From Oscillatoria sp. CS-180 (GTDB lineage: Bacteria; Cyanobacteriota; Cyanobacteriia; Phormidesmidales; Phormidesmidaceae): 64,000 nt of DNA. A model generated the notes under the pieces. It had not been told where the DNA came from, ran no database searches, and was given only the letters and a program-made list of their open reading frames with translations. Below, piece after piece: positions 1 to 64,000 of this stretch. Within the stretch, counting starts at the first letter, position 1, and the number at the start of each line of letters is the position of its first letter. The position numbers were made by a program, and so were the translations under genes. The stretch spans positions 1 through 64,000 of the forward strand of contig NZ_JAQMUB010000100.1 in the NCBI RefSeq assembly GCF_028330965.1, in the 5' to 3' direction.

Positions 1-84
1 GCTGGGGCGCTTCGCTAGGGACTCTAGCTCATCCTGTTCTGACGCGCTCAAAGTAATCGCTGGAGCAGAAAGACGGGGCATCAT
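1..84 (-). CDS. IS630-like transposase, N-terminal 28 codons only (runs off the window)
   Basis: An open frame starts at ATG (84) and runs off the left edge. The visible protein begins MMPRLSAPAITLSASEQDEL and continues ESLAKRPS. This matches the usual start of IS630-family transposases, where a short lead is followed by LTLSxxExxxLExLARRxS and a helix-turn-helix. Only the start of the DNA-binding part is visible, so neither the DDE core nor the element's ends can be judged. The start lies 20 bp from the stop of the caspase-helicase gene. One end of the element may therefore sit inside, or just beyond, the 3' end of that gene. The family call rests on a short motif. Confidence 0.55.
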   Translation of the reverse strand, partial: MMPRLSAPAITLSASEQDELESLAKRPS

Positions 85-103
85 CGGAATCTCAGAGACG
101 GTT

Positions 104-2968
104 CTAAAGGGTAACGCCATTTCTGCCATGCGGTACTAGTACTGAAGCAGGAATACCCACTTCAAGCTGCATGAGTAACTTCTCCACATCATCTGGATCA
201 GGTCCCTGGCCAAGCAGAAGTATTTCAGCAATCTCAGAAGCTGCAACGAGGTGGAATCGAGCAAAGTCTGCGAAAGATCGAATGTCACCGGCTCCAACAT
301 TACAATAAGGATTCATTGTAAAGATATTTTCAATCTCGCTAATAGGCGATCCCCCTATCCACTTCTGTAATACTGCAACTCGCTTACAGCGGGCATAGTA
401 AGCCATAGTGTCACGAGCACCAAACCGGAGAGCACGAACAACCTCACTTCCATAAATTTGGGCTGCATAATTAGGCCAAACAGACTCTTTCTTGCCCCTT
501 TTAAATAAAGGGGTATAAGAATCATCGAATTCGGACAATGCATGAATAATTGCTAAAAGTTTCTTGGCAGTCAGCGCTTCCTTTTGCCAGTTTTGAAGAA
601 TTTCAACCAATCGCATAGCTGACTGTAGTTTGAGATTGGATCGACCACATGCCTGACCTAGAAGAGACAGGCGAACTACCCCCATCTCTTCTTCCACTAG
701 GCCAAGGTCAATCATACGACTAAGCAGTGCTCCAAGATGGGTACGCATTTGTGGCTCCCAACTCGGAGAATTGCGTGTTTCAAGGTAGCCAGCGTAAGTG
801 TTAGATAAAAGAGTGACAACATCATCTTTAGGAACTTCTCTAACTTGGGCAAGAAGACGAAGAATCCAAGTATCTATCTCCTGTTGTTTAAAAGAGGAAA
901 GAAAAGGTTCTGGTTGACCACAGACATATTTATTGAATAGCAGCTTTCGTTGAGTGCTGTTATCAGTTACAAGAATACTTTTACCCTGTTCTGAAAAGCC
1001 CAACCTACCTGCACGACCAGCCATATTTTTATACTCTGCAACAGAGTAATCTTTTGGATTAGAACCAGGAAAGGAGGTTTCAACAATTATGACAGTCTCG
1101 GCTGGTGTATTGATGCCTGCAGCCACGGTTGATGTAGCCGCCATGACACAAATTCCTCCTTTCTGACTGCGAAATGTTTGCTCAACAACGAGACGCTCTT
1201 CCCGAGAGAGATCGCTAGTATGAAAAGCCGTTCCACCCGAGAGTGCACTACGCAATGCTTGAGAAGTTGTGGAGAGGTCTTGACCAGGCAATGCTTCACG
1301 CGCCGTATTTGCCGCTTGTAGTCCTAGATCATTTGCAAGATAACTTGCACAACCACGTGCAGCGCCTCGGTTGTTTCGGAATATCAGGATCTGCTCTTGT
1401 TTTGCTACGAGCTTTTTGACAAGGGGAACGATGACATCTTGAGATCCAGGCTTAGCCTTCCTCTGGATAATTTCGAGGGGTTGTAGCATCTGTTCAGATT
1501 GCTCTTGACCATTAACATCAATGAACTGATACACTCCGCTTCGATCCATAACACCTTCTACAAGAGGCACTGGCCGTTTGTCCGTTATTAAGGTCTGGCA
1601 GCCAAGCCATTCGTTAAAGTGATTAACGTCACCTATTACTGCAGATAAAACAACAATTTGCGGTTCAATTCCTCTTTCCCTAGCCGTCAGCAGATTAGTC
1701 AGCAGCAGCTCAACTGTAATACCGCGTGTAGAGTCAGTAACAAATTGAGCCTCGTCTAGAACAACGAGACCAATTTTTGTGAGAAGTTCTGGCATCGAAA
1801 CAGACAATCCAAGGAACATCTCGTACGTAAGGAGAGCAATATCATATTGCCCTTTCGCAAAAGGCTCGGTCTGATCCGCGTAGTCTCCTGTACACCTAAT
1901 TACTCGCAAGCCAAGTCCTTTGCCATACAGTTCCTCAAACTCCTCAAACTTTTCATTTGTTAGGGCCTTGAAGGGAAAAAGAAAGACGGCTTTGCGATGA
2001 TCTGCGATTGCTCGTGCGGCTGCAAGCTCTCCAATAAATGTCTTGCCAGAGGTCGTAGGTGCGACAACAAGTAGCGACTTGCCATCCATCACACGATAGT
2101 CGTTTACCGCCGATAGCTGTAAGTTATTGAGCTCTGAAAAACGGTTTTGCCATGCCTTGAGAATTGAATCAGGTACAAGAAAAGCTGATAGATCAGACAC
2201 AGAGGAACCAATTCTAATACCAGTGGTATCAGGGAATGCACCCATATAGATAGGACCCTTCTGAAGAGGTGGTAACTCGATACCACCTTCAATCATTCCA
2301 GCCCAGACAGGAATTTGTTCGTGGCCAGTCCGGGAAGCTTCAGCACGAACCTGCCGGATAACCTCATCCATCATGACTCCAATATCAGTCCAATTCGGAC
2401 TCTCTTGAAGCACACGAAGCATAGCAGCAGTAAAGAGGCCATGCTGCCCAAGCTCCAGTGCCTCCTGGTCATCTCTAGCAGCTGCAAGAACGACACGTCC
2501 AGCTCCGCCAAGGTCCTCAATGTGGCTTACTACACCTCTGGAAACAGGAACCTCTGCCAGGACACGTGCAGGAGCTCCGCCGCTAAAACAGCAATCAAGG
2601 ATGACAACCGTCGCTCGAGCTCTCGTGCTTCTAAGCCGATCTGTAAGCTCCTGCATATCAATTGTTGTCTGATCAATTTGGTCAAGATCAACATCATGAG
2701 GCACGAGTTGATGACGCGGCGTTCCATGTCCTGCAAAGAAAACGATAACTGTATCCTCTTTGCCAGCATCACCAAGGGACTCATCAAGAGCTTGACGGAT
2801 TCCTCTTGCTGTTGCTTCATCATCCAGAAGCCTCTTATCTGAAATACCCTGGACCGAGTCCTTAAATAAAGCCCAAAGCGCTATAGCGTCCTTGGTGGCG
2901 GCTGAAAGCTCATTAACACGGGGATCACTATGCTTATTGATTCCGATAAATACAGCTTTGAGAACCAC
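104..2968 (-). CDS. Caspase-like protease fused to a Ski2-like DEAD/DEAH helicase
   Basis: This 954-residue protein has two modules. Residues 1-230 look like a caspase/metacaspase (peptidase C14) domain. It has the catalytic His in FFAGHG (H81) and the catalytic Cys in ILDCCFSGG (C127). Residues 280-800 are a superfamily 2 helicase of Ski2 type. It has Walker A APTTSGKT (303-310), a DEAQ box (405-408), LSAVIGD (motif III), AAGINTPA (motif V) and NMAGRAGRLG (motif VI, near 650). All key residues are present in both modules, so both activities are plausible. The helicase probably senses or remodels nucleic acid and the protease may act as an effector. That role is inferred from other NTPase-caspase fusions in prokaryotic conflict systems. 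The gene is alone on its strand, with a transposase start just downstream. Confidence 0.9.
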   Translation of the reverse strand: MVLKAVFIGINKHSDPRVNELSAATKDAIALWALFKDSVQGISDKRLLDDEATARGIRQALDESLGDAGKEDTVIVFFAGHGTPRHQLVPHDVDLDQIDQTTIDMQELTDRLRSTRARATVVILDCCFSGGAPARVLAEVPVSRGVVSHIEDLGGAGRVVLAAARDDQEALELGQHGLFTAAMLRVLQESPNWTDIGVMMDEVIRQVRAEASRTGHEQIPVWAGMIEGGIELPPLQKGPIYMGAFPDTTGIRIGSSVSDLSAFLVPDSILKAWQNRFSELNNLQLSAVNDYRVMDGKSLLVVAPTTSGKTFIGELAAARAIADHRKAVFLFPFKALTNEKFEEFEELYGKGLGLRVIRCTGDYADQTEPFAKGQYDIALLTYEMFLGLSVSMPELLTKIGLVVLDEAQFVTDSTRGITVELLLTNLLTARERGIEPQIVVLSAVIGDVNHFNEWLGCQTLITDKRPVPLVEGVMDRSGVYQFIDVNGQEQSEQMLQPLEIIQRKAKPGSQDVIVPLVKKLVAKQEQILIFRNNRGAARGCASYLANDLGLQAANTAREALPGQDLSTTSQALRSALSGGTAFHTSDLSREERLVVEQTFRSQKGGICVMAATSTVAAGINTPAETVIIVETSFPGSNPKDYSVAEYKNMAGRAGRLGFSEQGKSILVTDNSTQRKLLFNKYVCGQPEPFLSSFKQQEIDTWILRLLAQVREVPKDDVVTLLSNTYAGYLETRNSPSWEPQMRTHLGALLSRMIDLGLVEEEMGVVRLSLLGQACGRSNLKLQSAMRLVEILQNWQKEALTAKKLLAIIHALSEFDDSYTPLFKRGKKESVWPNYAAQIYGSEVVRALRFGARDTMAYYARCKRVAVLQKWIGGSPISEIENIFTMNPYCNVGAGDIRSFADFARFHLVAASEIAEILLLGQGPDPDDVEKLLMQLEVGIPASVLVPHGRNGVTL

Positions 2969-3182
2969 TAATATTTACCTTGCTTGAAGAGGTTTAAAAA
3001 ACTGACTTTATTTTAATCGCTATCAACAAACTACTTGACAGCCTCAAAAGACGGGTGTTTCTGAAATATAAGCCTATCTCAACTTCTTGACAGTGCAAGA
3101 GAAAGTAGCGTTCTCCACCCGAAATCAAGCACTGAGTGCCCTGTTCGTCTCATACCGACCGAGCAAATACGAAAAGTCGAGA

Positions 3183-3231
3183 TTGTTAGGGAACAATTCA
3201 CGATCAAAAACCCTAAATTATTCCCTAACAA
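3183..3231. repeat. 16-bp inverted repeat, possible operator
   Basis: The arms TTGTTAGGGAACAATT (3183-3198) and AATTATTCCCTAACAA (3216-3231) are reverse complements with one mismatch and are separated by 17 bp. No T-run follows either arm. A protein-binding dyad is therefore more likely than a terminator. It lies in the 500-bp gap between the divergent caspase-helicase gene and the small membrane-protein gene. It could regulate either one. Confidence 0.5.
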
Positions 3232-3317
3232 CTCTGACAGCACGTATAAGGCTGTAATAGTGGGGTCCAACGTTATTGAGGTTCCTGTTTAATCACGCCA
3301 ATTTTGGTATCAATGGC

Positions 3318-3349
3318 AAGGGCACTCTCACCGTTGCCCTTTTTCTCTT
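3318..3349 (+). terminator. Possible rho-independent terminator
   Basis: A 7-bp stem AAGGGCA/TGCCCTT with a 10-nt loop is followed by TTTTCTCTT on the plus strand. No plus-strand protein gene lies upstream within the gap from 2968. If real, it would end a short non-coding transcript arising near 3000-3300, or it is a leader attenuator for the gene at 3476. Confidence 0.35.
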
Positions 3350-3475
3350 ATGAGTAGCTTCCGATGCGCTAGCGCGATGAGGATGTAGCAACCTCGGCCT
3401 CGTTTCAAGTGTTCGTTCCAAGTTTGCTGAGGTTGCCTCGCTACGTCAACTCCATCACTTCACGAGGAGAAACCC

Positions 3476-4018
3476 ATGTTTACAACTCTTTCTAAGCCCT
3501 ACGAGATCGCAGGGCAAATCGTTTCAGAATTTGCGATCGCCACCTACAAAACGCTGACCTCCCAGCAGGCCCAGCGTGTCTACCGTGACGCTTGGACTAT
3601 CACCCGCGTCATTGTTCAAGTTACGGCTCTGGCGCTTTATGCAGCCGGACTCTACACGATTATCGCTGGCCGCAAGTTTCGCGCTTACTACGAAGCGGAA
3701 TGGGCAGCCGATGTTGAGCGATTCCTCTCCTATCCTGACCGCTGCCTGACTAAAGAGGCAGCATCCGAACCTGTCGCTGCAACGACCGAACCAGTGACCG
3801 AACTGATCGCCACCGATGCTGAAGCAGCCCAAGCAGCGATTCCCGATGCTGTTCAGGCAATTCTCAACAGCAATGTCAAAACGACCCAGAAGTTGCGAGC
3901 GATCGCCACCCATTTCGACATCCGTTGGCGTAACGCTCACGGGGAAGGGCGGCACCTACTCAACGCCGAAATTCGAGACGCCCTGAGCGATCGTCCTGAA
4001 ATCTTGGCGGCTCTGTAA
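3476..4018 (+). CDS. Hypothetical membrane protein, 180 aa
   Basis: The family is not recognised. The start is supported by GAGGAGA 7-8 nt upstream of the ATG. The protein has one hydrophobic segment at about residues 43-64, followed by basic residues (GRKFR), and then an acidic, Ala/Glu-rich stretch (about 95-130). The C-terminal 45 residues are helical and charged (VKTTQKLRAIATHFDIRWR). Single-membrane topology with a soluble C-terminal domain is likely. It contains GCGATCGC octamers, like its neighbours, so its base use is typical of the replicon. No functional inference can be drawn from context beyond its position near the stability/transfer genes. Confidence 0.7.
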   Translation: MFTTLSKPYEIAGQIVSEFAIATYKTLTSQQAQRVYRDAWTITRVIVQVTALALYAAGLYTIIAGRKFRAYYEAEWAADVERFLSYPDRCLTKEAASEPVAATTEPVTELIATDAEAAQAAIPDAVQAILNSNVKTTQKLRAIATHFDIRWRNAHGEGRHLLNAEIRDALSDRPEILAAL

Positions 4019-4254
4019 TCTATCAGTTCTTCTACCCTACTGTCGCGACTAGGGTAGCTGGGAACAGACCCCCCATTCTGGAGTAAGCGAAGCGCTGGAG
4101 ACATCAGCTTCCCTGAGCAGGCGTATGCTTGCCTCGCTTTCCAGTTTGGGGCGGGCAGACAATCAAGAGCAAGTGATATGGCAATACCAGTGGTAGTTCT
4201 AGCACCGTCCAGCCAATCCAGAGCAGGTTCACGATACCGTGATGCAGCCCCCGC

Positions 4255-5079
4255 TCATTCTTCAGGCATGAGTCTTTCTTCAAAGTCTGGGGTTTCATCA
4301 TCAACTCCTTTGATGCCCAACCAAATCTCAATTCGTTCCAAACGGGCATCAACCATCCCACCCTGCAACTGCATGACCCTCATTGCCTGCTGAAAACCAC
4401 TGCCACGAAACACGACATACATCATTCCAGCGACGAATACTGAGCCCATACCAAACCAGAACAGGGCAGCTTTCCAGTTGGCGAGGTCAGTCCAGATCGA
4501 AGTTTCTTTTTTTGACTGGCCGGGAGCGATCATGCCCTTCTGCATCTGGCGTAAGGTTTGCTTCACGCCTTCCTGCATCTGCTGGTTGGCTGTTTTGACC
4601 TCCGCGATCGCTTGTAAGACTTCCTGTGTTTTCCACGGACTCATCGATGATTTTGGCGTCGAACCATCGCTTAAGTTCGGCGCTGCTTTCAAGAAATTGA
4701 GCAAAGGCTGCTCGACCCTGCTCAATGTCATCTCGGACATCATTAAGTAGTTGTTGAATTTCGCCAAGTGTTCGGTGAGTTGCATGTAGCTGCCGCTCAC
4801 CTCTTGGGTCGCTTGGGTCTTGAAGTGAAGGAGTTGGGCCAGCTCCTCCGTCACCGTCCGCCAGTGCGCCATGTCCGTTTGGTGATTCCTCTCGCATTGA
4901 TTGACATACTCCGTGAGTTCTCGAATTTGCCGTTCCACACTAATTTGCAGCCGATCAACGGTCTGTCCCACATCCCCAATGGCACGTGTAAGCGAGTCTT
5001 CTGGCGGCGAGAGTACTCTTTGTGAGGTGCCCCGACCGGGAGCCTTCCGGTCGGCACCATTCATAGCATCGTTGCTCAT
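4255..5079 (-). CDS. Membrane-anchored coiled-coil protein, StbC/TraM-like position
   Basis: This 274-residue protein has a long, heptad-like helical region (about residues 30-190, rich in Gln, Glu and Leu). One membrane segment follows near 205-230 (AALFWFGMGSVFVAGMMYVVF), then a short acidic tail. The start ATG overlaps the stop of the upstream ParA-like gene (ATGA), so the two are translationally coupled. It is the third gene of a trio (DNA-binding protein, ParA-like ATPase, this protein) whose order matches stbABC of R388 and traKLM of RP4. Sequence similarity to StbC or TraM is not evident by eye. The call rests on gene order and size, and the protein may tether the complex to the membrane. 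Confidence 0.7.
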   Translation of the reverse strand: MSNDAMNGADRKAPGRGTSQRVLSPPEDSLTRAIGDVGQTVDRLQISVERQIRELTEYVNQCERNHQTDMAHWRTVTEELAQLLHFKTQATQEVSGSYMQLTEHLAKFNNYLMMSEMTLSRVEQPLLNFLKAAPNLSDGSTPKSSMSPWKTQEVLQAIAEVKTANQQMQEGVKQTLRQMQKGMIAPGQSKKETSIWTDLANWKAALFWFGMGSVFVAGMMYVVFRGSGFQQAMRVMQLQGGMVDARLERIEIWLGIKGVDDETPDFEERLMPEE

Positions 5080-5861
5080 GCTGCCTCCGTTGCTCTGGCA
5101 ATGGGTTGCCCCTCAGCCTGGGGCTTTGGTAGCCCTAGATAGGAAGCCGCATAGTCCAACTCAGCTACCCCTCGCCGCAGGAACGACTGAGTGATGAGCC
5201 GATGCCCAACTGTCAACTTGGCGACATCAAAGAAATTAGTGCTGGGATGCATCTGCTGAAAAGTGAGTCGATCTAAAGCAGGCATGGCAATCTCGATGCC
5301 CTTCAGCGACTCAAACAACTTATAAGCTTCCGATTGCTCCCAAATCGCAAAACTACTCTCATCTGAACTGCTGCCGTCTTCCCAAAACTGATTCCGGACA
5401 GCCACATAGTCAGCGCGATCGCCGCAGAAGGCCATGACATCTTGAAAGGAGTGAACTGAGGGGGCACCAATATCTAAAACACAGACAAAGGTGAAGCGAT
5501 ACGGCATCTCCTTATCTTCACTCAGGTCCAGCAGGTTAAAGTGTTCCATGCGATCGCGGGTCTGGTGCCCGCTGGCCGCTGGCATATCAATCAGGGCCAC
5601 ATCGGGCTTCTTCTTCTCCAGCATTTCCAGCAGCTTGTGAGAGCCTTCAATTTCCAGAAGATTGCCCGTGTAGACCTGATATTTTTGCTGGGCGTGATAG
5701 TTAGCCAGCTCTGGGTTTTCGGTATCTGAGTCGAACCCAATTACCTTGACTCCGGCCTCGACCAGGGCGTAGTAAAGCAACCGGGCGAATAAAGTCTTAC
5801 CCGTCCCGCCCTTGCCAGGGACCAGCATAACGGCATGTTTTTGTTGGGTTGGGTTGGCCAT
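5076..5861 (-). CDS. ParA/MinD-like ATPase (StbB/TraL-type)
   Basis: The N-terminus carries a deviant Walker A, PGKGGTGKT (about residues 15-23), followed by GFDSDTENPE and DVALIDMPAA, the usual ParA/MinD/SIMIBI pattern. The start at 5861 (MANPTQQKHAV) is preferred because GAGGA lies 8 nt upstream. A longer TTG start at 5876 would overlap the previous gene. It lies second in the trio, directly after the DNA-binding protein and before the membrane coiled-coil protein. StbB (R388) and TraL (RP4) are ParA-like proteins in the same position and act in plasmid positioning and/or conjugation. Either role is possible here. Confidence 0.85.
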   Translation of the reverse strand: MANPTQQKHAVMLVPGKGGTGKTLFARLLYYALVEAGVKVIGFDSDTENPELANYHAQQKYQVYTGNLLEIEGSHKLLEMLEKKKPDVALIDMPAASGHQTRDRMEHFNLLDLSEDKEMPYRFTFVCVLDIGAPSVHSFQDVMAFCGDRADYVAVRNQFWEDGSSSDESSFAIWEQSEAYKLFESLKGIEIAMPALDRLTFQQMHPSTNFFDVAKLTVGHRLITQSFLRRGVAELDYAASYLGLPKPQAEGQPIARATEAA

Positions 5862-5872
5862 GAGTTGAATCC

Positions 5873-6484
5873 TCAAAGAGTTTTACAGTTTTCATATCCC
5901 GTCGTCGTTTTGGGATTCGTAACCTTCTTAAAACGGTCACGAAAGCGATTGGGGTGAAGGTCTTCAGTCGATGCTGCCTGCTGGGTTTCAGAGGAAGCTG
6001 GTGTGGATGGTTTATCAGTAACAGGCGCGATCACGGGCTCTGAGTTCGGCCCTACGGCGGGCGATCGCGCCACAGGTTCTGGCGCTGGGATAGGTGCTGG
6101 TGTTACGGCTGGGGCTACAGACGGTACAGTCTGGGCCGGAGCTGTAGCCGGAACATTAGATGTTCGGGAAGACGTGGAGGTAGAGCGAGATTTCAGCTTG
6201 AAAGGTGCAGCGGTAGAGTCTGATCGCGTCTTTTTTCGGGTGAGTTGGTAGTAGTAATAACGAACTGTATTTCCAGTGAGGCGAAGTTCTACCCCAAGTG
6301 ACTCCTGCACAATATCCCTGACGATTGTGGCGATAGTCTCCCAAGACATTTTCTTTTTTTTGGCCTTACGGATGGCTGGAAGACACTGCCTAACAGCCTC
6401 TATCGCCGAAATCTCCAGTTCTGCATCTTCAGGTAGGCTGTCAGCCTTCTCACTAAATAGTCTGCGTAAATCAACATCACTCAT
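5873..6484 (-). CDS. Putative DNA-binding stability/relaxosome protein (StbA/TraK-like)
   Basis: This 203-residue protein has an N-terminal helical domain (about 1-85) followed by a long Ser/Thr/Pro/Ala-rich, probably disordered tail. The helical part contains AIRKAKKKKMSWETIATIVR, then GVELRLTGNTVRYYYYQLTR. This resembles the 'LPxIRxxxxxGxSxxxIxxxL...tLRxYxxR' pattern of small plasmid DNA-binding proteins such as TraK. The ATG at 6484 has GAGGG about 9 nt upstream. The striking 12-bp repeat array begins 3 bp from this start codon and is the obvious candidate binding site. It is the first gene of the trio with the ParA-like ATPase and the membrane protein. Confidence 0.75.
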   Translation of the reverse strand: MSDVDLRRLFSEKADSLPEDAELEISAIEAVRQCLPAIRKAKKKKMSWETIATIVRDIVQESLGVELRLTGNTVRYYYYQLTRKKTRSDSTAAPFKLKSRSTSTSSRTSNVPATAPAQTVPSVAPAVTPAPIPAPEPVARSPAVGPNSEPVIAPVTDKPSTPASSETQQAASTEDLHPNRFRDRFKKVTNPKTTTGYENCKTL

Positions 6485-6486
6485 GA

Positions 6487-7080
6487 GCTAACCCTCAGCC
6501 TGCATAAATTGCTGACTACTAACCTGCTTCTACACCTGGATGAATACCTGCGAATATCCCTACCTTCCTGTTTCACAATCAGCCTGTCAGTTGCCCTGAC
6601 AAAAGACCTCACGGCAGACCTGATGAATCTATCTGTCAGTGGTTCTGAATAAACGCATGTATCGAGACCTGACGCACTTGCTGCTAATTTTCCTGACAGA
6701 TATCTTCACCACTGTGATGCCTTAGAACCTGACAATATGCCTCGCCCAAAATCTGACTTTTCTTCTGATTATTCACCGGCCCCGTCTCCTCACTCACTGC
6801 CTGGAAAACGGCCTGACGATATCTCTTCCTCCTGAACTGCTGGATTACCTGGCAGTCAACCTGCTCTTCTCCCTGCCAGCACAATTTCTATTTGACCTGG
6901 CAAATTTCCTTACCACAGGACTGCTCATAAACCTGACGATGGGGCTGCTGCGAAACATGACACCTCACCTACCTGCTGACCTGACCTGAAGCTGACAAAA
7001 TCTCTGCTGTTTCTCCTAACTGCGCTCCTCACCAGTGACCTGCGCGGCGTCCTGACGTTTCCCCTGCTCAGTGAGCTGAC
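6487..7080. repeat. 12-bp phased CCTGAC-type array, about 50 units (candidate centromere/transfer nucleoprotein site)
   Basis: A core reading CCTGAC or a near variant recurs every 12 bp from 6487 to 7075. The register is exact from 6487 to 6619. It slips +1 between 6619 and 6632, is exact again from 6632 to 6980, slips -1, and is exact from 6991 to 7075. Of about 50 register positions, 33 carry NCTG and most others differ by one base (CCTC, CCTA, CATG). The six bases between cores are not conserved. Examples of full CCTGAC are at 6595, 6668, 6692, 6728, 6812, 6932, 6980 and 7051. Stops and register slips argue against coding. R388 has phased 9-bp repeats bound by StbA at the same place relative to stbA. 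Confidence 0.9.
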
Positions 7081-7347
7081 TATTCCATTGCAATTTCCGC
7101 GATGGCAAGATGTGGCAGTTGTCGATCGTGGTCGTTCTTCACTCGGCGATGATCGCGATCGCTTTGACCACCAGGATGCTGACGGTAGTAACTGGCCGGT
7201 TGAATCGTTGTTTGTGCTTGCATACCGTTTCTCCGTGAGAGTGACCCAACAGCGATCGCGGTTTCTGGTCTGCGCCATCTGCAACTAACAACGCTTCAAA
7301 ACCATCAGTACAATGCGATCGCTGTTGGCTTTGGTTGGCATCGTATC
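7081..7347. other. Candidate oriT region
   Basis: This gene-free segment lies between the phased array and the MobC/relaxase operon, where oriT sits in R388 and RP4. On the minus strand it contains GCATCCTGG (7179-7171), which resembles the IncP-type nic consensus YATCCTGY. It lies 11 bp from the near-palindrome AACCGGCCAGTT (7201-7190). No other strong stem-loop was found. The nic assignment is a weak match, while the positional argument for oriT somewhere in 6490-7347 is stronger. Confidence 0.4.
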
Positions 7348-7372
7348 GGGCAGATATCCCTCAGATATCTCC
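7348..7372. promoter_or_regulatory. Transfer-operon element, copy 1 (inverted relative to the gene)
   Basis: GGGCAGATATCCC followed by TCAGATATCTCC lies 23 bp before the MobC-like gene. Its reverse complement matches the elements at 16750, 18663 and 33466. The adjoining bases CGTATC also match on the complementary strand (GATACG in copy 2). It is a probable operator or promoter element shared by the transfer genes. Confidence 0.65.
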
Positions 7373-7395
7373 AATCCCTTTTTTCTCGTAAAAAA

Positions 7396-7998
7396 ATGTC
7401 GCGTTTCGGATACAAACTGTTGCTGTTTAAGAAGGTCTGTGAAACGAGTAGCCAAGTCAGAGCAGATCGGCTAGAAGAAAACTATCTGCAACTTCAAAAC
7501 GCTCCTTCGACTCATCAGCACTTCCCTGGTTTGCGCGATCGCCCCCGATGGGTAGGTCGCGTTTTGTCTTTTTTACAAGCTTTTGAGGTGACTAAGGTGG
7601 CTCTGACAGGTAAAAGAAACCCACGAGTAACCGTAAGCTTTACCCCTGAAGAATTGGGGCTGATCAGCGGTCGCTGCGGGAATCAGATCTCGGCTTATCT
7701 AAAAGCGTTGGCGCTAGATGATATTGGCAGCGATGACACAACTTGTCGTCAGTTTTATGCGTTGGGGATGACTTTGAATGAAGCGTTATCGGTCGTCATT
7801 GATATCGCCAAAGATTCTAAAGGCCAGGTGCCCGACAAACTGGTCAATCAACTATCTACTTTACGCGAGGCCATGAAAGCTATGCAGCGGCAAGCTGTTA
7901 TGGAGCAATACATGGACATTCCTGAAATCCTGCGGCAGCTCCATGATGCTGTAGGAGGAAATCGGTTAGCCCAAAAGGAACAGGAAGGGTTTCTTTAG
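7396..7998 (+). CDS. MobC-like relaxosome accessory protein
   Basis: This 200-residue protein precedes the relaxase by two bases, so the two are co-translated. Its central part (RVTVSFTPEELGLISGRCG, then NQISAYLKALALD) has the strand-then-helices pattern of ribbon-helix-helix/MobC accessory proteins, where a beta strand contacts DNA at oriT. The C-terminal half is helical (LSTLREAMKAMQRQAV). MobC-type proteins help melt oriT and position the relaxase, and many also repress their own operon. The first 40-50 residues are poorly conserved-looking, and a later start is possible. The operon carries a copy of the shared transfer element upstream. Confidence 0.65.
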   Translation: MSRFGYKLLLFKKVCETSSQVRADRLEENYLQLQNAPSTHQHFPGLRDRPRWVGRVLSFLQAFEVTKVALTGKRNPRVTVSFTPEELGLISGRCGNQISAYLKALALDDIGSDDTTCRQFYALGMTLNEALSVVIDIAKDSKGQVPDKLVNQLSTLREAMKAMQRQAVMEQYMDIPEILRQLHDAVGGNRLAQKEQEGFL

Positions 7999-8000
7999 CG

Positions 8001-9215
8001 ATGCTCGTCAAGGTGACTAAAGGCAGTGATGCTTATGGCCTCTGTGCCTATGTACTCAACCCTGAGAAGCAGCCGCGATCACAGCAGTCCTCGACTGAAG
8101 AAGATGCAGTTCTGGCTTCTAATATGTTGGGTCAAACCGTAGAGGAACTAGCGCGAGAACTGGAATGGAGCGCTGAGGCTTCAAGGCGTAAACCCGTCCA
8201 GAAAATTGTGGCTCACTACTCAGTTAGTCTGACACCTGGAGAGCGGCTGACTCCTCAGCAGATGGGTACGGTATCGCGGCAACTACTCATGGAGATGGGT
8301 CATGAACGCTGTTCCTACTTCGCGGTGCAGCATCATGACCAGGAGCATAAACGCGGGGTGCAGCATTGGCATATCGTTACAGCCACGGTCAACACCACCA
8401 ATGAATGGGTTAATGACAGTTTCAGTCATCTGCGGCTCCGACAGGTGGAACGATCTCTAGAGCGACAGTTTGGCTTGGTGGCCTGTCCTGCAAGGCCAGT
8501 CGCTGAGCAGAGAAATCTCACCACCGGCGAGGCCAGACGGAAGGAGCGCACGGGTGAAGTCCTGCCCAAAGAAAAACTCTGGGCAACAATCGACGCAGCC
8601 ACAGCAGATAAGCCCACAATGGCGCTGCTGGTCACAAGGCTGAAGGCCCAGGATATCGAAATACGCCTCCGGCTCACGGGCGATCGCTACACAGGGATCA
8701 GCTTTGGAGTCGATGACTCTGCCTTTGCTGGAAGGCGATTAGGACGTGCCTACTCCTTTGAGGGTCTTCAGCAATATCGTTCGATTTATTACGACACGGC
8801 TCAAGACAGCACCTTGCAGCAGGTGGCGAATGCCAGTCCTGCTAAGTGTCAGCAAAAGCTGGCAGACTACGAGGAGTACCAACGAACGCTACGAGAGCTG
8901 TATGAACAGTACGCCCAGTCAGCTATCAGTGAACCAGGGCCAAGACGCGATCGCGCAGTTGCGATCGGGGCGATCACCGCAGGGTATTCCGAACAAGAGA
9001 CCATAGAAATTGTTCGGCAGGGCGACACGGCTCAGGCAGTGAGAGAAGAATTTGGGCAACGTGAGGAACTGGACTACTCTCAGCAAACTGTTCAAACCCA
9101 GATAGAGCTTTGGCAGCAGCAGGTTGAGCAATATCGCCTAGCCCAAGTCGAAGCTCAGGAAAAGCAAGAGCGTCAGCAGTTGCGGTTTAAAGGTCAGCAA
9201 TTTCATATCTTGTGA
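8001..9215 (+). CDS. Conjugative relaxase (MOBP-like, Relaxase/MobA family)
   Basis: The protein opens MLVKVTKGSDAYGLCAYVLN, the usual relaxase motif I layout with candidate nicking Tyr at Y17 (Y12 is an alternative). Motif III has a histidine cluster in VQHHDQEHKRGVQHWHIV (H111, H112, H116, H122, H124), the metal-binding set of this superfamily. A helical, Gln-rich C-terminal part (about 260-404) follows. At 404 residues it is a compact relaxase with no helicase or primase domain. It would nick oriT, stay covalently bound and be passed to the VirD4-like coupling protein at 30071. It follows the MobC-like gene directly and its 3' end overlaps the convergent initiator gene by 13 bp. Confidence 0.85.
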   Translation: MLVKVTKGSDAYGLCAYVLNPEKQPRSQQSSTEEDAVLASNMLGQTVEELARELEWSAEASRRKPVQKIVAHYSVSLTPGERLTPQQMGTVSRQLLMEMGHERCSYFAVQHHDQEHKRGVQHWHIVTATVNTTNEWVNDSFSHLRLRQVERSLERQFGLVACPARPVAEQRNLTTGEARRKERTGEVLPKEKLWATIDAATADKPTMALLVTRLKAQDIEIRLRLTGDRYTGISFGVDDSAFAGRRLGRAYSFEGLQQYRSIYYDTAQDSTLQQVANASPAKCQQKLADYEEYQRTLRELYEQYAQSAISEPGPRRDRAVAIGAITAGYSEQETIEIVRQGDTAQAVREEFGQREELDYSQQTVQTQIELWQQQVEQYRLAQVEAQEKQERQQLRFKGQQFHIL

Positions 9216-10309
9216 CTATCTCCACTAATTCGAATTTTGTCAGTATTAAGCTGAAATTCAACCAGCACACTGTTCTTTCTCTTCCCTGGTACTTCACAAG
9301 CATTCAGCAAAAACCCTTTTTCTTTTAGCTCTTCGACCGTTCGCCAGAAGATAGCGCTATTTCGGGATGTATTACTCCCAAACAAATCCAAATTTTTAAA
9401 TAAATGGCGTCTCGATATGGTTAGATATTGACCATCTTTTGGAGAATCCCACTTTAGTCGACTAGCTAAATATATTAATAGCTTCGTCCCATAGTTATGG
9501 TTGGCGCTACCTCCAACTCGCTGTTGCATGTCAATATTGCCAAAAAGCACGTAATCACCACCATCTGGTGTTGGTGTTTGAAAGAATTCCAAATTCACCA
9601 CGTATTCGTCTGCTGACCCGTAGGTATAGTCAGCTGCTTTGTCTGTATCAAAATCACGCTGCACATTGTCAACTTTAAATTTTTGAATACGCAGAATATT
9701 TTTGATAGTGACCTCAGCTACGACGCCATTAGCGGTCTCAGTTTCTTCAGCATAAACCAGCTCAGTTCTATGTAATGCCATTAGATCGCAATGAAGCTGA
9801 GATCTGATGTTTGCATGAAAGCCACCATCTTTAGTGCGGCTGTAGCCCATAACTTCTAACAGATCGTTCGAGCGAAATTTAGCTACAGGCCCAGTCTCAC
9901 AAACCGAGGCCGCTCTATAAAGATAAAGAACCAGTTCCACCTGTCGCGGATTTAGAAAGGTAAGCAGTGTTGCTGTTAACCGCCGAACCCGCATATCCTC
10001 AATTTTTTCTAAGCCTTTAATGCCTTTGCTTAAGTAAGCTTCTAGGTCGATATTGTCATACTGCTTCTTAAGTTCTTGCCATGCTTCTCTAGAAAGATCT
10101 TCCAAGGGGATCCGACGCGTTAGCCCAACCTCACTTATCTCTTCTGGATCCGCATCGACCCTCATCTCTAAATAATAACCGCCTGCATCTGCACGGAGAA
10201 TGGGCAGGTTAACATCAGGATTACGAAAGGAAGCGCCTGCACGAGGCAAGAGCCGAACAAGCTGACTATCAACTGCGAATAAATCAAGTTGCGCGCTTGA
10301 GTTGCCCAT
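9203..10309 (-). CDS. Plasmid replication initiator protein
   Basis: A 368-residue protein whose start lies next to an iteron array at 10378-10803. It shows two winged-helix-like blocks: residues about 120-200 (LNPRQVELVLYLYRAASV, then KFRSNDLLEVMGYSR) and about 275-350 (YGTKLLIYLASRLKW, then TISRRHLFKNLDLFG). This two-winged-helix layout is typical of iteron-binding initiators such as RepE/RepA/TrfA. It would bind the iterons, open the origin and recruit DnaB, and probably autoregulates. The assignment rests mainly on this layout and on the adjoining iterons. Confidence 0.75.
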   Translation of the reverse strand: MGNSSAQLDLFAVDSQLVRLLPRAGASFRNPDVNLPILRADAGGYYLEMRVDADPEEISEVGLTRRIPLEDLSREAWQELKKQYDNIDLEAYLSKGIKGLEKIEDMRVRRLTATLLTFLNPRQVELVLYLYRAASVCETGPVAKFRSNDLLEVMGYSRTKDGGFHANIRSQLHCDLMALHRTELVYAEETETANGVVAEVTIKNILRIQKFKVDNVQRDFDTDKAADYTYGSADEYVVNLEFFQTPTPDGGDYVLFGNIDMQQRVGGSANHNYGTKLLIYLASRLKWDSPKDGQYLTISRRHLFKNLDLFGSNTSRNSAIFWRTVEELKEKGFLLNACEVPGKRKNSVLVEFQLNTDKIRISGDSHKI

Positions 10310-10377
10310 AACAAATGCTTTCCACAGCTTCGGTTAATGAGCCTCATAATAAAGGCGTTCTTTCAAAATAGAAAAGC

Positions 10378-10803
10378 CCTATCAATTTAGCGTACGTTTT
10401 TTAGTCAGTCTCCTATCAATTTAGCGTCAGGAATTGCCTATCATTTTGCCGTATGCGGTGAGTCGGTGCCTATCAATTTAGCGTCAGGAATTGCCTATCA
10501 TTTTGCCGTATGCAGTGAGTCGGTGCCTATCAATTTAGCCTCAGGAATTGCCTATCATTTTGCCGTATGCAGTGAATACTCCGAACAGCTCGTTTGTCTC
10601 TGGAAAGAGGTCTTAGCCAGTCTCCTATCAATTTAGCGTCAGGAATTGCCTATCATTTTGCCGTATGCGGTGAGTCGGTGCCTATCAATTTAGCGTCAGG
10701 AATTGCCTATCATTTTGCCGTATGCAGTGAGTCGGTGCCTATCAATTTAGCGTCAGGAATTGCCTATCATTTTACCGTATTCCTTGCCTATCACTTTGCC
10801 GTA
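10378..10803. repeat. oriV iterons: two alternating repeat types in two blocks
   Basis: Type A (CCTATCAATTTAGCGTCAG) starts at 10378, 10412, 10469, 10526, 10624, 10681 and 10738. Type B (CCTATCATTTTGCCGTATG) starts at 10437, 10494, 10551, 10649, 10706, 10763 (TTTACCG) and 10787 (CACTTTG). A and B alternate with 25 bp from A to B and 32 bp from B to A, giving a 57-bp unit. Three units form one block (10412-10590) and three form a second (10624-10790), 98 bp apart at corresponding A copies. A degenerate CCTATCA lies at 10853. The array sits beside the initiator gene and is the likely origin of vegetative replication. Confidence 0.92.
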
Positions 10804-11015
10804 TTAAGAATTTTAAGCGGTTGAATCCCTTGTACTCCAGTGCTAACCTCTGCCTATCAAAACAGATGAACTGATGCCTATGGTTCAAAAGCTATCTTGA
10901 GCAATCAGGGTGGTTTTTACTGCGATTGCTCAAGGCAAACGGCTTACGAAAGTCCAAAAGCAAAGACCCCAGCTCACCGTCCAAAGTTCGCGTAGGGCCT
11001 TTACTTAATTACACA

Positions 11016-11033
11016 GTCCACAAATGTGGACAA
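11016..11033. promoter_or_regulatory. Palindrome with DnaA-box-like sequence near oriV
   Basis: GTCCACA-AA-TGTGGAC is a perfect dyad. On the minus strand it includes TTGTCCACA, one base from the DnaA-box consensus TTATCCACA. It lies about 230 bp beyond the iterons, beside an AT-rich stretch, and just before the primase-like gene. It may be a DnaA site of the origin or an operator of that gene. No other DnaA box was verified here. Confidence 0.4.
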
Positions 11034-11312
11034 TTTTATCGTGTCTATTCATACTAGCAACTCCAGGCTTGATTTACTAGAGCAGCTTGAGCCTGCTTAC
11101 AACAACGGTTTAGGAGGTGTGCCATCTTAGCAACGGGCACTACCTCTTTCGCTTATGTAGAGGAGAAAGAAACCTTTCTTGCTCTATTTCCGCATCGCTA
11201 TGATTTTATTTATGCACCTCATCCTGACCCTGGAGATCGCCCTCAATGGCAAACAGAGAGCCGTTATCCTCTCAGCGATCGCCTGATTCAACAAGGGGCT
11301 TACCTTTACGGA

Positions 11313-12764
11313 GTGCGTTTTGGCACAGAGACTCAGTACTGCCTGCTAGATATCGATATTAGAAGTGCGTATCATCCTAAACAAGATCCGTTAGCCATCG
11401 AGCGAATCGCGGACGCCTTGGAACCTCTGGGTCTTGTTAGCTATGTAGCCTGCACGTCCAGCTATTCGCAAGGGCTGCACCTCTACTTCCCATTTGAGAC
11501 TTCTCAGAACTCTTGGCAGCTTTCAGCAGTGGTCACAACCCTGCTGGAAAATCAGGGTTTCAAGTGCCAACCCGGTCAGCTAGAAGTGTTTCCTAACCCT
11601 AAGCTTTATGTGGTTGATGGCACACCGAATCTCTTCAACGCCCATCGGTTGCCCCTGCAAGCGGGTTCCTATTTACTTAATGATCAGTTAGAGCCCATTA
11701 GCAGTCATCCAGAAACGTTTGTCCGTCAGTGGCAGTGGTGCCAGCAACGCAACTCGATTGACTCAGAGACTATCGACCAGCTACTTCAGCAGCAGCGTCG
11801 CCATCGTCATCGGGTATCGCAACGAGCCGATAAATTTCTCAATGATCTCAACGCTGAAGTTGAGGTGGGCTGGACGGGGAAAGGGCAAACGAATCGTCTG
11901 CTAGGCCGCATTACGATGCGGGCTTACGTGTTTCATCACATCATTCATGGTGGCCTGCCCCTAAGCGGGGATGCCCTGATTGAAGCGATTGTTTCCACCG
12001 CTCAATCTTTGCCGGGGTATCGAGAGTGGTGTGGGCATCAACATGAAATTCATCAGCGAGCCGCTGAATGGGCTAGATGTGTTGAGAACAGTCAATATTT
12101 TCCCTACGGCACCCCACGCGGCAAATATAAGTCCAAGCAAGATGTTAAGGATAGCGCAGCGGTCGAAACGACTTGGAATGAACAGCGATCGCAAACGGCA
12201 CAAAGCAAAATCCAGGCGGCGATGTTGGATTTGTACAACACTGGCAACCTCCCTCAAACTACAACGGCACGTTTCCAAAAACTTTTGGGGTATGGCATTG
12301 GCGGGAGCACACTCTATAAGTACAAACCCCTCTGGCACCCAGACCTGTGGAAAACCCCCCAGACCCCCCAACCTTTAAATGGGGCGGCAGCGTTGGCAAC
12401 GGCTGCGCCAGCCAACGCTGCTCACCCTACAAGCTTATTACCTGACGATGCTCGTAATCCTTTGCCGGACAAGGGTTTGACCCACCTTGAGGAGGCTGCT
12501 GCGGCATCGGAGGTGCGTAATGAAGATGCACTGGGAAGCTGGCGAAAGGTCTTTTTAGACCTTAAAACACGACAAGCGCAGCAAAAACGTCAGGCGCGAT
12601 CGCAAAAAGAGGCTTACCGGCAGTCCAGAGCGCGACAAGATCGCCAGAGTTACCGAGAAAAGATGATGGAGTATCTGCAATCGGGAGATCCGATCTTGAT
12701 TCGAGAGGCCGAGCAGTGGCTCTATCGCGAGAACGTCAATGAGCAAAACCTGGAGCCGCTTTAA
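11313..12764 (+). CDS. Primase-like replication protein (archaeo-eukaryotic primase type), copy 1
   Basis: The annotated start is GTG (11313). The frame stays open and clearly coding for at least 62 further codons upstream (ETFLALFPHRYDF, then YPLSDRLIQQGAYLYGVRFG), to about 11127. A strong AGGAGG lies at 11112-11117, but the only in-frame codon at proper spacing is ATC, so the true start is unresolved. The core shows an AEP-like pattern: YCLLDIDI (acidic DxD, metal binding), YSQGLHLYFPF (Gly-Leu-His) and HRLPLQ. Later come GWTGKGQTNRL and WCGHQHEIHQRAAEW. The C-terminus is basic and helical. It is close to oriV, so priming of plasmid replication is a reasonable role. It is a paralogue of the convergent gene at 12790. 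Confidence 0.7.
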   Translation: MRFGTETQYCLLDIDIRSAYHPKQDPLAIERIADALEPLGLVSYVACTSSYSQGLHLYFPFETSQNSWQLSAVVTTLLENQGFKCQPGQLEVFPNPKLYVVDGTPNLFNAHRLPLQAGSYLLNDQLEPISSHPETFVRQWQWCQQRNSIDSETIDQLLQQQRRHRHRVSQRADKFLNDLNAEVEVGWTGKGQTNRLLGRITMRAYVFHHIIHGGLPLSGDALIEAIVSTAQSLPGYREWCGHQHEIHQRAAEWARCVENSQYFPYGTPRGKYKSKQDVKDSAAVETTWNEQRSQTAQSKIQAAMLDLYNTGNLPQTTTARFQKLLGYGIGGSTLYKYKPLWHPDLWKTPQTPQPLNGAAALATAAPANAAHPTSLLPDDARNPLPDKGLTHLEEAAAASEVRNEDALGSWRKVFLDLKTRQAQQKRQARSQKEAYRQSRARQDRQSYREKMMEYLQSGDPILIREAEQWLYRENVNEQNLEPL

Positions 12765-12789
12765 TGACCGCCCGCGAACATCTTTCGAG

Positions 12790-14397
12790 TTAAGCGCAGA
12801 CTCCCTCATGAATTTGCAAGAAGTAGAGCAACTTGACGAGTTCGTGATCGTTCAGTTCGCGCAAAGAAGATCGCCCCTCGAAGCGAGGCTGCAAAAACTC
12901 ACGCAAATCCTCGATTCGCCACTTAAGCTGCTGAATTTTTCTTTGGGTGAGTGAATAGCACTCGTCAAATGGGATATCAGGAGGTGGGCTGAGGCTAGAC
13001 GGTGCCAGTTCAAGCTGTGGAAAACCGTCAAAATCCCCCCGCGCCCCCCTGGATTGAATATTTTTTTCTTCCGAGCCCACCTCATTTTGAGAACAACACT
13101 TCATGTCCCCCCTCTTGGTGTGTAACACTGCCTGTTCATCAGGGTTTTGTGGATCGGGATCGCTTTCGCGGGGACTTAAATCTGTTGTCTGCTCTTCTGT
13201 TACAGGCGCTTTATCCGGGTGCCAGAGATCTGCATTCTTGTAAACCGTCTTTAAGCTGCTGCCTGCAAGCTCAGCAATGCGGTAAGCAAGATTGCGAATC
13301 GTGGTGAAGGGTTCGCTGTCTTTGATCTGCTGGATTGCCTCAGCGATGCGACAACGGGCGTTTTCGGCTTTAACGGTGTTGTTGCCCCCTGGGGGTGGTG
13401 TGGGTTTCTCCCTGGTGCCGTAGGGCCAGTAGAGCTTAGGGACTGAACGAGACCACTCTCTAGCGCGTTTGTGGATTTCGTGCTGATGGCCGCAATACTC
13501 GTAGTAGCCGGGAGCACGGGTAGCAACATCAACGATGTAATTCACCAGGTCTGACCCACTTAGGCCCTCAAAAACGTGCCCCCGCTCCGCGATCGCCTTA
13601 ATTAATTGGTTAGTCTGTCCTGGCCCGGTCCAGCCTTGGGCGATCTCATCGTCAAGATCTGCTTTCCATGCGGTCGCTTCCCGCGAAAGTTTTCGCCTTC
13701 GAGATGCCTGCTTCCGCGCCTCTCTTCCGTGTGGCAGTGCTGCCCGCAGCATCTCCATATCTTGCCCCTGTGTGGCCCAATCCCAGGTTGTGAAAAAGTC
13801 GGAGAGGCGATCGCCGATTGGATTGAGGTCATCGTCAAGCAGGCAGGAGCCAGACTGCGGTTGGAGAGGGAGCCGATGGCCGTTGTACTCAATGAACTTA
13901 TCGACGCCGTAGGTTTTGGTGTTTGGGAAAATTTCGAGGTGGCCCTTCTCAATCTCGAATCCTTGGGCAATCAAGCATTGTTCGATAACGCAGGCCAGGT
14001 CAAAGGTGGGCACCTCTTCAGCCAAGGGAATATAGAGATGAAGCCCGCCGCTAAAGCTGGAGCGGATAGGCAGGGTTCGAGTAATGCCGATCGTTTCTAG
14101 CGCAAAGGTGATTTCTGTGACGGCATCAGCGTTGCAGTAGCGCCCTAATTTGTCGAGGTCAATCAGTGCGTATTGAGTCGTATGGCCAAATCGGACGCCA
14201 ACTAGCTTGTGAGGGTCTAACCAGTCGCGCCATAGCGATCGCGGGCGCAACTCGTAGTTCAGCGTGCGCCAACGAGCCGGGGAAATGTTAGGAGACTCCA
14301 ATGCTTCCCACAGATAATTTCCAAACATATGGAGGAACCGCTGCCCGTCTCCAGATTTGGGCAAGAGCGGGGTATCCTCGCTGCTTAAGCGAGACAT
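12790..14397 (-). CDS. Primase-like replication protein (archaeo-eukaryotic primase type), copy 2
   Basis: It is paralogous to the convergent gene at 11313. Shared blocks are GVRFGHTTQYALIDLD, FSGGLHLYIPL, HLEIFPNTKTYGVD, GHRLPLQ, GWTGPGQTNQLI and YCGHQHEIHKRAREW. The acidic pair in LIDLD and the GLHLY histidine fit the AEP-type catalytic core. The ATG start at 14397 (MSRLSSED) is preferred; an in-frame TTG at 14454 would add 19 residues. The C-terminal third has a variable linker (about 400-480), then a helical segment (LTQRKIQQLKWRIEDLREFL). The 3' ends of the two paralogues are only 25 bp apart. Either copy may serve replication and the other transfer; nothing visible decides this. Confidence 0.7.
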   Translation of the reverse strand: MSRLSSEDTPLLPKSGDGQRFLHMFGNYLWEALESPNISPARWRTLNYELRPRSLWRDWLDPHKLVGVRFGHTTQYALIDLDKLGRYCNADAVTEITFALETIGITRTLPIRSSFSGGLHLYIPLAEEVPTFDLACVIEQCLIAQGFEIEKGHLEIFPNTKTYGVDKFIEYNGHRLPLQPQSGSCLLDDDLNPIGDRLSDFFTTWDWATQGQDMEMLRAALPHGREARKQASRRRKLSREATAWKADLDDEIAQGWTGPGQTNQLIKAIAERGHVFEGLSGSDLVNYIVDVATRAPGYYEYCGHQHEIHKRAREWSRSVPKLYWPYGTREKPTPPPGGNNTVKAENARCRIAEAIQQIKDSEPFTTIRNLAYRIAELAGSSLKTVYKNADLWHPDKAPVTEEQTTDLSPRESDPDPQNPDEQAVLHTKRGDMKCCSQNEVGSEEKNIQSRGARGDFDGFPQLELAPSSLSPPPDIPFDECYSLTQRKIQQLKWRIEDLREFLQPRFEGRSSLRELNDHELVKLLYFLQIHEGVCA

Positions 14398-14583
14398 ATT
14401 TCCAATCTCAAAGTCTATAGATGAAGGGAATGGACTTTGAGGTGATCGCTGCAATCCTGCAAAAAACTGTGTCGCAAAATCAGCATAGCTGCTACCATAA
14501 CAGCAACTAAGCTTTGAGCGATCAACTCAGCTTGTGTTCCGGAAGTAAGAGGCGGCGAACCTATCACTTCTAGATCTTCTTTG

Positions 14584-14615
14584 AAGCCTTCAGTGTTACA
14601 GCACTGGAGGCTTTT
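14584..14615. terminator. Strong hairpin, possible terminator
   Basis: Arms AAGCCTTCAGTG (14584-14595) and CACTGGAGGCTT (14602-14613) form a 12-bp stem with one T-G pair and a 6-nt loop, followed by TT. The 330-bp gap (14455-14787) holds no protein gene. The hairpin may end a short transcript, or block readthrough into the primase-like gene from either side. Confidence 0.4.
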
Positions 14616-14844
14616 AAGCGTTCTTGGGCATAACTACCTCCCAGCGCACTACCTGCAAATTTGCAACCGTTAATCTTTAGTGAACAGGATAGCGCTGATC
14701 GCCTTTAAAGAGATCAGAGATTTATGTGGCCTGGAGGTGCGATTCTTGAAAGTATGCAAACTTTCTGAAATATGGAACAGTTATTGATTGAGTGAAAAAA
14801 GTCTGTATGTTATAGAAACCGCCCCCATACCGGATGTCGCCGAA

Positions 14845-15300
14845 ATGAGTAACCCGGAGAGTGGAGACGCCTCTCCTACCAAGCCGCGCACTACCGTTCA
14901 GGCTGCTCTGCAAATTACAATTGAAGACTGTATCCCCAACGCCCGAGAGTTTTCCAGAGGGTCGGGCGTTCCATCGCCTACCCTTTCTGAATTTAAGAAC
15001 AATAAGAGAAGTATCAACCTAACTACACTTCAGTTGATTCTGGATGCCCTAGATGCAGAGCAATATGCATATTTTCTAGAAGTGCTAATCAAAGGAGATA
15101 TGTTGCTTAGTAAAAGAATAGTTGATTGGGCTGAAGATTCAAATGTTCGATCTGCTGATCCAATCACACTGAAGCGCTCATTTCATGCCCTCGTTGCCAG
15201 TTACTGCTCGCAATGTAATCGTGAGGAACAACTTGAGTTGCTTGCCGTCATTCATAGAGCCTCGGTACAAAATGCCAGACTTTTAGGCGAAAGCGATTAG
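14845..15300 (+). CDS. XRE-like helix-turn-helix regulator
   Basis: A helix-turn-helix lies at about residues 30-75 of this frame (NAREFSRGSGVPSPTLSEFK, then SINLTTLQLILDAL), with the spacing of Cro/XRE repressors. The C-terminal 60 residues are helical (LKRSFHALVASYCSQCNRE, then LELLAVIHRA). The same two-part design, including a C-terminal LLQSLKTYLREC-type helix, recurs in the opposite-strand gene at 15766, so the two are probably paralogues. ATG 14845 is used here; a TTG at 14788 in the same frame would add 19 residues. It may regulate the transfer or replication genes, but no target is shown. Confidence 0.65.
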   Translation: MSNPESGDASPTKPRTTVQAALQITIEDCIPNAREFSRGSGVPSPTLSEFKNNKRSINLTTLQLILDALDAEQYAYFLEVLIKGDMLLSKRIVDWAEDSNVRSADPITLKRSFHALVASYCSQCNREEQLELLAVIHRASVQNARLLGESD

Positions 15301-15453
15301 ATATCTCTGTTTAGTTGGTATCGCCATTTTGTCAATGCTTTCGATAGCAAATGCTATCAATTTATGGTGGGTACAGTTGTATGTGCAGCATTGATATACT
15401 TGCTATAAGATCAGCATCTTTCAAATTTGTAACCTCTAAACGAGGCCAAACGC

Positions 15454-15714
15454 ATGAGCAATGGTTCTGACCAGCAAAGGCTGAGTGAAAGTTCAGTTAG
15501 AGCCTCTTTATCAGATCCCGCACGATACGTTTGGGATGAGTTTTGGAAGCTTTCACAGCGTGACCAAGACCTTTTAATGGCTAGAATGCTGGCTCAAATT
15601 CCTATGACGATGGTGGTTGGAGGGCAAGGTCAGGGTGGAGAGCTGACCGTCTATCCTCGCAGCGATGTGACTGGCATCCTGGGCGATCTAGTGCAGCGTC
15701 AAACCAAATCTTGA
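15454..15714 (+). CDS. Hypothetical protein, 86 aa
   Basis: Family not recognised. The protein is soluble-looking and helical in its first 50 residues (YVWDEFWKLSQRDQDLLMAR), followed by a Gly/Gln-rich turn (VVGGQGQGGELTVYP). A weak GAGG lies about 10 nt before the ATG. It lies between two helix-turn-helix regulators, and its size and position suggest an accessory regulatory protein. This is inference only. Confidence 0.55.
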   Translation: MSNGSDQQRLSESSVRASLSDPARYVWDEFWKLSQRDQDLLMARMLAQIPMTMVVGGQGQGGELTVYPRSDVTGILGDLVQRQTKS

Positions 15715-15765
15715 CCATTTGCCGTTCAACCGCTGCTCATTGGAATGTCTGCTTGTTTCCGGTGC

Positions 15766-16140
15766 TCAAGCATCCTGGCTTTTATGGCCTTGCTGACGTG
15801 CATCAATCATGACCCCGAATACTTCAAGGTACTCGCTCTGTGAGCACTCCCTCAGATAGGTTTTAAGACTTTGGAGAAGCTGACTGCGATTTGACAAAGC
15901 TATAGGCAACACATGATCTTCTCCAGAATCTAAAAGTGAATAGAAGAAGCTTCTGGCATCCATTGGCAAACAGTCAATTATTTTTTGAAACTTCTTGCTT
16001 CCCATATCATTCTTTCCGTCTAGATAACGGGAAATCATACTTTCAGAAACGCCGCTTTCTTCAGCAATATCTTTTCGGTTAATGCGGAACTCCGAAAAAG
16101 TTTCGTTCAGCGCGTCATGAAGACCTAATTCTGCAGGCAT
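15766..16140 (-). CDS. XRE-family helix-turn-helix regulator, 124 aa
   Basis: A clear XRE helix-turn-helix spans about residues 12-60: FRINRKDIAEESGVSESMIS, then RYLDGKNDMGSKKFQKII. The C-terminal half is helical (LLQSLKTYLRECSQSEYLEV) and resembles that of the regulator at 14845. The gene is followed by a 286-bp AT-rich gap on its upstream side (16141-16425) with no feature I can name. Likely a DNA-binding repressor; the target is unknown, and the repeated GATATCTGCCC element nearby at 16750 is a candidate. Confidence 0.75.
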   Translation of the reverse strand: MPAELGLHDALNETFSEFRINRKDIAEESGVSESMISRYLDGKNDMGSKKFQKIIDCLPMDARSFFYSLLDSGEDHVLPIALSNRSQLLQSLKTYLRECSQSEYLEVFGVMIDARQQGHKSQDA

Positions 16141-16425
16141 GATGGAAACACCTAAATGTTAATTTTATTTGGAATTTGCCAAAAATATCCGGATCCTTCC
16201 AGGGAGGAAATAAAAAAATATAGTGTCTTTATTATTACGAGTACCCTATGAAATAGTCATAAGCCGAAAGCTTTTACCTGTAAGTTTTTTGTAGGGATTT
16301 CCGATTTAGATACACAGTGAAGCAAGTAAAAGGATTGTATAATTCGATAGCAGTAGTCCGCAAGCTCTGTTTTTCTGAATGCCTGATCGGGTTGCTTGGG
16401 CTTGATGTTTGCGCTGGGCTCTGGG

Positions 16426-16665
16426 TCAAACTGAAACCGTGAAACACCCAATCGTCATGAGCAACCAGCGCAGCATTCCGCCAAAGCTGTGCAAAGTGTT
16501 TGTCCATGACTTGAGCGGTGCGGCAAAAGTTACAGTTAGCAGCGTAAAGCCTGCGGCAAACTGAATGCCGTCGATACCTCCCTTCAGAGCCAGCAGGCCC
16601 AGGCAACCAAACGCGATCGCGCAACCGATTTCGATTAAACGCCTGACGCGCTCAAAAATTGACAT
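16426..16665 (-). CDS. Small membrane protein, 79 aa
   Basis: Family not recognised. Two or three hydrophobic segments (IGCAIAFGCLGLLALKGG, FAAGFTLLTVTFAAPL, GMLRWLLMTIGCFTV) in 79 residues suggest a small inner-membrane protein. It is divergent from the gene at 16811. Its start lies about 85 bp from the transfer element at 16750, so both could share that control region. Reading-frame support is modest. Confidence 0.4.
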   Translation of the reverse strand: MSIFERVRRLIEIGCAIAFGCLGLLALKGGIDGIQFAAGFTLLTVTFAAPLKSWTNTLHSFGGMLRWLLMTIGCFTVSV

Positions 16666-16749
16666 CAGGGCAACCTAGAATTTTTCTCTATCATCGCTGA
16701 TTTCGTCGGTGACCTCATGGGATATCCCCCAAATATCAAAAAAGATGAG

Positions 16750-16773
16750 GGAGATATCTGAGAGATATCTGCC
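16750..16773. promoter_or_regulatory. Transfer-operon element, copy 2
   Basis: GGAGATATCTGAG followed by AGATATCTGCC, then TGATACG, lies 38 bp before the preferred start of the gene at 16811. It is almost identical to the copy at 33466 and to the inverted copy at 7348. The two AGATATCT palindromes are spaced by one helical turn. This suggests a dimeric regulator bound in tandem. Confidence 0.7.
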
Positions 16774-16810
16774 TGATACGTTGCTGGAAAGATCCTTAAA
16801 AGGAGGATGT

Positions 16811-17095
16811 ATGTGCTCTAGTCAACACTCGGGCGACTTACAGCTTGACCAGCTTGAGGTCGTTCTATGCAAAGCTTTCGAGGATATTGGTTTAGGGACA
16901 TTGCAGCCTCCCCCGGATGATTCTGCCCCCGCTCTGATTCAAGAATTGCAGGCAAATGCCTCAGAGCTAATTGAGATCTGCCAGGTCTTGTCAGAGCGCT
17001 CTCTCAATGCAGCTCAGCTTCAATCACTGACCACTTTGGAACTGGCGATTCTGACATTGGAGCAGAGAGTTCAGAATTTTGTGTCGCTAATTTAG
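16811..17095 (+). CDS. Hypothetical protein, 94 aa, first gene before signal peptidase
   Basis: Family not recognised. The ATG at 16811 (MCSSQHSGDLQLDQLE) is preferred over an in-frame ATG at 16709 for two reasons. AGGAGG lies just upstream of it, and the longer version would run through the conserved transfer element. The protein is short, acidic and helical (LSERSLNAAQLQSLTTLELA), with no membrane segment after the start. It is 10 bp from the signal peptidase gene and so probably forms one transcript with it. Confidence 0.6.
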   Translation: MCSSQHSGDLQLDQLEVVLCKAFEDIGLGTLQPPPDDSAPALIQELQANASELIEICQVLSERSLNAAQLQSLTTLELAILTLEQRVQNFVSLI

Positions 17096-17105
17096 GACTA
17101 GAGCC

Positions 17106-17681
17106 ATGCAACTCTCTTCATGTAAAGGCAGAGCCATCATTCGAGATAGCTGGTTCGACACGCTCTGGATCGGTGGTCCCGGAATATTGTTATTTCTCAC
17201 GCTGCGATCGCTTTTTCCCATTGACGTAGTGCCCACCGCCTCAATGGAGCCAACGATTAATGTTGGGGATCGGGTATTCGTAAATAAGCTTCACTACGCC
17301 AGGGGCGGGACACCTCAACGGGGTGAAATTGTGCAGTTTGACTCAAATTTTCGCAATGGTCTGGGCGATCGCGAACCCGTAAAGTTCATCAAGCGAGTCG
17401 TAGCCATTCCGGGGGATACGGTTGCGATTGAGGCTGGTCAACTCGTTGTGAATGGAGATGCTGTCAAAGAAGACTATGTCACCCTTGCAACCAAAGACTA
17501 TGCTGAAATACACGTGCCTGCTGAGCATTATTTTGTGCTGGGCGATAATCGTGATGAATCCTACGACTCGCGGTTCCTGGGGGTGATCGCGGAAGCGCAG
17601 ATTCAGGGTCGGGTCAGCCACACTTTTTCGTGGAGTACATTGCTGACATTTCCCAGCCGCCTTCATACGGACGTTCATTAA
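17106..17681 (+). CDS. Signal peptidase I-like protease (TraF/LepB type)
   Basis: Type I signal peptidase with one N-terminal membrane segment (about residues 22-38). The catalytic Ser is in PTASMEPTI (S46) and the general-base Lys in FIKRVVAIPGD (K96). The conserved box E GDNRDESYDSR (about 141-151) is also present. The length (191 residues) is normal for the cyanobacterial family. Because it lies beside the type IV secretion genes, it may mature the VirB2-like pilin (AYA-Q site at 18750), as TraF does in RP4. It may equally be an extra general signal peptidase. Its last 68 bp overlap the convergent response-regulator gene. Confidence 0.9.
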   Translation: MQLSSCKGRAIIRDSWFDTLWIGGPGILLFLTLRSLFPIDVVPTASMEPTINVGDRVFVNKLHYARGGTPQRGEIVQFDSNFRNGLGDREPVKFIKRVVAIPGDTVAIEAGQLVVNGDAVKEDYVTLATKDYAEIHVPAEHYFVLGDNRDESYDSRFLGVIAEAQIQGRVSHTFSWSTLLTFPSRLHTDVH

Positions 17682-18480
17682 TTGGTGGGCTGCCCCAACT
17701 AAGGGCCAGCTCACTGGGCAGATGTAGGGCATCGAAAAAATAGTACCCGCCTCCATCCTGAGTGTGGATGAACGGGTGCTTGTAGCCTGCTGCGATTTGC
17801 CATTGGCACTGCTGCGCGCTCAATGTCGTCAGGCACTCTGCAATAATTTTCCGGATCTTGTACATGGCTTTGTCGATCGCCCGATCGCTGATTTCAGTTG
17901 AGTTTTCTCTAGCAATCCGCCGCATCAGTGTTGTGCGACTCCAAATCCCGCGCGGGGACTGAATCAATAATTTCAAAATAGAAAACTGAACGGGACTGAC
18001 TCGGAAATGGCCAAGAAGTGTGCCATTAGTGTTTTTGAGATGACAATCTTGGGTTGCTGTATTGAGTAATAAATGTGGTGATATTAAAGTATTTTTGCCA
18101 ATGCCAATTCGCCGATCCAAAGCGTTGACTTGCGAGAAGAAAAAATCGCAGTCAACCGGTTTCTGGAAAACCAAGTCAAAGCCAAGGTCAAGATAAATTC
18201 GTGAATGTTTGACATCGATTTGACGAGGAATAAGGCCAATCAGAATTGGATAATACCCTGCTGTAATGGGGCACGTGTACAGCCTTTCGAGTTGCGAAAA
18301 GAAGGGCGGTAGGGCCAAACAAGTTTCGGTGTCCAGCAATGCCATATCGGGCTTGTCTCTAGCGATGGTTGAGACCGAATCAGCCGGAGAACAACAGTTT
18401 ACTTCGGCTCTATACAATTCAAAAACTTCTTGCAAAGACGTGATCAGCTTTTCATCCTGACCAATAAGAAGGATCCGCAT
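17614..18480 (-). CDS. OmpR-type response regulator
   Basis: The N-terminal receiver (about 1-115) begins MRILLIGQDEKLITSL and has the phospho-acceptor Asp in MALLDTE and the conserved Lys in LVFQKP. It ends in an OmpR/PhoB winged helix (about 150-250): FRVSPVQFSILKLLIQSP, then AIDKAMYKIRKII and HTQDGGGYYF at the wing. ATG 18480 is chosen over an in-frame TTG at 18495. No partner kinase is adjacent. The gene lies between the signal peptidase and the secretion operon, convergent with the former and divergent from the latter. It is therefore a good candidate transfer regulator. Confidence 0.8.
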   Translation of the reverse strand: MRILLIGQDEKLITSLQEVFELYRAEVNCCSPADSVSTIARDKPDMALLDTETCLALPPFFSQLERLYTCPITAGYYPILIGLIPRQIDVKHSRIYLDLGFDLVFQKPVDCDFFFSQVNALDRRIGIGKNTLISPHLLLNTATQDCHLKNTNGTLLGHFRVSPVQFSILKLLIQSPRGIWSRTTLMRRIARENSTEISDRAIDKAMYKIRKIIAECLTTLSAQQCQWQIAAGYKHPFIHTQDGGGYYFFDALHLPSELALSWGSPPINERPYEGGWEMSAMYSTKKCG

Positions 18481-18662
18481 ACAAATAAAGCCCAAATTTG
18501 TTTTCGCGTTCCTTTAAAGATTGCATAAATGCAAGATTCTGAGTGTTATCGCCATCCCTCTTTTAGCTTGTCTTTATAATCTTTACGCAACTTCTTGTTT
18601 ATTGTTGTTTGTTTGCAGTAAGGCTTTGATTCTTTACCAAAAAGAGGGGCGTGGGGACAACT

Positions 18663-18677
18663 GAGAGATATCTGCCC
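18663..18677. promoter_or_regulatory. Transfer-operon element, half copy (copy 3)
   Basis: GAGAGATATCTGCCC, followed by AGTATGTTG, matches the right half and downstream bases of the elements at 16750 and 33466; the left half is degenerate. It lies about 72 bp before the VirB2-like gene, the first gene of the secretion operon. It probably contributes to that promoter. Confidence 0.55.
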
Positions 18678-18749
18678 AGTATGTTGTTCCTCGTGGGTGA
18701 GCCGCTTGGAGTGGCAAGCCGCCTAGTCAAGAATTTTTAGGTAATTGAT

Positions 18750-19421
18750 ATGACTCACATCACTCTGACGACTGAACAACATGCCTTGGCGCGCCAGCTC
18801 TCTGATCGCTTGGTTTCTGATCTCCGTGGCAATCAGCATCATTCTGCTTCGACGGCAGCGACTACGACCATATTCAGGGCCGCCTGGATTCAAAGCCTGC
18901 GAGACAATAAGTTCTTGCACAAGTTGAGCCATCTGCTGCCTTATTGTGCAATGGGTGGAGCAGCAGCGGTGTATTTAGCGGCAAACGCGCCTGTGTTGGT
19001 GATTGGCGTCGGCCTGCTAGCTGCTGTGAAGCTAATTGTAGGTCGCGCTAAAAAGAATAATCCGGTGATTCAATGCATGTTTGCCAAGATTGGCCACCGC
19101 AAATACATGCGGATGATCGCTGCGCTCTTATTCGGTGGGACGTTATGGGGTGCTCTGAACGGCAATGCTTACGCCCAGTTTTTTGGCGGAGCAGAGGAAT
19201 TCTTCACGACGACGTTTGGCGATGCGGCAGGTGAAACTATCCCCATCGTGTTTGGGGTACTCCGCGCATTATTCCTTCTATACATTGGCGTGTCTTTGAT
19301 TCGGGTGATTAACGCCAGTAGAAATGACGATGATTGGCAGCAGCTCGCCAAGGCCCCCTTGATCGTCGTGGTGGCGGTCGTGGTTGCAGACGTATTAACG
19401 ACCCTGGTGGTGGGTGCTTAA
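18750..19421 (+). CDS. VirB2-like pilin precursor with long N-terminal extension
   Basis: The last 80 residues look like a VirB2/TrbC-type pilin. A signal-like stretch (MRMIAALLFGGTLWGALNGN) ends in AYA-Q (predicted cleavage after A142). Two hydrophobic helices separated by a short polar loop follow. Unusually, 120 residues precede the signal, including a hydrophobic hairpin (about 63-98). Normal propilins are about 100-120 residues in total; here the total is 223. It is the first gene of the secretion operon, with VirB3- and VirB4-like genes following. The pilin call rests on position and topology. Confidence 0.65.
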   Translation: MTHITLTTEQHALARQLSDRLVSDLRGNQHHSASTAATTTIFRAAWIQSLRDNKFLHKLSHLLPYCAMGGAAAVYLAANAPVLVIGVGLLAAVKLIVGRAKKNNPVIQCMFAKIGHRKYMRMIAALLFGGTLWGALNGNAYAQFFGGAEEFFTTTFGDAAGETIPIVFGVLRALFLLYIGVSLIRVINASRNDDDWQQLAKAPLIVVVAVVVADVLTTLVVGA

Positions 19422-19493
19422 AAGAGGCCCGCGTAATTCTAGCTGTCGGACTGGCCTTTCTAGCCTGACAGCCTCGTTTTTACAGAAGGTTCA

Positions 19494-19910
19494 ATGATGG
19501 CGACACGGAATCCAGATGAATTCATCCAGGTGAATGGAGCCTTAAACCTGAAACCTAGCTTTGGTCCCATTCCGGCAGACCAGCTTATTCCCTGGTCGGT
19601 GATCACCTTGGCAAATATTGTTGTTGCCAATCGCATTCTGGGTCTGAGTTGGATCATTACCATCCTGAGTATCGGGTGGGGGATTGCGACCTGGTGGATC
19701 GTCACAGGGAGTGATGCGAGTCGATTCCTGTCGAAATTTCATCACCCTCCCCTCTGGTTATACGGCCACCTGCCTCACAGTAGTCCGCTAGAACCGCCGC
19801 TAAAGCTTGATCCCGACAAAATCGCTAAGGCTGCCAAAAAAGCTGACCGTAAGCAACGACGGCACAAGCGATCGCGCCGCAACCCACGACAAAAGCGCAT
19901 CAATGCCTGA
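19494..19910 (+). CDS. VirB3-like inner-membrane protein
   Basis: A 138-residue protein between the pilin and VirB4-like ATPase genes. It has a hydrophobic region at about residues 33-72, possibly two passes (VITLANIVVANRILGLSWII, then GIATWWIVTGS). A strongly basic tail follows (KKADRKQRRHKRSRRNPRQK). VirB3/TrbD proteins have this size, topology and position, and work with VirB4 at the base of the channel. The basic tail is longer than usual. It is followed by VirB4 after a few bases, so co-translation is likely. Confidence 0.65.
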   Translation: MMATRNPDEFIQVNGALNLKPSFGPIPADQLIPWSVITLANIVVANRILGLSWIITILSIGWGIATWWIVTGSDASRFLSKFHHPPLWLYGHLPHSSPLEPPLKLDPDKIAKAAKKADRKQRRHKRSRRNPRQKRINA

Positions 19911-19933
19911 TTCCATTGTTTTGGAAAAAAGTT

Positions 19934-22780
19934 ATGAGCCGAAAAGACGCGAAACTTGGAAAGCGCCAGGTTTCTCTGTTTACTAAAGGGAAGCAGAAAA
20001 GCCATACAGTGCAGGCGTTTGAAGACTACTGTGCCCTTCGCGGTTTCATTCGCTTTCAAATGAAGGGGCGCGACGTTGGAGCGGCTTTGCTGACTCATAA
20101 GGGCCTTTACCGCCTAGTTTTCGGGTTTAGCTGTCAGGGTCTTCATGATGTCCTGCGATCTGAGCAGGTGCTGCCGACGTTGGAGAAACTGGAGTCGGGC
20201 CTCAAAGAGCTGTTTTCCGGCAGTATGTTGACGTTTCATCTGTCCAGTTTTGCGGACGACTCAGATCGGCAAACAGAGCTAGACCAGGTGATTTCTGGTG
20301 CTGCTTCTCCAGAGCTAAAGCTCATCATGATGAGCGAAAAGAAGCGAGTCAAAGAATTGGCTCGCTCAGGGATACGGCGAGTCAAACAACTCAATATCTA
20401 TTGCAGCGTGACGATTGGTGGCGATGATCCGACCGATGTGGACTCTGATCTGATCGAAAAAATACTGGCGAAGCTGTTGGGTTCCTGGGAGCGCTTTAAA
20501 GGCAATGGCGATTCGTTGGAGCAAAGCCGCTTCGAAGAGATTTTCCGTAATGCATTCGAGCGCTACCTCATCTACGAGTCTTTGCTCGATGTAAAAATGG
20601 GGCTCGATGTCGCGCCGCTCTCGATCGCTGATCTCTGGCGCAACGTTTATCGCGTCTTCAATGTCTCCGCGCCCCCTAATGTTCCTAACCCGATGGTCTT
20701 CGATGGTAGGCGGATCACAGAAACTATCACCACCGACTTGGACATCAAGAGTTTGCTGGTGCAGGGAGAGATGGGAGAGTCCCGTGTTCCAGAAGCTGAT
20801 CGGACGTGGGTAAAGGTTAAAGACCGCTATGTGGGCGTCCTAACGGCTACCAGTAAGCCTGCCGGATTTGCGGATATGCGATCGCAGCTCCGCTATCTGT
20901 GGAATGTGCTCTGTCGGCCTCATGTCATTGATACCGAAATCATTTGCCAGGTCACAACGGCGAATGCGGCGTTGGTTAAAACGCAGATGCAGCGGTTGAT
21001 TAAGCAGAGCAATAATGCGGCTCTCAGTGCGGCAGATCATCGGTCGATCGATGTGTCCGCTTCCATCCGCACCCAAAAATCAGTAGAGGCCGCTGCTCAG
21101 ATTATCGAGGGAGCGATTCCGGTCAAGGTGGCGACCGTCTTTCTGGTGCATCGTCAGTCCCGCGTCAAGCTGGATGAGGCTTGCCGTCAATTGTCGGAGT
21201 GCTTCATCCAACCGGCGAAGGTGGTGCGTGAGAAGGAACTCGCTTGGCAATATTGGTTGCAATGCCATCCCTTGCTGGCCTGGGAGAAGTTGCTGGGGTC
21301 GCCCTATAACCGACAGGCGACCTATCTATCGAATGAAGCTCCAGGGCTCATGCCGCTGACGATGACCCGGCAGCTTAGCAGCCAGGGATTTGAACTGATT
21401 GCGGACGAGGGTGGCAGTCCGATTCGTCTGGACTTTATTAATGAGCATCGAAACATTGCCTGTTTCGGCACCACCCGTTCCGGTAAATCAGTAGCGATTT
21501 CCGGGATGATGTCGATGTTTCTGGCGCACGGCTATCCCATCGTGTGCCTGGACTATCCCAAGCCGGATGGCACCTCCACCTTTACCGACTACGCCAAGTT
21601 TTTGGAGCCCAATGCCGCTTATTTCGATATCGGTAGAGAAAGCAACAACCTTATGGAAATGCCCAACCTTTCGGGGCTTTCGAGTGAAGAGCGACAAGAG
21701 CGTTTTCAGGACTACAAGGCATTTCTAGAGTCGGCTCTGGTGACGATGGTGTTGCCTAGCACTGATGGGCAGTTACTGTTAGAGCAAACCATCCGCAGCC
21801 TCCTGGGGCGGGCCTTGACCATCTATTTCAAAGACCCGGACATCCAGGCTCGATATCAGGCGGCAGAGCGGGTGGGATATGGGTTTCCCGCCTGGAATAA
21901 CACGCCAACGCTCCATGACTTTATCCGGTTCTGTACGCCTCAAGTTTTAGACGTTGAGAACAAGGCCAGTGCCGATATCGAGTCTGCACTCGGCCACATT
22001 ATCTTGCAGTTGGAATATTGGTTGAATTCTCGAATCGGACGGGCGATCGCGCGACCGAGTTCGTTCCCGACCGATGCTCAGCTTCTGGTCTTTGCGCTCC
22101 GCAACTTGAGCAATGAGAATGAGGCGGCGATTCTTTCCTTGTCGGCTTACTCTGCGGCTCTACGTCGGGCACTCGCGTCCCCAAAGAGTATCTTCTTTAT
22201 CGACGAGTCCCCCATTCTGTTTGAGTATCCCGTTATTTCTCAGCTCATTGGGCGGCTCTGCGCCAACGGTGCGAAGGCCGGTATTCGAGTCATCCTTTCT
22301 GCTCAAGACCCAGACACGATTATGAATTCTGTATCCGGCGCGAAAGTGATGCAGAACATGAGCATCAAGCTGATCGGGCGGATTCAGTCGGTGGCGGTCG
22401 ATTCATTTGTGAAATTGCTCAACTATGAGCGCACGATTATCGCGAGAAACGCCTCAGAAGCCTTTTATCCCAAACGTTCGGGCTTGTATTCCAACTGGCT
22501 AGTGGATATCGACGGACACAGCATCTATGCCCGTTACTATCCCGGTTCCGTGCAGATTGCGATCGTCGCCAATAACCCGGATGAGCAATATGTGCGGACA
22601 TTGAAGCTGGGGCACAGGCAGGGCGACAAACTTAGGGCGGCCTACGAATTTGCCGAGGATTATGTTCAGGCGATTCAAAACGGTTCTGGGCTGCAAGGGT
22701 TGGTCGAGAGATATCAGCAGGAATATGACCCAATACGTGCTGCAAGCCCAGTGGTAGAAGGCATCAAAGTCAGCGCATAG
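19934..22780 (+). CDS. virB4: VirB4-like type IV secretion ATPase
   Basis: A large ATPase with Walker A GTTRSGKS (about 512-519), Walker B SIFFIDESP and the following SAQDPDTIM, as in VirB4/TraC/TrbE. The N-terminal 480 residues form the less conserved part. ATG 19934 is chosen over an in-frame TTG at 19916. The protein energises pilus biogenesis and substrate transfer at the inner membrane. It is in its canonical place between VirB3-like and VirB5-like genes. The whole length is intact, so the system looks functional. Confidence 0.9.
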   Translation: MSRKDAKLGKRQVSLFTKGKQKSHTVQAFEDYCALRGFIRFQMKGRDVGAALLTHKGLYRLVFGFSCQGLHDVLRSEQVLPTLEKLESGLKELFSGSMLTFHLSSFADDSDRQTELDQVISGAASPELKLIMMSEKKRVKELARSGIRRVKQLNIYCSVTIGGDDPTDVDSDLIEKILAKLLGSWERFKGNGDSLEQSRFEEIFRNAFERYLIYESLLDVKMGLDVAPLSIADLWRNVYRVFNVSAPPNVPNPMVFDGRRITETITTDLDIKSLLVQGEMGESRVPEADRTWVKVKDRYVGVLTATSKPAGFADMRSQLRYLWNVLCRPHVIDTEIICQVTTANAALVKTQMQRLIKQSNNAALSAADHRSIDVSASIRTQKSVEAAAQIIEGAIPVKVATVFLVHRQSRVKLDEACRQLSECFIQPAKVVREKELAWQYWLQCHPLLAWEKLLGSPYNRQATYLSNEAPGLMPLTMTRQLSSQGFELIADEGGSPIRLDFINEHRNIACFGTTRSGKSVAISGMMSMFLAHGYPIVCLDYPKPDGTSTFTDYAKFLEPNAAYFDIGRESNNLMEMPNLSGLSSEERQERFQDYKAFLESALVTMVLPSTDGQLLLEQTIRSLLGRALTIYFKDPDIQARYQAAERVGYGFPAWNNTPTLHDFIRFCTPQVLDVENKASADIESALGHIILQLEYWLNSRIGRAIARPSSFPTDAQLLVFALRNLSNENEAAILSLSAYSAALRRALASPKSIFFIDESPILFEYPVISQLIGRLCANGAKAGIRVILSAQDPDTIMNSVSGAKVMQNMSIKLIGRIQSVAVDSFVKLLNYERTIIARNASEAFYPKRSGLYSNWLVDIDGHSIYARYYPGSVQIAIVANNPDEQYVRTLKLGHRQGDKLRAAYEFAEDYVQAIQNGSGLQGLVERYQQEYDPIRAASPVVEGIKVSA

Positions 22781-22790
22781 GAGAAGTCAG

Positions 22791-24089
22791 ATGAAAACTC
22801 AACCTTGGATTGCAGTCACGTTACCAATGGCGCTCATGATCGGGGTTGCCACTGCGCCTGTCGCTGGAGCGCAAACCTTGGTTGCTCCAGGGGATGCTCC
22901 AGTCGTTGCCCCGGATGGCACCATTCAAGCGCCAGGTAGCTTGCCCGCCCCATCTGTGACCACTACGGGCGGCACCTGGGGGCAAGGTACCTCCATCCTC
23001 AATGGTGATTTAGACTCCATCTTGAATGACCAACTTGAGGGCCTTTTGGGCGGCGATCTTGCAAGCATTCTTGGCGGTGGTGACCTGGGGAGTATTCTCG
23101 GTAGCGATGACCTCATTGATGGAATTTTGAACGATGTCCTCGGCAGTGGTGACTGGGGTGGTGAGTCGATTTTGGGAGACATCCTCGGTGGCGGAATTTT
23201 GAAGGGTGATCTCGATGCTGTCCTGGGGGATGTGCTGGCGGGTTCCATCTTGGAGGATGTGCTGGGTGGTGGTGGCCTGGAAGATATCTTGGGCGGCGAC
23301 TTGGGGAGCATCCTAACGGATGGTGGCTGGGGTGATTTGGAGGGAGCTTTAGGGGGCCTGGGGGACTTGGGCCTCGGTGGTTTAGACGACCTCTTGGGCG
23401 GTGGCGGTGGTTATTCTGCTGAAATCGATATCAAGATTCCTGCCCTCGGCGAATCTTTAGCCTCTTGGAACACCCTGGCAGGAGAGGCGTCAGGGGCGCT
23501 GATTAGCAATGTGGTCGGTGCATTTGGTTCAGCCCCTCATATTGTTACCGGTGCATTAGGTGTGCCGGATGTGTTGGCGTCTCAGTTATCCGTCTTTGAT
23601 ACGGTGATGGGCGGCGTCGAAAATGGCTCGCCGGGGGGGACGAGCCAGCGAGCGGATCGCTTCAATGTCAACCCAGTTGCCTTATCGGAAACGATTGGCA
23701 AAGAGGTCTCTAGAGCGGCATCAGTCGGCTTCTCGAATACTTTGCTGAGTGAGGCAGGGCAACTGGCGATTGTTGAAGAAGTAGAAGCCACGGACGAAAC
23801 GCTAACGGACATCGTGGACCTGGCGACTGAGGCGCAAGACCTCGATGTCACCCAAGACGTGATGAAAAATCTGTCAGCAATGGCGGCTCAGCAGTCGAGC
23901 CTGCAAGTGGCTGAGTACGGGCAGACGATCCAGCTCCGGCAACAGTTTGCAGCGGATGCAGTGGTTCAAGCTGAAGCGGCTGAGGATCTGGCAGCTCTCA
24001 GTCGGCGTCAACAAACCGAGCCGATGGCTGCCGCCGCTGAGGTGATTCAGAGTTCCTCGACGCTGGTGTTGTTTAAGGGAGCGGAGTGA
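22791..24089 (+). CDS. Secreted repeat-rich protein in the VirB5/TrbJ position
   Basis: A signal peptide ends in AGAQ (about residue 28). Residues 65-205 are a low-complexity run of short repeats of the type [S/D]ILGGDLGSILG, rich in Gly, Asp, Leu and Ile. Their spacing suggests a repetitive beta-solenoid-like or flexible surface structure. The C-terminal 230 residues are helical and Gln/Ala-rich (VMKNLSAMAAQQSSLQVAEY, then QTIQLRQQFAADAVV), resembling the helical bundle of VirB5/TrbJ. It lies between VirB4 and VirB6, exactly where VirB5/TrbJ sits. A minor pilin or tip adhesin with an inserted repeat domain is the best reading. Confidence 0.6.
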   Translation: MKTQPWIAVTLPMALMIGVATAPVAGAQTLVAPGDAPVVAPDGTIQAPGSLPAPSVTTTGGTWGQGTSILNGDLDSILNDQLEGLLGGDLASILGGGDLGSILGSDDLIDGILNDVLGSGDWGGESILGDILGGGILKGDLDAVLGDVLAGSILEDVLGGGGLEDILGGDLGSILTDGGWGDLEGALGGLGDLGLGGLDDLLGGGGGYSAEIDIKIPALGESLASWNTLAGEASGALISNVVGAFGSAPHIVTGALGVPDVLASQLSVFDTVMGGVENGSPGGTSQRADRFNVNPVALSETIGKEVSRAASVGFSNTLLSEAGQLAIVEEVEATDETLTDIVDLATEAQDLDVTQDVMKNLSAMAAQQSSLQVAEYGQTIQLRQQFAADAVVQAEAAEDLAALSRRQQTEPMAAAAEVIQSSSTLVLFKGAE

Positions 24090-25240
24090 TGCACCTATTC
24101 TTGTTGCCTGTTCTGGCGGTTGAAGGCTCTGCGGCCATGCTGGAACAGGGTCTCACCATGTCGGATGACATTAACGCGATTTACGACCTGCAGTGGCAGC
24201 AGGTCTTTACGGATGTCGCATCGGTTGGCGGATTTTCTCTGTACGGGCAGATTGTCGCTCTGGCGCGACTGTTTGCGGTCGGGGCACTGGTACTTTTTAT
24301 GCTGCGATTTATTTATGCTGCCGTGCATGAAGGGGATTATGCTGAGCCCCTGCGGATGCTGATCTGGCCGCTGATTGTGGTGTTGTTTCTAAGCAATAAC
24401 GGTCAGCTCCTAGCAGGCGGAACCCGTGCCTTGCGAGGAGTGCTAAACGACACGGCCTCTGAAGTCTTGCAGGTGACAGCACTCAACATAAATCTGGAAG
24501 AAGCCATCCGGGGTGCTTTGGCAAAAGGGGTGATTGGGGTAGAGACGAGCGCTCAAATTCAGCAGTGTCAGGCGTTGGTGGGTGATAGTCAGATTGAATG
24601 CCTGGAATCCGCCTATCAGCAAATTGAAGCGACGATGGAAGCGTTTCAGAATCACTGGATAGTGAATGCGGCGGGGAACGTCGCGGGTGCCATCCCGTAT
24701 TTCGATCAAATGCGCTCAGGTATTGAGGGAGCGCTGGAAGCCTACAACACCTCTGGTGGAGCGGTCGGGCAGGTCTTGCCGGGATTCTTTGGGGGCTTCG
24801 TGGGCTCTCAGACTCGCGCCATCATTCACGCCTTTTTGATGGCGTTTCAGTGGGGCTTCGTCAATCTCATCCAGATTTCGATGCTCCTGACCGGGTTAAT
24901 GGGGCCGATCGCGCTCGCTGCATCGCTACTGCCCTTTGGCGGTAAGCCGATATTTGCCTGGCTCACGGGCTTTTTCAGCCTGGGGTTTGTGCAGATTATG
25001 TACAACATCATCGTCGGTTTCGCGGCGGTGGTCATCATGAACGCTGACACCTTCGATACCAACGGCTTTCTGGTGGTGATTTCACTATTGGCTCCGGCCT
25101 TGGCGATCGGGCTTGCCAGCGGCGGCGGGTTGGCGATTTTCAACATTATGTTGTCCGGCAGTGCTGGGGCAGTGACGCTGCTGGTCTCCTACGCTTCTCG
25201 TGCTTCCTATGTCCCTCCCACTCAGCCCTCTAGTCGTTGA
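24089..25240 (+). CDS. VirB6/TrbL-like polytopic membrane protein
   Basis: A 383-residue protein with several hydrophobic segments: IVALARLFAVGALVLFMLRF, MLIWPLIVVLFLS, then a cluster in the C-terminal half (INLIQISMLLTGLMGPIALA region, PIFAWLTGFFSLGFVQIMYN, SLLAPALAIGLA). This topology, with a periplasmic loop in the middle and a channel-like C-terminal half, is that of VirB6/TrbL. The ATG overlaps the stop of the previous gene (TGATG), so translation is coupled. Confidence 0.75.
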   Translation: MHLFLLPVLAVEGSAAMLEQGLTMSDDINAIYDLQWQQVFTDVASVGGFSLYGQIVALARLFAVGALVLFMLRFIYAAVHEGDYAEPLRMLIWPLIVVLFLSNNGQLLAGGTRALRGVLNDTASEVLQVTALNINLEEAIRGALAKGVIGVETSAQIQQCQALVGDSQIECLESAYQQIEATMEAFQNHWIVNAAGNVAGAIPYFDQMRSGIEGALEAYNTSGGAVGQVLPGFFGGFVGSQTRAIIHAFLMAFQWGFVNLIQISMLLTGLMGPIALAASLLPFGGKPIFAWLTGFFSLGFVQIMYNIIVGFAAVVIMNADTFDTNGFLVVISLLAPALAIGLASGGGLAIFNIMLSGSAGAVTLLVSYASRASYVPPTQPSSR

Positions 25241-25257
25241 TTTTAAGGTTGAATGTC

Positions 25258-25995
25258 ATGACACTACTTCATCCCAAAAAACGAGGATTATTCGCCAGCG
25301 ATAATCTGTTGCCTTTGTTTGTAGTGATTTCGCTGGCCTTTAGCGCTATCAACCTGTTGCTGCTGTTGTCGCTAGCGGTCGGTACCTTTCGGGTGGCGAG
25401 CCGTCCAGAGACCCGCCTGGTCCAACTCGTCGATGGCCGTTCGGTGCTGACAGAGCCGATTGATCATCTAGAGCGCTCGCCGGAAACCATTCGGCTCTTT
25501 ACCCGGAATGCGTTGTCCATGATGTTCACCTGGAATGCGATTACTCAAGTGCCGGATGCGGCAGGAGTCATGCAGACCACAACCGATCAGGGGGTGGATG
25601 TCGGCGGGGGCAGGGCAACAACCAAGAGCTGGCAGGCCAGTTTTGCGTTTTCGGAGGACTTCCGGGGGCCATTCCTGGAGGCGGTCGCTGAAATGACTCC
25701 GCCTGACATCTTTACCGGGAATGCCCAGAGTGTCTTTAATCTGACGACGCTATCGGATCCGTTGAAAGTTGACGACGGGGAATGGGTGGTCGAGGTGGTC
25801 GGCAACCTGATCATTTTTGACCCGCAAACTCCCAGAGGCCGAGCGATTCCGTTCAACAAAGAAGTTTTTCTGAGGGCGGTTGACCCCCCATCTGATCCAT
25901 TGCCTGAAGATGCCTCACCGATTCAGCAGGCGGTCTATCAGGTTCGCGGTGCGGGCTTAGAAATCACCGAAATGAATGAACTCATCAAGGAGTAG
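25258..25995 (+). CDS. VirB8-like inner-membrane protein
   Basis: One N-terminal membrane segment (about residues 15-42, LLPLFVVISLAFSAINLLLL) is followed by a periplasmic domain of about 200 residues. The domain has VirB8/TrbF/TraE-type features: ETIRLFTRNALSMMFTWNA, then DGEWVVEVVGNLIIFDP. ATG 25258 (MTLLHPKKRG) is preferred; the frame could begin at 25237. VirB8 nucleates assembly of the core complex. Gene order B6-B8-B10-B9 differs from the classical B8-B9-B10 order. The start of the next gene (B10) is 6 bp away. Confidence 0.7.
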   Translation: MTLLHPKKRGLFASDNLLPLFVVISLAFSAINLLLLLSLAVGTFRVASRPETRLVQLVDGRSVLTEPIDHLERSPETIRLFTRNALSMMFTWNAITQVPDAAGVMQTTTDQGVDVGGGRATTKSWQASFAFSEDFRGPFLEAVAEMTPPDIFTGNAQSVFNLTTLSDPLKVDDGEWVVEVVGNLIIFDPQTPRGRAIPFNKEVFLRAVDPPSDPLPEDASPIQQAVYQVRGAGLEITEMNELIKE

Positions 25996-26000
25996 GAGTC

Positions 26001-27701
26001 ATGGCACATCCTTCTAACAACGGCGATAACGCTCCGAACTTTGAGCTGCTAGACCCTGGAGATGTGGGAGCTGCCAGTACAACAACCACGCCCACAGCAA
26101 CCACGACCGAAGAAATGGCTGGATGGATGGGATTAGAGTCAGACTCTAACGCCAATGCACGAGCCTCATCCCTTAGCGGTGTTGGGGCGGATGAGGCAGA
26201 GGCCGTCGATGTTGAGGCGGATGAGGCAGAGGTCGCCGATAGCCGCACTGGTGAGGATGGTAAGACGAAAACGCCGCTCTGGTCTAATCCGCTGATGAAG
26301 CTGGCATTTGTGGCTTTAGTGGCCGGAGGCTGTTTAACGGTCGTCGGGTTGGTTGTCAATACCATCCAAACCGCCGGTCGGCGAGACCTGGCGACCCCTC
26401 AAACCGCACGGCGAGTCGAAGAGGAACCTCCAGAAGACCCGATACAAAGTGCTCTGCGGAGCCAGGGAGAGCAGATTGGCGAGCTTAAGACTCAAAATGC
26501 TCTGGGCAACCAGCAGCTAGCGATGGAAATCCAGGCCGAAGAAGGTTCCGAGGTTAGCGCAGCGGACTTGTTGGCGCTCAGGAATCAACTGGAGCAACGG
26601 CGACAGTTACAGGAAGCGGCCCAAGCTAATGAAAATCCCCAAACCAGAGTGACAAGTCCCCAGTCAGTCACGCCGCGCTCGGCCCCTGCAACTGCGCCAC
26701 GTCCCGCGCCACCTCCCGCACTGCGTTCTATCCCTGCACCCCCGCCTGCGTCCTTGCCGCGTCCCGCGTCAATAGAACAGATTCCACCTCAAGAGCAACT
26801 GGCGATGCTTAGCCGTTACGGGAGCTATGGCAGCGGCAGTGCCTTGCCCGCCAATACCATCGCGGCAGCCCCAATCGCGTCTCCGGTGGCTTCGCCATCA
26901 GCGATCGCCACGCCCCAGGTTGAAACGACTGAAGCTGTCCCCGCCTTTAGTGATGGTGCGCCTGAAACAGGGGTGGCGGTGTCAGGGTTGGCCCCGAAGC
27001 AAGCCGATACGACCTATGCCGAAGAAGCCGCCGCGATTTTGGGTCACACGCTGGTCACAGTGCAATCGGGGACGTATGCCCAGGCTGTCCTAGAAACGCC
27101 CATCTACTGGGCGCAAGACTTAGCCAATGAGCAACAGTCTCAGCGTACTGCTCTGAAGCTATCGGAGCCGCTGTATGGCAGTCGGGGCGAGGTGGCTTTA
27201 GAGGTGGGAACGCTGCTGGTAGCTGAGGTGAATGTGATTGCCGGGAGTGGCTTATTGCAACTCCACGTTACTGATGTCGTGATCACCAAAGATGGGCGAC
27301 AGCAGGTGATGTCCATTCCAAATCAAAATCTGGTGATTGCGGGAAGCGAGGGCCAGCCCTTGGTTGCCCGTGAAATCCAGAACACGGGCGAGATCCGGGC
27401 GGCGCAAATTCAGTTGGCGGCCCTTGGCGCACTGGGGAATGTGGGCGCATTGCTCAATCGCCCTGACTCTCAAACGACTGCTATCGGCATCGGCAGCAGT
27501 GTCTCGACGGTTGAGAACGGAGCCGTCAATATCCTGGCGGGACTGCTGGAAGGGGCAGCAGGTGCCATACTCCCCATCGAGCAAGACCGCGTCGAAAACC
27601 GCATTGATGACTACGAGAATCAACCCCGCATCTGGTTCCACGGCAGCGATGCCCCGGTCACACTCTTTGTCGCTGAAGAGTTCACGTTTCGAACGGATTA
27701 G
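26001..27701 (+). CDS. VirB10/TrbI-like core-complex protein
   Basis: Layout as in VirB10: an acidic cytoplasmic N-terminus (1-95), one membrane segment (about 97-118, FVALVAGGCLTVVGLVV), a coiled and Pro/Ala-rich periplasmic linker (about 140-310), then the TrbI domain. The domain carries ILGHTLVTVQSGTYAQAVLE, QRTALKLSEPLYGS, EVALEVGTLLVAEV and the C-terminal ILPIEQDRVENRI. VirB10 spans both membranes and transduces energy to the outer-membrane pore. A pair of near-identical EAEAVDVEADEAE-type segments lies at about 55-75. Confidence 0.8.
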   Translation: MAHPSNNGDNAPNFELLDPGDVGAASTTTTPTATTTEEMAGWMGLESDSNANARASSLSGVGADEAEAVDVEADEAEVADSRTGEDGKTKTPLWSNPLMKLAFVALVAGGCLTVVGLVVNTIQTAGRRDLATPQTARRVEEEPPEDPIQSALRSQGEQIGELKTQNALGNQQLAMEIQAEEGSEVSAADLLALRNQLEQRRQLQEAAQANENPQTRVTSPQSVTPRSAPATAPRPAPPPALRSIPAPPPASLPRPASIEQIPPQEQLAMLSRYGSYGSGSALPANTIAAAPIASPVASPSAIATPQVETTEAVPAFSDGAPETGVAVSGLAPKQADTTYAEEAAAILGHTLVTVQSGTYAQAVLETPIYWAQDLANEQQSQRTALKLSEPLYGSRGEVALEVGTLLVAEVNVIAGSGLLQLHVTDVVITKDGRQQVMSIPNQNLVIAGSEGQPLVAREIQNTGEIRAAQIQLAALGALGNVGALLNRPDSQTTAIGIGSSVSTVENGAVNILAGLLEGAAGAILPIEQDRVENRIDDYENQPRIWFHGSDAPVTLFVAEEFTFRTD

Positions 27702-27712
27702 AGGAAATAGCC

Positions 27713-28585
27713 ATGCTGAGAAAATCTACCCAATGTCTGCTCGCTGGCGGCATCTCTCTGGTGGTGGCCGTTGCTTCTACCATGCCGGGGATGGCTCAGC
27801 TTCGAGATCAGTACACTTTGCAGCAGGCTGAATCCGGTGCGGTCAGTATTCAGGTGTGGCCTGGTTCTGGCACCAACCTGGACTTTACGAGCACTGGGCA
27901 GTATATCTACCGGGCCTGGTTGGATGACCCCAGCCGGGTGCAACTCGATACCGATACCCCGATCGAGAACGCGAACGCTCAGATCATTCATCTGCGAAAA
28001 ATCGCTTCGATCGACTTTGAAGGACTGCCCTCGACGGGAGTCACGCTGCTAAGCGTGGCGACAGTGGATGCCACCGGGCAGCGTCATCTCTATCAATTTC
28101 GCGTCACCTATGGCGACCATCAACCAGAGTACGCGACGATTTCCCTGACGCCCCAAGCCGTTTCGCCGCAGATCGATACGCTGCTAACCAACTCGGCTGA
28201 TGGAGGCGTTGATCTGGAGACGTTTCGAGCAGGCATCACACAACTCATTCTGGATGGCACGATTGCGGGGGATGGCCCCATGCATGAACGACTGAAAGCT
28301 TTTATGGGCCTGGTGCAAAGTGGCTCGTCCCCGGCAGTCGCCGCGCAGTCCGCTGGCGTGGATCTGGCGGTGGTTCAGGAAGTGGCTCAAATTGGCCTGG
28401 ACGCCGCTGCGGCGGGAGAGAGGTCTCGATTTATAGAAGAAGAGGAACCTTCAGATGTGGATGGCGAGATTGAGGCGACGGATGAGGATGCTGCTGTGAA
28501 GGAGGCGGTGACACCTACGGAGACGATAGATTCTGGGGCATTAATCGAAACGCTGCGTCGAATGTCCACGCTGGGGGGGGAGTGA
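27713..28585 (+). CDS. VirB9/TraK-like exported protein
   Basis: A signal peptide ends in GMAQ (about residue 29). The first 130 mature residues form a beta-rich domain: AVSIQVWPGSGTNLDFTSTG, then QYIYRAWLDDPSRVQLD and GVTLLSVATVDATGQRHLYQ. This pattern resembles the N-terminal domain of VirB9 and F-type TraK. The C-terminal half is helical and acidic, with a tail of Glu and Asp (FIEEEEPSDVDGEIEATDED). It follows VirB10 and precedes a novel exported protein, overlapping it slightly. It would form the outer-membrane layer of the core complex. The assignment is by position and fold pattern. Confidence 0.6.
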   Translation: MLRKSTQCLLAGGISLVVAVASTMPGMAQLRDQYTLQQAESGAVSIQVWPGSGTNLDFTSTGQYIYRAWLDDPSRVQLDTDTPIENANAQIIHLRKIASIDFEGLPSTGVTLLSVATVDATGQRHLYQFRVTYGDHQPEYATISLTPQAVSPQIDTLLTNSADGGVDLETFRAGITQLILDGTIAGDGPMHERLKAFMGLVQSGSSPAVAAQSAGVDLAVVQEVAQIGLDAAAAGERSRFIEEEEPSDVDGEIEATDEDAAVKEAVTPTETIDSGALIETLRRMSTLGGE

Positions 28586-30087
28586 TGAAGATGAAAGGGG
28601 CAACACTGCTGCAAGCTCTAATCATTGGTCTGTGCTTCAATGCATGTCCCGGTTCCCCTGGCTCCTCCTGGGCGCAACATGAGCAACCTCCTACCTCGGA
28701 GGCGGTACCTGAAACGCTAGAGACTTCAGGAACGCCTGGTGCCACCTTCCAAACCCCCGTACCGAATCTGAGTCAGCGTCTGCCGATGGGAACGCTACAT
28801 ATTGATGGGCGTACTGCCGCCATCCCGGACTGGCAAGTGGTTTCTTTTGATGCGTTCCCGCCCTTTCCGGCTGATGGGCGGTGGGGCGATGTGGCGTGGT
28901 CGCAGGGCGATCGCCTTGCCGATGTGATGACCCTTGGCGACTTTCAAGGATCGCTGGACTTGCATTTGCTGACCATTGCTTCGATTGCCGAAGCAATGGG
29001 GATGCCCGCCGAACTGGGGAGAAAGAGTCCTATTTATCTAATCAGTCTTAATGAGTTTGAACTGCTGGAGCGTCAGACGATCGCTAGTTTGGTCGCCGCC
29101 GTTCCCTCTTTGCTAGAGGTGCCCGTCGAAAAGTTGCCGCTGGTTCAAGACTTGGTGAGGAGCGTTCATCCCACTATTCGCTTTGAAACGGAGACCTTGG
29201 AAACCCTGCTATTGGCCTATCCTGACTTTGGCGAGGTCAAGCTCAGTCAGCTCATCTTGGAAGACTATCAGGTGGGGGATTTGCCAGGAATTGAGCGAGT
29301 GCCGCTCCAGTCATTTGCTCATTGGCAAGAGGCCGCGATCAGTGAAGTGCCAATGCTGCCCGTGATGAGCTGGTGGTTGTTTCCCCAGTCGCCGCAGACG
29401 GATGGGGAAATTGCCGTTGCAAGCATTCAACCACTGACTGATGCTGGCGATGCTGAAAAAACTTATGCGCTGACGCTGACGCCCCGGACGGCTTTTGAAC
29501 CTGTCGAGTGGGTGATAGGTGAAGAGGAAGCCGTTGCGAATGCTGGTTTACAGGCGCGATCGCAAATCAACGAAGGGCAAGAACTCAAGGGTGCCTTGCC
29601 GTTTGGGCCAGTTTTCAAGGTAGTACCTGAGTCGATTACCCCGGAAGGGGTGCAGGTGTCGATGTACTTTCGGACATGCAGGCAATCAGGGCAACTGGAT
29701 TGTTCCGGTTATGGCATTGGCCCCATTCCGTTGCAGACCTATCGCCCTGGCGAAACAATTTTCTTAGGAGAGTACGCCTTTCCTGTTACGCCTCTGCCGT
29801 CAGCTCCAGCCGTCACTCCTCATGAATCCGTTCCTTCGGAGCCAGTCGCTGAATTTTTCGATGTCGTAGTCGAGGTTGCCGCTGAGCACAAAGGCCCGAT
29901 TGGGACTGTGGCGATGATTTTCACGCTACTAGGCGGAGTGCTGTGGTGGGCCTGGAAAGGCGATCCCGTGCAGTTCTTTGTGCTCACATTCCGGTGGATA
30001 ATGGCAACTCAAATTTATCGCCATACCCGCCGCCTGACTGAAAAATCTGAACCTTCTACGGAGCCGTCAGATGCAGAAAAGTCATGA
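28585..30087 (+). CDS. Exported protein with a novel domain shared with the lytic protein at 33524
   Basis: About 500 residues with an N-terminal signal-like segment (FNACPGSPGSSWAQ, possibly a lipoprotein). The exported domain (about 80-400) is followed by one C-terminal membrane segment (TVAMIFTLLGGVLWWAW) and a short basic tail. The domain shares motifs with the 846-residue protein at 33524: WSQGDRLADVMTLGDF versus WSEGARLSDVIKLGDL, LTIASIAEAMG versus LTISDVERKTG, and FGPVFKVV...GYGIGPIPL versus FGDVFKIV...PYFIGPIPI. No known family is recognised. Its place between VirB9-like and VirD4-like genes makes it part of the transfer apparatus. Confidence 0.7.
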   Translation: MKMKGATLLQALIIGLCFNACPGSPGSSWAQHEQPPTSEAVPETLETSGTPGATFQTPVPNLSQRLPMGTLHIDGRTAAIPDWQVVSFDAFPPFPADGRWGDVAWSQGDRLADVMTLGDFQGSLDLHLLTIASIAEAMGMPAELGRKSPIYLISLNEFELLERQTIASLVAAVPSLLEVPVEKLPLVQDLVRSVHPTIRFETETLETLLLAYPDFGEVKLSQLILEDYQVGDLPGIERVPLQSFAHWQEAAISEVPMLPVMSWWLFPQSPQTDGEIAVASIQPLTDAGDAEKTYALTLTPRTAFEPVEWVIGEEEAVANAGLQARSQINEGQELKGALPFGPVFKVVPESITPEGVQVSMYFRTCRQSGQLDCSGYGIGPIPLQTYRPGETIFLGEYAFPVTPLPSAPAVTPHESVPSEPVAEFFDVVVEVAAEHKGPIGTVAMIFTLLGGVLWWAWKGDPVQFFVLTFRWIMATQIYRHTRRLTEKSEPSTEPSDAEKS

Positions 30088-31969
30088 GGAGTTTGGGCTG
30101 ACGGCTCAAGCTACTAACCGGGCTATTGAAAGTGTGCCGAGTCTTCAGGGGCTAGGCGATAGCTTAGGGCCAGCGCTGCAACCCCTGATGGGGCGCAGCG
30201 GCCTGATTTTACTAGCGGCTGCACTGGGGCTGATCGGCCTAAAGGTGATGGGCGGAGGGGGGAAGTCGGGCAAAATCGCGCGGGGGTCTCTCAGCGGTGG
30301 CAAGGAGAAAGCCAAGGCGCGGAGACAGGCCCTCAAGCAACTCCGGGCGAGAGAGCCGGACTCGGTCGCTCTCTATGTGGGTTCCCTCAATCGCAATCAG
30401 GCAGGCAACATTACGGGTGCTAAAAAATCGCTCTTTTTGGCCGATGCTCAAAGAGGGATTGCGGTTGCCGGGGGGCCAGGTTCTGGTAAGACGTTCTCGA
30501 TTATCAATCCTGTGATTCGCTCAGCTTTAGATGAAGGGTTCCCGGCGCTGGTCTACGACTTCAAATATCCGTCTCAAGCGGAATGTATCTCTGCTTATGC
30601 GGCGAAGCGGGGTTATGACGTGCGGGTGTTTGCCCCTGGTTTTCCCGAATCAGAGGTGTGTAATCCTCTCGACTTCATGACGGATCAGGACGATGCGCTG
30701 ATGGCACGACAGATCGCCACCGTCATGAATCGCAATTTTGCCCGCAGCTCCAATAGCTCTGAAGATAAGTTCTTTGCGGATGCGGGTGACCAGTTGACCC
30801 AAGCGATTTTGATGCTGGCGAAAGGGATGCCTGTGTCGGACTTGATGGCGGCAAGCGCTGCTCTAGGGTTGAACAACTTGCCGGATCGCATCCTAGAGGC
30901 GAAGCGCTTGGGAGATTTAGGGCAGTTGCCCAACCAGTGGCAGATTTCCCACTGGGTTTATTACGCCTTCTCCCAGTTGATGCAGCTCAAAGACTCTGAG
31001 AAAACAGTGGCAGGCGTGCTGGGTACAACGGGTAAAGTCTTCTCCCGTTTCATGGCCCCAGAACTCATTTCCACGTTCTGCGGGAAAACCACGCTGCCCA
31101 TCGAACTGAAGGGTCGGCAACTGGTCATCTTGGGAATGGATCGCCGTCGCCGTGAAGCCGTTGCGCCCCTGGTCGCGACCGTGCTGCACATGATGGTGAC
31201 GATGAACGTCACCCAGAAAAGAAAAGACCCGTTGCTGCTAGCGATCGACGAATTGCCAACGCTGTATCTGCCCTACCTAACCCAGTGGCTCAACGAAAAC
31301 CGTTCGGATGGCCTCTGCACGATGATTGGCTTTCAAAACATCACCCAGCTTGAGGATGCCTATAAGCGGGATATTGCCAGGTCGATTTTAGGGGGTTGTG
31401 CAACTAAAGCGATTTTCAATCCCCAGGATGCCGATAGTGCGCGGATGTTTAGCGACTATCTAGGAGATGAGGAGGTGAAAATCAAGCAAAAGTCGCGCAA
31501 TTCTGGCGGCAAGGGGGGCGCATCCCGTTCCGTCAGTGAGCAATTGCAGAAGCGCCCCATTGTGGAGTCGGCGCAGTTCAACCGATTACCCACCGGAAAG
31601 TGTGTGCTAATCTCGCCGGGATTTGTTCGCAAAGATGAAACTTCTATCCCCCTCATCTCGATGATCAAGGTCCCTAAAGCCGACGTGGGAGAAGAGGACT
31701 GGAGTAAAGCCACTTGGGATAAGTTGCGAGTTAAGCTGATCCACCGTTCGCCTCAAAAGCTGCGTGATTCGGCCAAAGCGAATCAACAGATGACCATCTG
31801 TCAGGCGATGGTCGAGGAGCTACTGCCGTTACCGATGGATGAAGATGGCGAACCGGACCCCCATCATTCCCGCTTTGATGCGCTGGTGCCGGTCTTGCAG
31901 CCGACTCCGGCAGCGGCGGCAAAGGTGATTAATCCTGGCGCTCTACTCGAATTCAGCGAGGTTTTCTGA
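30071..31969 (+). CDS. virD4: VirD4/TraG-like coupling ATPase (T4CP)
   Basis: One short membrane segment (about 43-60) is followed by a nucleotide-binding domain with Walker A GGPGSGKT (134-141) and Walker B LLLAIDELPTL. Other VirD4/TraG/TraD-type motifs are YDFKYPSQ after the first core strand, ICNPLDF-like (VCNPLDF) and GFQNITQLEDAY. Coupling proteins deliver the relaxase-DNA complex to the channel. It has a single visible membrane segment instead of the usual two. Its start overlaps the previous gene by 17 bp. Confidence 0.88.
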   Translation: MQKSHEEFGLTAQATNRAIESVPSLQGLGDSLGPALQPLMGRSGLILLAAALGLIGLKVMGGGGKSGKIARGSLSGGKEKAKARRQALKQLRAREPDSVALYVGSLNRNQAGNITGAKKSLFLADAQRGIAVAGGPGSGKTFSIINPVIRSALDEGFPALVYDFKYPSQAECISAYAAKRGYDVRVFAPGFPESEVCNPLDFMTDQDDALMARQIATVMNRNFARSSNSSEDKFFADAGDQLTQAILMLAKGMPVSDLMAASAALGLNNLPDRILEAKRLGDLGQLPNQWQISHWVYYAFSQLMQLKDSEKTVAGVLGTTGKVFSRFMAPELISTFCGKTTLPIELKGRQLVILGMDRRRREAVAPLVATVLHMMVTMNVTQKRKDPLLLAIDELPTLYLPYLTQWLNENRSDGLCTMIGFQNITQLEDAYKRDIARSILGGCATKAIFNPQDADSARMFSDYLGDEEVKIKQKSRNSGGKGGASRSVSEQLQKRPIVESAQFNRLPTGKCVLISPGFVRKDETSIPLISMIKVPKADVGEEDWSKATWDKLRVKLIHRSPQKLRDSAKANQQMTICQAMVEELLPLPMDEDGEPDPHHSRFDALVPVLQPTPAAAAKVINPGALLEFSEVF

Positions 31970-33390
31970 TGAAAACTGACATTGACGATGCTACGGGCGT
32001 CACAACGCAAGAGGCGGACAAGGCGGAGCAATCAACTCGCAATGCGATGGGTTGGTTGGTTGGAGCCGCAGCGCTGCTCTATTTCAGGCAGCAGCAGCAG
32101 GAGGCCGCTGAGCCAGATGAAGTCGTTCCGCTCGAACCGATAGCGGTTGAAGTTAGGCCGGATATCCAAGATTTAGGGCATCCCAGGCCACTTTCAGGTG
32201 GCCCTGGTGATCCGCCATCCTACGACGCCCATGAGTTGCCGCCAGCCGGGGGCACAACTCCGCCCGACGCAACGCAGCATACCGCCTATCGACCTGAGAA
32301 CGCCCCTGCGGCAATCCGCTTGAGCGTGGGCGATGAGCAGATCGAAACGGACTCTGACCGCATTGCCAACGATATTCAGCAGCTCGCTCACCTCGATGTG
32401 GTGCAACGGGCGATCAATAATCAATCCCTGACCACTGACCCTGATGTGGAGATTCAAGTAGCGGGCGATCGCGTCTTTTACCAAGGACCAGAAGAACGCT
32501 GCGTGCATCCTGACTTTGACCTGCAAGCCGCAAACGACTTGATCTCGAATCATCAGCAGAGTGAGATGGAGCGAAATGATGGAGCCGTGGTTGATGTCGA
32601 TGCCTCGCCCCTGCATACAGCAGTTGGCAGAGTTGACCGTGAGGTGCCAGATGCCAGCCCCGAAGCGACTCAGGAGCAGGCAAATTCCGGTGATTCCACG
32701 CCTTCTCCTCATGCCGATCGCGCACCCACTCAAGAGCGTTCTCGCAACTCGGCACCTGAACAGCCACCTGAACAGCCTGTTGACACGACACCTCCTCCTC
32801 CAGCGGATCGAGAACAGTTGACGACCGAAATCGTGCCTTTGTCTCAGGCTGAAGCGATCGCCGGACAGAATGAGGGTGATGTCTCGACTGATGATCCTGC
32901 CATCTGGATGGCCCAGCCCACCACGCCGACTGTGACTAAGGATGGTCATGGTCACATCGTTCGTAGTCCTTCCATTGAAGGACTGGAGGCGACCGTCGAT
33001 TTGGTGGAGCGAAGGGAGGAGCAGGCTCAGTGGATGCAGGCGCGACTGGAAGAGCAGCAAGCATTAGCCACAATGTTCGATTGTTGTTTGGAGACGACCC
33101 ACGGCAAAAAGGGTAGCGCCACCATTCTGGGTAACCGCTACGACATCTCCAGGGATGGTCATGGTGGGTTAGCCGTGACTGCCAAAGATGGTCGAGGGCT
33201 AATCTTTGAGCGGGATGGACAATCAGGCGAAATTATCTCATCCGCAACATCTCAAGACCTTGAGATCTTTGCGAAGGGCGCTGCTGTCTTAGAACGGCAA
33301 CAGGCCAGAAGTTTGGCGCTGCCATCGCCAACTCCAGCTCAATCCCCTTCAACCGGTCGATCATGCCAAAGCGACATGGAAATTGGCTAG
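31969..33390 (+). CDS. Hypothetical protein after the coupling ATPase, 473 aa
   Basis: Family not recognised. A short hydrophobic stretch near residue 30 (MGWLVGAAALLYF) is followed by a long acidic, Pro- and Asp-rich, low-complexity region (about 45-300). The C-terminal 150 residues look folded: TVDLVERREEQAQWMQARLE, then GNRYDISRDGHGGLAVTAKD and GRGLIFERDG. It overlaps the VirD4 gene by one base (TGATG), so it is in the same operon. It may be a VirD4 partner or a substrate-binding accessory; this is inference from position alone. Confidence 0.65.
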   Translation: MKTDIDDATGVTTQEADKAEQSTRNAMGWLVGAAALLYFRQQQQEAAEPDEVVPLEPIAVEVRPDIQDLGHPRPLSGGPGDPPSYDAHELPPAGGTTPPDATQHTAYRPENAPAAIRLSVGDEQIETDSDRIANDIQQLAHLDVVQRAINNQSLTTDPDVEIQVAGDRVFYQGPEERCVHPDFDLQAANDLISNHQQSEMERNDGAVVDVDASPLHTAVGRVDREVPDASPEATQEQANSGDSTPSPHADRAPTQERSRNSAPEQPPEQPVDTTPPPPADREQLTTEIVPLSQAEAIAGQNEGDVSTDDPAIWMAQPTTPTVTKDGHGHIVRSPSIEGLEATVDLVERREEQAQWMQARLEEQQALATMFDCCLETTHGKKGSATILGNRYDISRDGHGGLAVTAKDGRGLIFERDGQSGEIISSATSQDLEIFAKGAAVLERQQARSLALPSPTPAQSPSTGRSCQSDMEIG

Positions 33391-33465
33391 CTAGCAATAT
33401 TCGCTTACGAGTTGGCATATTTCTTCGCAGGAAATTGCAACTCAACTTCATTAAGGATGCTTCAC

Positions 33466-33490
33466 GGAGATATCTGAGAGATATCTGCCC
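33466..33490. promoter_or_regulatory. Transfer-operon element, copy 4
   Basis: GGAGATATCTGAG followed by AGATATCTGCCC, 34 bp before the start of the lytic protein gene. It matches the copy at 16750 in 24 positions and shows that the VirB1-like gene has its own promoter, controlled like the rest of the transfer genes. Confidence 0.7.
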
Positions 33491-33523
33491 TATAGCGTCT
33501 GGAAATGGATTTCGAGTTTTCCT

Positions 33524-36064
33524 GTGAAGCACCTCCATCCCACACATAAAAGGCTTCTCGTCACGTTACTACGCCTCACGATTACGTTTGCTGTCGCCAT
33601 CGTGTTTGCATTCCTGGGCCTGCTTGCCGAAGTCAGAACCGCGATCGCGCAGTATGACGTGAGTGATTATCAGCACCTCGCAGAAGAACTGCCGGACTAC
33701 GCTTCATTCGGGACTCAGACCTTTGACAATATCCGATTCAATAGCCAGGGGAGCATTGATGGCGTCCCCGACGATATTGCCGAGGAGATGGGCTACAACA
33801 CGGGTCGAAATTGGTCGGAGGGGGCTCGGCTATCAGATGTGATCAAGTTAGGGGATTTGGGGCAAAGCTTTTATCCCCAGATGTTGACGATTTCTGACGT
33901 GGAGCGCAAAACCGGCATCAATACGACAGAATTATCGCTTTCAGATTATCAAAGGCTGCTTGAGGGGCAATCGATTGGGTCTTTAACGTCCTTAATCGGA
34001 ATTGAAAATTTTCAATTAAATGAAGTTGCCCCCATTCAAGACGTTTTCAATGAGGCCGTGCTGCCGCAACTTGAGGTCGAGGCCGTTGAGCAACTGAATC
34101 AAGTTGCTCAAGATTTGGGGGTGCCGATTGATTTAGTTCCTCTTGAAGCGTTCGATCCAGTCAGCTTTGTCGAAACTGAACTGCTCACCTATGGACAAGA
34201 GACTCTGGGCGATTTGCTGGCGACCCCTGATTTACTGGAAGGAGCCGTATTTGGTGACATCAATATTGGAGAATCGCTAGATATCTTGGGCGAATATAGT
34301 GTCGAAGATATCCCCGGCCTCGAAAACTTGCCAATGGCAGAACTGGAAGGTTGGCAAGACTTGGTACTGAGTGAAGTGCCAGGGCTAGACTCCATTCCAT
34401 TTGGCGATTTCCCGAACCCGATTGCGGCGATTACGGGCGGCTTTGGGGGGACTCATGATGTCACCTATGGCGATAAGGAGTCCCGCGTCACGCCGACCCA
34501 GTTTTCAATCACAGGCTCTGATCAAGAAGGCTTTAGGGTGGAATGTTCCCAGGACAGGGGTTGTGCCTACCTAGAACTAGAAGGCCCCGGTGCGATGCAT
34601 GGCGCTCGGTGGATCGCTGGCGGTAACGGTCAGGGGCAGCAGATGGTTGAGGGGGGTAGCGGTCTCCTAGCGATGATCAATGGCGGGCAGGAACCAACAG
34701 GGCGTCATCCGTTTGGCGATGTCTTCAAAATCGTTCTCACTGACACGACAGAGTCCAGGGGGACAGGAGATTTTGCTCTTTATACCCGCTACTGTCAGCG
34801 ATCGCTCTTTGTTGACCTGGGGTGTACGCCTTATTTTATTGGCCCCATTCCGATCTGGTCTACCAAGGAAAAGGGCTTTGTCCTAACTGGGCCGCTAGAT
34901 GGTAAGGGAGGGGCATCTAGCGGGATGGAGGTGCCACCCGAGTTGCAGCAATACCAATCAAGAAATGTAGGTGGTCATTATTATGGTGGCGCTGGGGGAT
35001 TTTCCCCTCAAGTGCAGATGGATGAGGAGTGCTTAAATGGTCTGCTCTCGGTCACCCCATCCAGTCAACAATCAGGGGCATCTAAGAATATCCCAATCAT
35101 TATTGAGGCGGCAAATAAGCATGGTCTAGACCGGGCACAGACAGCTTACGTTTTGGCGACAGTCCGTAGGGAAACTGGAGGAGTCGGTTGGGGACCGGTT
35201 GAAGAGATTGGTCAACCCTGCCGCTATAGCGGTGGGTGTGGATGGCATGGACGCGGGTATGTGCAGCTCACCCATGACTACAACTATGCTCGCGTTCGAG
35301 ATGAGCTAGGCATTGATGCGGTTAGCGATCCGTCGCTAGTTCTGCAAACCGATAATGCGGCTGAAATCTTGATTAACGGGATGATGAAAGGCTGGTTTAA
35401 CGGGCACGGACATGGGCTAGCTTATTACGTTTCTGAAGGCCATCAGGATTTCTATCAGGCACGACGAACGGTTAACGTCCTGGATCATGCGGGTGAAATC
35501 GCGGCTCACGCCGAGCAGTATTACGAGATGCTCAGCCGGTGTCAGACCATTGAAACTCAGAGAGGGAGTGTTGGGGCACCTGTTCAACCGCTGAAGGAAT
35601 ATCGGACAGGCTTGTTGTCGGCACAGGAATACGGCGCTCCCAGACCTGGTGATAGAACCCATGCGGGACAGGATTTCGATATCACGCAGGGAGTTGACGA
35701 CGATTTCCAGAGCTTTATTGGTGGCGTTGTCACACGGGTTGGGCATGACCCTGGGGGTTACGGTCACTATGTCGATATCTACAATGCTGAGCTTGGCGTT
35801 GTAGAAAGAATTGCTGAAGGCTCTCAGTTAACAGTCGGCTTGGGCGATACGGTCGCTCCTGGGCAGATCGTTAGCGTTGGAGAATCCGAGACAGGAGTGA
35901 TTCACGTTGAATATCGTGAACCTGCGAATAATCAAAATCAGGGTGGCTTTGGTTACGGTGGCACCTATGACCCGATTCAATTCCTAGAGTCTCAGGGGAT
36001 TGTTAGTCGGCAGGGAAATCGTGTGATCCCTCTAATCAATGACCAGATTGCAGGAGGAGGTTGA
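33524..36064 (+). CDS. Modular peptidoglycan hydrolase: novel domain + GH19-like + M23-like (VirB1 role)
   Basis: GTG start, then a signal or anchor segment (FAVAIVFAFLGLLAEVRTAI). Residues about 45-460 are the novel domain shared with the protein at 28585. Residues about 525-680 resemble GH19 chitinase/lysozyme: RRETGG with candidate catalytic Glu E550, and GRGYVQLTHDYNY. Residues about 700-810 resemble peptidase M23: HAGQDFD (H713, D717) and IHVEYRE, where the second His of the usual HxH is Glu (E796). The M23 active site may therefore be altered or inactive. It would open the cell wall for the conjugation channel, as VirB1 does. A copy of the shared transfer element lies 34 bp upstream. 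Confidence 0.8.
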   Translation: MKHLHPTHKRLLVTLLRLTITFAVAIVFAFLGLLAEVRTAIAQYDVSDYQHLAEELPDYASFGTQTFDNIRFNSQGSIDGVPDDIAEEMGYNTGRNWSEGARLSDVIKLGDLGQSFYPQMLTISDVERKTGINTTELSLSDYQRLLEGQSIGSLTSLIGIENFQLNEVAPIQDVFNEAVLPQLEVEAVEQLNQVAQDLGVPIDLVPLEAFDPVSFVETELLTYGQETLGDLLATPDLLEGAVFGDINIGESLDILGEYSVEDIPGLENLPMAELEGWQDLVLSEVPGLDSIPFGDFPNPIAAITGGFGGTHDVTYGDKESRVTPTQFSITGSDQEGFRVECSQDRGCAYLELEGPGAMHGARWIAGGNGQGQQMVEGGSGLLAMINGGQEPTGRHPFGDVFKIVLTDTTESRGTGDFALYTRYCQRSLFVDLGCTPYFIGPIPIWSTKEKGFVLTGPLDGKGGASSGMEVPPELQQYQSRNVGGHYYGGAGGFSPQVQMDEECLNGLLSVTPSSQQSGASKNIPIIIEAANKHGLDRAQTAYVLATVRRETGGVGWGPVEEIGQPCRYSGGCGWHGRGYVQLTHDYNYARVRDELGIDAVSDPSLVLQTDNAAEILINGMMKGWFNGHGHGLAYYVSEGHQDFYQARRTVNVLDHAGEIAAHAEQYYEMLSRCQTIETQRGSVGAPVQPLKEYRTGLLSAQEYGAPRPGDRTHAGQDFDITQGVDDDFQSFIGGVVTRVGHDPGGYGHYVDIYNAELGVVERIAEGSQLTVGLGDTVAPGQIVSVGESETGVIHVEYREPANNQNQGGFGYGGTYDPIQFLESQGIVSRQGNRVIPLINDQIAGGG

Positions 36065-36113
36065 TCTCGAATCTAGATGGCTTTGCAACCGATTAAAAAT
36101 TTTGGAGAAACCA

Positions 36114-36566
36114 ATGAAACCCCAAAGAATCAGTTTTGTTACGACGATAGTGATCTCAGCAACCTTGATATTTTTGCTTGCCAGCTTGAACTCTCTTGTC
36201 GTTGCCCAAGTAGAAGGCTTGGGGTACTCAGAAGGGCCTTTCCCATTAATCGACAATCCTGGAGTCGCGATTGGCGCAACTCCATTAGCCGCAGTTCAGG
36301 CGGCGGCAAGGGATGTAGACACGATTGAAGAAAATGCGTTCTTCTCTACTGTCTTAGGCGGTGAAGAATATGGCTTCATCGTCGTGACGGCTGACTACAT
36401 CGCCAACTCTGCGGTGTTGCTGAAGGAGGGTGAAGACTGGCAGTTCATCTGTCGTGAGGCGAGTTTGATTCCTGAATATCGTTTGATTGAAAACTGTGGA
36501 GTGCCAGAGGCGATCGCTTCTCAACTCTATGAAGGCGTTATTCGAGTATTGGAGCAAGGACAATGA
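36114..36566 (+). CDS. Hypothetical exported protein, 151 aa
   Basis: Family not recognised. ATG 36114 with GGAGA upstream is preferred to the in-frame 36039. The N-terminus is a signal or anchor segment (FVTTIVISATLIFLLASLNS), followed by about 120 residues with no membrane segment. Two Cys (FICREAS, LIENCGVP) in the mature part could form a disulphide. It follows the lytic protein and is coupled to the next gene by a 4-base ATGA overlap, so the two probably act together at the cell envelope. Confidence 0.6.
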   Translation: MKPQRISFVTTIVISATLIFLLASLNSLVVAQVEGLGYSEGPFPLIDNPGVAIGATPLAAVQAAARDVDTIEENAFFSTVLGGEEYGFIVVTADYIANSAVLLKEGEDWQFICREASLIPEYRLIENCGVPEAIASQLYEGVIRVLEQGQ

Positions 36567-37195
36567 GCCGTATCGTCAGATGGTTGATCGCAGGAGCGCT
36601 GGGGGGCTTAGTACTGGCAGGTGCCGTTCTATTTACTGCTGCCATAGCCAACAAAGATAGTTCCGGTGTCAGCGCTGTAACTATCCTGCCGCAGCTCAAG
36701 TCAACTTATGAACGTACTATCGAACAGGCCAATCTACCCGTGTTGCTACCGACTGAATTCCCAGAGCTGGGGACTGAATTCTGGCTCTCAGAGTACATTG
36801 CCAATGAAGGGAACCAATATACGCTCTCGGTCGATGTCGAGTCTGGTTGCGAGGGGGCTGGAGCTTGCTCTAGAGGTTCAATCGGCGGTGAAATCGTCAC
36901 CGCTGACACGGAACCCGTCGAGGCGATTTATTCATTTCTTAATGAGCCCCTAGATGATCCCAATCGTCCCCGGTCGGACGACCCGATGGGGGATGTAGAG
37001 TTAATAAATGGTTTTGAAGGGTTTTTTGTTCCCTGGATCGCTACGGCCCAGTGCAGCGAGGCGAAGGTTTACTGGGAACAACCTTCTGCATCCGGCGATG
37101 AACTTTATCGCTACTACGTGGGTATTGAATGCGGCGATCGCGCTGACGTGGTTGAACTAGCTAATAACGTCATTGCCAATACAGAAGATTTCTGA
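36563..37195 (+). CDS. Hypothetical exported/anchored protein, 210 aa
   Basis: Family not recognised. One N-terminal hydrophobic segment (WLIAGALGGLVLAGAVLFTA) is followed by a soluble domain with four Cys (GCEGAGACSRGS, AQCSEA, GIECGDRA), consistent with disulphides outside the cytoplasm. The start overlaps the previous stop by 4 bases and the next gene begins 4 bases after its stop. It belongs to the last part of the transfer operon. Confidence 0.6.
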   Translation: MSRIVRWLIAGALGGLVLAGAVLFTAAIANKDSSGVSAVTILPQLKSTYERTIEQANLPVLLPTEFPELGTEFWLSEYIANEGNQYTLSVDVESGCEGAGACSRGSIGGEIVTADTEPVEAIYSFLNEPLDDPNRPRSDDPMGDVELINGFEGFFVPWIATAQCSEAKVYWEQPSASGDELYRYYVGIECGDRADVVELANNVIANTEDF

Positions 37196-37198
37196 ACC

Positions 37199-37423
37199 AT
37201 GGAAAACCAATCACCTACTCGTAAAAAGCCTCGAACAGCAACCATGCTGCTTTCCTGGCTAGTCTTCGGGGTTTGCCTGATAGTCGTTCTGGGCGAGAGT
37301 TTGGGGTTTCATATGCCTGTTTTAGCCCATCAGGAACCCCAACACATCACTACCCACCACAGCGGAATTCTGGATTTACAGGCGATTTGGAATGAAATGG
37401 AAAGCTACTACTATGCGTCGTAG
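37199..37423 (+). CDS. Small membrane protein, 74 aa
   Basis: Family not recognised. The protein has a basic N-terminus (TRKKPRTATM), one hydrophobic segment (LLSWLVFGVCLIVVLG), then a short His-rich stretch (HQEPQHITTHHSG). It is the last gene of the run from 33524. A short gap to the minus-strand gene at 37537 marks the end of the transfer region. Confidence 0.45.
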   Translation: MENQSPTRKKPRTATMLLSWLVFGVCLIVVLGESLGFHMPVLAHQEPQHITTHHSGILDLQAIWNEMESYYYAS

Positions 37424-37536
37424 TTTTTAATTGCTTAAGATTACGGCGATCTCTGACTCGTTGTTAGTTCCAGGCGGCATCATGAATTGAGTCTGGACGG
37501 GTAGCGGAAGTAATTCGCTCATTACCGATAATCGAC

Positions 37537-37797
37537 TTACTGGGTGCGATCACGCCGTCTTTGGGGACTGGTGCGGCGAGTGCGCGATTTGGATGATGCT
37601 CTACGGGGTTCGTCCGCTTCCGCTTCCGGCTCAATAGGCGTGATCATGAAGACGCGAGCGCCATCGGTGGCCCGGTAGAGAGTTTGCTGCTGAAAGGGAA
37701 TGCCTTGATTGGTAAGGTCTGCAGCATAGGCGTCTTTGGCTGCGATCGCGTCATCGATGGTTTCGTAGTCAGTTTCGAGGATCACGATTGGGGACAT
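37537..37797 (-). CDS. Hypothetical protein, 86 aa, basic C-terminus
   Basis: Family not recognised. The first 60 residues form a plausible small alpha/beta domain (IVILETDYETIDDAIAAKDA, then GARVFMITPIEPE). The last 25 residues are mainly Arg, Ser and Thr (RRASSKSRTRRTSPQRRRDR), which could contact nucleic acid. It lies alone at the boundary between the transfer region and the metal island. Confidence 0.5.
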   Translation of the reverse strand: MSPIVILETDYETIDDAIAAKDAYAADLTNQGIPFQQQTLYRATDGARVFMITPIEPEAEADEPRRASSKSRTRRTSPQRRRDRTQ

Positions 37798-38021
37798 AGA
37801 GTCAGTGCTGATAAAGCGTTTCTACATTAACGCTGATGGCCCTGGATGACGAGTCTATAAAGCCAAAAGGCTGAGACAGATTATGAGTGTGAATACGCTC
37901 GAAACATGCCACTAACTACCTTGGTGATGGCTTGGCAACTTCGTGTGGTACGAATGTATGTTTTAAGCCCACAGGGTTTTATTGATAGGCAGAGTGCGAA
38001 ATATCAAAGTGCAATGTAGTG

Positions 38022-39737
38022 TTACGGAATATCACTTGTAGCACGCTCTAACTCGACTAGTGAGCGATTGTAACCAACGATCGCTTGTACCAAATTGACT
38101 TCGGCATCGGTGAGCTCTGATTGAGCGTTTAAGATATCTAGTTGAGTGCCAACCCCAGCGTCAAACCGTAAGATTGCTAAGTCTAAGGCTTCTTGAGCCT
38201 GCTCAACGGCGATGGTGGCAGTATCGATATTGGTCAAGTTAGAGGTCAGTGTGTAATAAGCACTTTCAACTGCAAGTCTGATAGTGTTGCGGGTTTCCTC
38301 AAAATTTTGCCCTGAAATTGCGATATCCAGTTCACGCTGACGGGCTCTAGCCTGAGCAGCGCCACCTTCAAAGAGAGTCCAAGATGCCCGAACACCTAGC
38401 TGATAATCATCTGAGAAGCGACCATCCTGAGTGAGGGTGTCACTGACTTGATAATTTGCAAACAGGTCAACTTGCGGACCCAACGCGGCAAGTTCGACCC
38501 GTCGAAGTTGCTCGTTGATATCTCGCTGAATCAACTGTTGCTCTAGCTCCACCCGATTTTGATAGGCAGCGATGATGCTTTCTTCTAAGGTGAGAGGCCA
38601 ACTTCCAGAAAGTTGGACAGGCAATGTTGTGATGCTGAGAGACGGAGGGACATTGAGGCGACGCGCCAAACTTCGTTCGGCAACTTGACGCGCTCGTTCA
38701 GAGTTGACCAAATCCTGACGAGCATTTGCTACCTGTACCTCCGCGCGTAAAACATCAAAACGAGTTCCGACTCCGACTTCTTCGCGTAAGCGAGTGTCTC
38801 TGAGGTTCCGTTCTGCCTCTTCTAGAAAAGCCTGGCTGATGCGGATGGTTTCAATGGCAGCTTGGAGGTCATAATACTCGTTGGCAGTATTAAGTCTCAG
38901 CTCTTCTTGACGGCGCTCTACCTCTAACCCATTAAGTCGAACTTGTTCCTCAGCGGCACGAACAGAGGCCGCACGTCTCCCAGAGGAGTATAAGTTGTAG
39001 GCTACATCCAGCTGAGCAGAAAGCGCTACACCCAATTCTTCAGAGGTATTGCTTTGAAAAGTAACCCCTCCATCAGGCGTAGGAACTAGAGAAGAACTAC
39101 TCTGAGTTATGTTTTGTCCTTGTAAGGTACCGTTTACAGCAAAGGTAGGTAAGTAATCTGCCTGAGCTTCTCTGAGGGCTGCTTGACTTTGCTCTAGCTC
39201 TAATAGAGCAACTTGCAGATCAGGATTATTACGATAGGCAAGCTCAATGGCTTCCTCAAGACTAAGGGGCTGTATTCCAATAATTTCAACTTCTTCAGGT
39301 CGAGTTTGAATAAGTAGTGGGTTTGGCTCGGGTTCAAGACGCTGAAGCGAATCAGATGCTCCATTTTCCTGTTCTAAAGGTGGTCTGGTGACGGGATTAG
39401 AGGGTGAAATCTGTTGAGAACCATCATCCCGATCGCCATTAGCATCAGATCCAGGTAAAGGGATAAAAGGTCCAGCGTCTAAAGGCTCTGTAGATTCTGC
39501 AGGAATCGCCTGACTCACGGATGTGGACACAGCCGCAAATGTTTCTTCAGGAGAAAGACTATTTGCTTTTTTCAACTTTTCAGCAGATTCGGGCACTAAA
39601 GAAGTCTGGACAAGTTGATGAGAATTAGAGGTTGCTTCGGCGGGAATGCTCCATCCCGTAATTATTGAGAATGGCAAAGCTATCGCCATGCCCCACTTAA
39701 GGCGAACTAGCCATTGAAAATACATACCTTGCTGCAT
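38022..39737 (-). CDS. TolC-family outer-membrane efflux protein
   Basis: Two repeats of the outer-membrane factor pattern: SLEEAIELAYRNNPDLQVAL, LEQSQAALREAQADYLPTFA, EVGVGTRFDVLRAEVQVANA, then TLEESIIAAYQNRVELEQQL and DAGVGTQLDILNAQSELTDA. The N-terminal 140 residues are a signal segment plus a Ser/Glu/Pro-rich linker, longer than in E. coli TolC. Start ATG 39737 is used (39725 or 39785 are possible). It provides the outer-membrane exit for the RND pump encoded at 53261, although the two are 13 kb apart. It is the last gene of a minus-strand unit that begins at 40644 and is preceded by a copy of the copper-island box. Confidence 0.9.
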   Translation of the reverse strand: MQQGMYFQWLVRLKWGMAIALPFSIITGWSIPAEATSNSHQLVQTSLVPESAEKLKKANSLSPEETFAAVSTSVSQAIPAESTEPLDAGPFIPLPGSDANGDRDDGSQQISPSNPVTRPPLEQENGASDSLQRLEPEPNPLLIQTRPEEVEIIGIQPLSLEEAIELAYRNNPDLQVALLELEQSQAALREAQADYLPTFAVNGTLQGQNITQSSSSLVPTPDGGVTFQSNTSEELGVALSAQLDVAYNLYSSGRRAASVRAAEEQVRLNGLEVERRQEELRLNTANEYYDLQAAIETIRISQAFLEEAERNLRDTRLREEVGVGTRFDVLRAEVQVANARQDLVNSERARQVAERSLARRLNVPPSLSITTLPVQLSGSWPLTLEESIIAAYQNRVELEQQLIQRDINEQLRRVELAALGPQVDLFANYQVSDTLTQDGRFSDDYQLGVRASWTLFEGGAAQARARQRELDIAISGQNFEETRNTIRLAVESAYYTLTSNLTNIDTATIAVEQAQEALDLAILRFDAGVGTQLDILNAQSELTDAEVNLVQAIVGYNRSLVELERATSDIP

Positions 39738-39921
39738 ACAAAATTTCAAAAGATAGACGATGAAGACTACAGCCGAAGAGGACACTCTAAAGAGCCGAAA
39801 ATTTCCACCTAAAAATCTAGGCTTATTTGCAAAGCTAGGAGAGTAAAATTTTCAGAACTCGTCAATTTCTCTTTCCAGGATTTGAATTATCTTCTCGTAC
39901 CTAGGAGAGAACCTGAAAGAT

Positions 39922-40212
39922 TTAAGGAGTCTTTTTGCGCTTGCGCACGGGTGATTGTAGCCACATCAGAAACCCACTAATAACCAATGTCAAGAGTCCC
40001 AGTGCATTGAGAATAGGGTAAATAAAGTCCAAATTGAGTTGACCAAATTTGCCTCGATGCAGCTCTAAAAGCCAGAGAAAGTCGTTGGCGCGATCGCTCG
40101 CAACTGCAAATTGAAACAGGACTCCTGTCGTCAGGGTCAGCAGTAATGGCAATACCATCACGGGCACTAACGCAGTATGTAACTGACGTAAACGAGCACG
40201 ATTAATGTTCAT
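39922..40212 (-). CDS. PepSY-associated membrane-helix protein
   Basis: A 96-residue protein with two hydrophobic segments (HTALVPVMVLPLLLTLTTGV and ILNALGLLTLVISGFLMWLQ). The N-terminal Arg-Gln-Leu-His lead is typical of the transmembrane helix part of PepSY_TM proteins, which often occur in metal uptake and resistance loci. It ends in a basic tail (SPVRKRKKTP). The upstream gene stops 15 bp away, so they are co-transcribed. Confidence 0.65.
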   Translation of the reverse strand: MNINRARLRQLHTALVPVMVLPLLLTLTTGVLFQFAVASDRANDFLWLLELHRGKFGQLNLDFIYPILNALGLLTLVISGFLMWLQSPVRKRKKTP

Positions 40213-40227
40213 TGCTAAGTCAATAGT

Positions 40228-40644
40228 TTACGAAGACTGTAGCTGTTTCTTTAGGTACTGCAGCAGGAATGGCCCAACAACAATTAGAGCGAATAATGAT
40301 TCCCCTAAACCAATTCCAATGGCACCCACGTTAGCCTGAAGTAATGAAGAAGATGGCTCTTCCGAGGTGACAGGCACTTCTTCAACAGGAGATGCATCGG
40401 CATCAGTGCTCATCGGCATCTCCGCTGATGGCATAACCGTTCCATCGGAATGGGTCATGCCATCGGTATGCTCAGAGGAACTTTCAGCTGAATCACCTTC
40501 AGACGAAGGTTCCGCTGGCTCTATGCTTTGAGAGTCGTGCGGACCAGCGTGGCCTATTGCATTCTCAACCCACAGCAGGTGAGTCGCGATCGCAGTTCCT
40601 CCCCCTACCAAAACCTTACGATGCTGCTTCGTCCAATGAGCCAT
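40228..40644 (-). CDS. Small His/Met/Ser-rich membrane protein
   Basis: The protein has an N-terminal hydrophobic segment (VLVGGGTAIATHLLWVENAI), then about 75 residues rich in Ser, Glu and scattered His and Met (HTDGMTHSDGTVMPSAEMPM), and a C-terminal membrane segment (SLFALIVVGPFLLQYL). His and Met outside the cytoplasm suggest weak copper binding; this is inferred from composition and neighbours. It is the first gene of the unit with the PepSY-type protein and TolC. Confidence 0.55.
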   Translation of the reverse strand: MAHWTKQHRKVLVGGGTAIATHLLWVENAIGHAGPHDSQSIEPAEPSSEGDSAESSSEHTDGMTHSDGTVMPSAEMPMSTDADASPVEEVPVTSEEPSSSLLQANVGAIGIGLGESLFALIVVGPFLLQYLKKQLQSS

Positions 40645-40761
40645 ACCGCTTAATCTCCTACACCTCTACAAAAGAAAGCTTCACAAATAGATTACACATC
40701 ATTGCGAAGCATTGCGAAACACTGATTATTTCGCTGTCAATGGCAGTTTGCCATCTGAAGA

Positions 40762-40778
40762 TGAAATCAGGGTGAAAT
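40762..40778 (-). promoter_or_regulatory. Copper-island direct-repeat box 1
   Basis: On the minus strand ATTTCACCCTGATTTCA: two ATTTCA halves 11 bp apart. It lies 118 bp before the His/Met-rich gene at 40644 and faces it. Direct repeats at 11 bp are typical of OmpR-type response-regulator sites. Confidence 0.65.
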
Positions 40779-41048
40779 AGAAACTGGATTTTGTTCACTA
40801 GGCATTATCGCCTTAACTAGCTGCACAGGCTTTTAGCTGGCTGGTTCCAACGCAAGCGCCTCCGAGATTTTTGCATACCCTTTGCACTAACGATGAAAAT
40901 AGTTCAGATGATCTATCTATGGAGCGTGCTGACAACGCCGTTGAGCATGGCCTAGACAAATGCCTGGAGGATCCCTAAGGCAAGCAGAAAACAGAGCCTG
41001 TAACGAATCCAGCTATTCAGAGAAAAACCAGGCGTCTCAGATTTTCTC

Positions 41049-41073
41049 ATTTCACTCTGATTTCACTATTTCA
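41049..41073 (+). promoter_or_regulatory. Copper-island direct-repeat box 2 (copA promoter)
   Basis: ATTTCACTCTGATTTCA with a third ATTTCA 8 bp after the second, 84 bp before the copA start. It is the copy with the most half-sites and is paired back-to-back with box 1. The 510-bp gap 40645-41157 holds no other feature I can support. Confidence 0.7.
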
Positions 41074-41157
41074 GAATATTCTGCTTAGTTGAACGCTGGA
41101 GGCGGAAGCCCGAAGCGCTAAAACCTTTATTTAACTAAGTCATAAGGCGATACACAC

Positions 41158-43044
41158 ATGGCTTTTCTGAATCGACGTAGTTTTCTGCGCTTTACGGCAG
41201 GCGCAGGCTTGGGTTTTGGGTTGCATACGCTTCTACCAGCCTATGCAAGGCAGGGGATATCCCTTGGCCAAGCTAGCCAAGGTATGAATTATCCTGATGT
41301 AATCGATCTCCAGGTGCAGGAAACAGCCATTCAACTGGGTGAACGGAGCGCAAAGGCTCTGACCATAAACGGTTCCGTTCCGGGTCCATTGATTCGCCTG
41401 CGAGAAGGCCAAAACATTTCCATTAATGTTACCAACCAACTCGACCGAGATACTTCCATCCACTGGCACGGCATTATCCTGCCGCCTGAGATGGATGGTG
41501 TACCTGGAGTCAGTTTTGCTGGCGTTAAGCCAGGGCAGACGTTTACATATCAGTTTCCGATCACCCAGAGTGGTACCTATTGGTATCACAGCCACAGCGG
41601 ATTACAGGAACAACAAGGGCACTTCGGGCCAATCATCATCGATCCAGCCGAACCAGAACCCTTCGAGTACGACCAAGATTATGTGGTGATGCTTTCCGAC
41701 TGGACGTTTGAAGATCCCCATAGCGTTTTGGCTAATCTGAAACGCATGTCTCCTTACTACAACTACCAAAGGCGGACAGTAGCCAACCTGGCTGAGGACG
41801 GGGAATGGAGACAGATGCGTATGGATCCGACGGATATCGCAGATGTCACTGGCGCGACCTATACCTATCTGATGAATGGGATTGAGCCAGATGCCAACTG
41901 GACAGCCTTGTTTCAGCCAGGAGAAAAGGTTCGGCTGCGATTTATCAATGCTGCTGCGATGACCTATTTTGATGTGCGCATTCCTGGCCTCAAAATGACC
42001 GTTGTCCAAGCAGACGGGCAAAATGTACAACCCGTAGCCGTCGATGAATTCAGAATTGCCGTAGCCGAAACCTACGACGTTATTGTGGAGCCCCAAGACG
42101 AACAGGCTTATACAATCTTTGCTGAAACGATGGATCGCAGCGGTTATGCTCGCGGCACTCTAGCTATTCGTACAGGGTTAGAAGCCCCTCTGCCAGAACG
42201 ACGCGAACGGCCACTACGGACGATGGCCGATATGGGGATGGATCATGGTTCGATGGGTGCCGATGCGCCAGCGATGGACCACGATATGTCTTGCATGAGC
42301 GGCGATGCTCCAATGAATCACGACATGAGCGGCATGAGCGGCGATGCGCCGATGAACCACGACATGAGCGGCATGAGTGATGATGCGCCGATGAATCACG
42401 ACATGAGTGGCATGAGTGATGATGCGCCGATGAATCACGACATGAGCGGCATGAGTGGCGATGCTCCAATGAACCACGACATGTCCTGTCCAGGCGGCAG
42501 TTCAATGGTTCCTCATGGCCCAGATAGCCACGGTGCGGGAAATTCTGGTACTCCTATGATGGTAGGCAGTCGTATGCATGAACCAGGAACCGGTCTAGAA
42601 AATACTGGAACTCGTGTTTTGGTTTATACCGACTTGCGCAGCATCAACCCAGGATATGACCCGCGATCGCCAGAACGAGAAATAGAGTTGCACCTCACCG
42701 GCAACATGGAGCGATACATGTGGTCTTTTGACGGTAAAAAATACTCTGAAGAAAAAGAACTTACCTTCTATGATGGCGAACGCCTGCGGCTGGTTTTTGT
42801 CAATGACACCATGATGGAACACCCCGTTCACCTACACGGTATGTGGATGGAAGTAGACAATGGTGCAGGACAATACAAACCTCGCAAACACACAGTCAAC
42901 GTTAAGCCAGCCGAAAGATTTCCTGTAGAGATTAATGTCGACGCTCCTGGTAGATGGGCTTTTCACTGCCATCTGCTTTATCACATGGAAGTTGGTATGT
43001 TCCGCACCGTAGCGGTTATTGACCGTCCATCGGAGGTAGGCTAG
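41158..43044 (+). CDS. copA: CopA-type multicopper oxidase
   Basis: A Tat-type signal (NRRSFLRF) leads a three-domain multicopper oxidase. Copper ligands are seen in SIHWHGIIL, YWYHSHSGLQEQQG, HPVHLHGMW and FHCHLLYHMEVGM, so all four His clusters are present. Between the second and third domains lies a Met-His-rich insert made of 13-residue repeats (DAPMNHDMSGMSG), typical of CopA/PcoA. It oxidises or sequesters periplasmic Cu(I). It is followed directly by CopB and preceded by box 2, so the pair is probably induced by copper. Confidence 0.93.
   Translation: MAFLNRRSFLRFTAGAGLGFGLHTLLPAYARQGISLGQASQGMNYPDVIDLQVQETAIQLGERSAKALTINGSVPGPLIRLREGQNISINVTNQLDRDTSIHWHGIILPPEMDGVPGVSFAGVKPGQTFTYQFPITQSGTYWYHSHSGLQEQQGHFGPIIIDPAEPEPFEYDQDYVVMLSDWTFEDPHSVLANLKRMSPYYNYQRRTVANLAEDGEWRQMRMDPTDIADVTGATYTYLMNGIEPDANWTALFQPGEKVRLRFINAAAMTYFDVRIPGLKMTVVQADGQNVQPVAVDEFRIAVAETYDVIVEPQDEQAYTIFAETMDRSGYARGTLAIRTGLEAPLPERRERPLRTMADMGMDHGSMGADAPAMDHDMSCMSGDAPMNHDMSGMSGDAPMNHDMSGMSDDAPMNHDMSGMSDDAPMNHDMSGMSGDAPMNHDMSCPGGSSMVPHGPDSHGAGNSGTPMMVGSRMHEPGTGLENTGTRVLVYTDLRSINPGYDPRSPEREIELHLTGNMERYMWSFDGKKYSEEKELTFYDGERLRLVFVNDTMMEHPVHLHGMWMEVDNGAGQYKPRKHTVNVKPAERFPVEINVDAPGRWAFHCHLLYHMEVGMFRTVAVIDRPSEVG
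42262..42489 (+). repeat. 39-bp tandem repeats inside copA
   Basis: About six units of 39 bp encode DAPMNHDMSGMSG with small changes (SDDAPM, SCMSG). Unit number is likely to vary by slippage, and this would tune the number of Met/His copper ligands. Confidence 0.8.
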
Positions 43045-44142
43045 ATGCGGAACATATTTCAACGAAAATTATTTTTGGTTCTAGCAACATCAATTGGACT
43101 CGCAGGTGTTGTAGGCTTATCGCCTCAAATCGTAAAAGCCCAAAGTGCCAACGATAGTGCGATGAACCACGACATGGGCAGTCCTGCTGTTTCAGAGGAG
43201 CCAGGTGCAAGTACGGCAGCGGCTGTACCCCACGATATGAGTGGTACGAGCGACGATGCTTTAATGCCTCATGACATGAGTGGCATGAGTGGTGATGCTC
43301 CAATGGACCACGACATGAGTAGCCCTGCTGTTTCAGAGGAGCCAGGTACAAGTGCAGTAGCGACTGTGCCTCACGACATGAGCAGCTCTGCCGCCCAATT
43401 ATTGGAAGCCGATAACGCTTCACAGCAACCTCCGTCATTAGGACAATCTAATGTTTCGGAAGTCAACAGAGATGAATGGCCTGAACCTGTAGAAGACAGC
43501 CAGATTTTCTCGTATTTTTTAATCGATCAGTTGGAATACCGACTAAACGAGGGGGAAGATACGTTGAACTTGAATGGGATTGGTTGGATCGGGGGCGACT
43601 ATCAAAGACTTTGGATCAAAGCGGAAGGTGATATTGGTATAAACAGTGGCGATGGAGAGGCAGAGCTACAGCTTCTATACGGCAGGCTAATTGCTCCTTT
43701 TTGGGATTTTCAAGCAGGAATTCGATATGACCAAGTGTATAGCTCTGAAGGCGGTCCTGGGCGGGCTTTTGGAGTGCTTGGAATTCAAGGATTAGCACCC
43801 TATCAGTTTGAAGTAGAGGGTGCCTTATTTGTCAGTCAAGAAGGAGATGTTTCGGCTAGGTTCGCTGCTGAGTATCCGCTACTTTTGACCCAGCGACTTG
43901 TCCTACAACCCGAATTTGAAACCAATATCGCGATCCAGCGGGTAGAAGAGTTTGGCGTCGGTTCAGGTCTGAATGACATTGAGTTAGGCTTACGCCTACG
44001 TTACGAAGTCAATCGCAGATTTGCGCCCTATGTAGGAATCAACTGGACACAAAAGTTTGGTGAGACAGCAGATTTTGCCAGAGAGGAAGAAGAAGAAGTC
44101 AGCAATTTTGCCGTCTTAGGAGGTTTTAGGCTGCTCTTCTAG
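43045..44142 (+). CDS. copB: CopB-type outer-membrane copper resistance protein
   Basis: A signal peptide (ends in VKAQS) is followed by about 90 residues of Met-His-rich linker with the same HDMSGMSGDAPM-type motif as in CopA. The beta-barrel CopB domain follows: WPEPVEDSQIFSYFLIDQLE, WIGGDYQRLWIKAEGD, AELQLLYGRLIAPFWDFQAG, FEVEGALFVSQEGDVSARFA and RFAPYVGINWTQKFG. CopB binds or exports copper at the outer membrane with CopA. The start is one base after the copA stop, and the coding ends overlap the convergent gene at 44139 by 4 bp. Confidence 0.92.
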   Translation: MRNIFQRKLFLVLATSIGLAGVVGLSPQIVKAQSANDSAMNHDMGSPAVSEEPGASTAAAVPHDMSGTSDDALMPHDMSGMSGDAPMDHDMSSPAVSEEPGTSAVATVPHDMSSSAAQLLEADNASQQPPSLGQSNVSEVNRDEWPEPVEDSQIFSYFLIDQLEYRLNEGEDTLNLNGIGWIGGDYQRLWIKAEGDIGINSGDGEAELQLLYGRLIAPFWDFQAGIRYDQVYSSEGGPGRAFGVLGIQGLAPYQFEVEGALFVSQEGDVSARFAAEYPLLLTQRLVLQPEFETNIAIQRVEEFGVGSGLNDIELGLRLRYEVNRRFAPYVGINWTQKFGETADFAREEEEEVSNFAVLGGFRLLF

Positions 44143-44519
44143 GAAGCCGTGGCTTTCGGCGTGAGGGCAACAATGCCGCCAATAATCCCTAGGGTACTGG
44201 CAAGCAGTCCTCCCATTCCCAAAAACAGGTTCAGAATTGAAACAATCAGAATCGTCGTGCCCAGCGATCGCTGATATCTGGGAAGGAAGTAAAGGGCGAT
44301 CTCGCTGACGATGACGATAGCCCCTGCCAGCGGACCAAACCAGGGCCACCACAGTCCAAACTGGCCCATCATGCCTCGTCCCCACGTCATGTGGCCCATC
44401 CCCCAGCTTCCATCCATTGGCATGCGGCCAAAGCCGCCATATATCATGCGGCCCGAGGCCAGCATCCACAACCCCCCAATCAGGGACAGCACAAAAGCAA
44501 CAAGAGTGCGTTGAATCAT
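44139..44519 (-). CDS. Small membrane protein, 126 aa
   Basis: Four hydrophobic segments, with a Gly/Met/Trp-rich loop between the first two (RMPMDGSWGMGHMTWGRGMM) that could bind copper. It is a compact four-helix membrane protein of unknown family, similar in size to DUF4064/DUF6114-type proteins. It is convergent with copB. Confidence 0.6.
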   Translation of the reverse strand: MIQRTLVAFVLSLIGGLWMLASGRMIYGGFGRMPMDGSWGMGHMTWGRGMMGQFGLWWPWFGPLAGAIVIVSEIALYFLPRYQRSLGTTILIVSILNLFLGMGGLLASTLGIIGGIVALTPKATAS

Positions 44520-44764
44520 TTGGCTTCTCCTTACGGTTTCACGGTTTAATCATGAAAATTCAGCTGTCATGGGCGATCGCGAATCGCCCCGTGCTATTGG
44601 CGTCTAGGCTGATATAGCTGTGCCAACGCAGAGATAAACTCCACCAAAATAAAGTTCTCGAAAGTCAACTTCCGTTAGATAATGCCTAATGGATTCCTAG
44701 GGATGCCTATCGGCTAAATCCTCAGTGACGCCAAAGGGGCGAGAAATGGTCACAAAGAGCTGCA

Positions 44765-45175
44765 CTAGCCAGGTCGGCCGTTTTCTGGAAACTTCAGGTC
44801 TAAAATTACAAAGTGCTTGTTCTCAGACAGCGCCTGTGCGCTCTGTCGAATGACTTGGTCATACTCTGGAATCAGCGTGATAGCAAAGGTTGATAGCACG
44901 CCATCGACTCGGCTGGGATACTCGTATCGCGTCGCATCCATCGGCACAAGTTCTACATTTGACCATTGATGCTGCTCGACCCGACGAGCCGCCTGCTGTA
45001 GCATTTCAGGCGTTAGGTCAACTCCGATAATCTTGCCGCGATCGCCGACCGCCTCGTGTAGCAAACTGAAGTTTAAGCCAGTACCGCAGCCAATTTCGAC
45101 CACCGTATCGCCAGGGCTAAGCTGCAGTGCCTGCACTGCCTGCTGGCGATAGGCCCATTCTCGAAAACCAAGCAA
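44765..45175 (-). CDS. Class I SAM-dependent methyltransferase (start unresolved)
   Basis: SAM-binding motif VVEIGCGTGLNFSLL and IIGVDLTPEMLQQA (motifs I and II) followed by VLSTFAITLIPEYD identify a UbiE-like methyltransferase. The first open start is TTG 45175 (LLGFREWAYRQQ). The same frame is coding for at least 24 codons upstream (EIQEIYHRRARNYDLTANLY), a usual N-terminus of this family. A ribosome-binding site GGGAGGTG lies at 45261-45268, but no ATG, GTG or TTG follows in frame. The gene may begin at a rare codon or carry a small lesion. The protein as given is shorter than usual (about 200). Confidence 0.7.
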   Translation of the reverse strand: MLGFREWAYRQQAVQALQLSPGDTVVEIGCGTGLNFSLLHEAVGDRGKIIGVDLTPEMLQQAARRVEQHQWSNVELVPMDATRYEYPSRVDGVLSTFAITLIPEYDQVIRQSAQALSENKHFVILDLKFPENGRPG

Positions 45176-45394
45176 ATAGTAAAGATTAGCCGTCAGGTCA
45201 TAATTTCGAGCCCGTCGATGATAGATCTCCTGAATTTCCTGCTGGGTAAAAGCTATATCACACCTCCCGAGAGATACAATTCAGCAGTGGCCATCATTTA
45301 GATCGTCGGATATATCCCTCATGGGTGCAGTTAGCTACACGATTGGGTGAGAGTGCTGACTGGAAAAAATTTAGCAATCAGGTCTAACAGCACA

Positions 45395-45670
45395 CTATCG
45401 CTGGCTAATACCCGCTGCAAGCAAGGCTTCGCGAGAAATGGGTTGTTGAGGGTAACAACAGTCAGCTAAAGTCCCGTCAATTACGACGGCGGGCACTCGG
45501 TGGACGCCATATCGGGTTAATTTTTCTCGCCCCTCCTGAGTGATAAACTCTGACCGCAAGTCCCAAATTTGAACATTACAGTCATCACTCGCGATGTCTC
45601 GCACTAGCTTGACGGTCTTATCACAGAGGGGGCAACCAGCAGTAAAGACTTCTACGAGATGCTGGGCCAT
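45395..45670 (-). CDS. Glutaredoxin/thioredoxin-like thiol protein
   Basis: A 91-residue thioredoxin-fold protein with a CPLC motif (C13, C16) in VFTAGCPLCDK, a cis-Pro in HRVPAVVIDG and an extra Cys pair (DCCYP). Such small redox proteins appear in metal-resistance clusters and may handle thiol-bound metal. It has its own promoter-like sequence with a 20-bp spacer (45728-45697). Confidence 0.75.
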   Translation of the reverse strand: MAQHLVEVFTAGCPLCDKTVKLVRDIASDDCNVQIWDLRSEFITQEGREKLTRYGVHRVPAVVIDGTLADCCYPQQPISREALLAAGISQR

Positions 45671-45696
45671 TACGACACCTTTGAAAGCTTACTTTC

Positions 45697-45728
45697 AGCC
45701 TAGGGACTATGGTTTGCTGTAGGGTCTA
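45697..45728 (-). promoter_or_regulatory. MerR-type promoter candidate for the thiol protein
   Basis: On the minus strand TAGACC, then 20 bp, then TAGGCT. The long spacer and the identical -10 (TAGGCT) are also seen at 49446 before the merR-like gene. The -35 is only four of six to consensus and no good dyad was found in the spacer, so this is tentative. Confidence 0.35.
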
Positions 45729-45892
45729 GAGGGTGTTCATAAATCTTTGGTAATGTCATCTGAAGCTACACTTTTGATCCTACAGCTAACGATAGAGGCT
45801 AACCTGTTAGCAGACAGGATTGCGAGGTAGTTTCATAAGCCTCTGGGCCAGCTACCTACAATCCCCGGCAAGATTCATGGTTGAGGGGTCTA

Positions 45893-46284
45893 ATGCCATT
45901 CGCTCTTGGTGTTGCCCTGGCAGGTTTGGCAGGTTTTCTTCTTCATTTTCATTGGTGCCGTCTCAACCGAGATTGGATGTATATGCTGTGGCCTTTGTAG
46001 CGATCGGAGCGGTCTATGTCGGCTCAGCGCTGGCTGAGAAACGAGGGCGGAGCATTTTGCTGGAGACAGAGATCGCGATCGCCTGCATCGCTCTAGCTCC
46101 CATTGGTCTCTGGGTATCCCCCTTGGCACTAATCGCAGGCTACATTCTGCACGGGATTTGGGATTTCTTTCACCATCCCGTTCACGTTGGTGCGCAGATT
46201 ACCCAGCGTTGGTATCCGCCGTTGTGCGTCGGGTTTGACTGGGCGATCGCACTCATCATCACCCTCCAATACAGTTTGGGATGA
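45893..46284 (+). pseudogene. DUF6010-like membrane protein with a frameshift
   Basis: The expected N-terminus, MPFALGVALAGLAGF, then LLHFHWCRLNRDWMY, starts at ATG 45893 with GAGGGG upstream, but ends at a TAG after about 35 codons. The rest (VAIGAVYVGSALAEKR, ILLETEIAIACIALAPIGLW, GYILHGIWDFFHHP, YPPLCVGFDWAIALI) lies in another frame, in the open frame starting 45820. Read together they give the usual DUF6010 order. A single indel near 45980-46000 explains the break, either a real frameshift or a sequencing error. Confidence 0.55.
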
Positions 46285-46296
46285 GCCGACCGATGG

Positions 46297-46902
46297 CTAC
46301 CGCACCGGATTTTCTGGGCCTCGCCCCCGATATTCATCAATAAAGGTGGCAGCAGCTTGCGGATCAAATTTCGGCATGACCAGCTTTTTCGTCCAGGCAG
46401 TGAGGACGATTTCCTGGCCCAAACCTGCTTTGGGCACAGCAACGATCCCTTCCCAAGGCCCCGAAAACTGATCTGCCCAGCTCTCTAAAGCTTTCATGGT
46501 TTCTGCTTCGGGCTGGTCGTAATAGATCACGATGTTGCCATGCTCCAGCGAATGCACAAGCTGCTCGGGACGCTGGACTTCGTCATAGACACCGGGCATC
46601 ACAGGAGTCGGGTCGTGAGGGCCAGAGGTCGGAAACTCGCTGTCGTAATCTACGGCTTCGCCGGGAGCCACATGCTGTCGTCCTTGATCGGGAAAGGTTT
46701 GCACCGCAGCGAGGGCAGCGGTTCCCGCTTCAGTATTCGGTTCAAAGGCAACCCGCTCGGGTCGATTACGCAATGCCAGGAATGCGATAACGGTGACCAT
46801 CAGTGCAGTAACGCCAATCGGACCAAAGGTAATAGTCCAGACATTGAAGCGCTGGGTGGTGCGGCGTCGAGATTGACGGCGAGAATTTGTTTGTTCAACC
46901 AT
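46297..46902 (-). CDS. DUF3105 membrane-anchored protein
   Basis: One membrane segment (GPIGVTALMVTVIAFLALRN) is followed by a periplasmic DUF3105 domain with its hallmark QLVHSLEHGNIVIYYDQP, an earlier SGPHDPTP and a later LTAWTKKL. The domain's function is not established; the conserved His residues suggest metal binding. It is the last member of a minus-strand run with Lgt and DUF411 genes. Confidence 0.85.
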   Translation of the reverse strand: MVEQTNSRRQSRRRTTQRFNVWTITFGPIGVTALMVTVIAFLALRNRPERVAFEPNTEAGTAALAAVQTFPDQGRQHVAPGEAVDYDSEFPTSGPHDPTPVMPGVYDEVQRPEQLVHSLEHGNIVIYYDQPEAETMKALESWADQFSGPWEGIVAVPKAGLGQEIVLTAWTKKLVMPKFDPQAAATFIDEYRGRGPENPVR

Positions 46903-46951
46903 AGATTGGACGAGAGTGACAGTTTCAAAGCGTTGTCAAAGTTGACGCGGG

Positions 46952-47794
46952 TCAAGCGTTTGAGCCCTGAGTTCTATCAGGGCGATGCCGAAGATAGAGA
47001 CCGATGGCGGCACCGATAACCGCGATCGCAGACAAGATGTGTACCATGTTGAACGGCGTGCCAGGAAAGAACCACGAATCCGTCCGCAGAAACTCAATAA
47101 AAAAGCGACCGAGTGGATACCAGATTAGATATAGCAGGGCCATATCCCCCTCCTTTAGATCTTTCTGAAACCGTCGCGAAATCCAAAACAGGATGGCAAA
47201 TCCGAGAAAATTCCAGAGCGATTCATATAGGAAAAGGGGATGAAACCGCGCACTTTCGGGATAAATACTTAAATCGTTATAGGGCGGAATCCGATGTTGT
47301 GGATCAATCTGTAAGCCCCAAGGTAGTGTCGTCGGTGGCCCATAGAGTTCCTGGTTGATGAAGTTACCCCAGCGCCCAATTGCCTGAGCTAGGGGCAATC
47401 CCAGAGCGATCGCGTCTAGGTAAGGGAGTGGGTTTAGCTTCCGGATGCGGGTAAACAGCCAGAGCGCAATGCCACCGGCAATGAAGCCGCCAAAAATATG
47501 AATACCGCCGCCCCAGATTTTGAGAATTTCACCCGGATTCTGCAGGTAGTAACCCAGGCCAGACTCCCCCCGTGGCGACTGAATAAACACATAGTAAAGT
47601 CGCGCTCCTAAAAAGCCTGGAATTAGAATCCAGAAGAGCATGTCCCAAAGGTTATCCGGGTCTTCGCCTTTGCGGGCTACTTCACGACTGGCTACCAGGG
47701 TCGCTGCCAGAATAGCCGTCAGCATCAGCACCCCATACCACCGCAGGGCAAGGGGGCCGATGTGAAAGATGATGGGATCGACAGGGGGATACAT
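46952..47794 (-). CDS. lgt: Prolipoprotein diacylglyceryl transferase
   Basis: A polytopic membrane protein with the Lgt signature GRWGNFINQELYG and a C-terminal YPLGRFFIEFLR. It transfers diacylglycerol from phosphatidylglycerol to the Cys of prolipoproteins. It is of normal length (280). A second copy on a plasmid, beside metal-binding lipoproteins (48321, 52711), suggests it supports their maturation. The DUF411 gene is 15 bp upstream. Confidence 0.95.
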   Translation of the reverse strand: MYPPVDPIIFHIGPLALRWYGVLMLTAILAATLVASREVARKGEDPDNLWDMLFWILIPGFLGARLYYVFIQSPRGESGLGYYLQNPGEILKIWGGGIHIFGGFIAGGIALWLFTRIRKLNPLPYLDAIALGLPLAQAIGRWGNFINQELYGPPTTLPWGLQIDPQHRIPPYNDLSIYPESARFHPLFLYESLWNFLGFAILFWISRRFQKDLKEGDMALLYLIWYPLGRFFIEFLRTDSWFFPGTPFNMVHILSAIAVIGAAIGLYLRHRPDRTQGSNA

Positions 47795-47808
47795 AAGGTC
47801 TCGTCAGT

Positions 47809-48321
47809 CTAAGAATGCTCTGCAAAAGCCTCAGTCTCACCGGACTCGGTGAAGGAAAATACCGTGTAAGGTTCAACGTAATCACCGGATTCCATCCCAG
47901 GCGAGCCAATGGGCATTCCGGGAACGGCGATACCCGCGACGTCCGGTTCTTCAGCCAGCAACCGCTGCACGTCTTCGGCGGGAATATGGCCTTCAACGAC
48001 ATAGCCATCCACAATCGTGGTGTGGCAAGAGGCCAGATTGGCAGGAACGCCATACTGCTCTTTGATCGCCGTCATATCTTCCGTCACGTTGTCTTTGACG
48101 GTAAAGCCAGCGGCTTCCATGTGCTCAATCCAAAGTCCACAACAGCCACAGGTGGGACTGCGAAAGACTGTGAGTTCTTGGTTAAATGCGACTTGCTCAG
48201 CTCCAGTCGGCTGAGTAGAAGATGCACTGTTGTTCGTGGCCAGGCTACACCCTGCAAAGGCTAGGCTGCCCACCATCAAACCGATGACTAGAAAACGGGG
48301 TGTTGCTAATTGACTGCTCAT
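47809..48321 (-). CDS. DUF411 metal-binding lipoprotein
   Basis: ATG 48321 gives MSSQLATPRFLVIG and a lipoprotein signal (AFAGCSLA, lipid-anchored Cys). The DUF411 domain carries FRSPTCGCCGLWIEHMEAAG, LASCHTTIVDGYVVEGHIPA and the C-terminal IAVPGMPIGSPGME. These are the CopG-type features found with copper resistance genes, and the Cys/His/Met residues suggest Cu(I) binding. A longer frame to 48375 is not supported by a ribosome-binding site. It is in the same run as Lgt, which could lipidate it. Confidence 0.88.
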   Translation of the reverse strand: MSSQLATPRFLVIGLMVGSLAFAGCSLATNNSASSTQPTGAEQVAFNQELTVFRSPTCGCCGLWIEHMEAAGFTVKDNVTEDMTAIKEQYGVPANLASCHTTIVDGYVVEGHIPAEDVQRLLAEEPDVAGIAVPGMPIGSPGMESGDYVEPYTVFSFTESGETEAFAEHS

Positions 48322-48448
48322 AAATACCTTTTCAACTGTTCGGTATAACAGCTTAGCGCTTGGGTGAGGACACAACTGCTGCCAGCACCCTGATAACGAC
48401 CAACATAGGGCTCATATCTTATCGGATGATTATTTGCTTGGGCTACTC

Positions 48449-49357
48449 TTAGAAAAAATTGTCTTGCCCTGCGCTACCTGCTGGAGAGAGCGTCAGCGAA
48501 TTGGCCACTCGGTCAATCCCGTTCATCAGCAAAACTACGCTAAGTAACAGCAGTGCCGAAAACACATCTCCCCCCCAACTCGCATGAAGCCACTCAAACC
48601 AGTCAGTGCGTCCGGTGCCGTGAAAGAACGTCAGCAGGGTGTTGCGAACGATGTTGCCTACCACGCTGATGAGTGCTGCTCCCGCTAGTAGCGAAAAGGC
48701 TTTCGGTCGAGAACGTAGGTTGCCTGTCCAATGGAGCATCATTAGAGCAACATACAAGCAGGTCATCAGCATCTTCAGCCCCGCGCAGTAAGGAGCCACT
48801 TCAACAATGCGCTCATTCACTAGGATGTAGATTTGATCGACGCTGACATTCATACCAATTTGCGTCAGCAGAAAGGCCGCGATCGCGGCATTCAGACGCT
48901 GCACTGGCATCAGGTAAGGGGCAATGAGGTAAGGCAACTCAGTTGGGGTTGCCAGCAAAACAAACAGCAAAGGCCATCTCATCAACCGCAACCCGCTCAA
49001 TCCCTTCAGAATGAGAATCACTGCACCCAGCATGAGGGGGAAAGACAGATTGATCAGATTCTGCACTGGGCTGAGATAGAACGTGGCCGCTAATGCCAAT
49101 AGCGATATGCCCCAAAAGCTGCCGCTACTGGGTAAATTGCGCCACTGATGTCGAGATTGCCAAGCAATCCAGGCGGCATAGGGAAACCCGATCAGGGCGT
49201 AGGAAAAATACTCATGCTCAATGCTGACTGATTTATTTAGCCAACCATCAATCCAGTACCAAATGAGAGGCACATAGAGCATCGCCAATAGCAGGGCGAT
49301 CGCGGCCTCCGTTGAGTGACGCTTAACCGGATAAAGAACCTTTAGACTCGCTTGCAT
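48449..49357 (-). CDS. Cyanoexosortase-like membrane transpeptidase
   Basis: A 302-residue polytopic protein with the exosortase catalytic triad: Cys in VAPYCAGLKM (C191), Arg in NIVRNTLL (R238) and His in WLHASWGG (H258). It most resembles the cyanobacterial exosortase group, which cleaves and anchors proteins with PEP-CTERM-like tails. No PEP-CTERM protein was recognised in this window, so its substrates would lie elsewhere. Unusually, box 3 of the copper island lies just upstream. Confidence 0.85.
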   Translation of the reverse strand: MQASLKVLYPVKRHSTEAAIALLLAMLYVPLIWYWIDGWLNKSVSIEHEYFSYALIGFPYAAWIAWQSRHQWRNLPSSGSFWGISLLALAATFYLSPVQNLINLSFPLMLGAVILILKGLSGLRLMRWPLLFVLLATPTELPYLIAPYLMPVQRLNAAIAAFLLTQIGMNVSVDQIYILVNERIVEVAPYCAGLKMLMTCLYVALMMLHWTGNLRSRPKAFSLLAGAALISVVGNIVRNTLLTFFHGTGRTDWFEWLHASWGGDVFSALLLLSVVLLMNGIDRVANSLTLSPAGSAGQDNFF

Positions 49358-49401
49358 AGAGTGACAAAACTACTTCAACCAAGCACCATGACAGACAATG
49401 A

Positions 49402-49418
49402 TGAAATGGGAGTGAAAA
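49402..49418 (-). promoter_or_regulatory. Copper-island direct-repeat box 3
   Basis: On the minus strand TTTTCACTCCCATTTCA: TTTCA halves 11 bp apart, 45 bp before the exosortase gene. The first half-site has T for A at its first base, making it the weakest of the six copies. Confidence 0.5.
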
Positions 49419-49445
49419 ATCGTCATGGCTATTTGTCGTCCCCTC

Positions 49446-49477
49446 TTGACTCTAAAGCCGACTGTAAGGTTTAGGCT
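49446..49477 (+). promoter_or_regulatory. MerR-type promoter of the metal regulator gene
   Basis: TTGACT (49446-49451), a 20-bp spacer, then TAGGCT (49472-49477), 27 bp before the regulator ATG. The overlong spacer is the mark of promoters untwisted by MerR-type activators. The spacer has an imperfect dyad, CTAAAGCC with GGTTTAG. Confidence 0.65.
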
Positions 49478-49504
49478 TGAGTAGAAGCGTATTAGGAGAA
49501 CCCA

Positions 49505-49927
49505 ATGGCTGTCATTACCGGATTGAAAATTGGGGAAATGTCAAAGCAAACCGGCGTTGCCGTGGGCGCGTTGCGGTATTACGAGAGTCTGGGGCTCATT
49601 CAGTCAGAGCGCGGTGAGAACAGCTATCGCTACTATGCGCCCGAAACCGTGCAGCAGGTACAGTTCATCAAAAAAGCGCAGACCCTCGGCTTCTCTCTCG
49701 AAGACATCGGCGAAGTACTGACCGTGCATCACCAGGGCGATGTACCCTGCGAGTTTGTGCAGTCGCTATTGCAAGACAAGATTCAGCAGCTTGAGGCCCA
49801 GATTCAAGAAATAGTGGCGTTTAAGTCGGCGTTGGAGCAGTATCGCGACACTTGGGCCGCTGACCATTCCCATCCACAACCAGGCGATATTTGTCCCCTT
49901 ATTGAATCAGTTGAAGTCACGATGTAG
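49505..49927 (+). CDS. MerR-family metal-responsive regulator
   Basis: N-terminal winged helix-turn-helix (KIGEMSKQTGVAVGALRYYE, then GLIQSERGENSYRYY) followed by a dimer helix (DKIQQLEAQIQEIVAFKSAL). Cys at C82 and C130 (DICPLIE), with several His between (HSHPQ), could bind metal. This matches CueR/ZntR/MerR relatives, but the exact metal cannot be read. It probably controls itself through the 20-bp-spacer promoter. Confidence 0.9.
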   Translation: MAVITGLKIGEMSKQTGVAVGALRYYESLGLIQSERGENSYRYYAPETVQQVQFIKKAQTLGFSLEDIGEVLTVHHQGDVPCEFVQSLLQDKIQQLEAQIQEIVAFKSALEQYRDTWAADHSHPQPGDICPLIESVEVTM

Positions 49928-49934
49928 CCGCTTC

Positions 49935-49951
49935 ATTTCATCGCTGTTTCA
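49935..49951 (+). promoter_or_regulatory. Copper-island direct-repeat box 4
   Basis: ATTTCATCGCTGTTTCA: halves 11 bp apart, 51 bp before the TIGR03943-type gene at 50003. Confidence 0.6.
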
Positions 49952-50002
49952 TATTTTCTCAGTAAGGTTTGACTTTGGTTGAATCGGATGGACTGAGTAA
50001 AT

Positions 50003-50761
50003 TTGGCTATCCTCAAACGCTATCGTTTTCCTTTCAAGCCTGCCTATTGGGATATTCTGGCGCTGTCTGCCTGGGGCATTTTGTTTATCTACTATCGGGT
50101 GACGAATCAGTTGAGACTGCTGATTCATCCTCGCTATTACTGGGCAGTAGTATTGGCAGGAGTGGTTTTGCTGGGGCTGGCGATCGCCAAAACCTTTGTG
50201 ACGGTGACGAATACAACCCCGCCTTCTAGAGGTCAACACTTTAAGACCTTGCCTGGCAACCTGAGTAGCATGTTGCTACTGGGGATCGCCATGCTGGGCC
50301 TGGTGGCCCAGATTCAACCTCTAGGCAGTCAAGCCGCCCTACAGGAGGGTTACACGGTAGTAGGATTGCCAACCCGACCGCAGGTTCAGCGCTTTACTAG
50401 TGGCGCTCGTCCTGAAGACCGAACGCTGAGCGACTGGGCCAGAACACTAGCGGTTTACCCAGAGCCCGATTCGTATGCCGGGAAGACCGTCAATGTCTCT
50501 GGATTTGTGGTGCATCCGCCAGAGCTTCCCGATAACATTTTCATGATTACGCGCTTTGTCATCCGTCACTGCGCCCTGGATGCGACCCCGGTGGGATTGC
50601 CCGTGATCTTGGAGCAGCGTCGTAGCGAATACCCTCAGGACAGTTGGCTCGCCATTCAAGGTCAGATGGAAACGCTGGAAGTGGATGGTGCTCGGCGAGT
50701 TGCGATCGCGCCCACTGCCCTCACGTCGATTCCAGAACCCGAAGACCCCTACGAGTACTGA
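50003..50761 (+). CDS. TIGR03943-family membrane protein (YcgQ-like)
   Basis: It starts at TTG 50003. Three N-terminal hydrophobic segments (YWDILALSAWGILFIYYRV, YYWAVVLAGVVLLGLAIAK, MLLLGIAMLGLVAQ) precede a soluble domain with the family's VNVSGFVVHPPELPDN and FVIRHCALDATPVGLPVI. YcgQ-type proteins usually pair with a permease (DUF318/YraQ), which is not seen here. A role in metal traffic is likely but unproven. Box 4 lies upstream and box 5 follows. Confidence 0.8.
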   Translation: MAILKRYRFPFKPAYWDILALSAWGILFIYYRVTNQLRLLIHPRYYWAVVLAGVVLLGLAIAKTFVTVTNTTPPSRGQHFKTLPGNLSSMLLLGIAMLGLVAQIQPLGSQAALQEGYTVVGLPTRPQVQRFTSGARPEDRTLSDWARTLAVYPEPDSYAGKTVNVSGFVVHPPELPDNIFMITRFVIRHCALDATPVGLPVILEQRRSEYPQDSWLAIQGQMETLEVDGARRVAIAPTALTSIPEPEDPYEY

Positions 50762-50800
50762 CCAGCCGCTATTCTTGCTCTGTTGGTGAATCTGGGGGCG

Positions 50801-50817
50801 ATTTCATCCTGGTTTCA
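50801..50817 (+). promoter_or_regulatory. Copper-island direct-repeat box 5 (RND operon)
   Basis: ATTTCATCCTGGTTTCA: halves 11 bp apart, 50 bp before the RND adaptor gene, the first gene of the pump operon. Confidence 0.65.
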
Positions 50818-50867
50818 CAATTGGCTGATAGTTTTACAGAGTCAATCTTTTACGATTACATACACCG

Positions 50868-52634
50868 ATGTCTTTGGAACCGCCATCATCTCAGACAGAT
50901 AGCCATGATTCCAGCATCGATGCTTCAGAAACTAGCTCTGAAGCGTTGTCTTTCGAGGACTCATCGCTGGAGCCGACAGGAGATGCAACCTCACGACCTG
51001 CCCATCGCAAATATGGTCGAGCGTTGTTAGGACTGGGTATTTTCGCGGCCCTCAGCGGCGGCATTCTGCTGACCACTCAATTGATTAAACCGTCTAATTC
51101 TATGGCGGGCATGGAAGGCCACGATATGTCGGGCATGTCCCATGACGACATGATGCAAGTGGATGGGGCATTCAATCCGGTACCTGTCACCGTCGAGGTA
51201 GTTCAGGCCGGAAACTTTGAGGCCGGAGTCTCTTACACCGGTTCAATCATGCCCTACCAGGAAGCGGTGGTATATCCCCGTGTGGCGGGCCAGTTAACGA
51301 ATTATTCGGTGTATCCGGGGGATCGCGTCGAAGCGGGACAGGTCTTGGCCGACTTGATTGCCGATGAGCGCTCCACGGAGCTAGCGGAAGCCAATGCTGA
51401 GGCCGATGTGACGCTGACTTCTTTGCAGGTGAGTGAGGTGGAAATCGATGAGCAACGGCAGGAGATTGCCCGTCTGCAAGCTGAGCTGGACTATTTGAAT
51501 CTGCAAAAAGATCGCTTTGCGAAACTCACTGCCGAGGGGGCGACCTCTCAGCAAGAGTATGACGCTGTGGCCACCGATGCCACTGCGAAGGAAGCCGCCC
51601 TGTCAGAAGCGAGGGCAGGACTGACGAGATTGCAAGCCCAGGTCGAGCGAGAACGAGCCAGGGTCGGACAAGCTGAAGCCAGAGTCAACACCGCTGCCGT
51701 AATGCAGGGCTACACCACATTGCAGTCACCCATTAGCGGCATCGTGCAGACTCGCATGGTTGATCCGGGTGTCGTCGTGCAGCCAGGGATGGGCGTGCTC
51801 AAAATTGGTGACTACTCGCGGGTGCGGCTCCAGGCCAACGTCGCCCAAAAAGATGCGGGCTACATCCAAGTAGGCACCCAGATTCGCGCCCAGGTACCGG
51901 GAGCCACAGATGAACCACTCACCGGCAGCGTCACCAGCATCTTTCCCCAGACCAACAATGACACCCGCACGGTAGTGGTGGAAGCCGTGATTGATAATCC
52001 CCAGGGGCGCTTGCTGTCGGGCCAGTATTTAGAAATGACGCTGCTGACAAAGAGCCAGAGCAATACCCTGTCGGTGCCTCAAGAAGCCGTAGTGGAATCC
52101 AACGGTGAGCCATCCGTGTGGGTGATGGTGGGTTCTGCCGCTGAAAGACGGACGGTAGAAACGGGGATGGTAAACGGCGATCGCATCGCCATTAACAGCG
52201 GTCTCAGCCCAGGCGATCAGGTCATCACCTCCGGCCACAGCCGTTTGACACCGGGTGCGCAAGTTGCGGTGGTCGATGATGCGGGCATGCCTGTGCCGAT
52301 GCTGGGCGATAGCAGTCAGGGGAGTGTTGAGGTGGCGATCGTCGAACCTGATCCGACCCAGGGATTTAAGCCGGGAGCGGCAGAACTCATGCTAGAAGTG
52401 CGCGACCCCGACACCCAGGAACCGTTGCCCGTTGAGGATATCGCCGTCGATGTCACCATGCCCATGCCCAACATGGCCCCGATGACCACGATGGTGCAGC
52501 TCGAACCGGCGGGACAGCCAGGACGGTTCCAGGTTAAGACTCACTTTGGTATGGCTGGGGAATGGCAAATCAAAGTTGAGGTCAACGACCCTGACTACCC
52601 AGGCCAATCCCTGGTCACTGTGCCAGTTGAGTAG
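50868..52634 (+). CDS. RND efflux periplasmic adaptor with C-terminal FixH-like domain
   Basis: One N-terminal membrane segment (ALLGLGIFAALSGGILLTTQ), then a short Met/His-rich stretch (MAGMEGHDMSGMSHDDMMQ). The HlyD/CusB-type core follows: VVYPRVAGQLTNYSVYPGDR (lipoyl half), a coiled-coil hairpin (about 180-270), TLQSPISGIVQTRMVDPG and a beta-barrel. The last 95 residues (AELMLEVRDPDTQEPLPVED, then APMTTMVQLEP) form an extra FixH/YtkA-like beta domain. The same domain occurs alone in the next gene's lipoprotein. The adaptor links the pump at 53261 to the TolC-type channel. The Met-rich stretch and context favour copper or a related metal. Confidence 0.88.
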   Translation: MSLEPPSSQTDSHDSSIDASETSSEALSFEDSSLEPTGDATSRPAHRKYGRALLGLGIFAALSGGILLTTQLIKPSNSMAGMEGHDMSGMSHDDMMQVDGAFNPVPVTVEVVQAGNFEAGVSYTGSIMPYQEAVVYPRVAGQLTNYSVYPGDRVEAGQVLADLIADERSTELAEANAEADVTLTSLQVSEVEIDEQRQEIARLQAELDYLNLQKDRFAKLTAEGATSQQEYDAVATDATAKEAALSEARAGLTRLQAQVERERARVGQAEARVNTAAVMQGYTTLQSPISGIVQTRMVDPGVVVQPGMGVLKIGDYSRVRLQANVAQKDAGYIQVGTQIRAQVPGATDEPLTGSVTSIFPQTNNDTRTVVVEAVIDNPQGRLLSGQYLEMTLLTKSQSNTLSVPQEAVVESNGEPSVWVMVGSAAERRTVETGMVNGDRIAINSGLSPGDQVITSGHSRLTPGAQVAVVDDAGMPVPMLGDSSQGSVEVAIVEPDPTQGFKPGAAELMLEVRDPDTQEPLPVEDIAVDVTMPMPNMAPMTTMVQLEPAGQPGRFQVKTHFGMAGEWQIKVEVNDPDYPGQSLVTVPVE

Positions 52635-52710
52635 TGCTAGATAGTACATGTAGTGCTACATAGCAAGTTTTTGTGTGTATTCCCTAATCAATAATGCATT
52701 CGAGGATCCT

Positions 52711-53163
52711 ATGAAAAAAGCTCTGTTTCTGATACTTCCACTCGTTTTCTTAACTGCAGCTTGTGGCAGCGCCAATCAAGCCGAGCCTGAAGCGACCGCA
52801 GACACGACGGAGGAGCCAGCTACCGAAACCACTGAGGCTCCTGCGACTGATGCAGGTGTGGCAATCGCTCTCGTTTCTCCTGAAGATGGCTCAGTTCCCA
52901 TGGGTGATGCTGAGCTGGTCTTGCAAGTCATTGACCCGGCTACGAATGAACCGGTTGAGGTCGAAGACCTACAGGTCGACCTTTCGATGGGAATGGATGG
53001 CATGGAACCGATGACTACGATGGCGATCGTCGAACCGGGAGAAGAAACGGGTCAATACAAGGTCATGACCAATATGGGCATGGAAGGGATGTGGATGATG
53101 GAGGTGACCTCTGCCGATCCGGCCATGCCTGGCGAAGCGACCTTCGAGCTCGATGTGAAATAG
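52711..53163 (+). CDS. FixH-like lipoprotein in the RND operon
   Basis: A lipoprotein signal ends in LTAACGS (lipidated Cys near residue 18), followed by a Thr/Glu linker. The domain is GDAELVLQVIDPATNEPVEV, then EPMTTMAIVEPGEETGQYKV and NMGMEGMWMMEVTS. The domain matches the C-terminal domain of the adaptor gene just upstream. It is rich in Met, which could bind Cu(I). ATG 52711 is used, since the in-frame start at 52675 lacks support. It may deliver metal to the adaptor or pump. Confidence 0.8.
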   Translation: MKKALFLILPLVFLTAACGSANQAEPEATADTTEEPATETTEAPATDAGVAIALVSPEDGSVPMGDAELVLQVIDPATNEPVEVEDLQVDLSMGMDGMEPMTTMAIVEPGEETGQYKVMTNMGMEGMWMMEVTSADPAMPGEATFELDVK

Positions 53164-53183
53164 CCATCTTGGCAAATGGCTTG

Positions 53184-53212
53184 GGGGACATAAGGCTTTG
53201 TGTCCCTCTTTC
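53184..53212 (+). terminator. Possible terminator or attenuator before the RND pump
   Basis: GGGACA (53185-53190) pairs with TGTCCC (53201-53206) across a 10-nt loop, followed by TCTTTC. A 6-bp stem, so weak. It would reduce pump expression relative to the adaptor and lipoprotein. Confidence 0.4.
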
Positions 53213-53260
53213 GCGTATTTGGAATACCTGCTTTATCGACTCTAAGCACATTGGTCTTTA

Positions 53261-56200
53261 TTGATGAAAAGCTTCCTTACCCAATGGTCCATCAAGCATC
53301 CAGTTGTCGTTGCGGCTCTGTACATCGCCGTGCTGGTACTGTCGCTGCTGACCCTGTTTCTCCTGCCAGTGCGGATGATGCCCTACGTGGAAAGTCCACT
53401 GGTCTCCATCGTCACCATGGCACCGGGCTCCTCGCCCACAGAGGTAGAAACCTACATCAGCAAGCCGATTGAGCAGCGGATGACGGTGCTAGATGGGGTA
53501 AGATTCATTCGCTCTAGCTCTCAGCAGGATATGTCTCTGGTGACGATTCAGTTTGCCTGGGGGGGAGACATCGACGACGCCGTGCAGTCGGTACAAAGCG
53601 TGATGACGGCGGCGGAGGGGGACATTGAGCTGGATGGCTTCAATTCCCGTTCCTACTGGGTGTTGCCGATCGACCCGCTGAACCGTCCGGTGCTGACCCT
53701 GGCGCTGCAAGGAGAAGGTTGGGATCCGGTGCAGCTGCGGGAGTTTGCCGATAACACGCTGGTCGATCGCCTCACCCAGGTACCCAATGTGCAGGCGGTG
53801 TCGATCTTTGGGGGGTATCGGCGACAGCTCCAGGTGGTGGTGGATCGACAGCAGCTAGCAGCTTATGGCCTATCGATTTTGCAGGTGCGCGATGCGATCG
53901 ATGCCAACAACGTCAGCCAAGGCGCGGGGGTCTTGACCCAGGGCGATTCCGAAATTCTGGTGCGGGCCGATAAGCGAGCGCTCAGTGCCGCCGACGTGAT
54001 GGACTACCCCATCCTGGAGCAGGAGGGGCAGGTAGTCTATGTCCGCGATGTGGCGACCGTGAAAGACACCTTTGAGGAACGGCGCAGCGGCTACCGCTAC
54101 AACGGCGAGGCGGCGCTGGCCGTCAACGTCATTCAGAAGCCGGATTCCAGTTCGCCCAAGGTGATCAAGCAGGTGCGGGCCGAGTTAGAGAAGATTCAAG
54201 CAGAAAATCCCGGTCTCAGCTTTGAGGAAGCCTACGACAACTCTTATCTGGTCAACATCATCCTCGACAGCACCTTTCAAGAACTGCTGATCAGCGTACT
54301 GCTGGCAGGCATCGTGATTCTGATCTTTTTGGAAGACTTTCGGGCCACGGCGATCATTATGATCTCCATCCCCACGTCCCTGGCTCTCTCCACCCTGCCC
54401 TTCATTCCCATCGAGATGTCCCTCAACTCGTCCACTCTGATTGGCATGATGATGGCGATCGGGAAGCTGGTGGATGACTCGATTATCGTGATTGACTCGA
54501 TTGATCAGAAGCTGCGAGCGGGCTTTCGCCCGATGCAGGCCGCTATCAAGGGCACCGGAGAAGTTTTCCTCGCCAGTGCGGCAGCGAGTTGCGTGATGAT
54601 TGCGGCGCTGCTGCCGACCATTTTGGCGGGCGGGCTGACCGGACTGATGTTTGTGGGCATCGTCTGGCCCATGGTGTTCGCCTTCATCGCCTCGCTAATT
54701 GTCTCGGTGACGCTGATTCCGCTGATTGCTGCCTTTGTGCTGAAACCACCTCAGGAGCGACGACAACGACAAACCTGGCTGCAATGGTTGACCACGCCAG
54801 TGCGGGTGGGCTTCCAGAAACTGGAACAGGGCTACGGCTGGCTGCTCGATCGCTGCATGAATAATCGGGAAATTACGCTGGCGATCGCAGGGTCTGCCAT
54901 CGTCCTCGCCATTGCCATTTACCCCTTCGTGCCGCAAGAAATGATGCCCCTGGGTGATTCCGGCCAGTTCATGGCCTCTCTGGAGATGGAGGCCGGTACC
55001 TCCTTCGCGAAAACGGATGAGAGCGTTTACCAGCTAGAACAACTCCTACTCGCCCAACCCGATATTGCCAAAGTCTCTGCCCAAACCGGCTTTGAGCTGA
55101 CCCGTAACAGTACCTATTTCACCGGCTACAGCATGGGCAGCGTCAACTCAGCATCGCTGATTGTCACCCTGGAGGATGAGCGGCAGCGGGATATCTGGGA
55201 AATCATGGACAGCGTGGAAGCCGAGGCCCGTCGCACCATTCCCGGTCTGCGCCGCATTGGCCTCAAGGAGATGGGTGTAGACGTCATGGCCACCTCCGCC
55301 GCCCCCATCCAGCTGGCGGTTTATGGGGAAGACCTGGATGTATTGCACCGTCTCGCAGAGGGTGTCCTCCGCATTGCCGAAGATACCCCCGGTCTGGTGA
55401 TGGCCCAGACCAGTTCGGCGCTGACTCAACCGGAATATCAGCTAACGGTCGATCGCCGCCGAGCGGAAGAACTGGGTCTGGACGTGCGGATGGTGGCGCA
55501 GCAGGCCCGCTATGCCCTGAACGGTGGCTTTACCCAGCGCTACTACAACCGCCCGAACCTGCGGCAGAACTCGATTTTGGTGCGCTATGAGGAAGCTGAT
55601 CGGAGCACCCTCGACAACCTAGCCGGTACCTACATTACAACGCCGATGGGACAACAGGTGCCGCTCAACACCGTTGCCACCCTGGAACGTCAAAGCGGCC
55701 CCACCCTGATTGAGCACGTCAACGGCAAGCGGGTAGTGTACGTCAACGGCTATTACCGCAAGGGTGGCCCGGCGTCGATGGATCTGTCGATGGCGATCGC
55801 CATGCGGGCAGGACAAGAACTCAACTTTCCCCCCGGCTACGGCGTTGACTCCATGGGCGACATGACCGACATGATGATTGAGTTTGATCGCCTGCTCAAG
55901 GGGTTGCTAGTATCGCTGATTCTGATCTACTTGATTCTGGTGATTCAGTTCGGCTCCTTCATCCATCCCCTGGTGATGATGATTTCGGTGCCGCTGCAAT
56001 TGGTCGGCGTTTTTGGCGGGTTGATTTTGGCCCAGCAGACCCTGTCCAGCGTCTCAATTCTGGGCATCGTGATTCTCTCAGGGCTATCGCTCTCCGCGGC
56101 CATTCTGCTGCTAGAGCTAATTTTGGCGAAACGAGCTGAAGGGGTACCTCGGGATGTCGCGATTCGGATGGCTGGCCCAGTGCGGCTGAAAGCGATCACC

Positions 56201-56437
56201 ATGACCACCCTCACTACCGTGATTGTCATCGTGCGGCTAGCCTTTTTCCCGGAAATCGGCATGGATGCCTACTCACCCATTGCCACTGTGATTTTGGGCG
56301 GACTACTGCTCTCCACGCTACTGACGTTGGTGGTGGTGCCAGTGGTCTATTCCTTCATCGACGACGCGACAGCATGGCTGAAGCAGCGTGGGCGGCGACG
56401 GACTCCGAAAAAGCTGGAACCTATCATTGGTAAGTAG
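53261..56437 (+). CDS. RND-family efflux pump
   Basis: A 1058-residue RND permease with the usual two repeats, each with one helix, a large periplasmic loop and five or more helices. The N-terminus is FLTQWSIKHPVVVAALYIAV, and the proton-relay Asp pair in TM4 is GKLVDDSIIVIDSI (D405, D406). It has the second-half MSVPLQLVGVFGG-type helix (IHPLVMMISVPLQLVGVFGG). The DD motif is of AcrB/HAE type and unlike the DA pattern of CusA/CzcA. The substrate is therefore uncertain: metal is suggested by neighbours, not by the pump itself. It has no dedicated TolC gene next to it; the one at 38022 is the best partner. Confidence 0.9.
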   Translation: MMKSFLTQWSIKHPVVVAALYIAVLVLSLLTLFLLPVRMMPYVESPLVSIVTMAPGSSPTEVETYISKPIEQRMTVLDGVRFIRSSSQQDMSLVTIQFAWGGDIDDAVQSVQSVMTAAEGDIELDGFNSRSYWVLPIDPLNRPVLTLALQGEGWDPVQLREFADNTLVDRLTQVPNVQAVSIFGGYRRQLQVVVDRQQLAAYGLSILQVRDAIDANNVSQGAGVLTQGDSEILVRADKRALSAADVMDYPILEQEGQVVYVRDVATVKDTFEERRSGYRYNGEAALAVNVIQKPDSSSPKVIKQVRAELEKIQAENPGLSFEEAYDNSYLVNIILDSTFQELLISVLLAGIVILIFLEDFRATAIIMISIPTSLALSTLPFIPIEMSLNSSTLIGMMMAIGKLVDDSIIVIDSIDQKLRAGFRPMQAAIKGTGEVFLASAAASCVMIAALLPTILAGGLTGLMFVGIVWPMVFAFIASLIVSVTLIPLIAAFVLKPPQERRQRQTWLQWLTTPVRVGFQKLEQGYGWLLDRCMNNREITLAIAGSAIVLAIAIYPFVPQEMMPLGDSGQFMASLEMEAGTSFAKTDESVYQLEQLLLAQPDIAKVSAQTGFELTRNSTYFTGYSMGSVNSASLIVTLEDERQRDIWEIMDSVEAEARRTIPGLRRIGLKEMGVDVMATSAAPIQLAVYGEDLDVLHRLAEGVLRIAEDTPGLVMAQTSSALTQPEYQLTVDRRRAEELGLDVRMVAQQARYALNGGFTQRYYNRPNLRQNSILVRYEEADRSTLDNLAGTYITTPMGQQVPLNTVATLERQSGPTLIEHVNGKRVVYVNGYYRKGGPASMDLSMAIAMRAGQELNFPPGYGVDSMGDMTDMMIEFDRLLKGLLVSLILIYLILVIQFGSFIHPLVMMISVPLQLVGVFGGLILAQQTLSSVSILGIVILSGLSLSAAILLLELILAKRAEGVPRDVAIRMAGPVRLKAITMTTLTTVIVIVRLAFFPEIGMDAYSPIATVILGGLLLSTLLTLVVVPVVYSFIDDATAWLKQRGRRRTPKKLEPIIGK

Positions 56438-56451
56438 TCGGTGTCGTTTCT

Positions 56452-57141
56452 ATGCGGATTCTGTTGGTTGAAGATGAGCCCGATCTGGGTAAAGCCATCA
56501 AGCGTACCCTGACCCAGGAAGCCTACGTGGTGGACTGGGTGCAGTCGGGGGATGAGGCGTTGTCCCACTTAGAGTACGATTTGTCACTCTACACTGTAGC
56601 GATATTTGACTGGATGCTGCCGGGGAAGTCGGGGATTGAATTGTGTCAGTGGCTTCGATCCAACCACCATGCCCTACCCGTCCTCATGCTCACTGCTAAA
56701 GACCAAATTGAAGACCGCATTACTGGTTTAGATGCCGGTGCTGATGATTATCTCGTCAAGCCCTTTAGCACGGCAGAATTGTTGGCCCGACTGCGTGCTC
56801 TACAGCGACGATCTCCCGAACTGAAACCTAGTAAGCTACAGGTGGGGCCACTCACGCTGGATTGCGATCGCCGCATCGCTTTTCTAACCTCCGGAGACAC
56901 CGAACAGCAGATTGAATTGACACAAAAAGAGTTCCAGCTGCTGCGATATTTTATGGAGCACCCGAACCAAGTTCTGACTCGTGAGCAGGTGCTTAATCAG
57001 CTTTGGGAATTTGGCAGTGAACCGAGTAGCAATGTTGTAGCTGCCCAAATGCGGCTATTGCGACGCAAACTAGCTCATTATGGCTGCGAAGACTTTATTG
57101 AGACCGTCTATGGCATGGGATACCGCCTCAGCACCCCATAA
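56452..57141 (+). CDS. OmpR-family response regulator (CopR/RppA-like)
   Basis: A receiver (MRILLVEDEPDLGKAIKRTL, phospho-acceptor D53 in AIFDWMLPG, Lys in YLVKPFS) joined to a winged helix (ELTQKEFQLLRYFMEHP, then VAAQMRLLRRKL and ETVYGMGYRLSTP). It overlaps the following kinase gene, so the two form a two-component pair. OmpR-type dimers bind direct repeats 11 bp apart, which is exactly the geometry of the six island boxes. It is therefore the best candidate for the regulon's activator. It follows the pump by 14 bp. Confidence 0.92.
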   Translation: MRILLVEDEPDLGKAIKRTLTQEAYVVDWVQSGDEALSHLEYDLSLYTVAIFDWMLPGKSGIELCQWLRSNHHALPVLMLTAKDQIEDRITGLDAGADDYLVKPFSTAELLARLRALQRRSPELKPSKLQVGPLTLDCDRRIAFLTSGDTEQQIELTQKEFQLLRYFMEHPNQVLTREQVLNQLWEFGSEPSSNVVAAQMRLLRRKLAHYGCEDFIETVYGMGYRLSTP

Positions 57142-58495
57142 ATTGTTTCGCCGCAGTCGCTGGCAGCTCACTGTCTGGTACACGGGGGTGATGACGGTGG
57201 TGCTGGGAATAAGTGGATTTTGCGTATACGAAGCGATCGCCCATGCCCACCGCGTCACGGCTGACCGCGAACTCAAATCTGTTGCAGAAACCATTCACAG
57301 CGCATTAGAGAAGACGCTCGCCGTTGATCAGCCGATTGATGAAGTCTCGCCCAATTTGTTACCCAATTTATGCGTGGCTGGCGAAGGCTGTCTGGTTCCT
57401 TTTGAGCGTTCTCGCGGCCATCATGGCGAGACCCTGTATCGAGGAAGTTATTACATTCGGGTGCTCGACCCGACCGGTGAATTGATGGCAACTGCTGGAA
57501 ATTACCCGACGGGCCTACCTGTGACCAGTACTGACCCCGCTTGGCAGAACTTGAAGGACGAGGCGGGCAATGAGTATCGACAAATCGCGATACCGATAAA
57601 GACTTCAAGCGGTGATGTCCTACTTGCAACTCTGCTGGTGGGGCGCTCCTTCGATGACTTTGCTCACTACTTGGCAACAATTCGGTGGATAATTCTGCTG
57701 AGTTTGCCAATCACAATGGGGCTGATTGCGATCGCGAGTTGGTGGCTAGCGGGGCTGGCTCTCAAACCAGTACGGCTTTCCTATCAAAAGATTCAACAGT
57801 TCACTGCCGATGCTGCCCACGAACTGCGCACGCCACTGACGGCCACGCAGGCCACCACAGAATCGGTGATGCGTCTGCCGAAAATTTCCGATGCTGAAGC
57901 CCGTGAAATGCTGCAGGTCATTACCCGTCAAAATCATCGCTTGGCCAATCTCGTGAGCGATTTGCTGCTACTGTCTCGGTTGGATATCCAAACTCCACCG
58001 GCTAAAACACATTGCTGCTTGCAGGATATTCTCAGCGATATTGAGGAAGAACTAGCGGCATTAGCGATCGCTAACAACGTTTACCTCATTCTTGACCAAC
58101 CAAAAACTCCTGCGATCATCGTCATGGGCAACGAAGAACACCTCTATCGGTTGGTGTTCAACATCGTCAGCAATGCCCTCCAGCACACACCGGCAGGCGG
58201 AAAAGTAAGCATCCGGCTGCAGCAGGCAGTCCGCAAGACGTTTCCTGAAGGCGAAAAAAATCAAGCGTTGGTGACGGTTGAAGATACTGGAGTCGGCATT
58301 GCACCAGAGGACCAGATCAAAATCTTCGATCGCTTCTACCGAGTCGAAAAGGATCGTTCCCGCCAGAGCGGTGGCTCAGGATTGGGACTGTCGATTGCGC
58401 TGGCGATCGCCCAGGCCCACGGCGGCAATATTCAGGTTCAGAGCAAGCTTGGCCAAGGCAGCGTTTTCACCATTAGCTTACCAATCTCAATCTGA
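57110..58495 (+). CDS. Sensor histidine kinase of the pair
   Basis: Two membrane segments (about 18-45 and 190-215 of this frame) flank a periplasmic sensor loop of about 145 residues. HAMP is short or absent. The H-box is DAAHELRTPLTATQA (phosphorylated His near residue 237), followed by N-box NIVSNALQHTP and G-box GVGIAPED...GGSGLGLSIALAI. The start at 57110 overlaps the regulator gene; 57080 is possible. It would sense periplasmic metal or redox state, but the sensor loop has no obvious metal motif beyond two Cys (LCVAGEGCLVP). Confidence 0.9.
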   Translation: MAWDTASAPHKLFRRSRWQLTVWYTGVMTVVLGISGFCVYEAIAHAHRVTADRELKSVAETIHSALEKTLAVDQPIDEVSPNLLPNLCVAGEGCLVPFERSRGHHGETLYRGSYYIRVLDPTGELMATAGNYPTGLPVTSTDPAWQNLKDEAGNEYRQIAIPIKTSSGDVLLATLLVGRSFDDFAHYLATIRWIILLSLPITMGLIAIASWWLAGLALKPVRLSYQKIQQFTADAAHELRTPLTATQATTESVMRLPKISDAEAREMLQVITRQNHRLANLVSDLLLLSRLDIQTPPAKTHCCLQDILSDIEEELAALAIANNVYLILDQPKTPAIIVMGNEEHLYRLVFNIVSNALQHTPAGGKVSIRLQQAVRKTFPEGEKNQALVTVEDTGVGIAPEDQIKIFDRFYRVEKDRSRQSGGSGLGLSIALAIAQAHGGNIQVQSKLGQGSVFTISLPISI

Positions 58496-58541
58496 CGGAC
58501 TCAACAAAATTCATCAGAAATCGATCAATAGCAAGCTCTCA

Positions 58542-58558
58542 ATTTCATTATGATTTCA
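58542..58558 (+). promoter_or_regulatory. Copper-island direct-repeat box 6
   Basis: ATTTCATTATGATTTCA: ATTTCA halves 11 bp apart, about 90 bp before the orphan regulator. It shows that this second regulator is probably under control of the two-component pair. Confidence 0.6.
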
Positions 58559-58648
58559 TCACATCCGCTTAACCTAGGTAGAGAGCAGGCACAAAGCATT
58601 TTGTGAAGCGATTTGTAAACTGCTCTACTGATTATGGGAGTAGACAAA

Positions 58649-59353
58649 ATGGACACTGAAATTTTGGTGATTTCTCATGATGAGAAAATGCGGCAGCTCA
58701 TGCAGATAGAGCTCGAGGTAGAAGGCTACAGTGTCATCGCAGAAGCTGACACCACTTCCGGCTTCATAACTGTGCGTAAAACCCAACCAAAGCTACTGAT
58801 TTTAGATGAAGCAGCACCAGGCTTATCATCAATTGAAGTTTGCCGTCGTTTACAGACTACAAATCCTCATCTCAAAATCATCCTTGTTGTTGACAGTGAG
58901 AGAGTAAAAGTTTCTGACTGGATGGCTGATGATTATATATTCAAGCCATTGAACCTGACTGAGCTTCTACTGAGGGTCAGGCTGAAAATGCGTTGGGAAT
59001 TAACTGAAAAGGCCAATATTCTCAGGTTCGAAGACCTGTCTCTATGCTTAACAAGTCATGAGGTTTATCGTGGCGATCATCGGATTGAATTAACGCCTAA
59101 AGAATTCGACCTACTGAGTTATCTATTGCGCCATCCCAAGCAGGTTATAGAGCAAAGCCGCTTGCTTGAAACTATTTGGGATTATGAATTTTTAAGCGGT
59201 TCAAACGTACTCCATGTGTGCATTAGCAGTCTTCGAAATAAGCTAGAATCAGCCGGGGATCCTCGTCTAATTCAAACTGTTAGAGGGGTTGGTTACGTAC
59301 TTAGGAAGTCTGTCTCATATTGTTCTCTTGTAGAGTATTGCGAGTCAGCCTGA
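58649..59353 (+). CDS. Orphan OmpR-family response regulator
   Basis: Receiver (EILVISHDEKMRQLMQIELE, acceptor Asp in LLILDEAAPG, Lys in YIFKPLNL) plus winged helix (ELTPKEFDLLSYLLRHP, then VLHVCISSLRNKLESA and RLIQTVRGVGYVLRK). ATG 58649 is chosen because GGGAG lies 8 nt upstream; 58634 is also in frame. No kinase lies next to it after the pair upstream. Box 6 precedes it, so it may form a second tier in the island's regulation. Confidence 0.85.
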   Translation: MDTEILVISHDEKMRQLMQIELEVEGYSVIAEADTTSGFITVRKTQPKLLILDEAAPGLSSIEVCRRLQTTNPHLKIILVVDSERVKVSDWMADDYIFKPLNLTELLLRVRLKMRWELTEKANILRFEDLSLCLTSHEVYRGDHRIELTPKEFDLLSYLLRHPKQVIEQSRLLETIWDYEFLSGSNVLHVCISSLRNKLESAGDPRLIQTVRGVGYVLRKSVSYCSLVEYCESA

Positions 59354-59420
59354 TAATATTCTCGCCAAGGTACAAAGATAATAAGACTTTTAATCGAGGT
59401 CTATGAAGCTCATTATGTAT

Positions 59421-59463
59421 GCCAAGACATAGGGGATCATTTAATGGTTCCCTATGTCTTGGC
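59421..59463. terminator. Strong bidirectional hairpin terminator
   Basis: Arms GCCAAGACATAGGG (59421-59434) and CCCTATGTCTTGGC (59450-59463) are perfect 14-bp complements with a 15-nt loop. They lie between convergent genes (regulator at 58649 and EF-hand protein at 59490). They would terminate transcription from both sides. Confidence 0.75.
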
Positions 59464-59489
59464 TAGATTGATTTTCCGGAATCGGTTCT

Positions 59490-59666
59490 TTACTTGCCGC
59501 GATAATCACGATTATGACGTTGTAATTCAGAGATGGTGACAGTGCCATCTCCATTCAGGTCTGCGCTTGCGTCTTTACGATTGGTTTGACCCTTAGCACT
59601 AGCTATAGAAGCCATGCTTAGTACAACCAGTGATCCGACCATAGCGGATAGTAGAAATCGTTTCAT
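59490..59666 (-). CDS. Secreted single EF-hand-like protein, about 58 aa
   Basis: A signal peptide (FLLSAMVGSLVVLSMASIAS, cut near ASAKG) precedes a short mature protein with one EF-hand-like loop, DLNGDGTVTISEL (Asp at 1 and 5, Glu at 12). GGAGA lies 6 nt before ATG 59666. Calcium binding is plausible; the family is not further identified. Confidence 0.7.
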   Translation of the reverse strand: MKRFLLSAMVGSLVVLSMASIASAKGQTNRKDASADLNGDGTVTISELQRHNRDYRGK

Positions 59667-59672
59667 GATCAT

Positions 59673-60446
59673 TCTCCGTGAAAGCTTAAAGAGTTTGAGA
59701 ATTCAACAAAGAGGCTTGACTCTCGTTTCATGTTTATATGATGAGTTATTAGATTAAACTTCCCCTGAAATGACGATAAATTGAACTTAATTATTGCCTT
59801 AAGAAACTTAAGAGCTAGCTTTTCAATCTGAATAGAAAATTATTTGCCTCTTTTAATCAAGCGCTGTCATATCAAGAATTTAATTTCTCAGCTAGCCGTG
59901 GGCACTGACGTAGCCCACTTTGTTTTGCTGGTAATAGACGAACTGTGATGCTCTAAATATTTGTGATGACTAAGGTAGTGAGAAACAATAACTTCGCGAG
60001 GCTGAGCGACTGTGTGGGCTGACCTTGACTCAGCCTAAACCTTAGTGGTGCAGAAAACTTTTGTGAGTCTCACTATGGACAGCTTTGACGGTCTACGCAT
60101 TGAAATGAGCGAGCAATAAGGCCCCCGCAGCTCCGAAACAAAGTATCGCGAAAGTTTGTCTCATAGTATTTAGCGCCTCTCTGCTTAAACCTCTGAAAGA
60201 AGTTTAAGTTTGTTACGGTAGTCCTAAAGCTGTAAGGGTTATCAGTTAGACACCGCGATCGCATCGGCTAGTTGCCAGATATCCTTACCTTTTAAGGACT
60301 ACCCTTGTTACTTCCCTAAGTTTTATCTAAAGCTATTTAGTTTGTAGGGCAAACGAACTGGAAGTTAAGATACTGGCAGAGACTCTGTTACAGAAGCCTT
60401 TTGCTTAAATATCCTTAGGCAGCTAGCATACCACGGAGGAGCATTG
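59673..60446. other. 775-bp gene-free AT-rich stretch with imperfect inverted repeats
   Basis: No coding frame is convincing here. Two structures stand out: CTTAAAC (60184-60190) with GTTTAAG (60202-60208), and GGTAGTCCT (60217-60225) with AGGACTACC (60295-60303), the second arms about 70 bp apart. Their role is unknown. They may be termination or processing sites for the permease transcript or the remains of a small mobile element. Confidence 0.35.
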
Positions 60447-61748
60447 TCAAGATTTTGGGTGCGCCTTGAGAAATAGATTCTCTCCTAGGAATGTTAGAAA
60501 CAAGCTTGTTCCAGCGATAAGCAAAATGATTGGATCGGAACCGCCCTTTAAGATTACAAATGCTCCTAATACCACCATGTCAAATATGCCAGCAGCCAGA
60601 AGAATTTTGCCATCTGCATTCAATTCTTCTCTGAGGTTGCGGAACACACCCCAGTGGATGGCAATATCAATCACCAGATAGAAAATAGCTCCTAAAGATG
60701 CAATACGGCTAAGGTCAAAAAATGCCGCGAGAATTGCTGCTAAAACAACTGTATAAACTAGCGTATGAGTCTGAATATTACCGGGCATGCCAAAGTGTCT
60801 GTGAGGAATTAGGTTCATGTCAGTGAGCATAGCTAGCATCCGAGAAACTGCAAAAATGCTAGCGATAATACCTGATGTAGTGGCAATGATGGCGATCGCC
60901 ACAGTGAACCAAACACCGTACTGCCCTAGTGCGGGTCTTGCTGCCTCTGCTAGTGCAAAGTTCTTTGATTGAATAATCTGGTCTAGTGACAGATTGGAGG
61001 CCACTGCAAATACGACCAGTAGATAAACTATGGTGCAGATGAGGAGTGAAGCAGCGATGGCTCGGCCTACATTTTTGCGAGGATTTTTGACCTCATCACC
61101 GCTCGTTGTAATCGTTGTAAATCCTTTATAAGATAAAATCGCGATCGCAACGCCTGCTAAGAATCCGCTTCCCGGTAAAATATTCTCAGAACCTGCGCCA
61201 ATAGTGGGTTCAAAGGAAAAGCCTGCCGCCCAAAGTGTAATAACCGCAAAGACAATAATCCCGCCGATCTTCAGAAAAGCGGTAATTTGTGACAAAGATC
61301 CAATCACTCTATTGCCGGAAAGATTTACTAGAAAAGCAACTGCAATTAATCCAACAGCCAAAACTGGCACTAGAGGACTATCGTCTTTGACGTCAAACAA
61401 TTGAAGGGTGTAAGTTCCAAAGGTACGGCCTACTAAACTTTCATTAATGACCATCGAAAATACCATGAGCAGAGCACAGGCTCCGGTCATGTTGCTATGG
61501 CCATAAATCTCCTTCAGATACATCGCGATGCCACCGGCTGAAGGGTAGGCGTTAGCGAGCTTGATGTAGGAGTAGGCGCTAAAACCACTTACGATTGCTG
61601 CGGTTAAGAAGGCTAAAGGAAATAGCGCCCCGGCCAGTTCTGCTACTTGTCCTGTGAGCGCAAAGATACCAGCGCCGATCATGACGCCTGTTCCCATTGA
61701 GATGGTGCCTAAAAGTGATAGACTGCCAGATTGATATTGACTATGCAT
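60447..61748 (-). CDS. APC-family amino-acid permease
   Basis: Twelve or so hydrophobic segments with the APC hallmarks: SLLGTISMGTGVMIGAGIFA (TM1 loop), SAYSYIKLANAYPSAGGIAM (TM2) and ISYKGFTTIT-like (ILSYKGFTTITTSGDEVKNP) in TM6. It imports or exchanges amino acids or polyamines at the inner membrane. Length (433) is typical. The substrate cannot be told from sequence alone. It lies in the same strand as the DUF5676 gene upstream (73 bp away). Confidence 0.9.
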   Translation of the reverse strand: MHSQYQSGSLSLLGTISMGTGVMIGAGIFALTGQVAELAGALFPLAFLTAAIVSGFSAYSYIKLANAYPSAGGIAMYLKEIYGHSNMTGACALLMVFSMVINESLVGRTFGTYTLQLFDVKDDSPLVPVLAVGLIAVAFLVNLSGNRVIGSLSQITAFLKIGGIIVFAVITLWAAGFSFEPTIGAGSENILPGSGFLAGVAIAILSYKGFTTITTSGDEVKNPRKNVGRAIAASLLICTIVYLLVVFAVASNLSLDQIIQSKNFALAEAARPALGQYGVWFTVAIAIIATTSGIIASIFAVSRMLAMLTDMNLIPHRHFGMPGNIQTHTLVYTVVLAAILAAFFDLSRIASLGAIFYLVIDIAIHWGVFRNLREELNADGKILLAAGIFDMVVLGAFVILKGGSDPIILLIAGTSLFLTFLGENLFLKAHPKS

Positions 61749-61820
61749 CCTAGTTTTTTGATCTACCCTGAACAGGAAAACGAGGTTTCCGATCTTAATA
61801 AGAAGAAGAATTCCTGAGCC

Positions 61821-62120
61821 TTATCTTGTCGAAAGCCGATTGTAATAGTAACCAACGAAGGCAGCAGAGAGGCCTGTTCCTAATGCAAAGAAAATCAGAC
61901 CGACAAAGAATGCCTTCCAAGTGATCGGCTGAGCAATTTCAAGTAAATCAAGATGTGAGACATAGCCAAAGAAGGCCATGGTAGACTGAGGTGCTAGTGC
62001 GACGAAAATGGCACAGACTATATAGAGCAAGCCTGCAAGCAGAGTTGTTGCAATAGAAAGCGAGCGTATATTAATAGAGAACGTCCTCCTATTATGCGGA
62101 TAAGCATTTGTTTTCATCAT
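61821..62120 (-). CDS. DUF5676-like membrane protein
   Basis: Two hydrophobic segments (SLSIATTLLAGLLYIVCAIF and FFVGLIFFALGTGLSAAFVG) with FVALAPQSTMAFFGYVSHLD between them match DUF5676 proteins, which are common in metal-resistance clusters. ATG 62120 is chosen because AGGAG lies 4 nt upstream; a GTG at 62135 is in frame. Function unknown. Confidence 0.75.
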   Translation of the reverse strand: MMKTNAYPHNRRTFSINIRSLSIATTLLAGLLYIVCAIFVALAPQSTMAFFGYVSHLDLLEIAQPITWKAFFVGLIFFALGTGLSAAFVGYYYNRLSTR

Positions 62121-62194
62121 AAATCTCCTTTTCACTATCTGCCCTTTCTACATGTCCAAAGTTTCAGTTGAACGAATACCAAATTCATCTTCAA

Positions 62195-62441
62195 CTAAGG
62201 CTTAGTGCTGCTATTGTCTTGATACTTAGCTTTTCCTAATGCTGGTAAAAAGGCCGGTGTTTTAGCTCTGTACCTAGCATATTCATCGCCAAATTCTGCG
62301 AGAGCTTCGCGTTCTTCCTGACGAGCTAGCCGAACATACATCCACACTAAAATTGGAAACATCGGCAGCGTCAAAATGGTAGGCCACTGTATCAGGAAGC
62401 CAAACATAATCAGAATAAACGCATCGTACTGAGGATGCCGC
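62195..62441 (-). pseudogene. Isoprenylcysteine-methyltransferase-like gene, C-terminal fragment
   Basis: Reading out of the insertion sequence, the frame gives RHPQYDAFILIMFGFLIQWP, then ILVWMYVRLARQEEREALAE and FGDEYARYRAKTPAFLPAL. This is the C-terminal part of ICMT/phospholipid methyltransferase-like membrane proteins (GDEYxxYxxxTPxFLP ending). The N-terminal part lies on the far side of the IS at 63765-64000. With the IS and one target copy removed, the frame joins perfectly (SYVRHPQYDAF). The gene is therefore split but otherwise intact. Confidence 0.85.
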
Positions 62442-63764
62442 CTGATTGACTGACAAAACTTAGTCTGCCGGATAGCGGTAGGTTCGGACGGTGAACTCGA
62501 TTTGATCAGCGCGCTGCCGATGTTGCTTTCTAGAGGCCATCGCGGGTTGTGAATCTCGGTGGCTGGTAAAGCGGACTTGTTGAATCAGTTGCCATCCAGA
62601 CCATAGAGCCGTTTTGACCCAGTCCCAGCCAATGCGGAAATAGCTGTTGCCTCGAAACCAGTGGGGGTCTACCCAGCGTCTGCGTCCGGTGGCGACTACT
62701 TCTAGTCCCTGAGCGGTGACATAGAGGGTGGCTACCGCCAGGATAAACCATAGCCTGGAGAGCGCACAGACGGAACGCACCTCGGAGTTTTGGACGTTCC
62801 AGCCATTGGACTGGTCATCAAGAAAATTTTCCTCGATATCGAACCGGAGGCCGTATTCTGCAAAGGTCTGTAGCGAGGTGGGTTCATCACTGACAATGGC
62901 CCAAAACTCACCGTTGAGGTTGTTCTGGCCAAAGGCCACATGCACCGGACCAAACCATTTGCCCTTGTGGAGTTTGACCGTGTGAAAGCACATCGCTTCG
63001 CCACGTTGCAGCCGAAAGTCCTTCAGTTGCCGCCACCCTTTTCCGGCTCGCCAAATCCACGTATCGCGCTTCAGCCGAATGCGGTAATGCCATCCGAGTT
63101 GGGCGGTTACCATCGTCATCGCATCGGTGTGAATAAAGCCCCGGTCGGCGAGCAAGATCACTTTGACGCCCTTGGGTAACCGCTCCGCAGCTTGCTGTAG
63201 CAGGTCGCGATACTCCGTCAAGGCAATCGAGGCGCTGGGATGCTCCAGTACCCGCCACACGACCGGGAGGGCGCGGCCCCGGTGGACGACGGCCAAACGC
63301 ACCAAACAATATTCATCCCAGAACATGGAGGTGTCGAGGCTGAGATAAACTACGTCTTCTTGCCAGTCGGCTAGGGCGGCTTGAATCAGCGGTCTATAGA
63401 GGCGGTGCGTGTTGATTCGGCTGTTGTGCAACCAGCGACTGAGACGACGTTGTTTACTTTGGGCCTGCTTACCGCGACACGGCATGTGCGGTAGCCAGCG
63501 CGTCAGATTGACTTCACCGCTGTGAATCAAGGCGATGACCATCCACAGGCAACTCTTCAAATGACTCAGATGAGCCCATTCAGGTGATTGACCGAGCCAG
63601 GTTTCCAAGGCATGGTAAAGGCGGGAGTTTTTTTCACAGCATTCCAGGATGGGAGTGGTATCTAATCTTAGAATGCTGGCTCCCACCCAGCTTCTTGCAA
63701 ATGCTCAGCTTCCTAGAACAAAAGCGCTTCAGCCGTTTTTGAACAACTTTTGTCAGTCAACCAG
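62442..63764. mobile_element. Complete IS4-type insertion sequence, 1323 bp
   Basis: Ends are CTGATTGACTGACAAAACTT (left, 62442) and, inverted, CTGGTTGACTGACAAAAGTT (right, 63764): 18 of 20 match. It is flanked by a 9-bp target duplication GGATGCCGC (62433-62441 and 63765-63773). It carries one transposase gene. The intact ends and exact duplication indicate a recent insertion. Confidence 0.92.
62460..63686 (-). CDS. IS4-family transposase
   Basis: A 408-residue DDE transposase with the catalytic Asp in VYLSLDTSMF and in KVILLADRGFI, and the catalytic Glu in the YREK-like box YGLRFDIEENFLDDQS. An N-terminal helical domain is rich in Trp and His (LYHALETWLGQSPEWAHLSH). It is complete within the element. 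The C-terminus is basic (ASRKQHRQRADQ). Confidence 0.9.
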   Translation of the reverse strand: MGASILRLDTTPILECCEKNSRLYHALETWLGQSPEWAHLSHLKSCLWMVIALIHSGEVNLTRWLPHMPCRGKQAQSKQRRLSRWLHNSRINTHRLYRPLIQAALADWQEDVVYLSLDTSMFWDEYCLVRLAVVHRGRALPVVWRVLEHPSASIALTEYRDLLQQAAERLPKGVKVILLADRGFIHTDAMTMVTAQLGWHYRIRLKRDTWIWRAGKGWRQLKDFRLQRGEAMCFHTVKLHKGKWFGPVHVAFGQNNLNGEFWAIVSDEPTSLQTFAEYGLRFDIEENFLDDQSNGWNVQNSEVRSVCALSRLWFILAVATLYVTAQGLEVVATGRRRWVDPHWFRGNSYFRIGWDWVKTALWSGWQLIQQVRFTSHRDSQPAMASRKQHRQRADQIEFTVRTYRYPAD

Positions 63765-64000
63765 GGATGCCGCACATAGGAGTAGGGACCAGTAACTGCT
63801 AGAGTGCCACTGCGTTGAGCTTTATAAAGTACTCTCCAGGCAGAAGACAGGAGAATAAATCCACCTAAAATCACCAAATTACTCAGTAAGTGAATCGGAT
63901 TAAAGTGAGGATTACCCCCAAGTCCTAGAACTGTCCACCAGACATGACCAGCATCATGGGAGAAGGGATCTAAATTGGGATAACGGCTCTGTAACCAGCC
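63765..64000 (-). pseudogene. Isoprenylcysteine-methyltransferase-like gene, N-terminal side (runs off the window)
   Basis: The frame from the window edge reads LQSRYPNLDPFSHDAGHVWW, LLSNLVILGGFILLSSAWRV and ends SGTLAVTGPYSYVRHP at the IS. TGPYxYVRHPxY is the hallmark of ICMT/PEMT-type methyltransferases. Two hydrophobic segments precede it. No start is present because the gene continues past 64000. Confidence 0.85.

Follow-up and report, generated by a model that had tools for sequence, protein, structure and literature searches.

RP4 TraK is reported to shape the DNA at oriT, thereby aiding nicking and transfer, and, among TubR-tubC systems, a 12-bp repeat is present on pBtoxis. In the R388 report (PMC3098194), StbA is described as binding repeats named stbDRs, which are arranged as two sets of five and through which it affects both plasmid stability and transfer; the same text terms TraK a StbA homologue and places its binding between nic and traK. 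TraD of NAH7, which is likewise homologous to StbA, covers its own operon's promoter within the oriT region according to PMC12421886, and centromeres are described as mostly tandem repeats in PMC7762940.

Application of a chained motif model to the StbA genes of R388, R46, NAH7 and one P. aeruginosa plasmid revealed arrays of 10 to 16 units with an 11-bp step, R388 having 14 units by this model and the NAH7 array being located in the oriT region. An 11-bp comb was also obtained for Aquincola (0/400 shuffles as high), and no clear array was found at R751 traK or in X. phaseoli and Photobacterium, for which equally high combs arose in 41, 38 and 57 out of 400 shuffles, respectively. Considering that StbA plasmids carry such arrays, the array described below is not by itself the new type of partition or relaxosome site that the first-pass annotation had proposed.

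The window, i.e. the entire stretch of 64,000 nucleotides that was analysed, belongs to a contig of 109,905 bp which ends without overlap. Genes for a T4SS coupling protein and for a TrbI-like protein (the latter falling below its Pfam cut-off) are present on this contig, which is therefore probably a conjugative plasmid. The array is situated between two divergent gene groups, with the genes for a DNA-binding protein (DBP), a ParA-like ATPase and a third protein directed leftward, and a gene in the mobC position and a relaxase gene directed rightward:

4255 to 5079, minus strand: third protein, 274 aa, with a hydrophobic segment at residues 206-224 (hydropathy 1.85)
5076 to 5876, minus strand: ParA/TraL/StbB-like ATPase with KGGTGKT (PF01656, E 3.7e-7, over the cut-off)
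5873 to 6484, minus strand: DBP, 203 aa, putatively array-binding, with an N-terminal DNA-binding domain (DBD), a Pro/Ala/Ser-rich linker and a conserved C-terminal tail by sequence comparison
5876 to 5959, minus strand: conserved tail of the DBP, last 28 residues (88-89% identity to L003, L004 and L040)
6227 to 6484, minus strand: DBD of the DBP, residues 1-86, by predicted model
6486 to 7083, minus strand: array of 49-50 direct units, 12-bp step, consensus GTCAGG (autocorrelation and chained motif model)
7105 to 7115, minus strand: nic-like motif CCACATCTTGC (CAC..CTTGC), putative nick region
7396 to 7998, plus strand: MobC-position gene, divergent from the trio; related genes occupy this position in L003 and L040
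8001 to 9215, plus strand: relaxase, MobA/VirD2-like (PF03432, E 4.9e-23)

The KGGTGKT of the ATPase is invariant across seven related sequences, and its match to the NCBIfam TraL model (E 1.6e-4, 21 bits) is far under the 360-bit cut-off of that model. The third protein, whose relatives have a hydrophobic segment with a hydropathy of 1.79-1.94, is likened to StbC/TraM by gene position alone. The MobC-position gene has no Pfam match reaching its cut-off, and the relaxase, which is probably of class MOBP, matches NCBIfam TraI/MobA(P) at E 3.8e-10, under the cut-off. The resemblance of the trio to StbABC/TraKLM, noticed in the first-pass annotation, is thus upheld by the KGGTGKT of the ATPase, the hydrophobic segment of the third protein and the relation of the DBD to the StbA family (see below).

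Various other elements were observed in the window. An element with GAGATATCTGAGAGATATCTG, located at 7338-7372 before mobC, recurs on the other strand at 16750-16784 and 33466-33494, and may act as a common operator for transfer genes. Tandem repeats of 57 bp form two blocks (10412-10575 and 10624-10780) beside an ORF of 368 aa (9203-10309), likely an iteron replication origin, and in locus L040 57-bp blocks likewise adjoin a 368-aa ORF. A link between the array and these iterons (10412-10780, with five plus-strand GTCAGG) was considered and rejected, since the L040 iteron consensus, as judged by eye, is without the AGTGCG core of the L040 array, and the GTCAGG present in the window iterons was therefore treated as chance. 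A protein of 954 aa (104-2968) has a caspase-like domain (PF00656) fused to a DEAD/DEAH helicase, the latter part being similar to the defence helicases HamB, and genes for an outer membrane efflux protein, a multicopper oxidase and an AcrB-family pump at 38022-56437 are probably metal-resistance cargo.

Autocorrelation of positions 6485-7090 gave z scores of 6.7, 8.1, 6.5, 6.4 and 6.3 at lags 12, 24, 36, 48 and 60, respectively, with z above 4 at no further lag in the scanned range of 1-60 (compared with 1000 dinucleotide shuffles), which bears out the 12-bp period anticipated from inspection of the sequence. The first version of the chained motif model placed 49 minus-strand units from 7082 down to 6495, of which 46 of the 48 steps are of 12 bp, one of 11 and one of 13 (chain score 280, the highest of 30 shuffles reaching 85), and the second version extended the array to 6486, with 50 units and 47 of 49 steps of 12 bp. 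The approximately 50 register positions and the two 1-bp slips that had been annotated were thereby recovered, the slips being found close to the places given, as a 13-bp step between 6639 and 6626 and an 11-bp step between 6998 and 6987.

The annotated CCTGAC core corresponds to the consensus, written here as GTCAGG, this being its sense on the coding strand of the adjacent DBP, yet the core is looser than this wording implies: among 49 units, 8 match it at 6/6 positions, 15 at 5/6, 16 at 4/6, 9 at 3/6 and one at 1/6, with the A kept in 96% of units. Stops occur 4 to 18 times per frame in the six frames, and the array is non-coding. A dimeric 24-bp unit was also considered, as the peak at lag 24 exceeds that at lag 12, but was rejected on the basis of a unit-order permutation (lag 2, p 0.73). 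The corresponding permutation for L003, a close relative described below, showed lags 5 and 7 to be slightly raised (p 0.012 and 0.036; 8 lags).

No second copy of the array DNA was found in its own genome. The best six-unit combs of the same core elsewhere on the contig scored 17.8 (step 11, at 16984, where a repeat is not obvious by eye) and 13.2 (step 12, at 46491), compared to about 40 for the array, one shuffle having reached 10.4 with the six-unit comb of step 12. Alignment of the window array with that of L003, whose register is perfect, revealed two indels, of 1 and 73 bases, while substitutions amount to 19/258 in core columns 3-8 and 27/258 in the other columns (p 0.28), or to 9/172 in columns 5-8 versus 37/344 in the rest (p 0.048, these columns having been picked afterwards). 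These values give weak support to the selection on a short core alone that had been proposed in the first-pass annotation.

ParA searches, a part of the matches of which was re-examined, yielded 11 close-clade loci including the window. The array recurs before these close homologues, strongly in 10 of the 11 loci (14-75 units) and weakly in the eleventh, L033. Units were counted downstream of the nic-like motif, and each strong array scores over its 5 shuffles:

Window: 50 units, step 12 bp, core GTCAGG
L003: 44 units, step 12 bp (43/43 exact), core GTCAGG
L040: 46 units, step 12 bp, core AGTGC (AGTGCG)
L004: 14 units, step 11/12 bp, core GTCAAGG
L041: 62 units, step 10/13 bp, core GTTGA
L042: 34 units, step 10-13 bp, core AGTC
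L043: 29 units, step 11/13 bp, core GGTGA
L044: 75 units, step mostly 10-12 bp, core ACTGAA
L045: 59 units, step mostly 10-12 bp, core ACTGAA
L046: 44 units, step 10/13 bp, core AGTCTA

A Fourier test beat shuffles in 8 of these 10 loci (L003 and L004 being the exceptions, and the periods for L041 and L044 falling outside 10-13); the claim of an array is carried by the autocorrelation and comb tests. In L033, a weak 11.5-bp comb was detected (0/400 shuffles as high, the start of the region being hand-chosen), the short region was negative, and no chain scored above shuffles.

CAC..CTTGC, which is the candidate nick region of oriT as judged from sequence, is present exactly once per intergenic region in 10/10 strong-array loci. 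A single copy also lies close to the array region of L033, and none of the six Nostocales loci has the motif. The first unit, as placed by the chain model, lies 20-23 bp past this motif in nine of the ten strong-array loci, and 0 bp past it in L045. The window array starts approximately 22 bp past the motif and ends at the start of the DBP operon.

A strong array is absent from the six Nostocales loci (L034-L039), for which 27, 3, 344, 134, 2 and 0 of 400 shuffles, respectively, gave combs as high; weak combs were thus obtained for L035, L038 and L039, that of L039 being broad over 10.5-12.5. Since a clear array is also missing at R751, X. phaseoli and Photobacterium, the array appears dispensable for the module. 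Four of the Nostocales loci (L034, L035, L036 and L038), which lack a strong array, contain between mobC and the DBP gene a TTGCTTGCC motif preceded by a stretch resembling an inverted repeat, an arrangement that may represent a different oriT design for the same trio. No clear array was found in the best two windows of each of nine distant cyanobacterial loci (L047-L055), nor a strong one in a further 21 loci drawn from 388 genomes, of which loci 12 had a recognisable upstream gene, the weak 12/24/36 signals of L080-L082 being inseparable from the coding period. Among the papers listed in searches of a library of CC-licensed PMC articles, none was recognised as describing such arrays in cyanobacteria, subscription journals being mostly outside this scope.

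For the DBP no Pfam match was found at E 0.1, and NCBIfam matches are only at chance level (E 0.13 or worse). An AlphaFold model of its DBD (mean pLDDT 76) predicts helices at residues 27-33, 35-43, 48-63 and 71-83; fold searches with this model returned no significant match, and did not return 7pc1, the solved domain of StbA. In a single hhalign comparison, a profile of 11 DBPs matched the N-terminal domains of eight StbA/TraK-position proteins at E 6.3e-6 (probability 85%), the controls (one reversed and 15 column-shuffled) giving E 0.07-0.98. The DBD profile gave E 1.2e-4 versus the four closest StbA proteins alone, and matched neither R751 TraK (E 0.065) nor R46 StbA (E 0.12) as single proteins. 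By profile similarity, the N-terminal domain of the DBP is a remote relative of the StbA family.

Across the close clade the step is conserved and the core is not: the core changes with the DBD, whereas ParA (86-92%) and the tail (88-89%) stay. The window and L003 share 95% identity in the DBD and 89% in the tail, and their arrays cross-match in both directions (z 15.3). Cross-matching is absent versus L040 (z -0.1 and -0.4; DBD 33%, tail 88%, ParA 86%) and versus L004 (z 0.2 and -0.6; DBD 28%, tail 89%, ParA 92%). For the 10 arrays, DBD identity and array cross-matching show a Spearman correlation of 0.66 (1/5000 matrix permutations as high), a correlation partly confounded by kinship and based on z scores from 12 shuffles each. 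Despite unrelated DBDs, one-way cross-matches were found for the L042 motif on L004 (z 16.0) and for the L040 motif on L043 (z 10.5).

Contig G044:C7, perhaps a plasmid cointegrate, holds two mob/trio modules, L042 and L043, approximately 155 kb apart, with identities of 96% for ParA, 90% for the third protein, 88% for the relaxase and 60% for the DBP, and with arrays that do not cross-match (z 2.0 and -0.8). Their DNA is 86-90% identical from the relaxase to just beyond the nic-like motif, and the only part without similarity comprises the array together with the initial 96 bp of the DBP gene, after which the alignment resumes. DNA similarity is also gone across most of the array for L041/L046 and L042/L044, a short in-array match is retained for L042/L046, and for L044/L045 and window/L003 the DNA aligns right through the array. 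The gap is wider, with mobC included, for window/L040 and window/L004.

It is possible, though somewhat less likely than not, that these arrays are bacterial centromere-like satellites in which the helical step is fixed and core and reading domain are replaced together, sister plasmids and co-resident modules being without cross-talk; the same tentative reading would have largely separate specificities operating on a shared ATPase, tail and relaxase. If true, the arrays would parallel, in bacteria, the rapid evolution of centromeres, some members (L041 and L043) having higher-order repeats and others (the window, L003 and L040) old arrays that are scrambled and locked in register. The clade provides natural matched protein/array pairs on related ATPases (cores GTCAGG, AGTGCG, GTCAAGG, GTTGA, GGTGA, AGTC and ACTGAA), with which two questions become testable, namely the assembly of StbA-like complexes on phased sites and the diversification of centromeres to escape incompatibility.

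By analogy with StbA systems, we consider it probable that the array serves the StbA-like protein encoded next to it as a binding platform, with the nick region of oriT on one side and the DBP gene on the other. The best reading is that of an oversized StbA-type centromere/relaxosome site with a 12-bp step, the specificity of which turns over in the lineage. The N-terminal domain of the DBP would read one core per 12-bp unit in constant direction, so that about 50 molecules would coat approximately 600 bp head to tail; if one protomer is bound per unit, a 12-bp step on 10.5-bp DNA corresponds, by arithmetic only, to a rotation of about 51 degrees per unit, one superhelical turn taking about 7 units. 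A single docking peptide would in this way be displayed many times over, by the conserved tails on their flexible linkers, to a partner that is itself conserved. This partner is most likely the ParA/TraL-like ATPase, via which the membrane-anchored third protein would be reached. Of the parts of the DBP, the tail is the likeliest to touch the ATPase, since its conservation, as observed from sequence in four loci, accompanies that of the ATPase and not that of the DBD. Core and DBD would evolve as a matched pair, with step, tail and ATPase being held. As for R388 StbA, the complex probably has two jobs, i.e. plasmid positioning/partition and control of the start of transfer by the neighbouring relaxase.

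A site serving only the relaxosome, at which the protein shapes oriT DNA for nicking and transfer without any role in vertical stability, would account for the nic-like motif and relaxase adjoining the array in all strong-array loci, and for the coupling protein gene on the contig. We nevertheless judge it unlikely, as a search for ParB_N genes gave nothing on the contig, which is not closed (PF02195 matches being present only on contigs C34, C40 and C79), leaving the trio as the sole partition candidate seen there; moreover, R388 StbA affects stability according to PMC3098194, and a clear array is absent at R751 traK. Slightly less plausible again is a centromere for segregation only, whose place beside relaxase genes would be historical: a ParA-like ATPase combined with many phased sites fits this explanation, as does the statement in PMC7762940 that tandem repeats make up most centromeres, but the rigid 20-23 bp to the nic-like motif in 9/10 loci and the conserved linkage to relaxase genes both suggest a connection with transfer. 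That the array is merely an extended operator with which the DBP represses its own operon is improbable, even though it abuts the DBP start and NAH7 TraD covers its promoter (PMC12421886), since approximately 600 bp far exceeds what repression needs and a promoter scan was at chance level (2 found, 1.5 expected).

A functionless satellite arising from slippage, to which the tandem growth in L041 (period 23/92) and L043 (24/48) might point, is scarcely credible given that window units resemble their neighbours no more closely than they do in permuted order (lag 1, p 0.98 for a permutation value at least as high), that all 43 steps of L003 are exact and that DBD and core change jointly. The lack of extra similarity between neighbours indicates that the 12-bp period is no relic of recent duplication, and, taken together with the array going unreported by Tandem Repeats Finder, that the register has outlasted the similarity expected from duplication.

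Under the preferred reading of a StbA-type platform, the locus can be compared with four known systems. ParABS shares a ParA-type ATPase and a DNA site, and differs in that no ParB_N gene was found on the window contig and in having few parS sites as opposed to many short phased ones. TubR-tubC resembles the locus in its repeats upstream of the gene for the binding protein and, for two plasmids, in an extended filament (PMC7762940), while its motor is tubulin-like. In IncP TraKLM (RP4 and R751), as in the window, the gene for a MOBP-type relaxase points away from a trio whose ATPase is of KGG type; this system is unlike the window in that a clear array is absent at R751 traK, with R751 TraK alone not matching the DBD profile. 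The StbA-stbDR systems of R388, R46 and NAH7 have in common with it a three-gene operon, for a small DBD protein, a ParA-like ATPase and a third product, that adjoins oriT and relaxase genes, as well as an upstream direct-repeat array in a single orientation and a related DBD. They differ in that R388-type arrays have 10-16 units at 11 bp and are associated with MOBF, as compared to 49-50 units at 12 bp and a MobA/VirD2-like relaxase in the window; the R388 stbDR type, moreover, consists of the 9-bp TTGCATCAT with 2-bp spacers, in contrast to the 12-bp step and GTCAGG of the window, and R388 StbB has the motif SGXXGK (PMC3098194) as opposed to KGGTGKT. The array occupies the position of the R388 stbDRs, as had been annotated, with a larger size (49-50 versus 14 units) and a different step. 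With a StbA-family DBD, an adjacent KGGXXK[T/S]-type ATPase, upstream direct repeats and an operon beside relaxase genes and an oriT suggested by the nic-like motif, the locus has the features of a StbABC-type system, and plasmids of cyanobacteria would join the StbA class of partition/transfer systems, their arrays reaching several times the size of those in R388-type plasmids.
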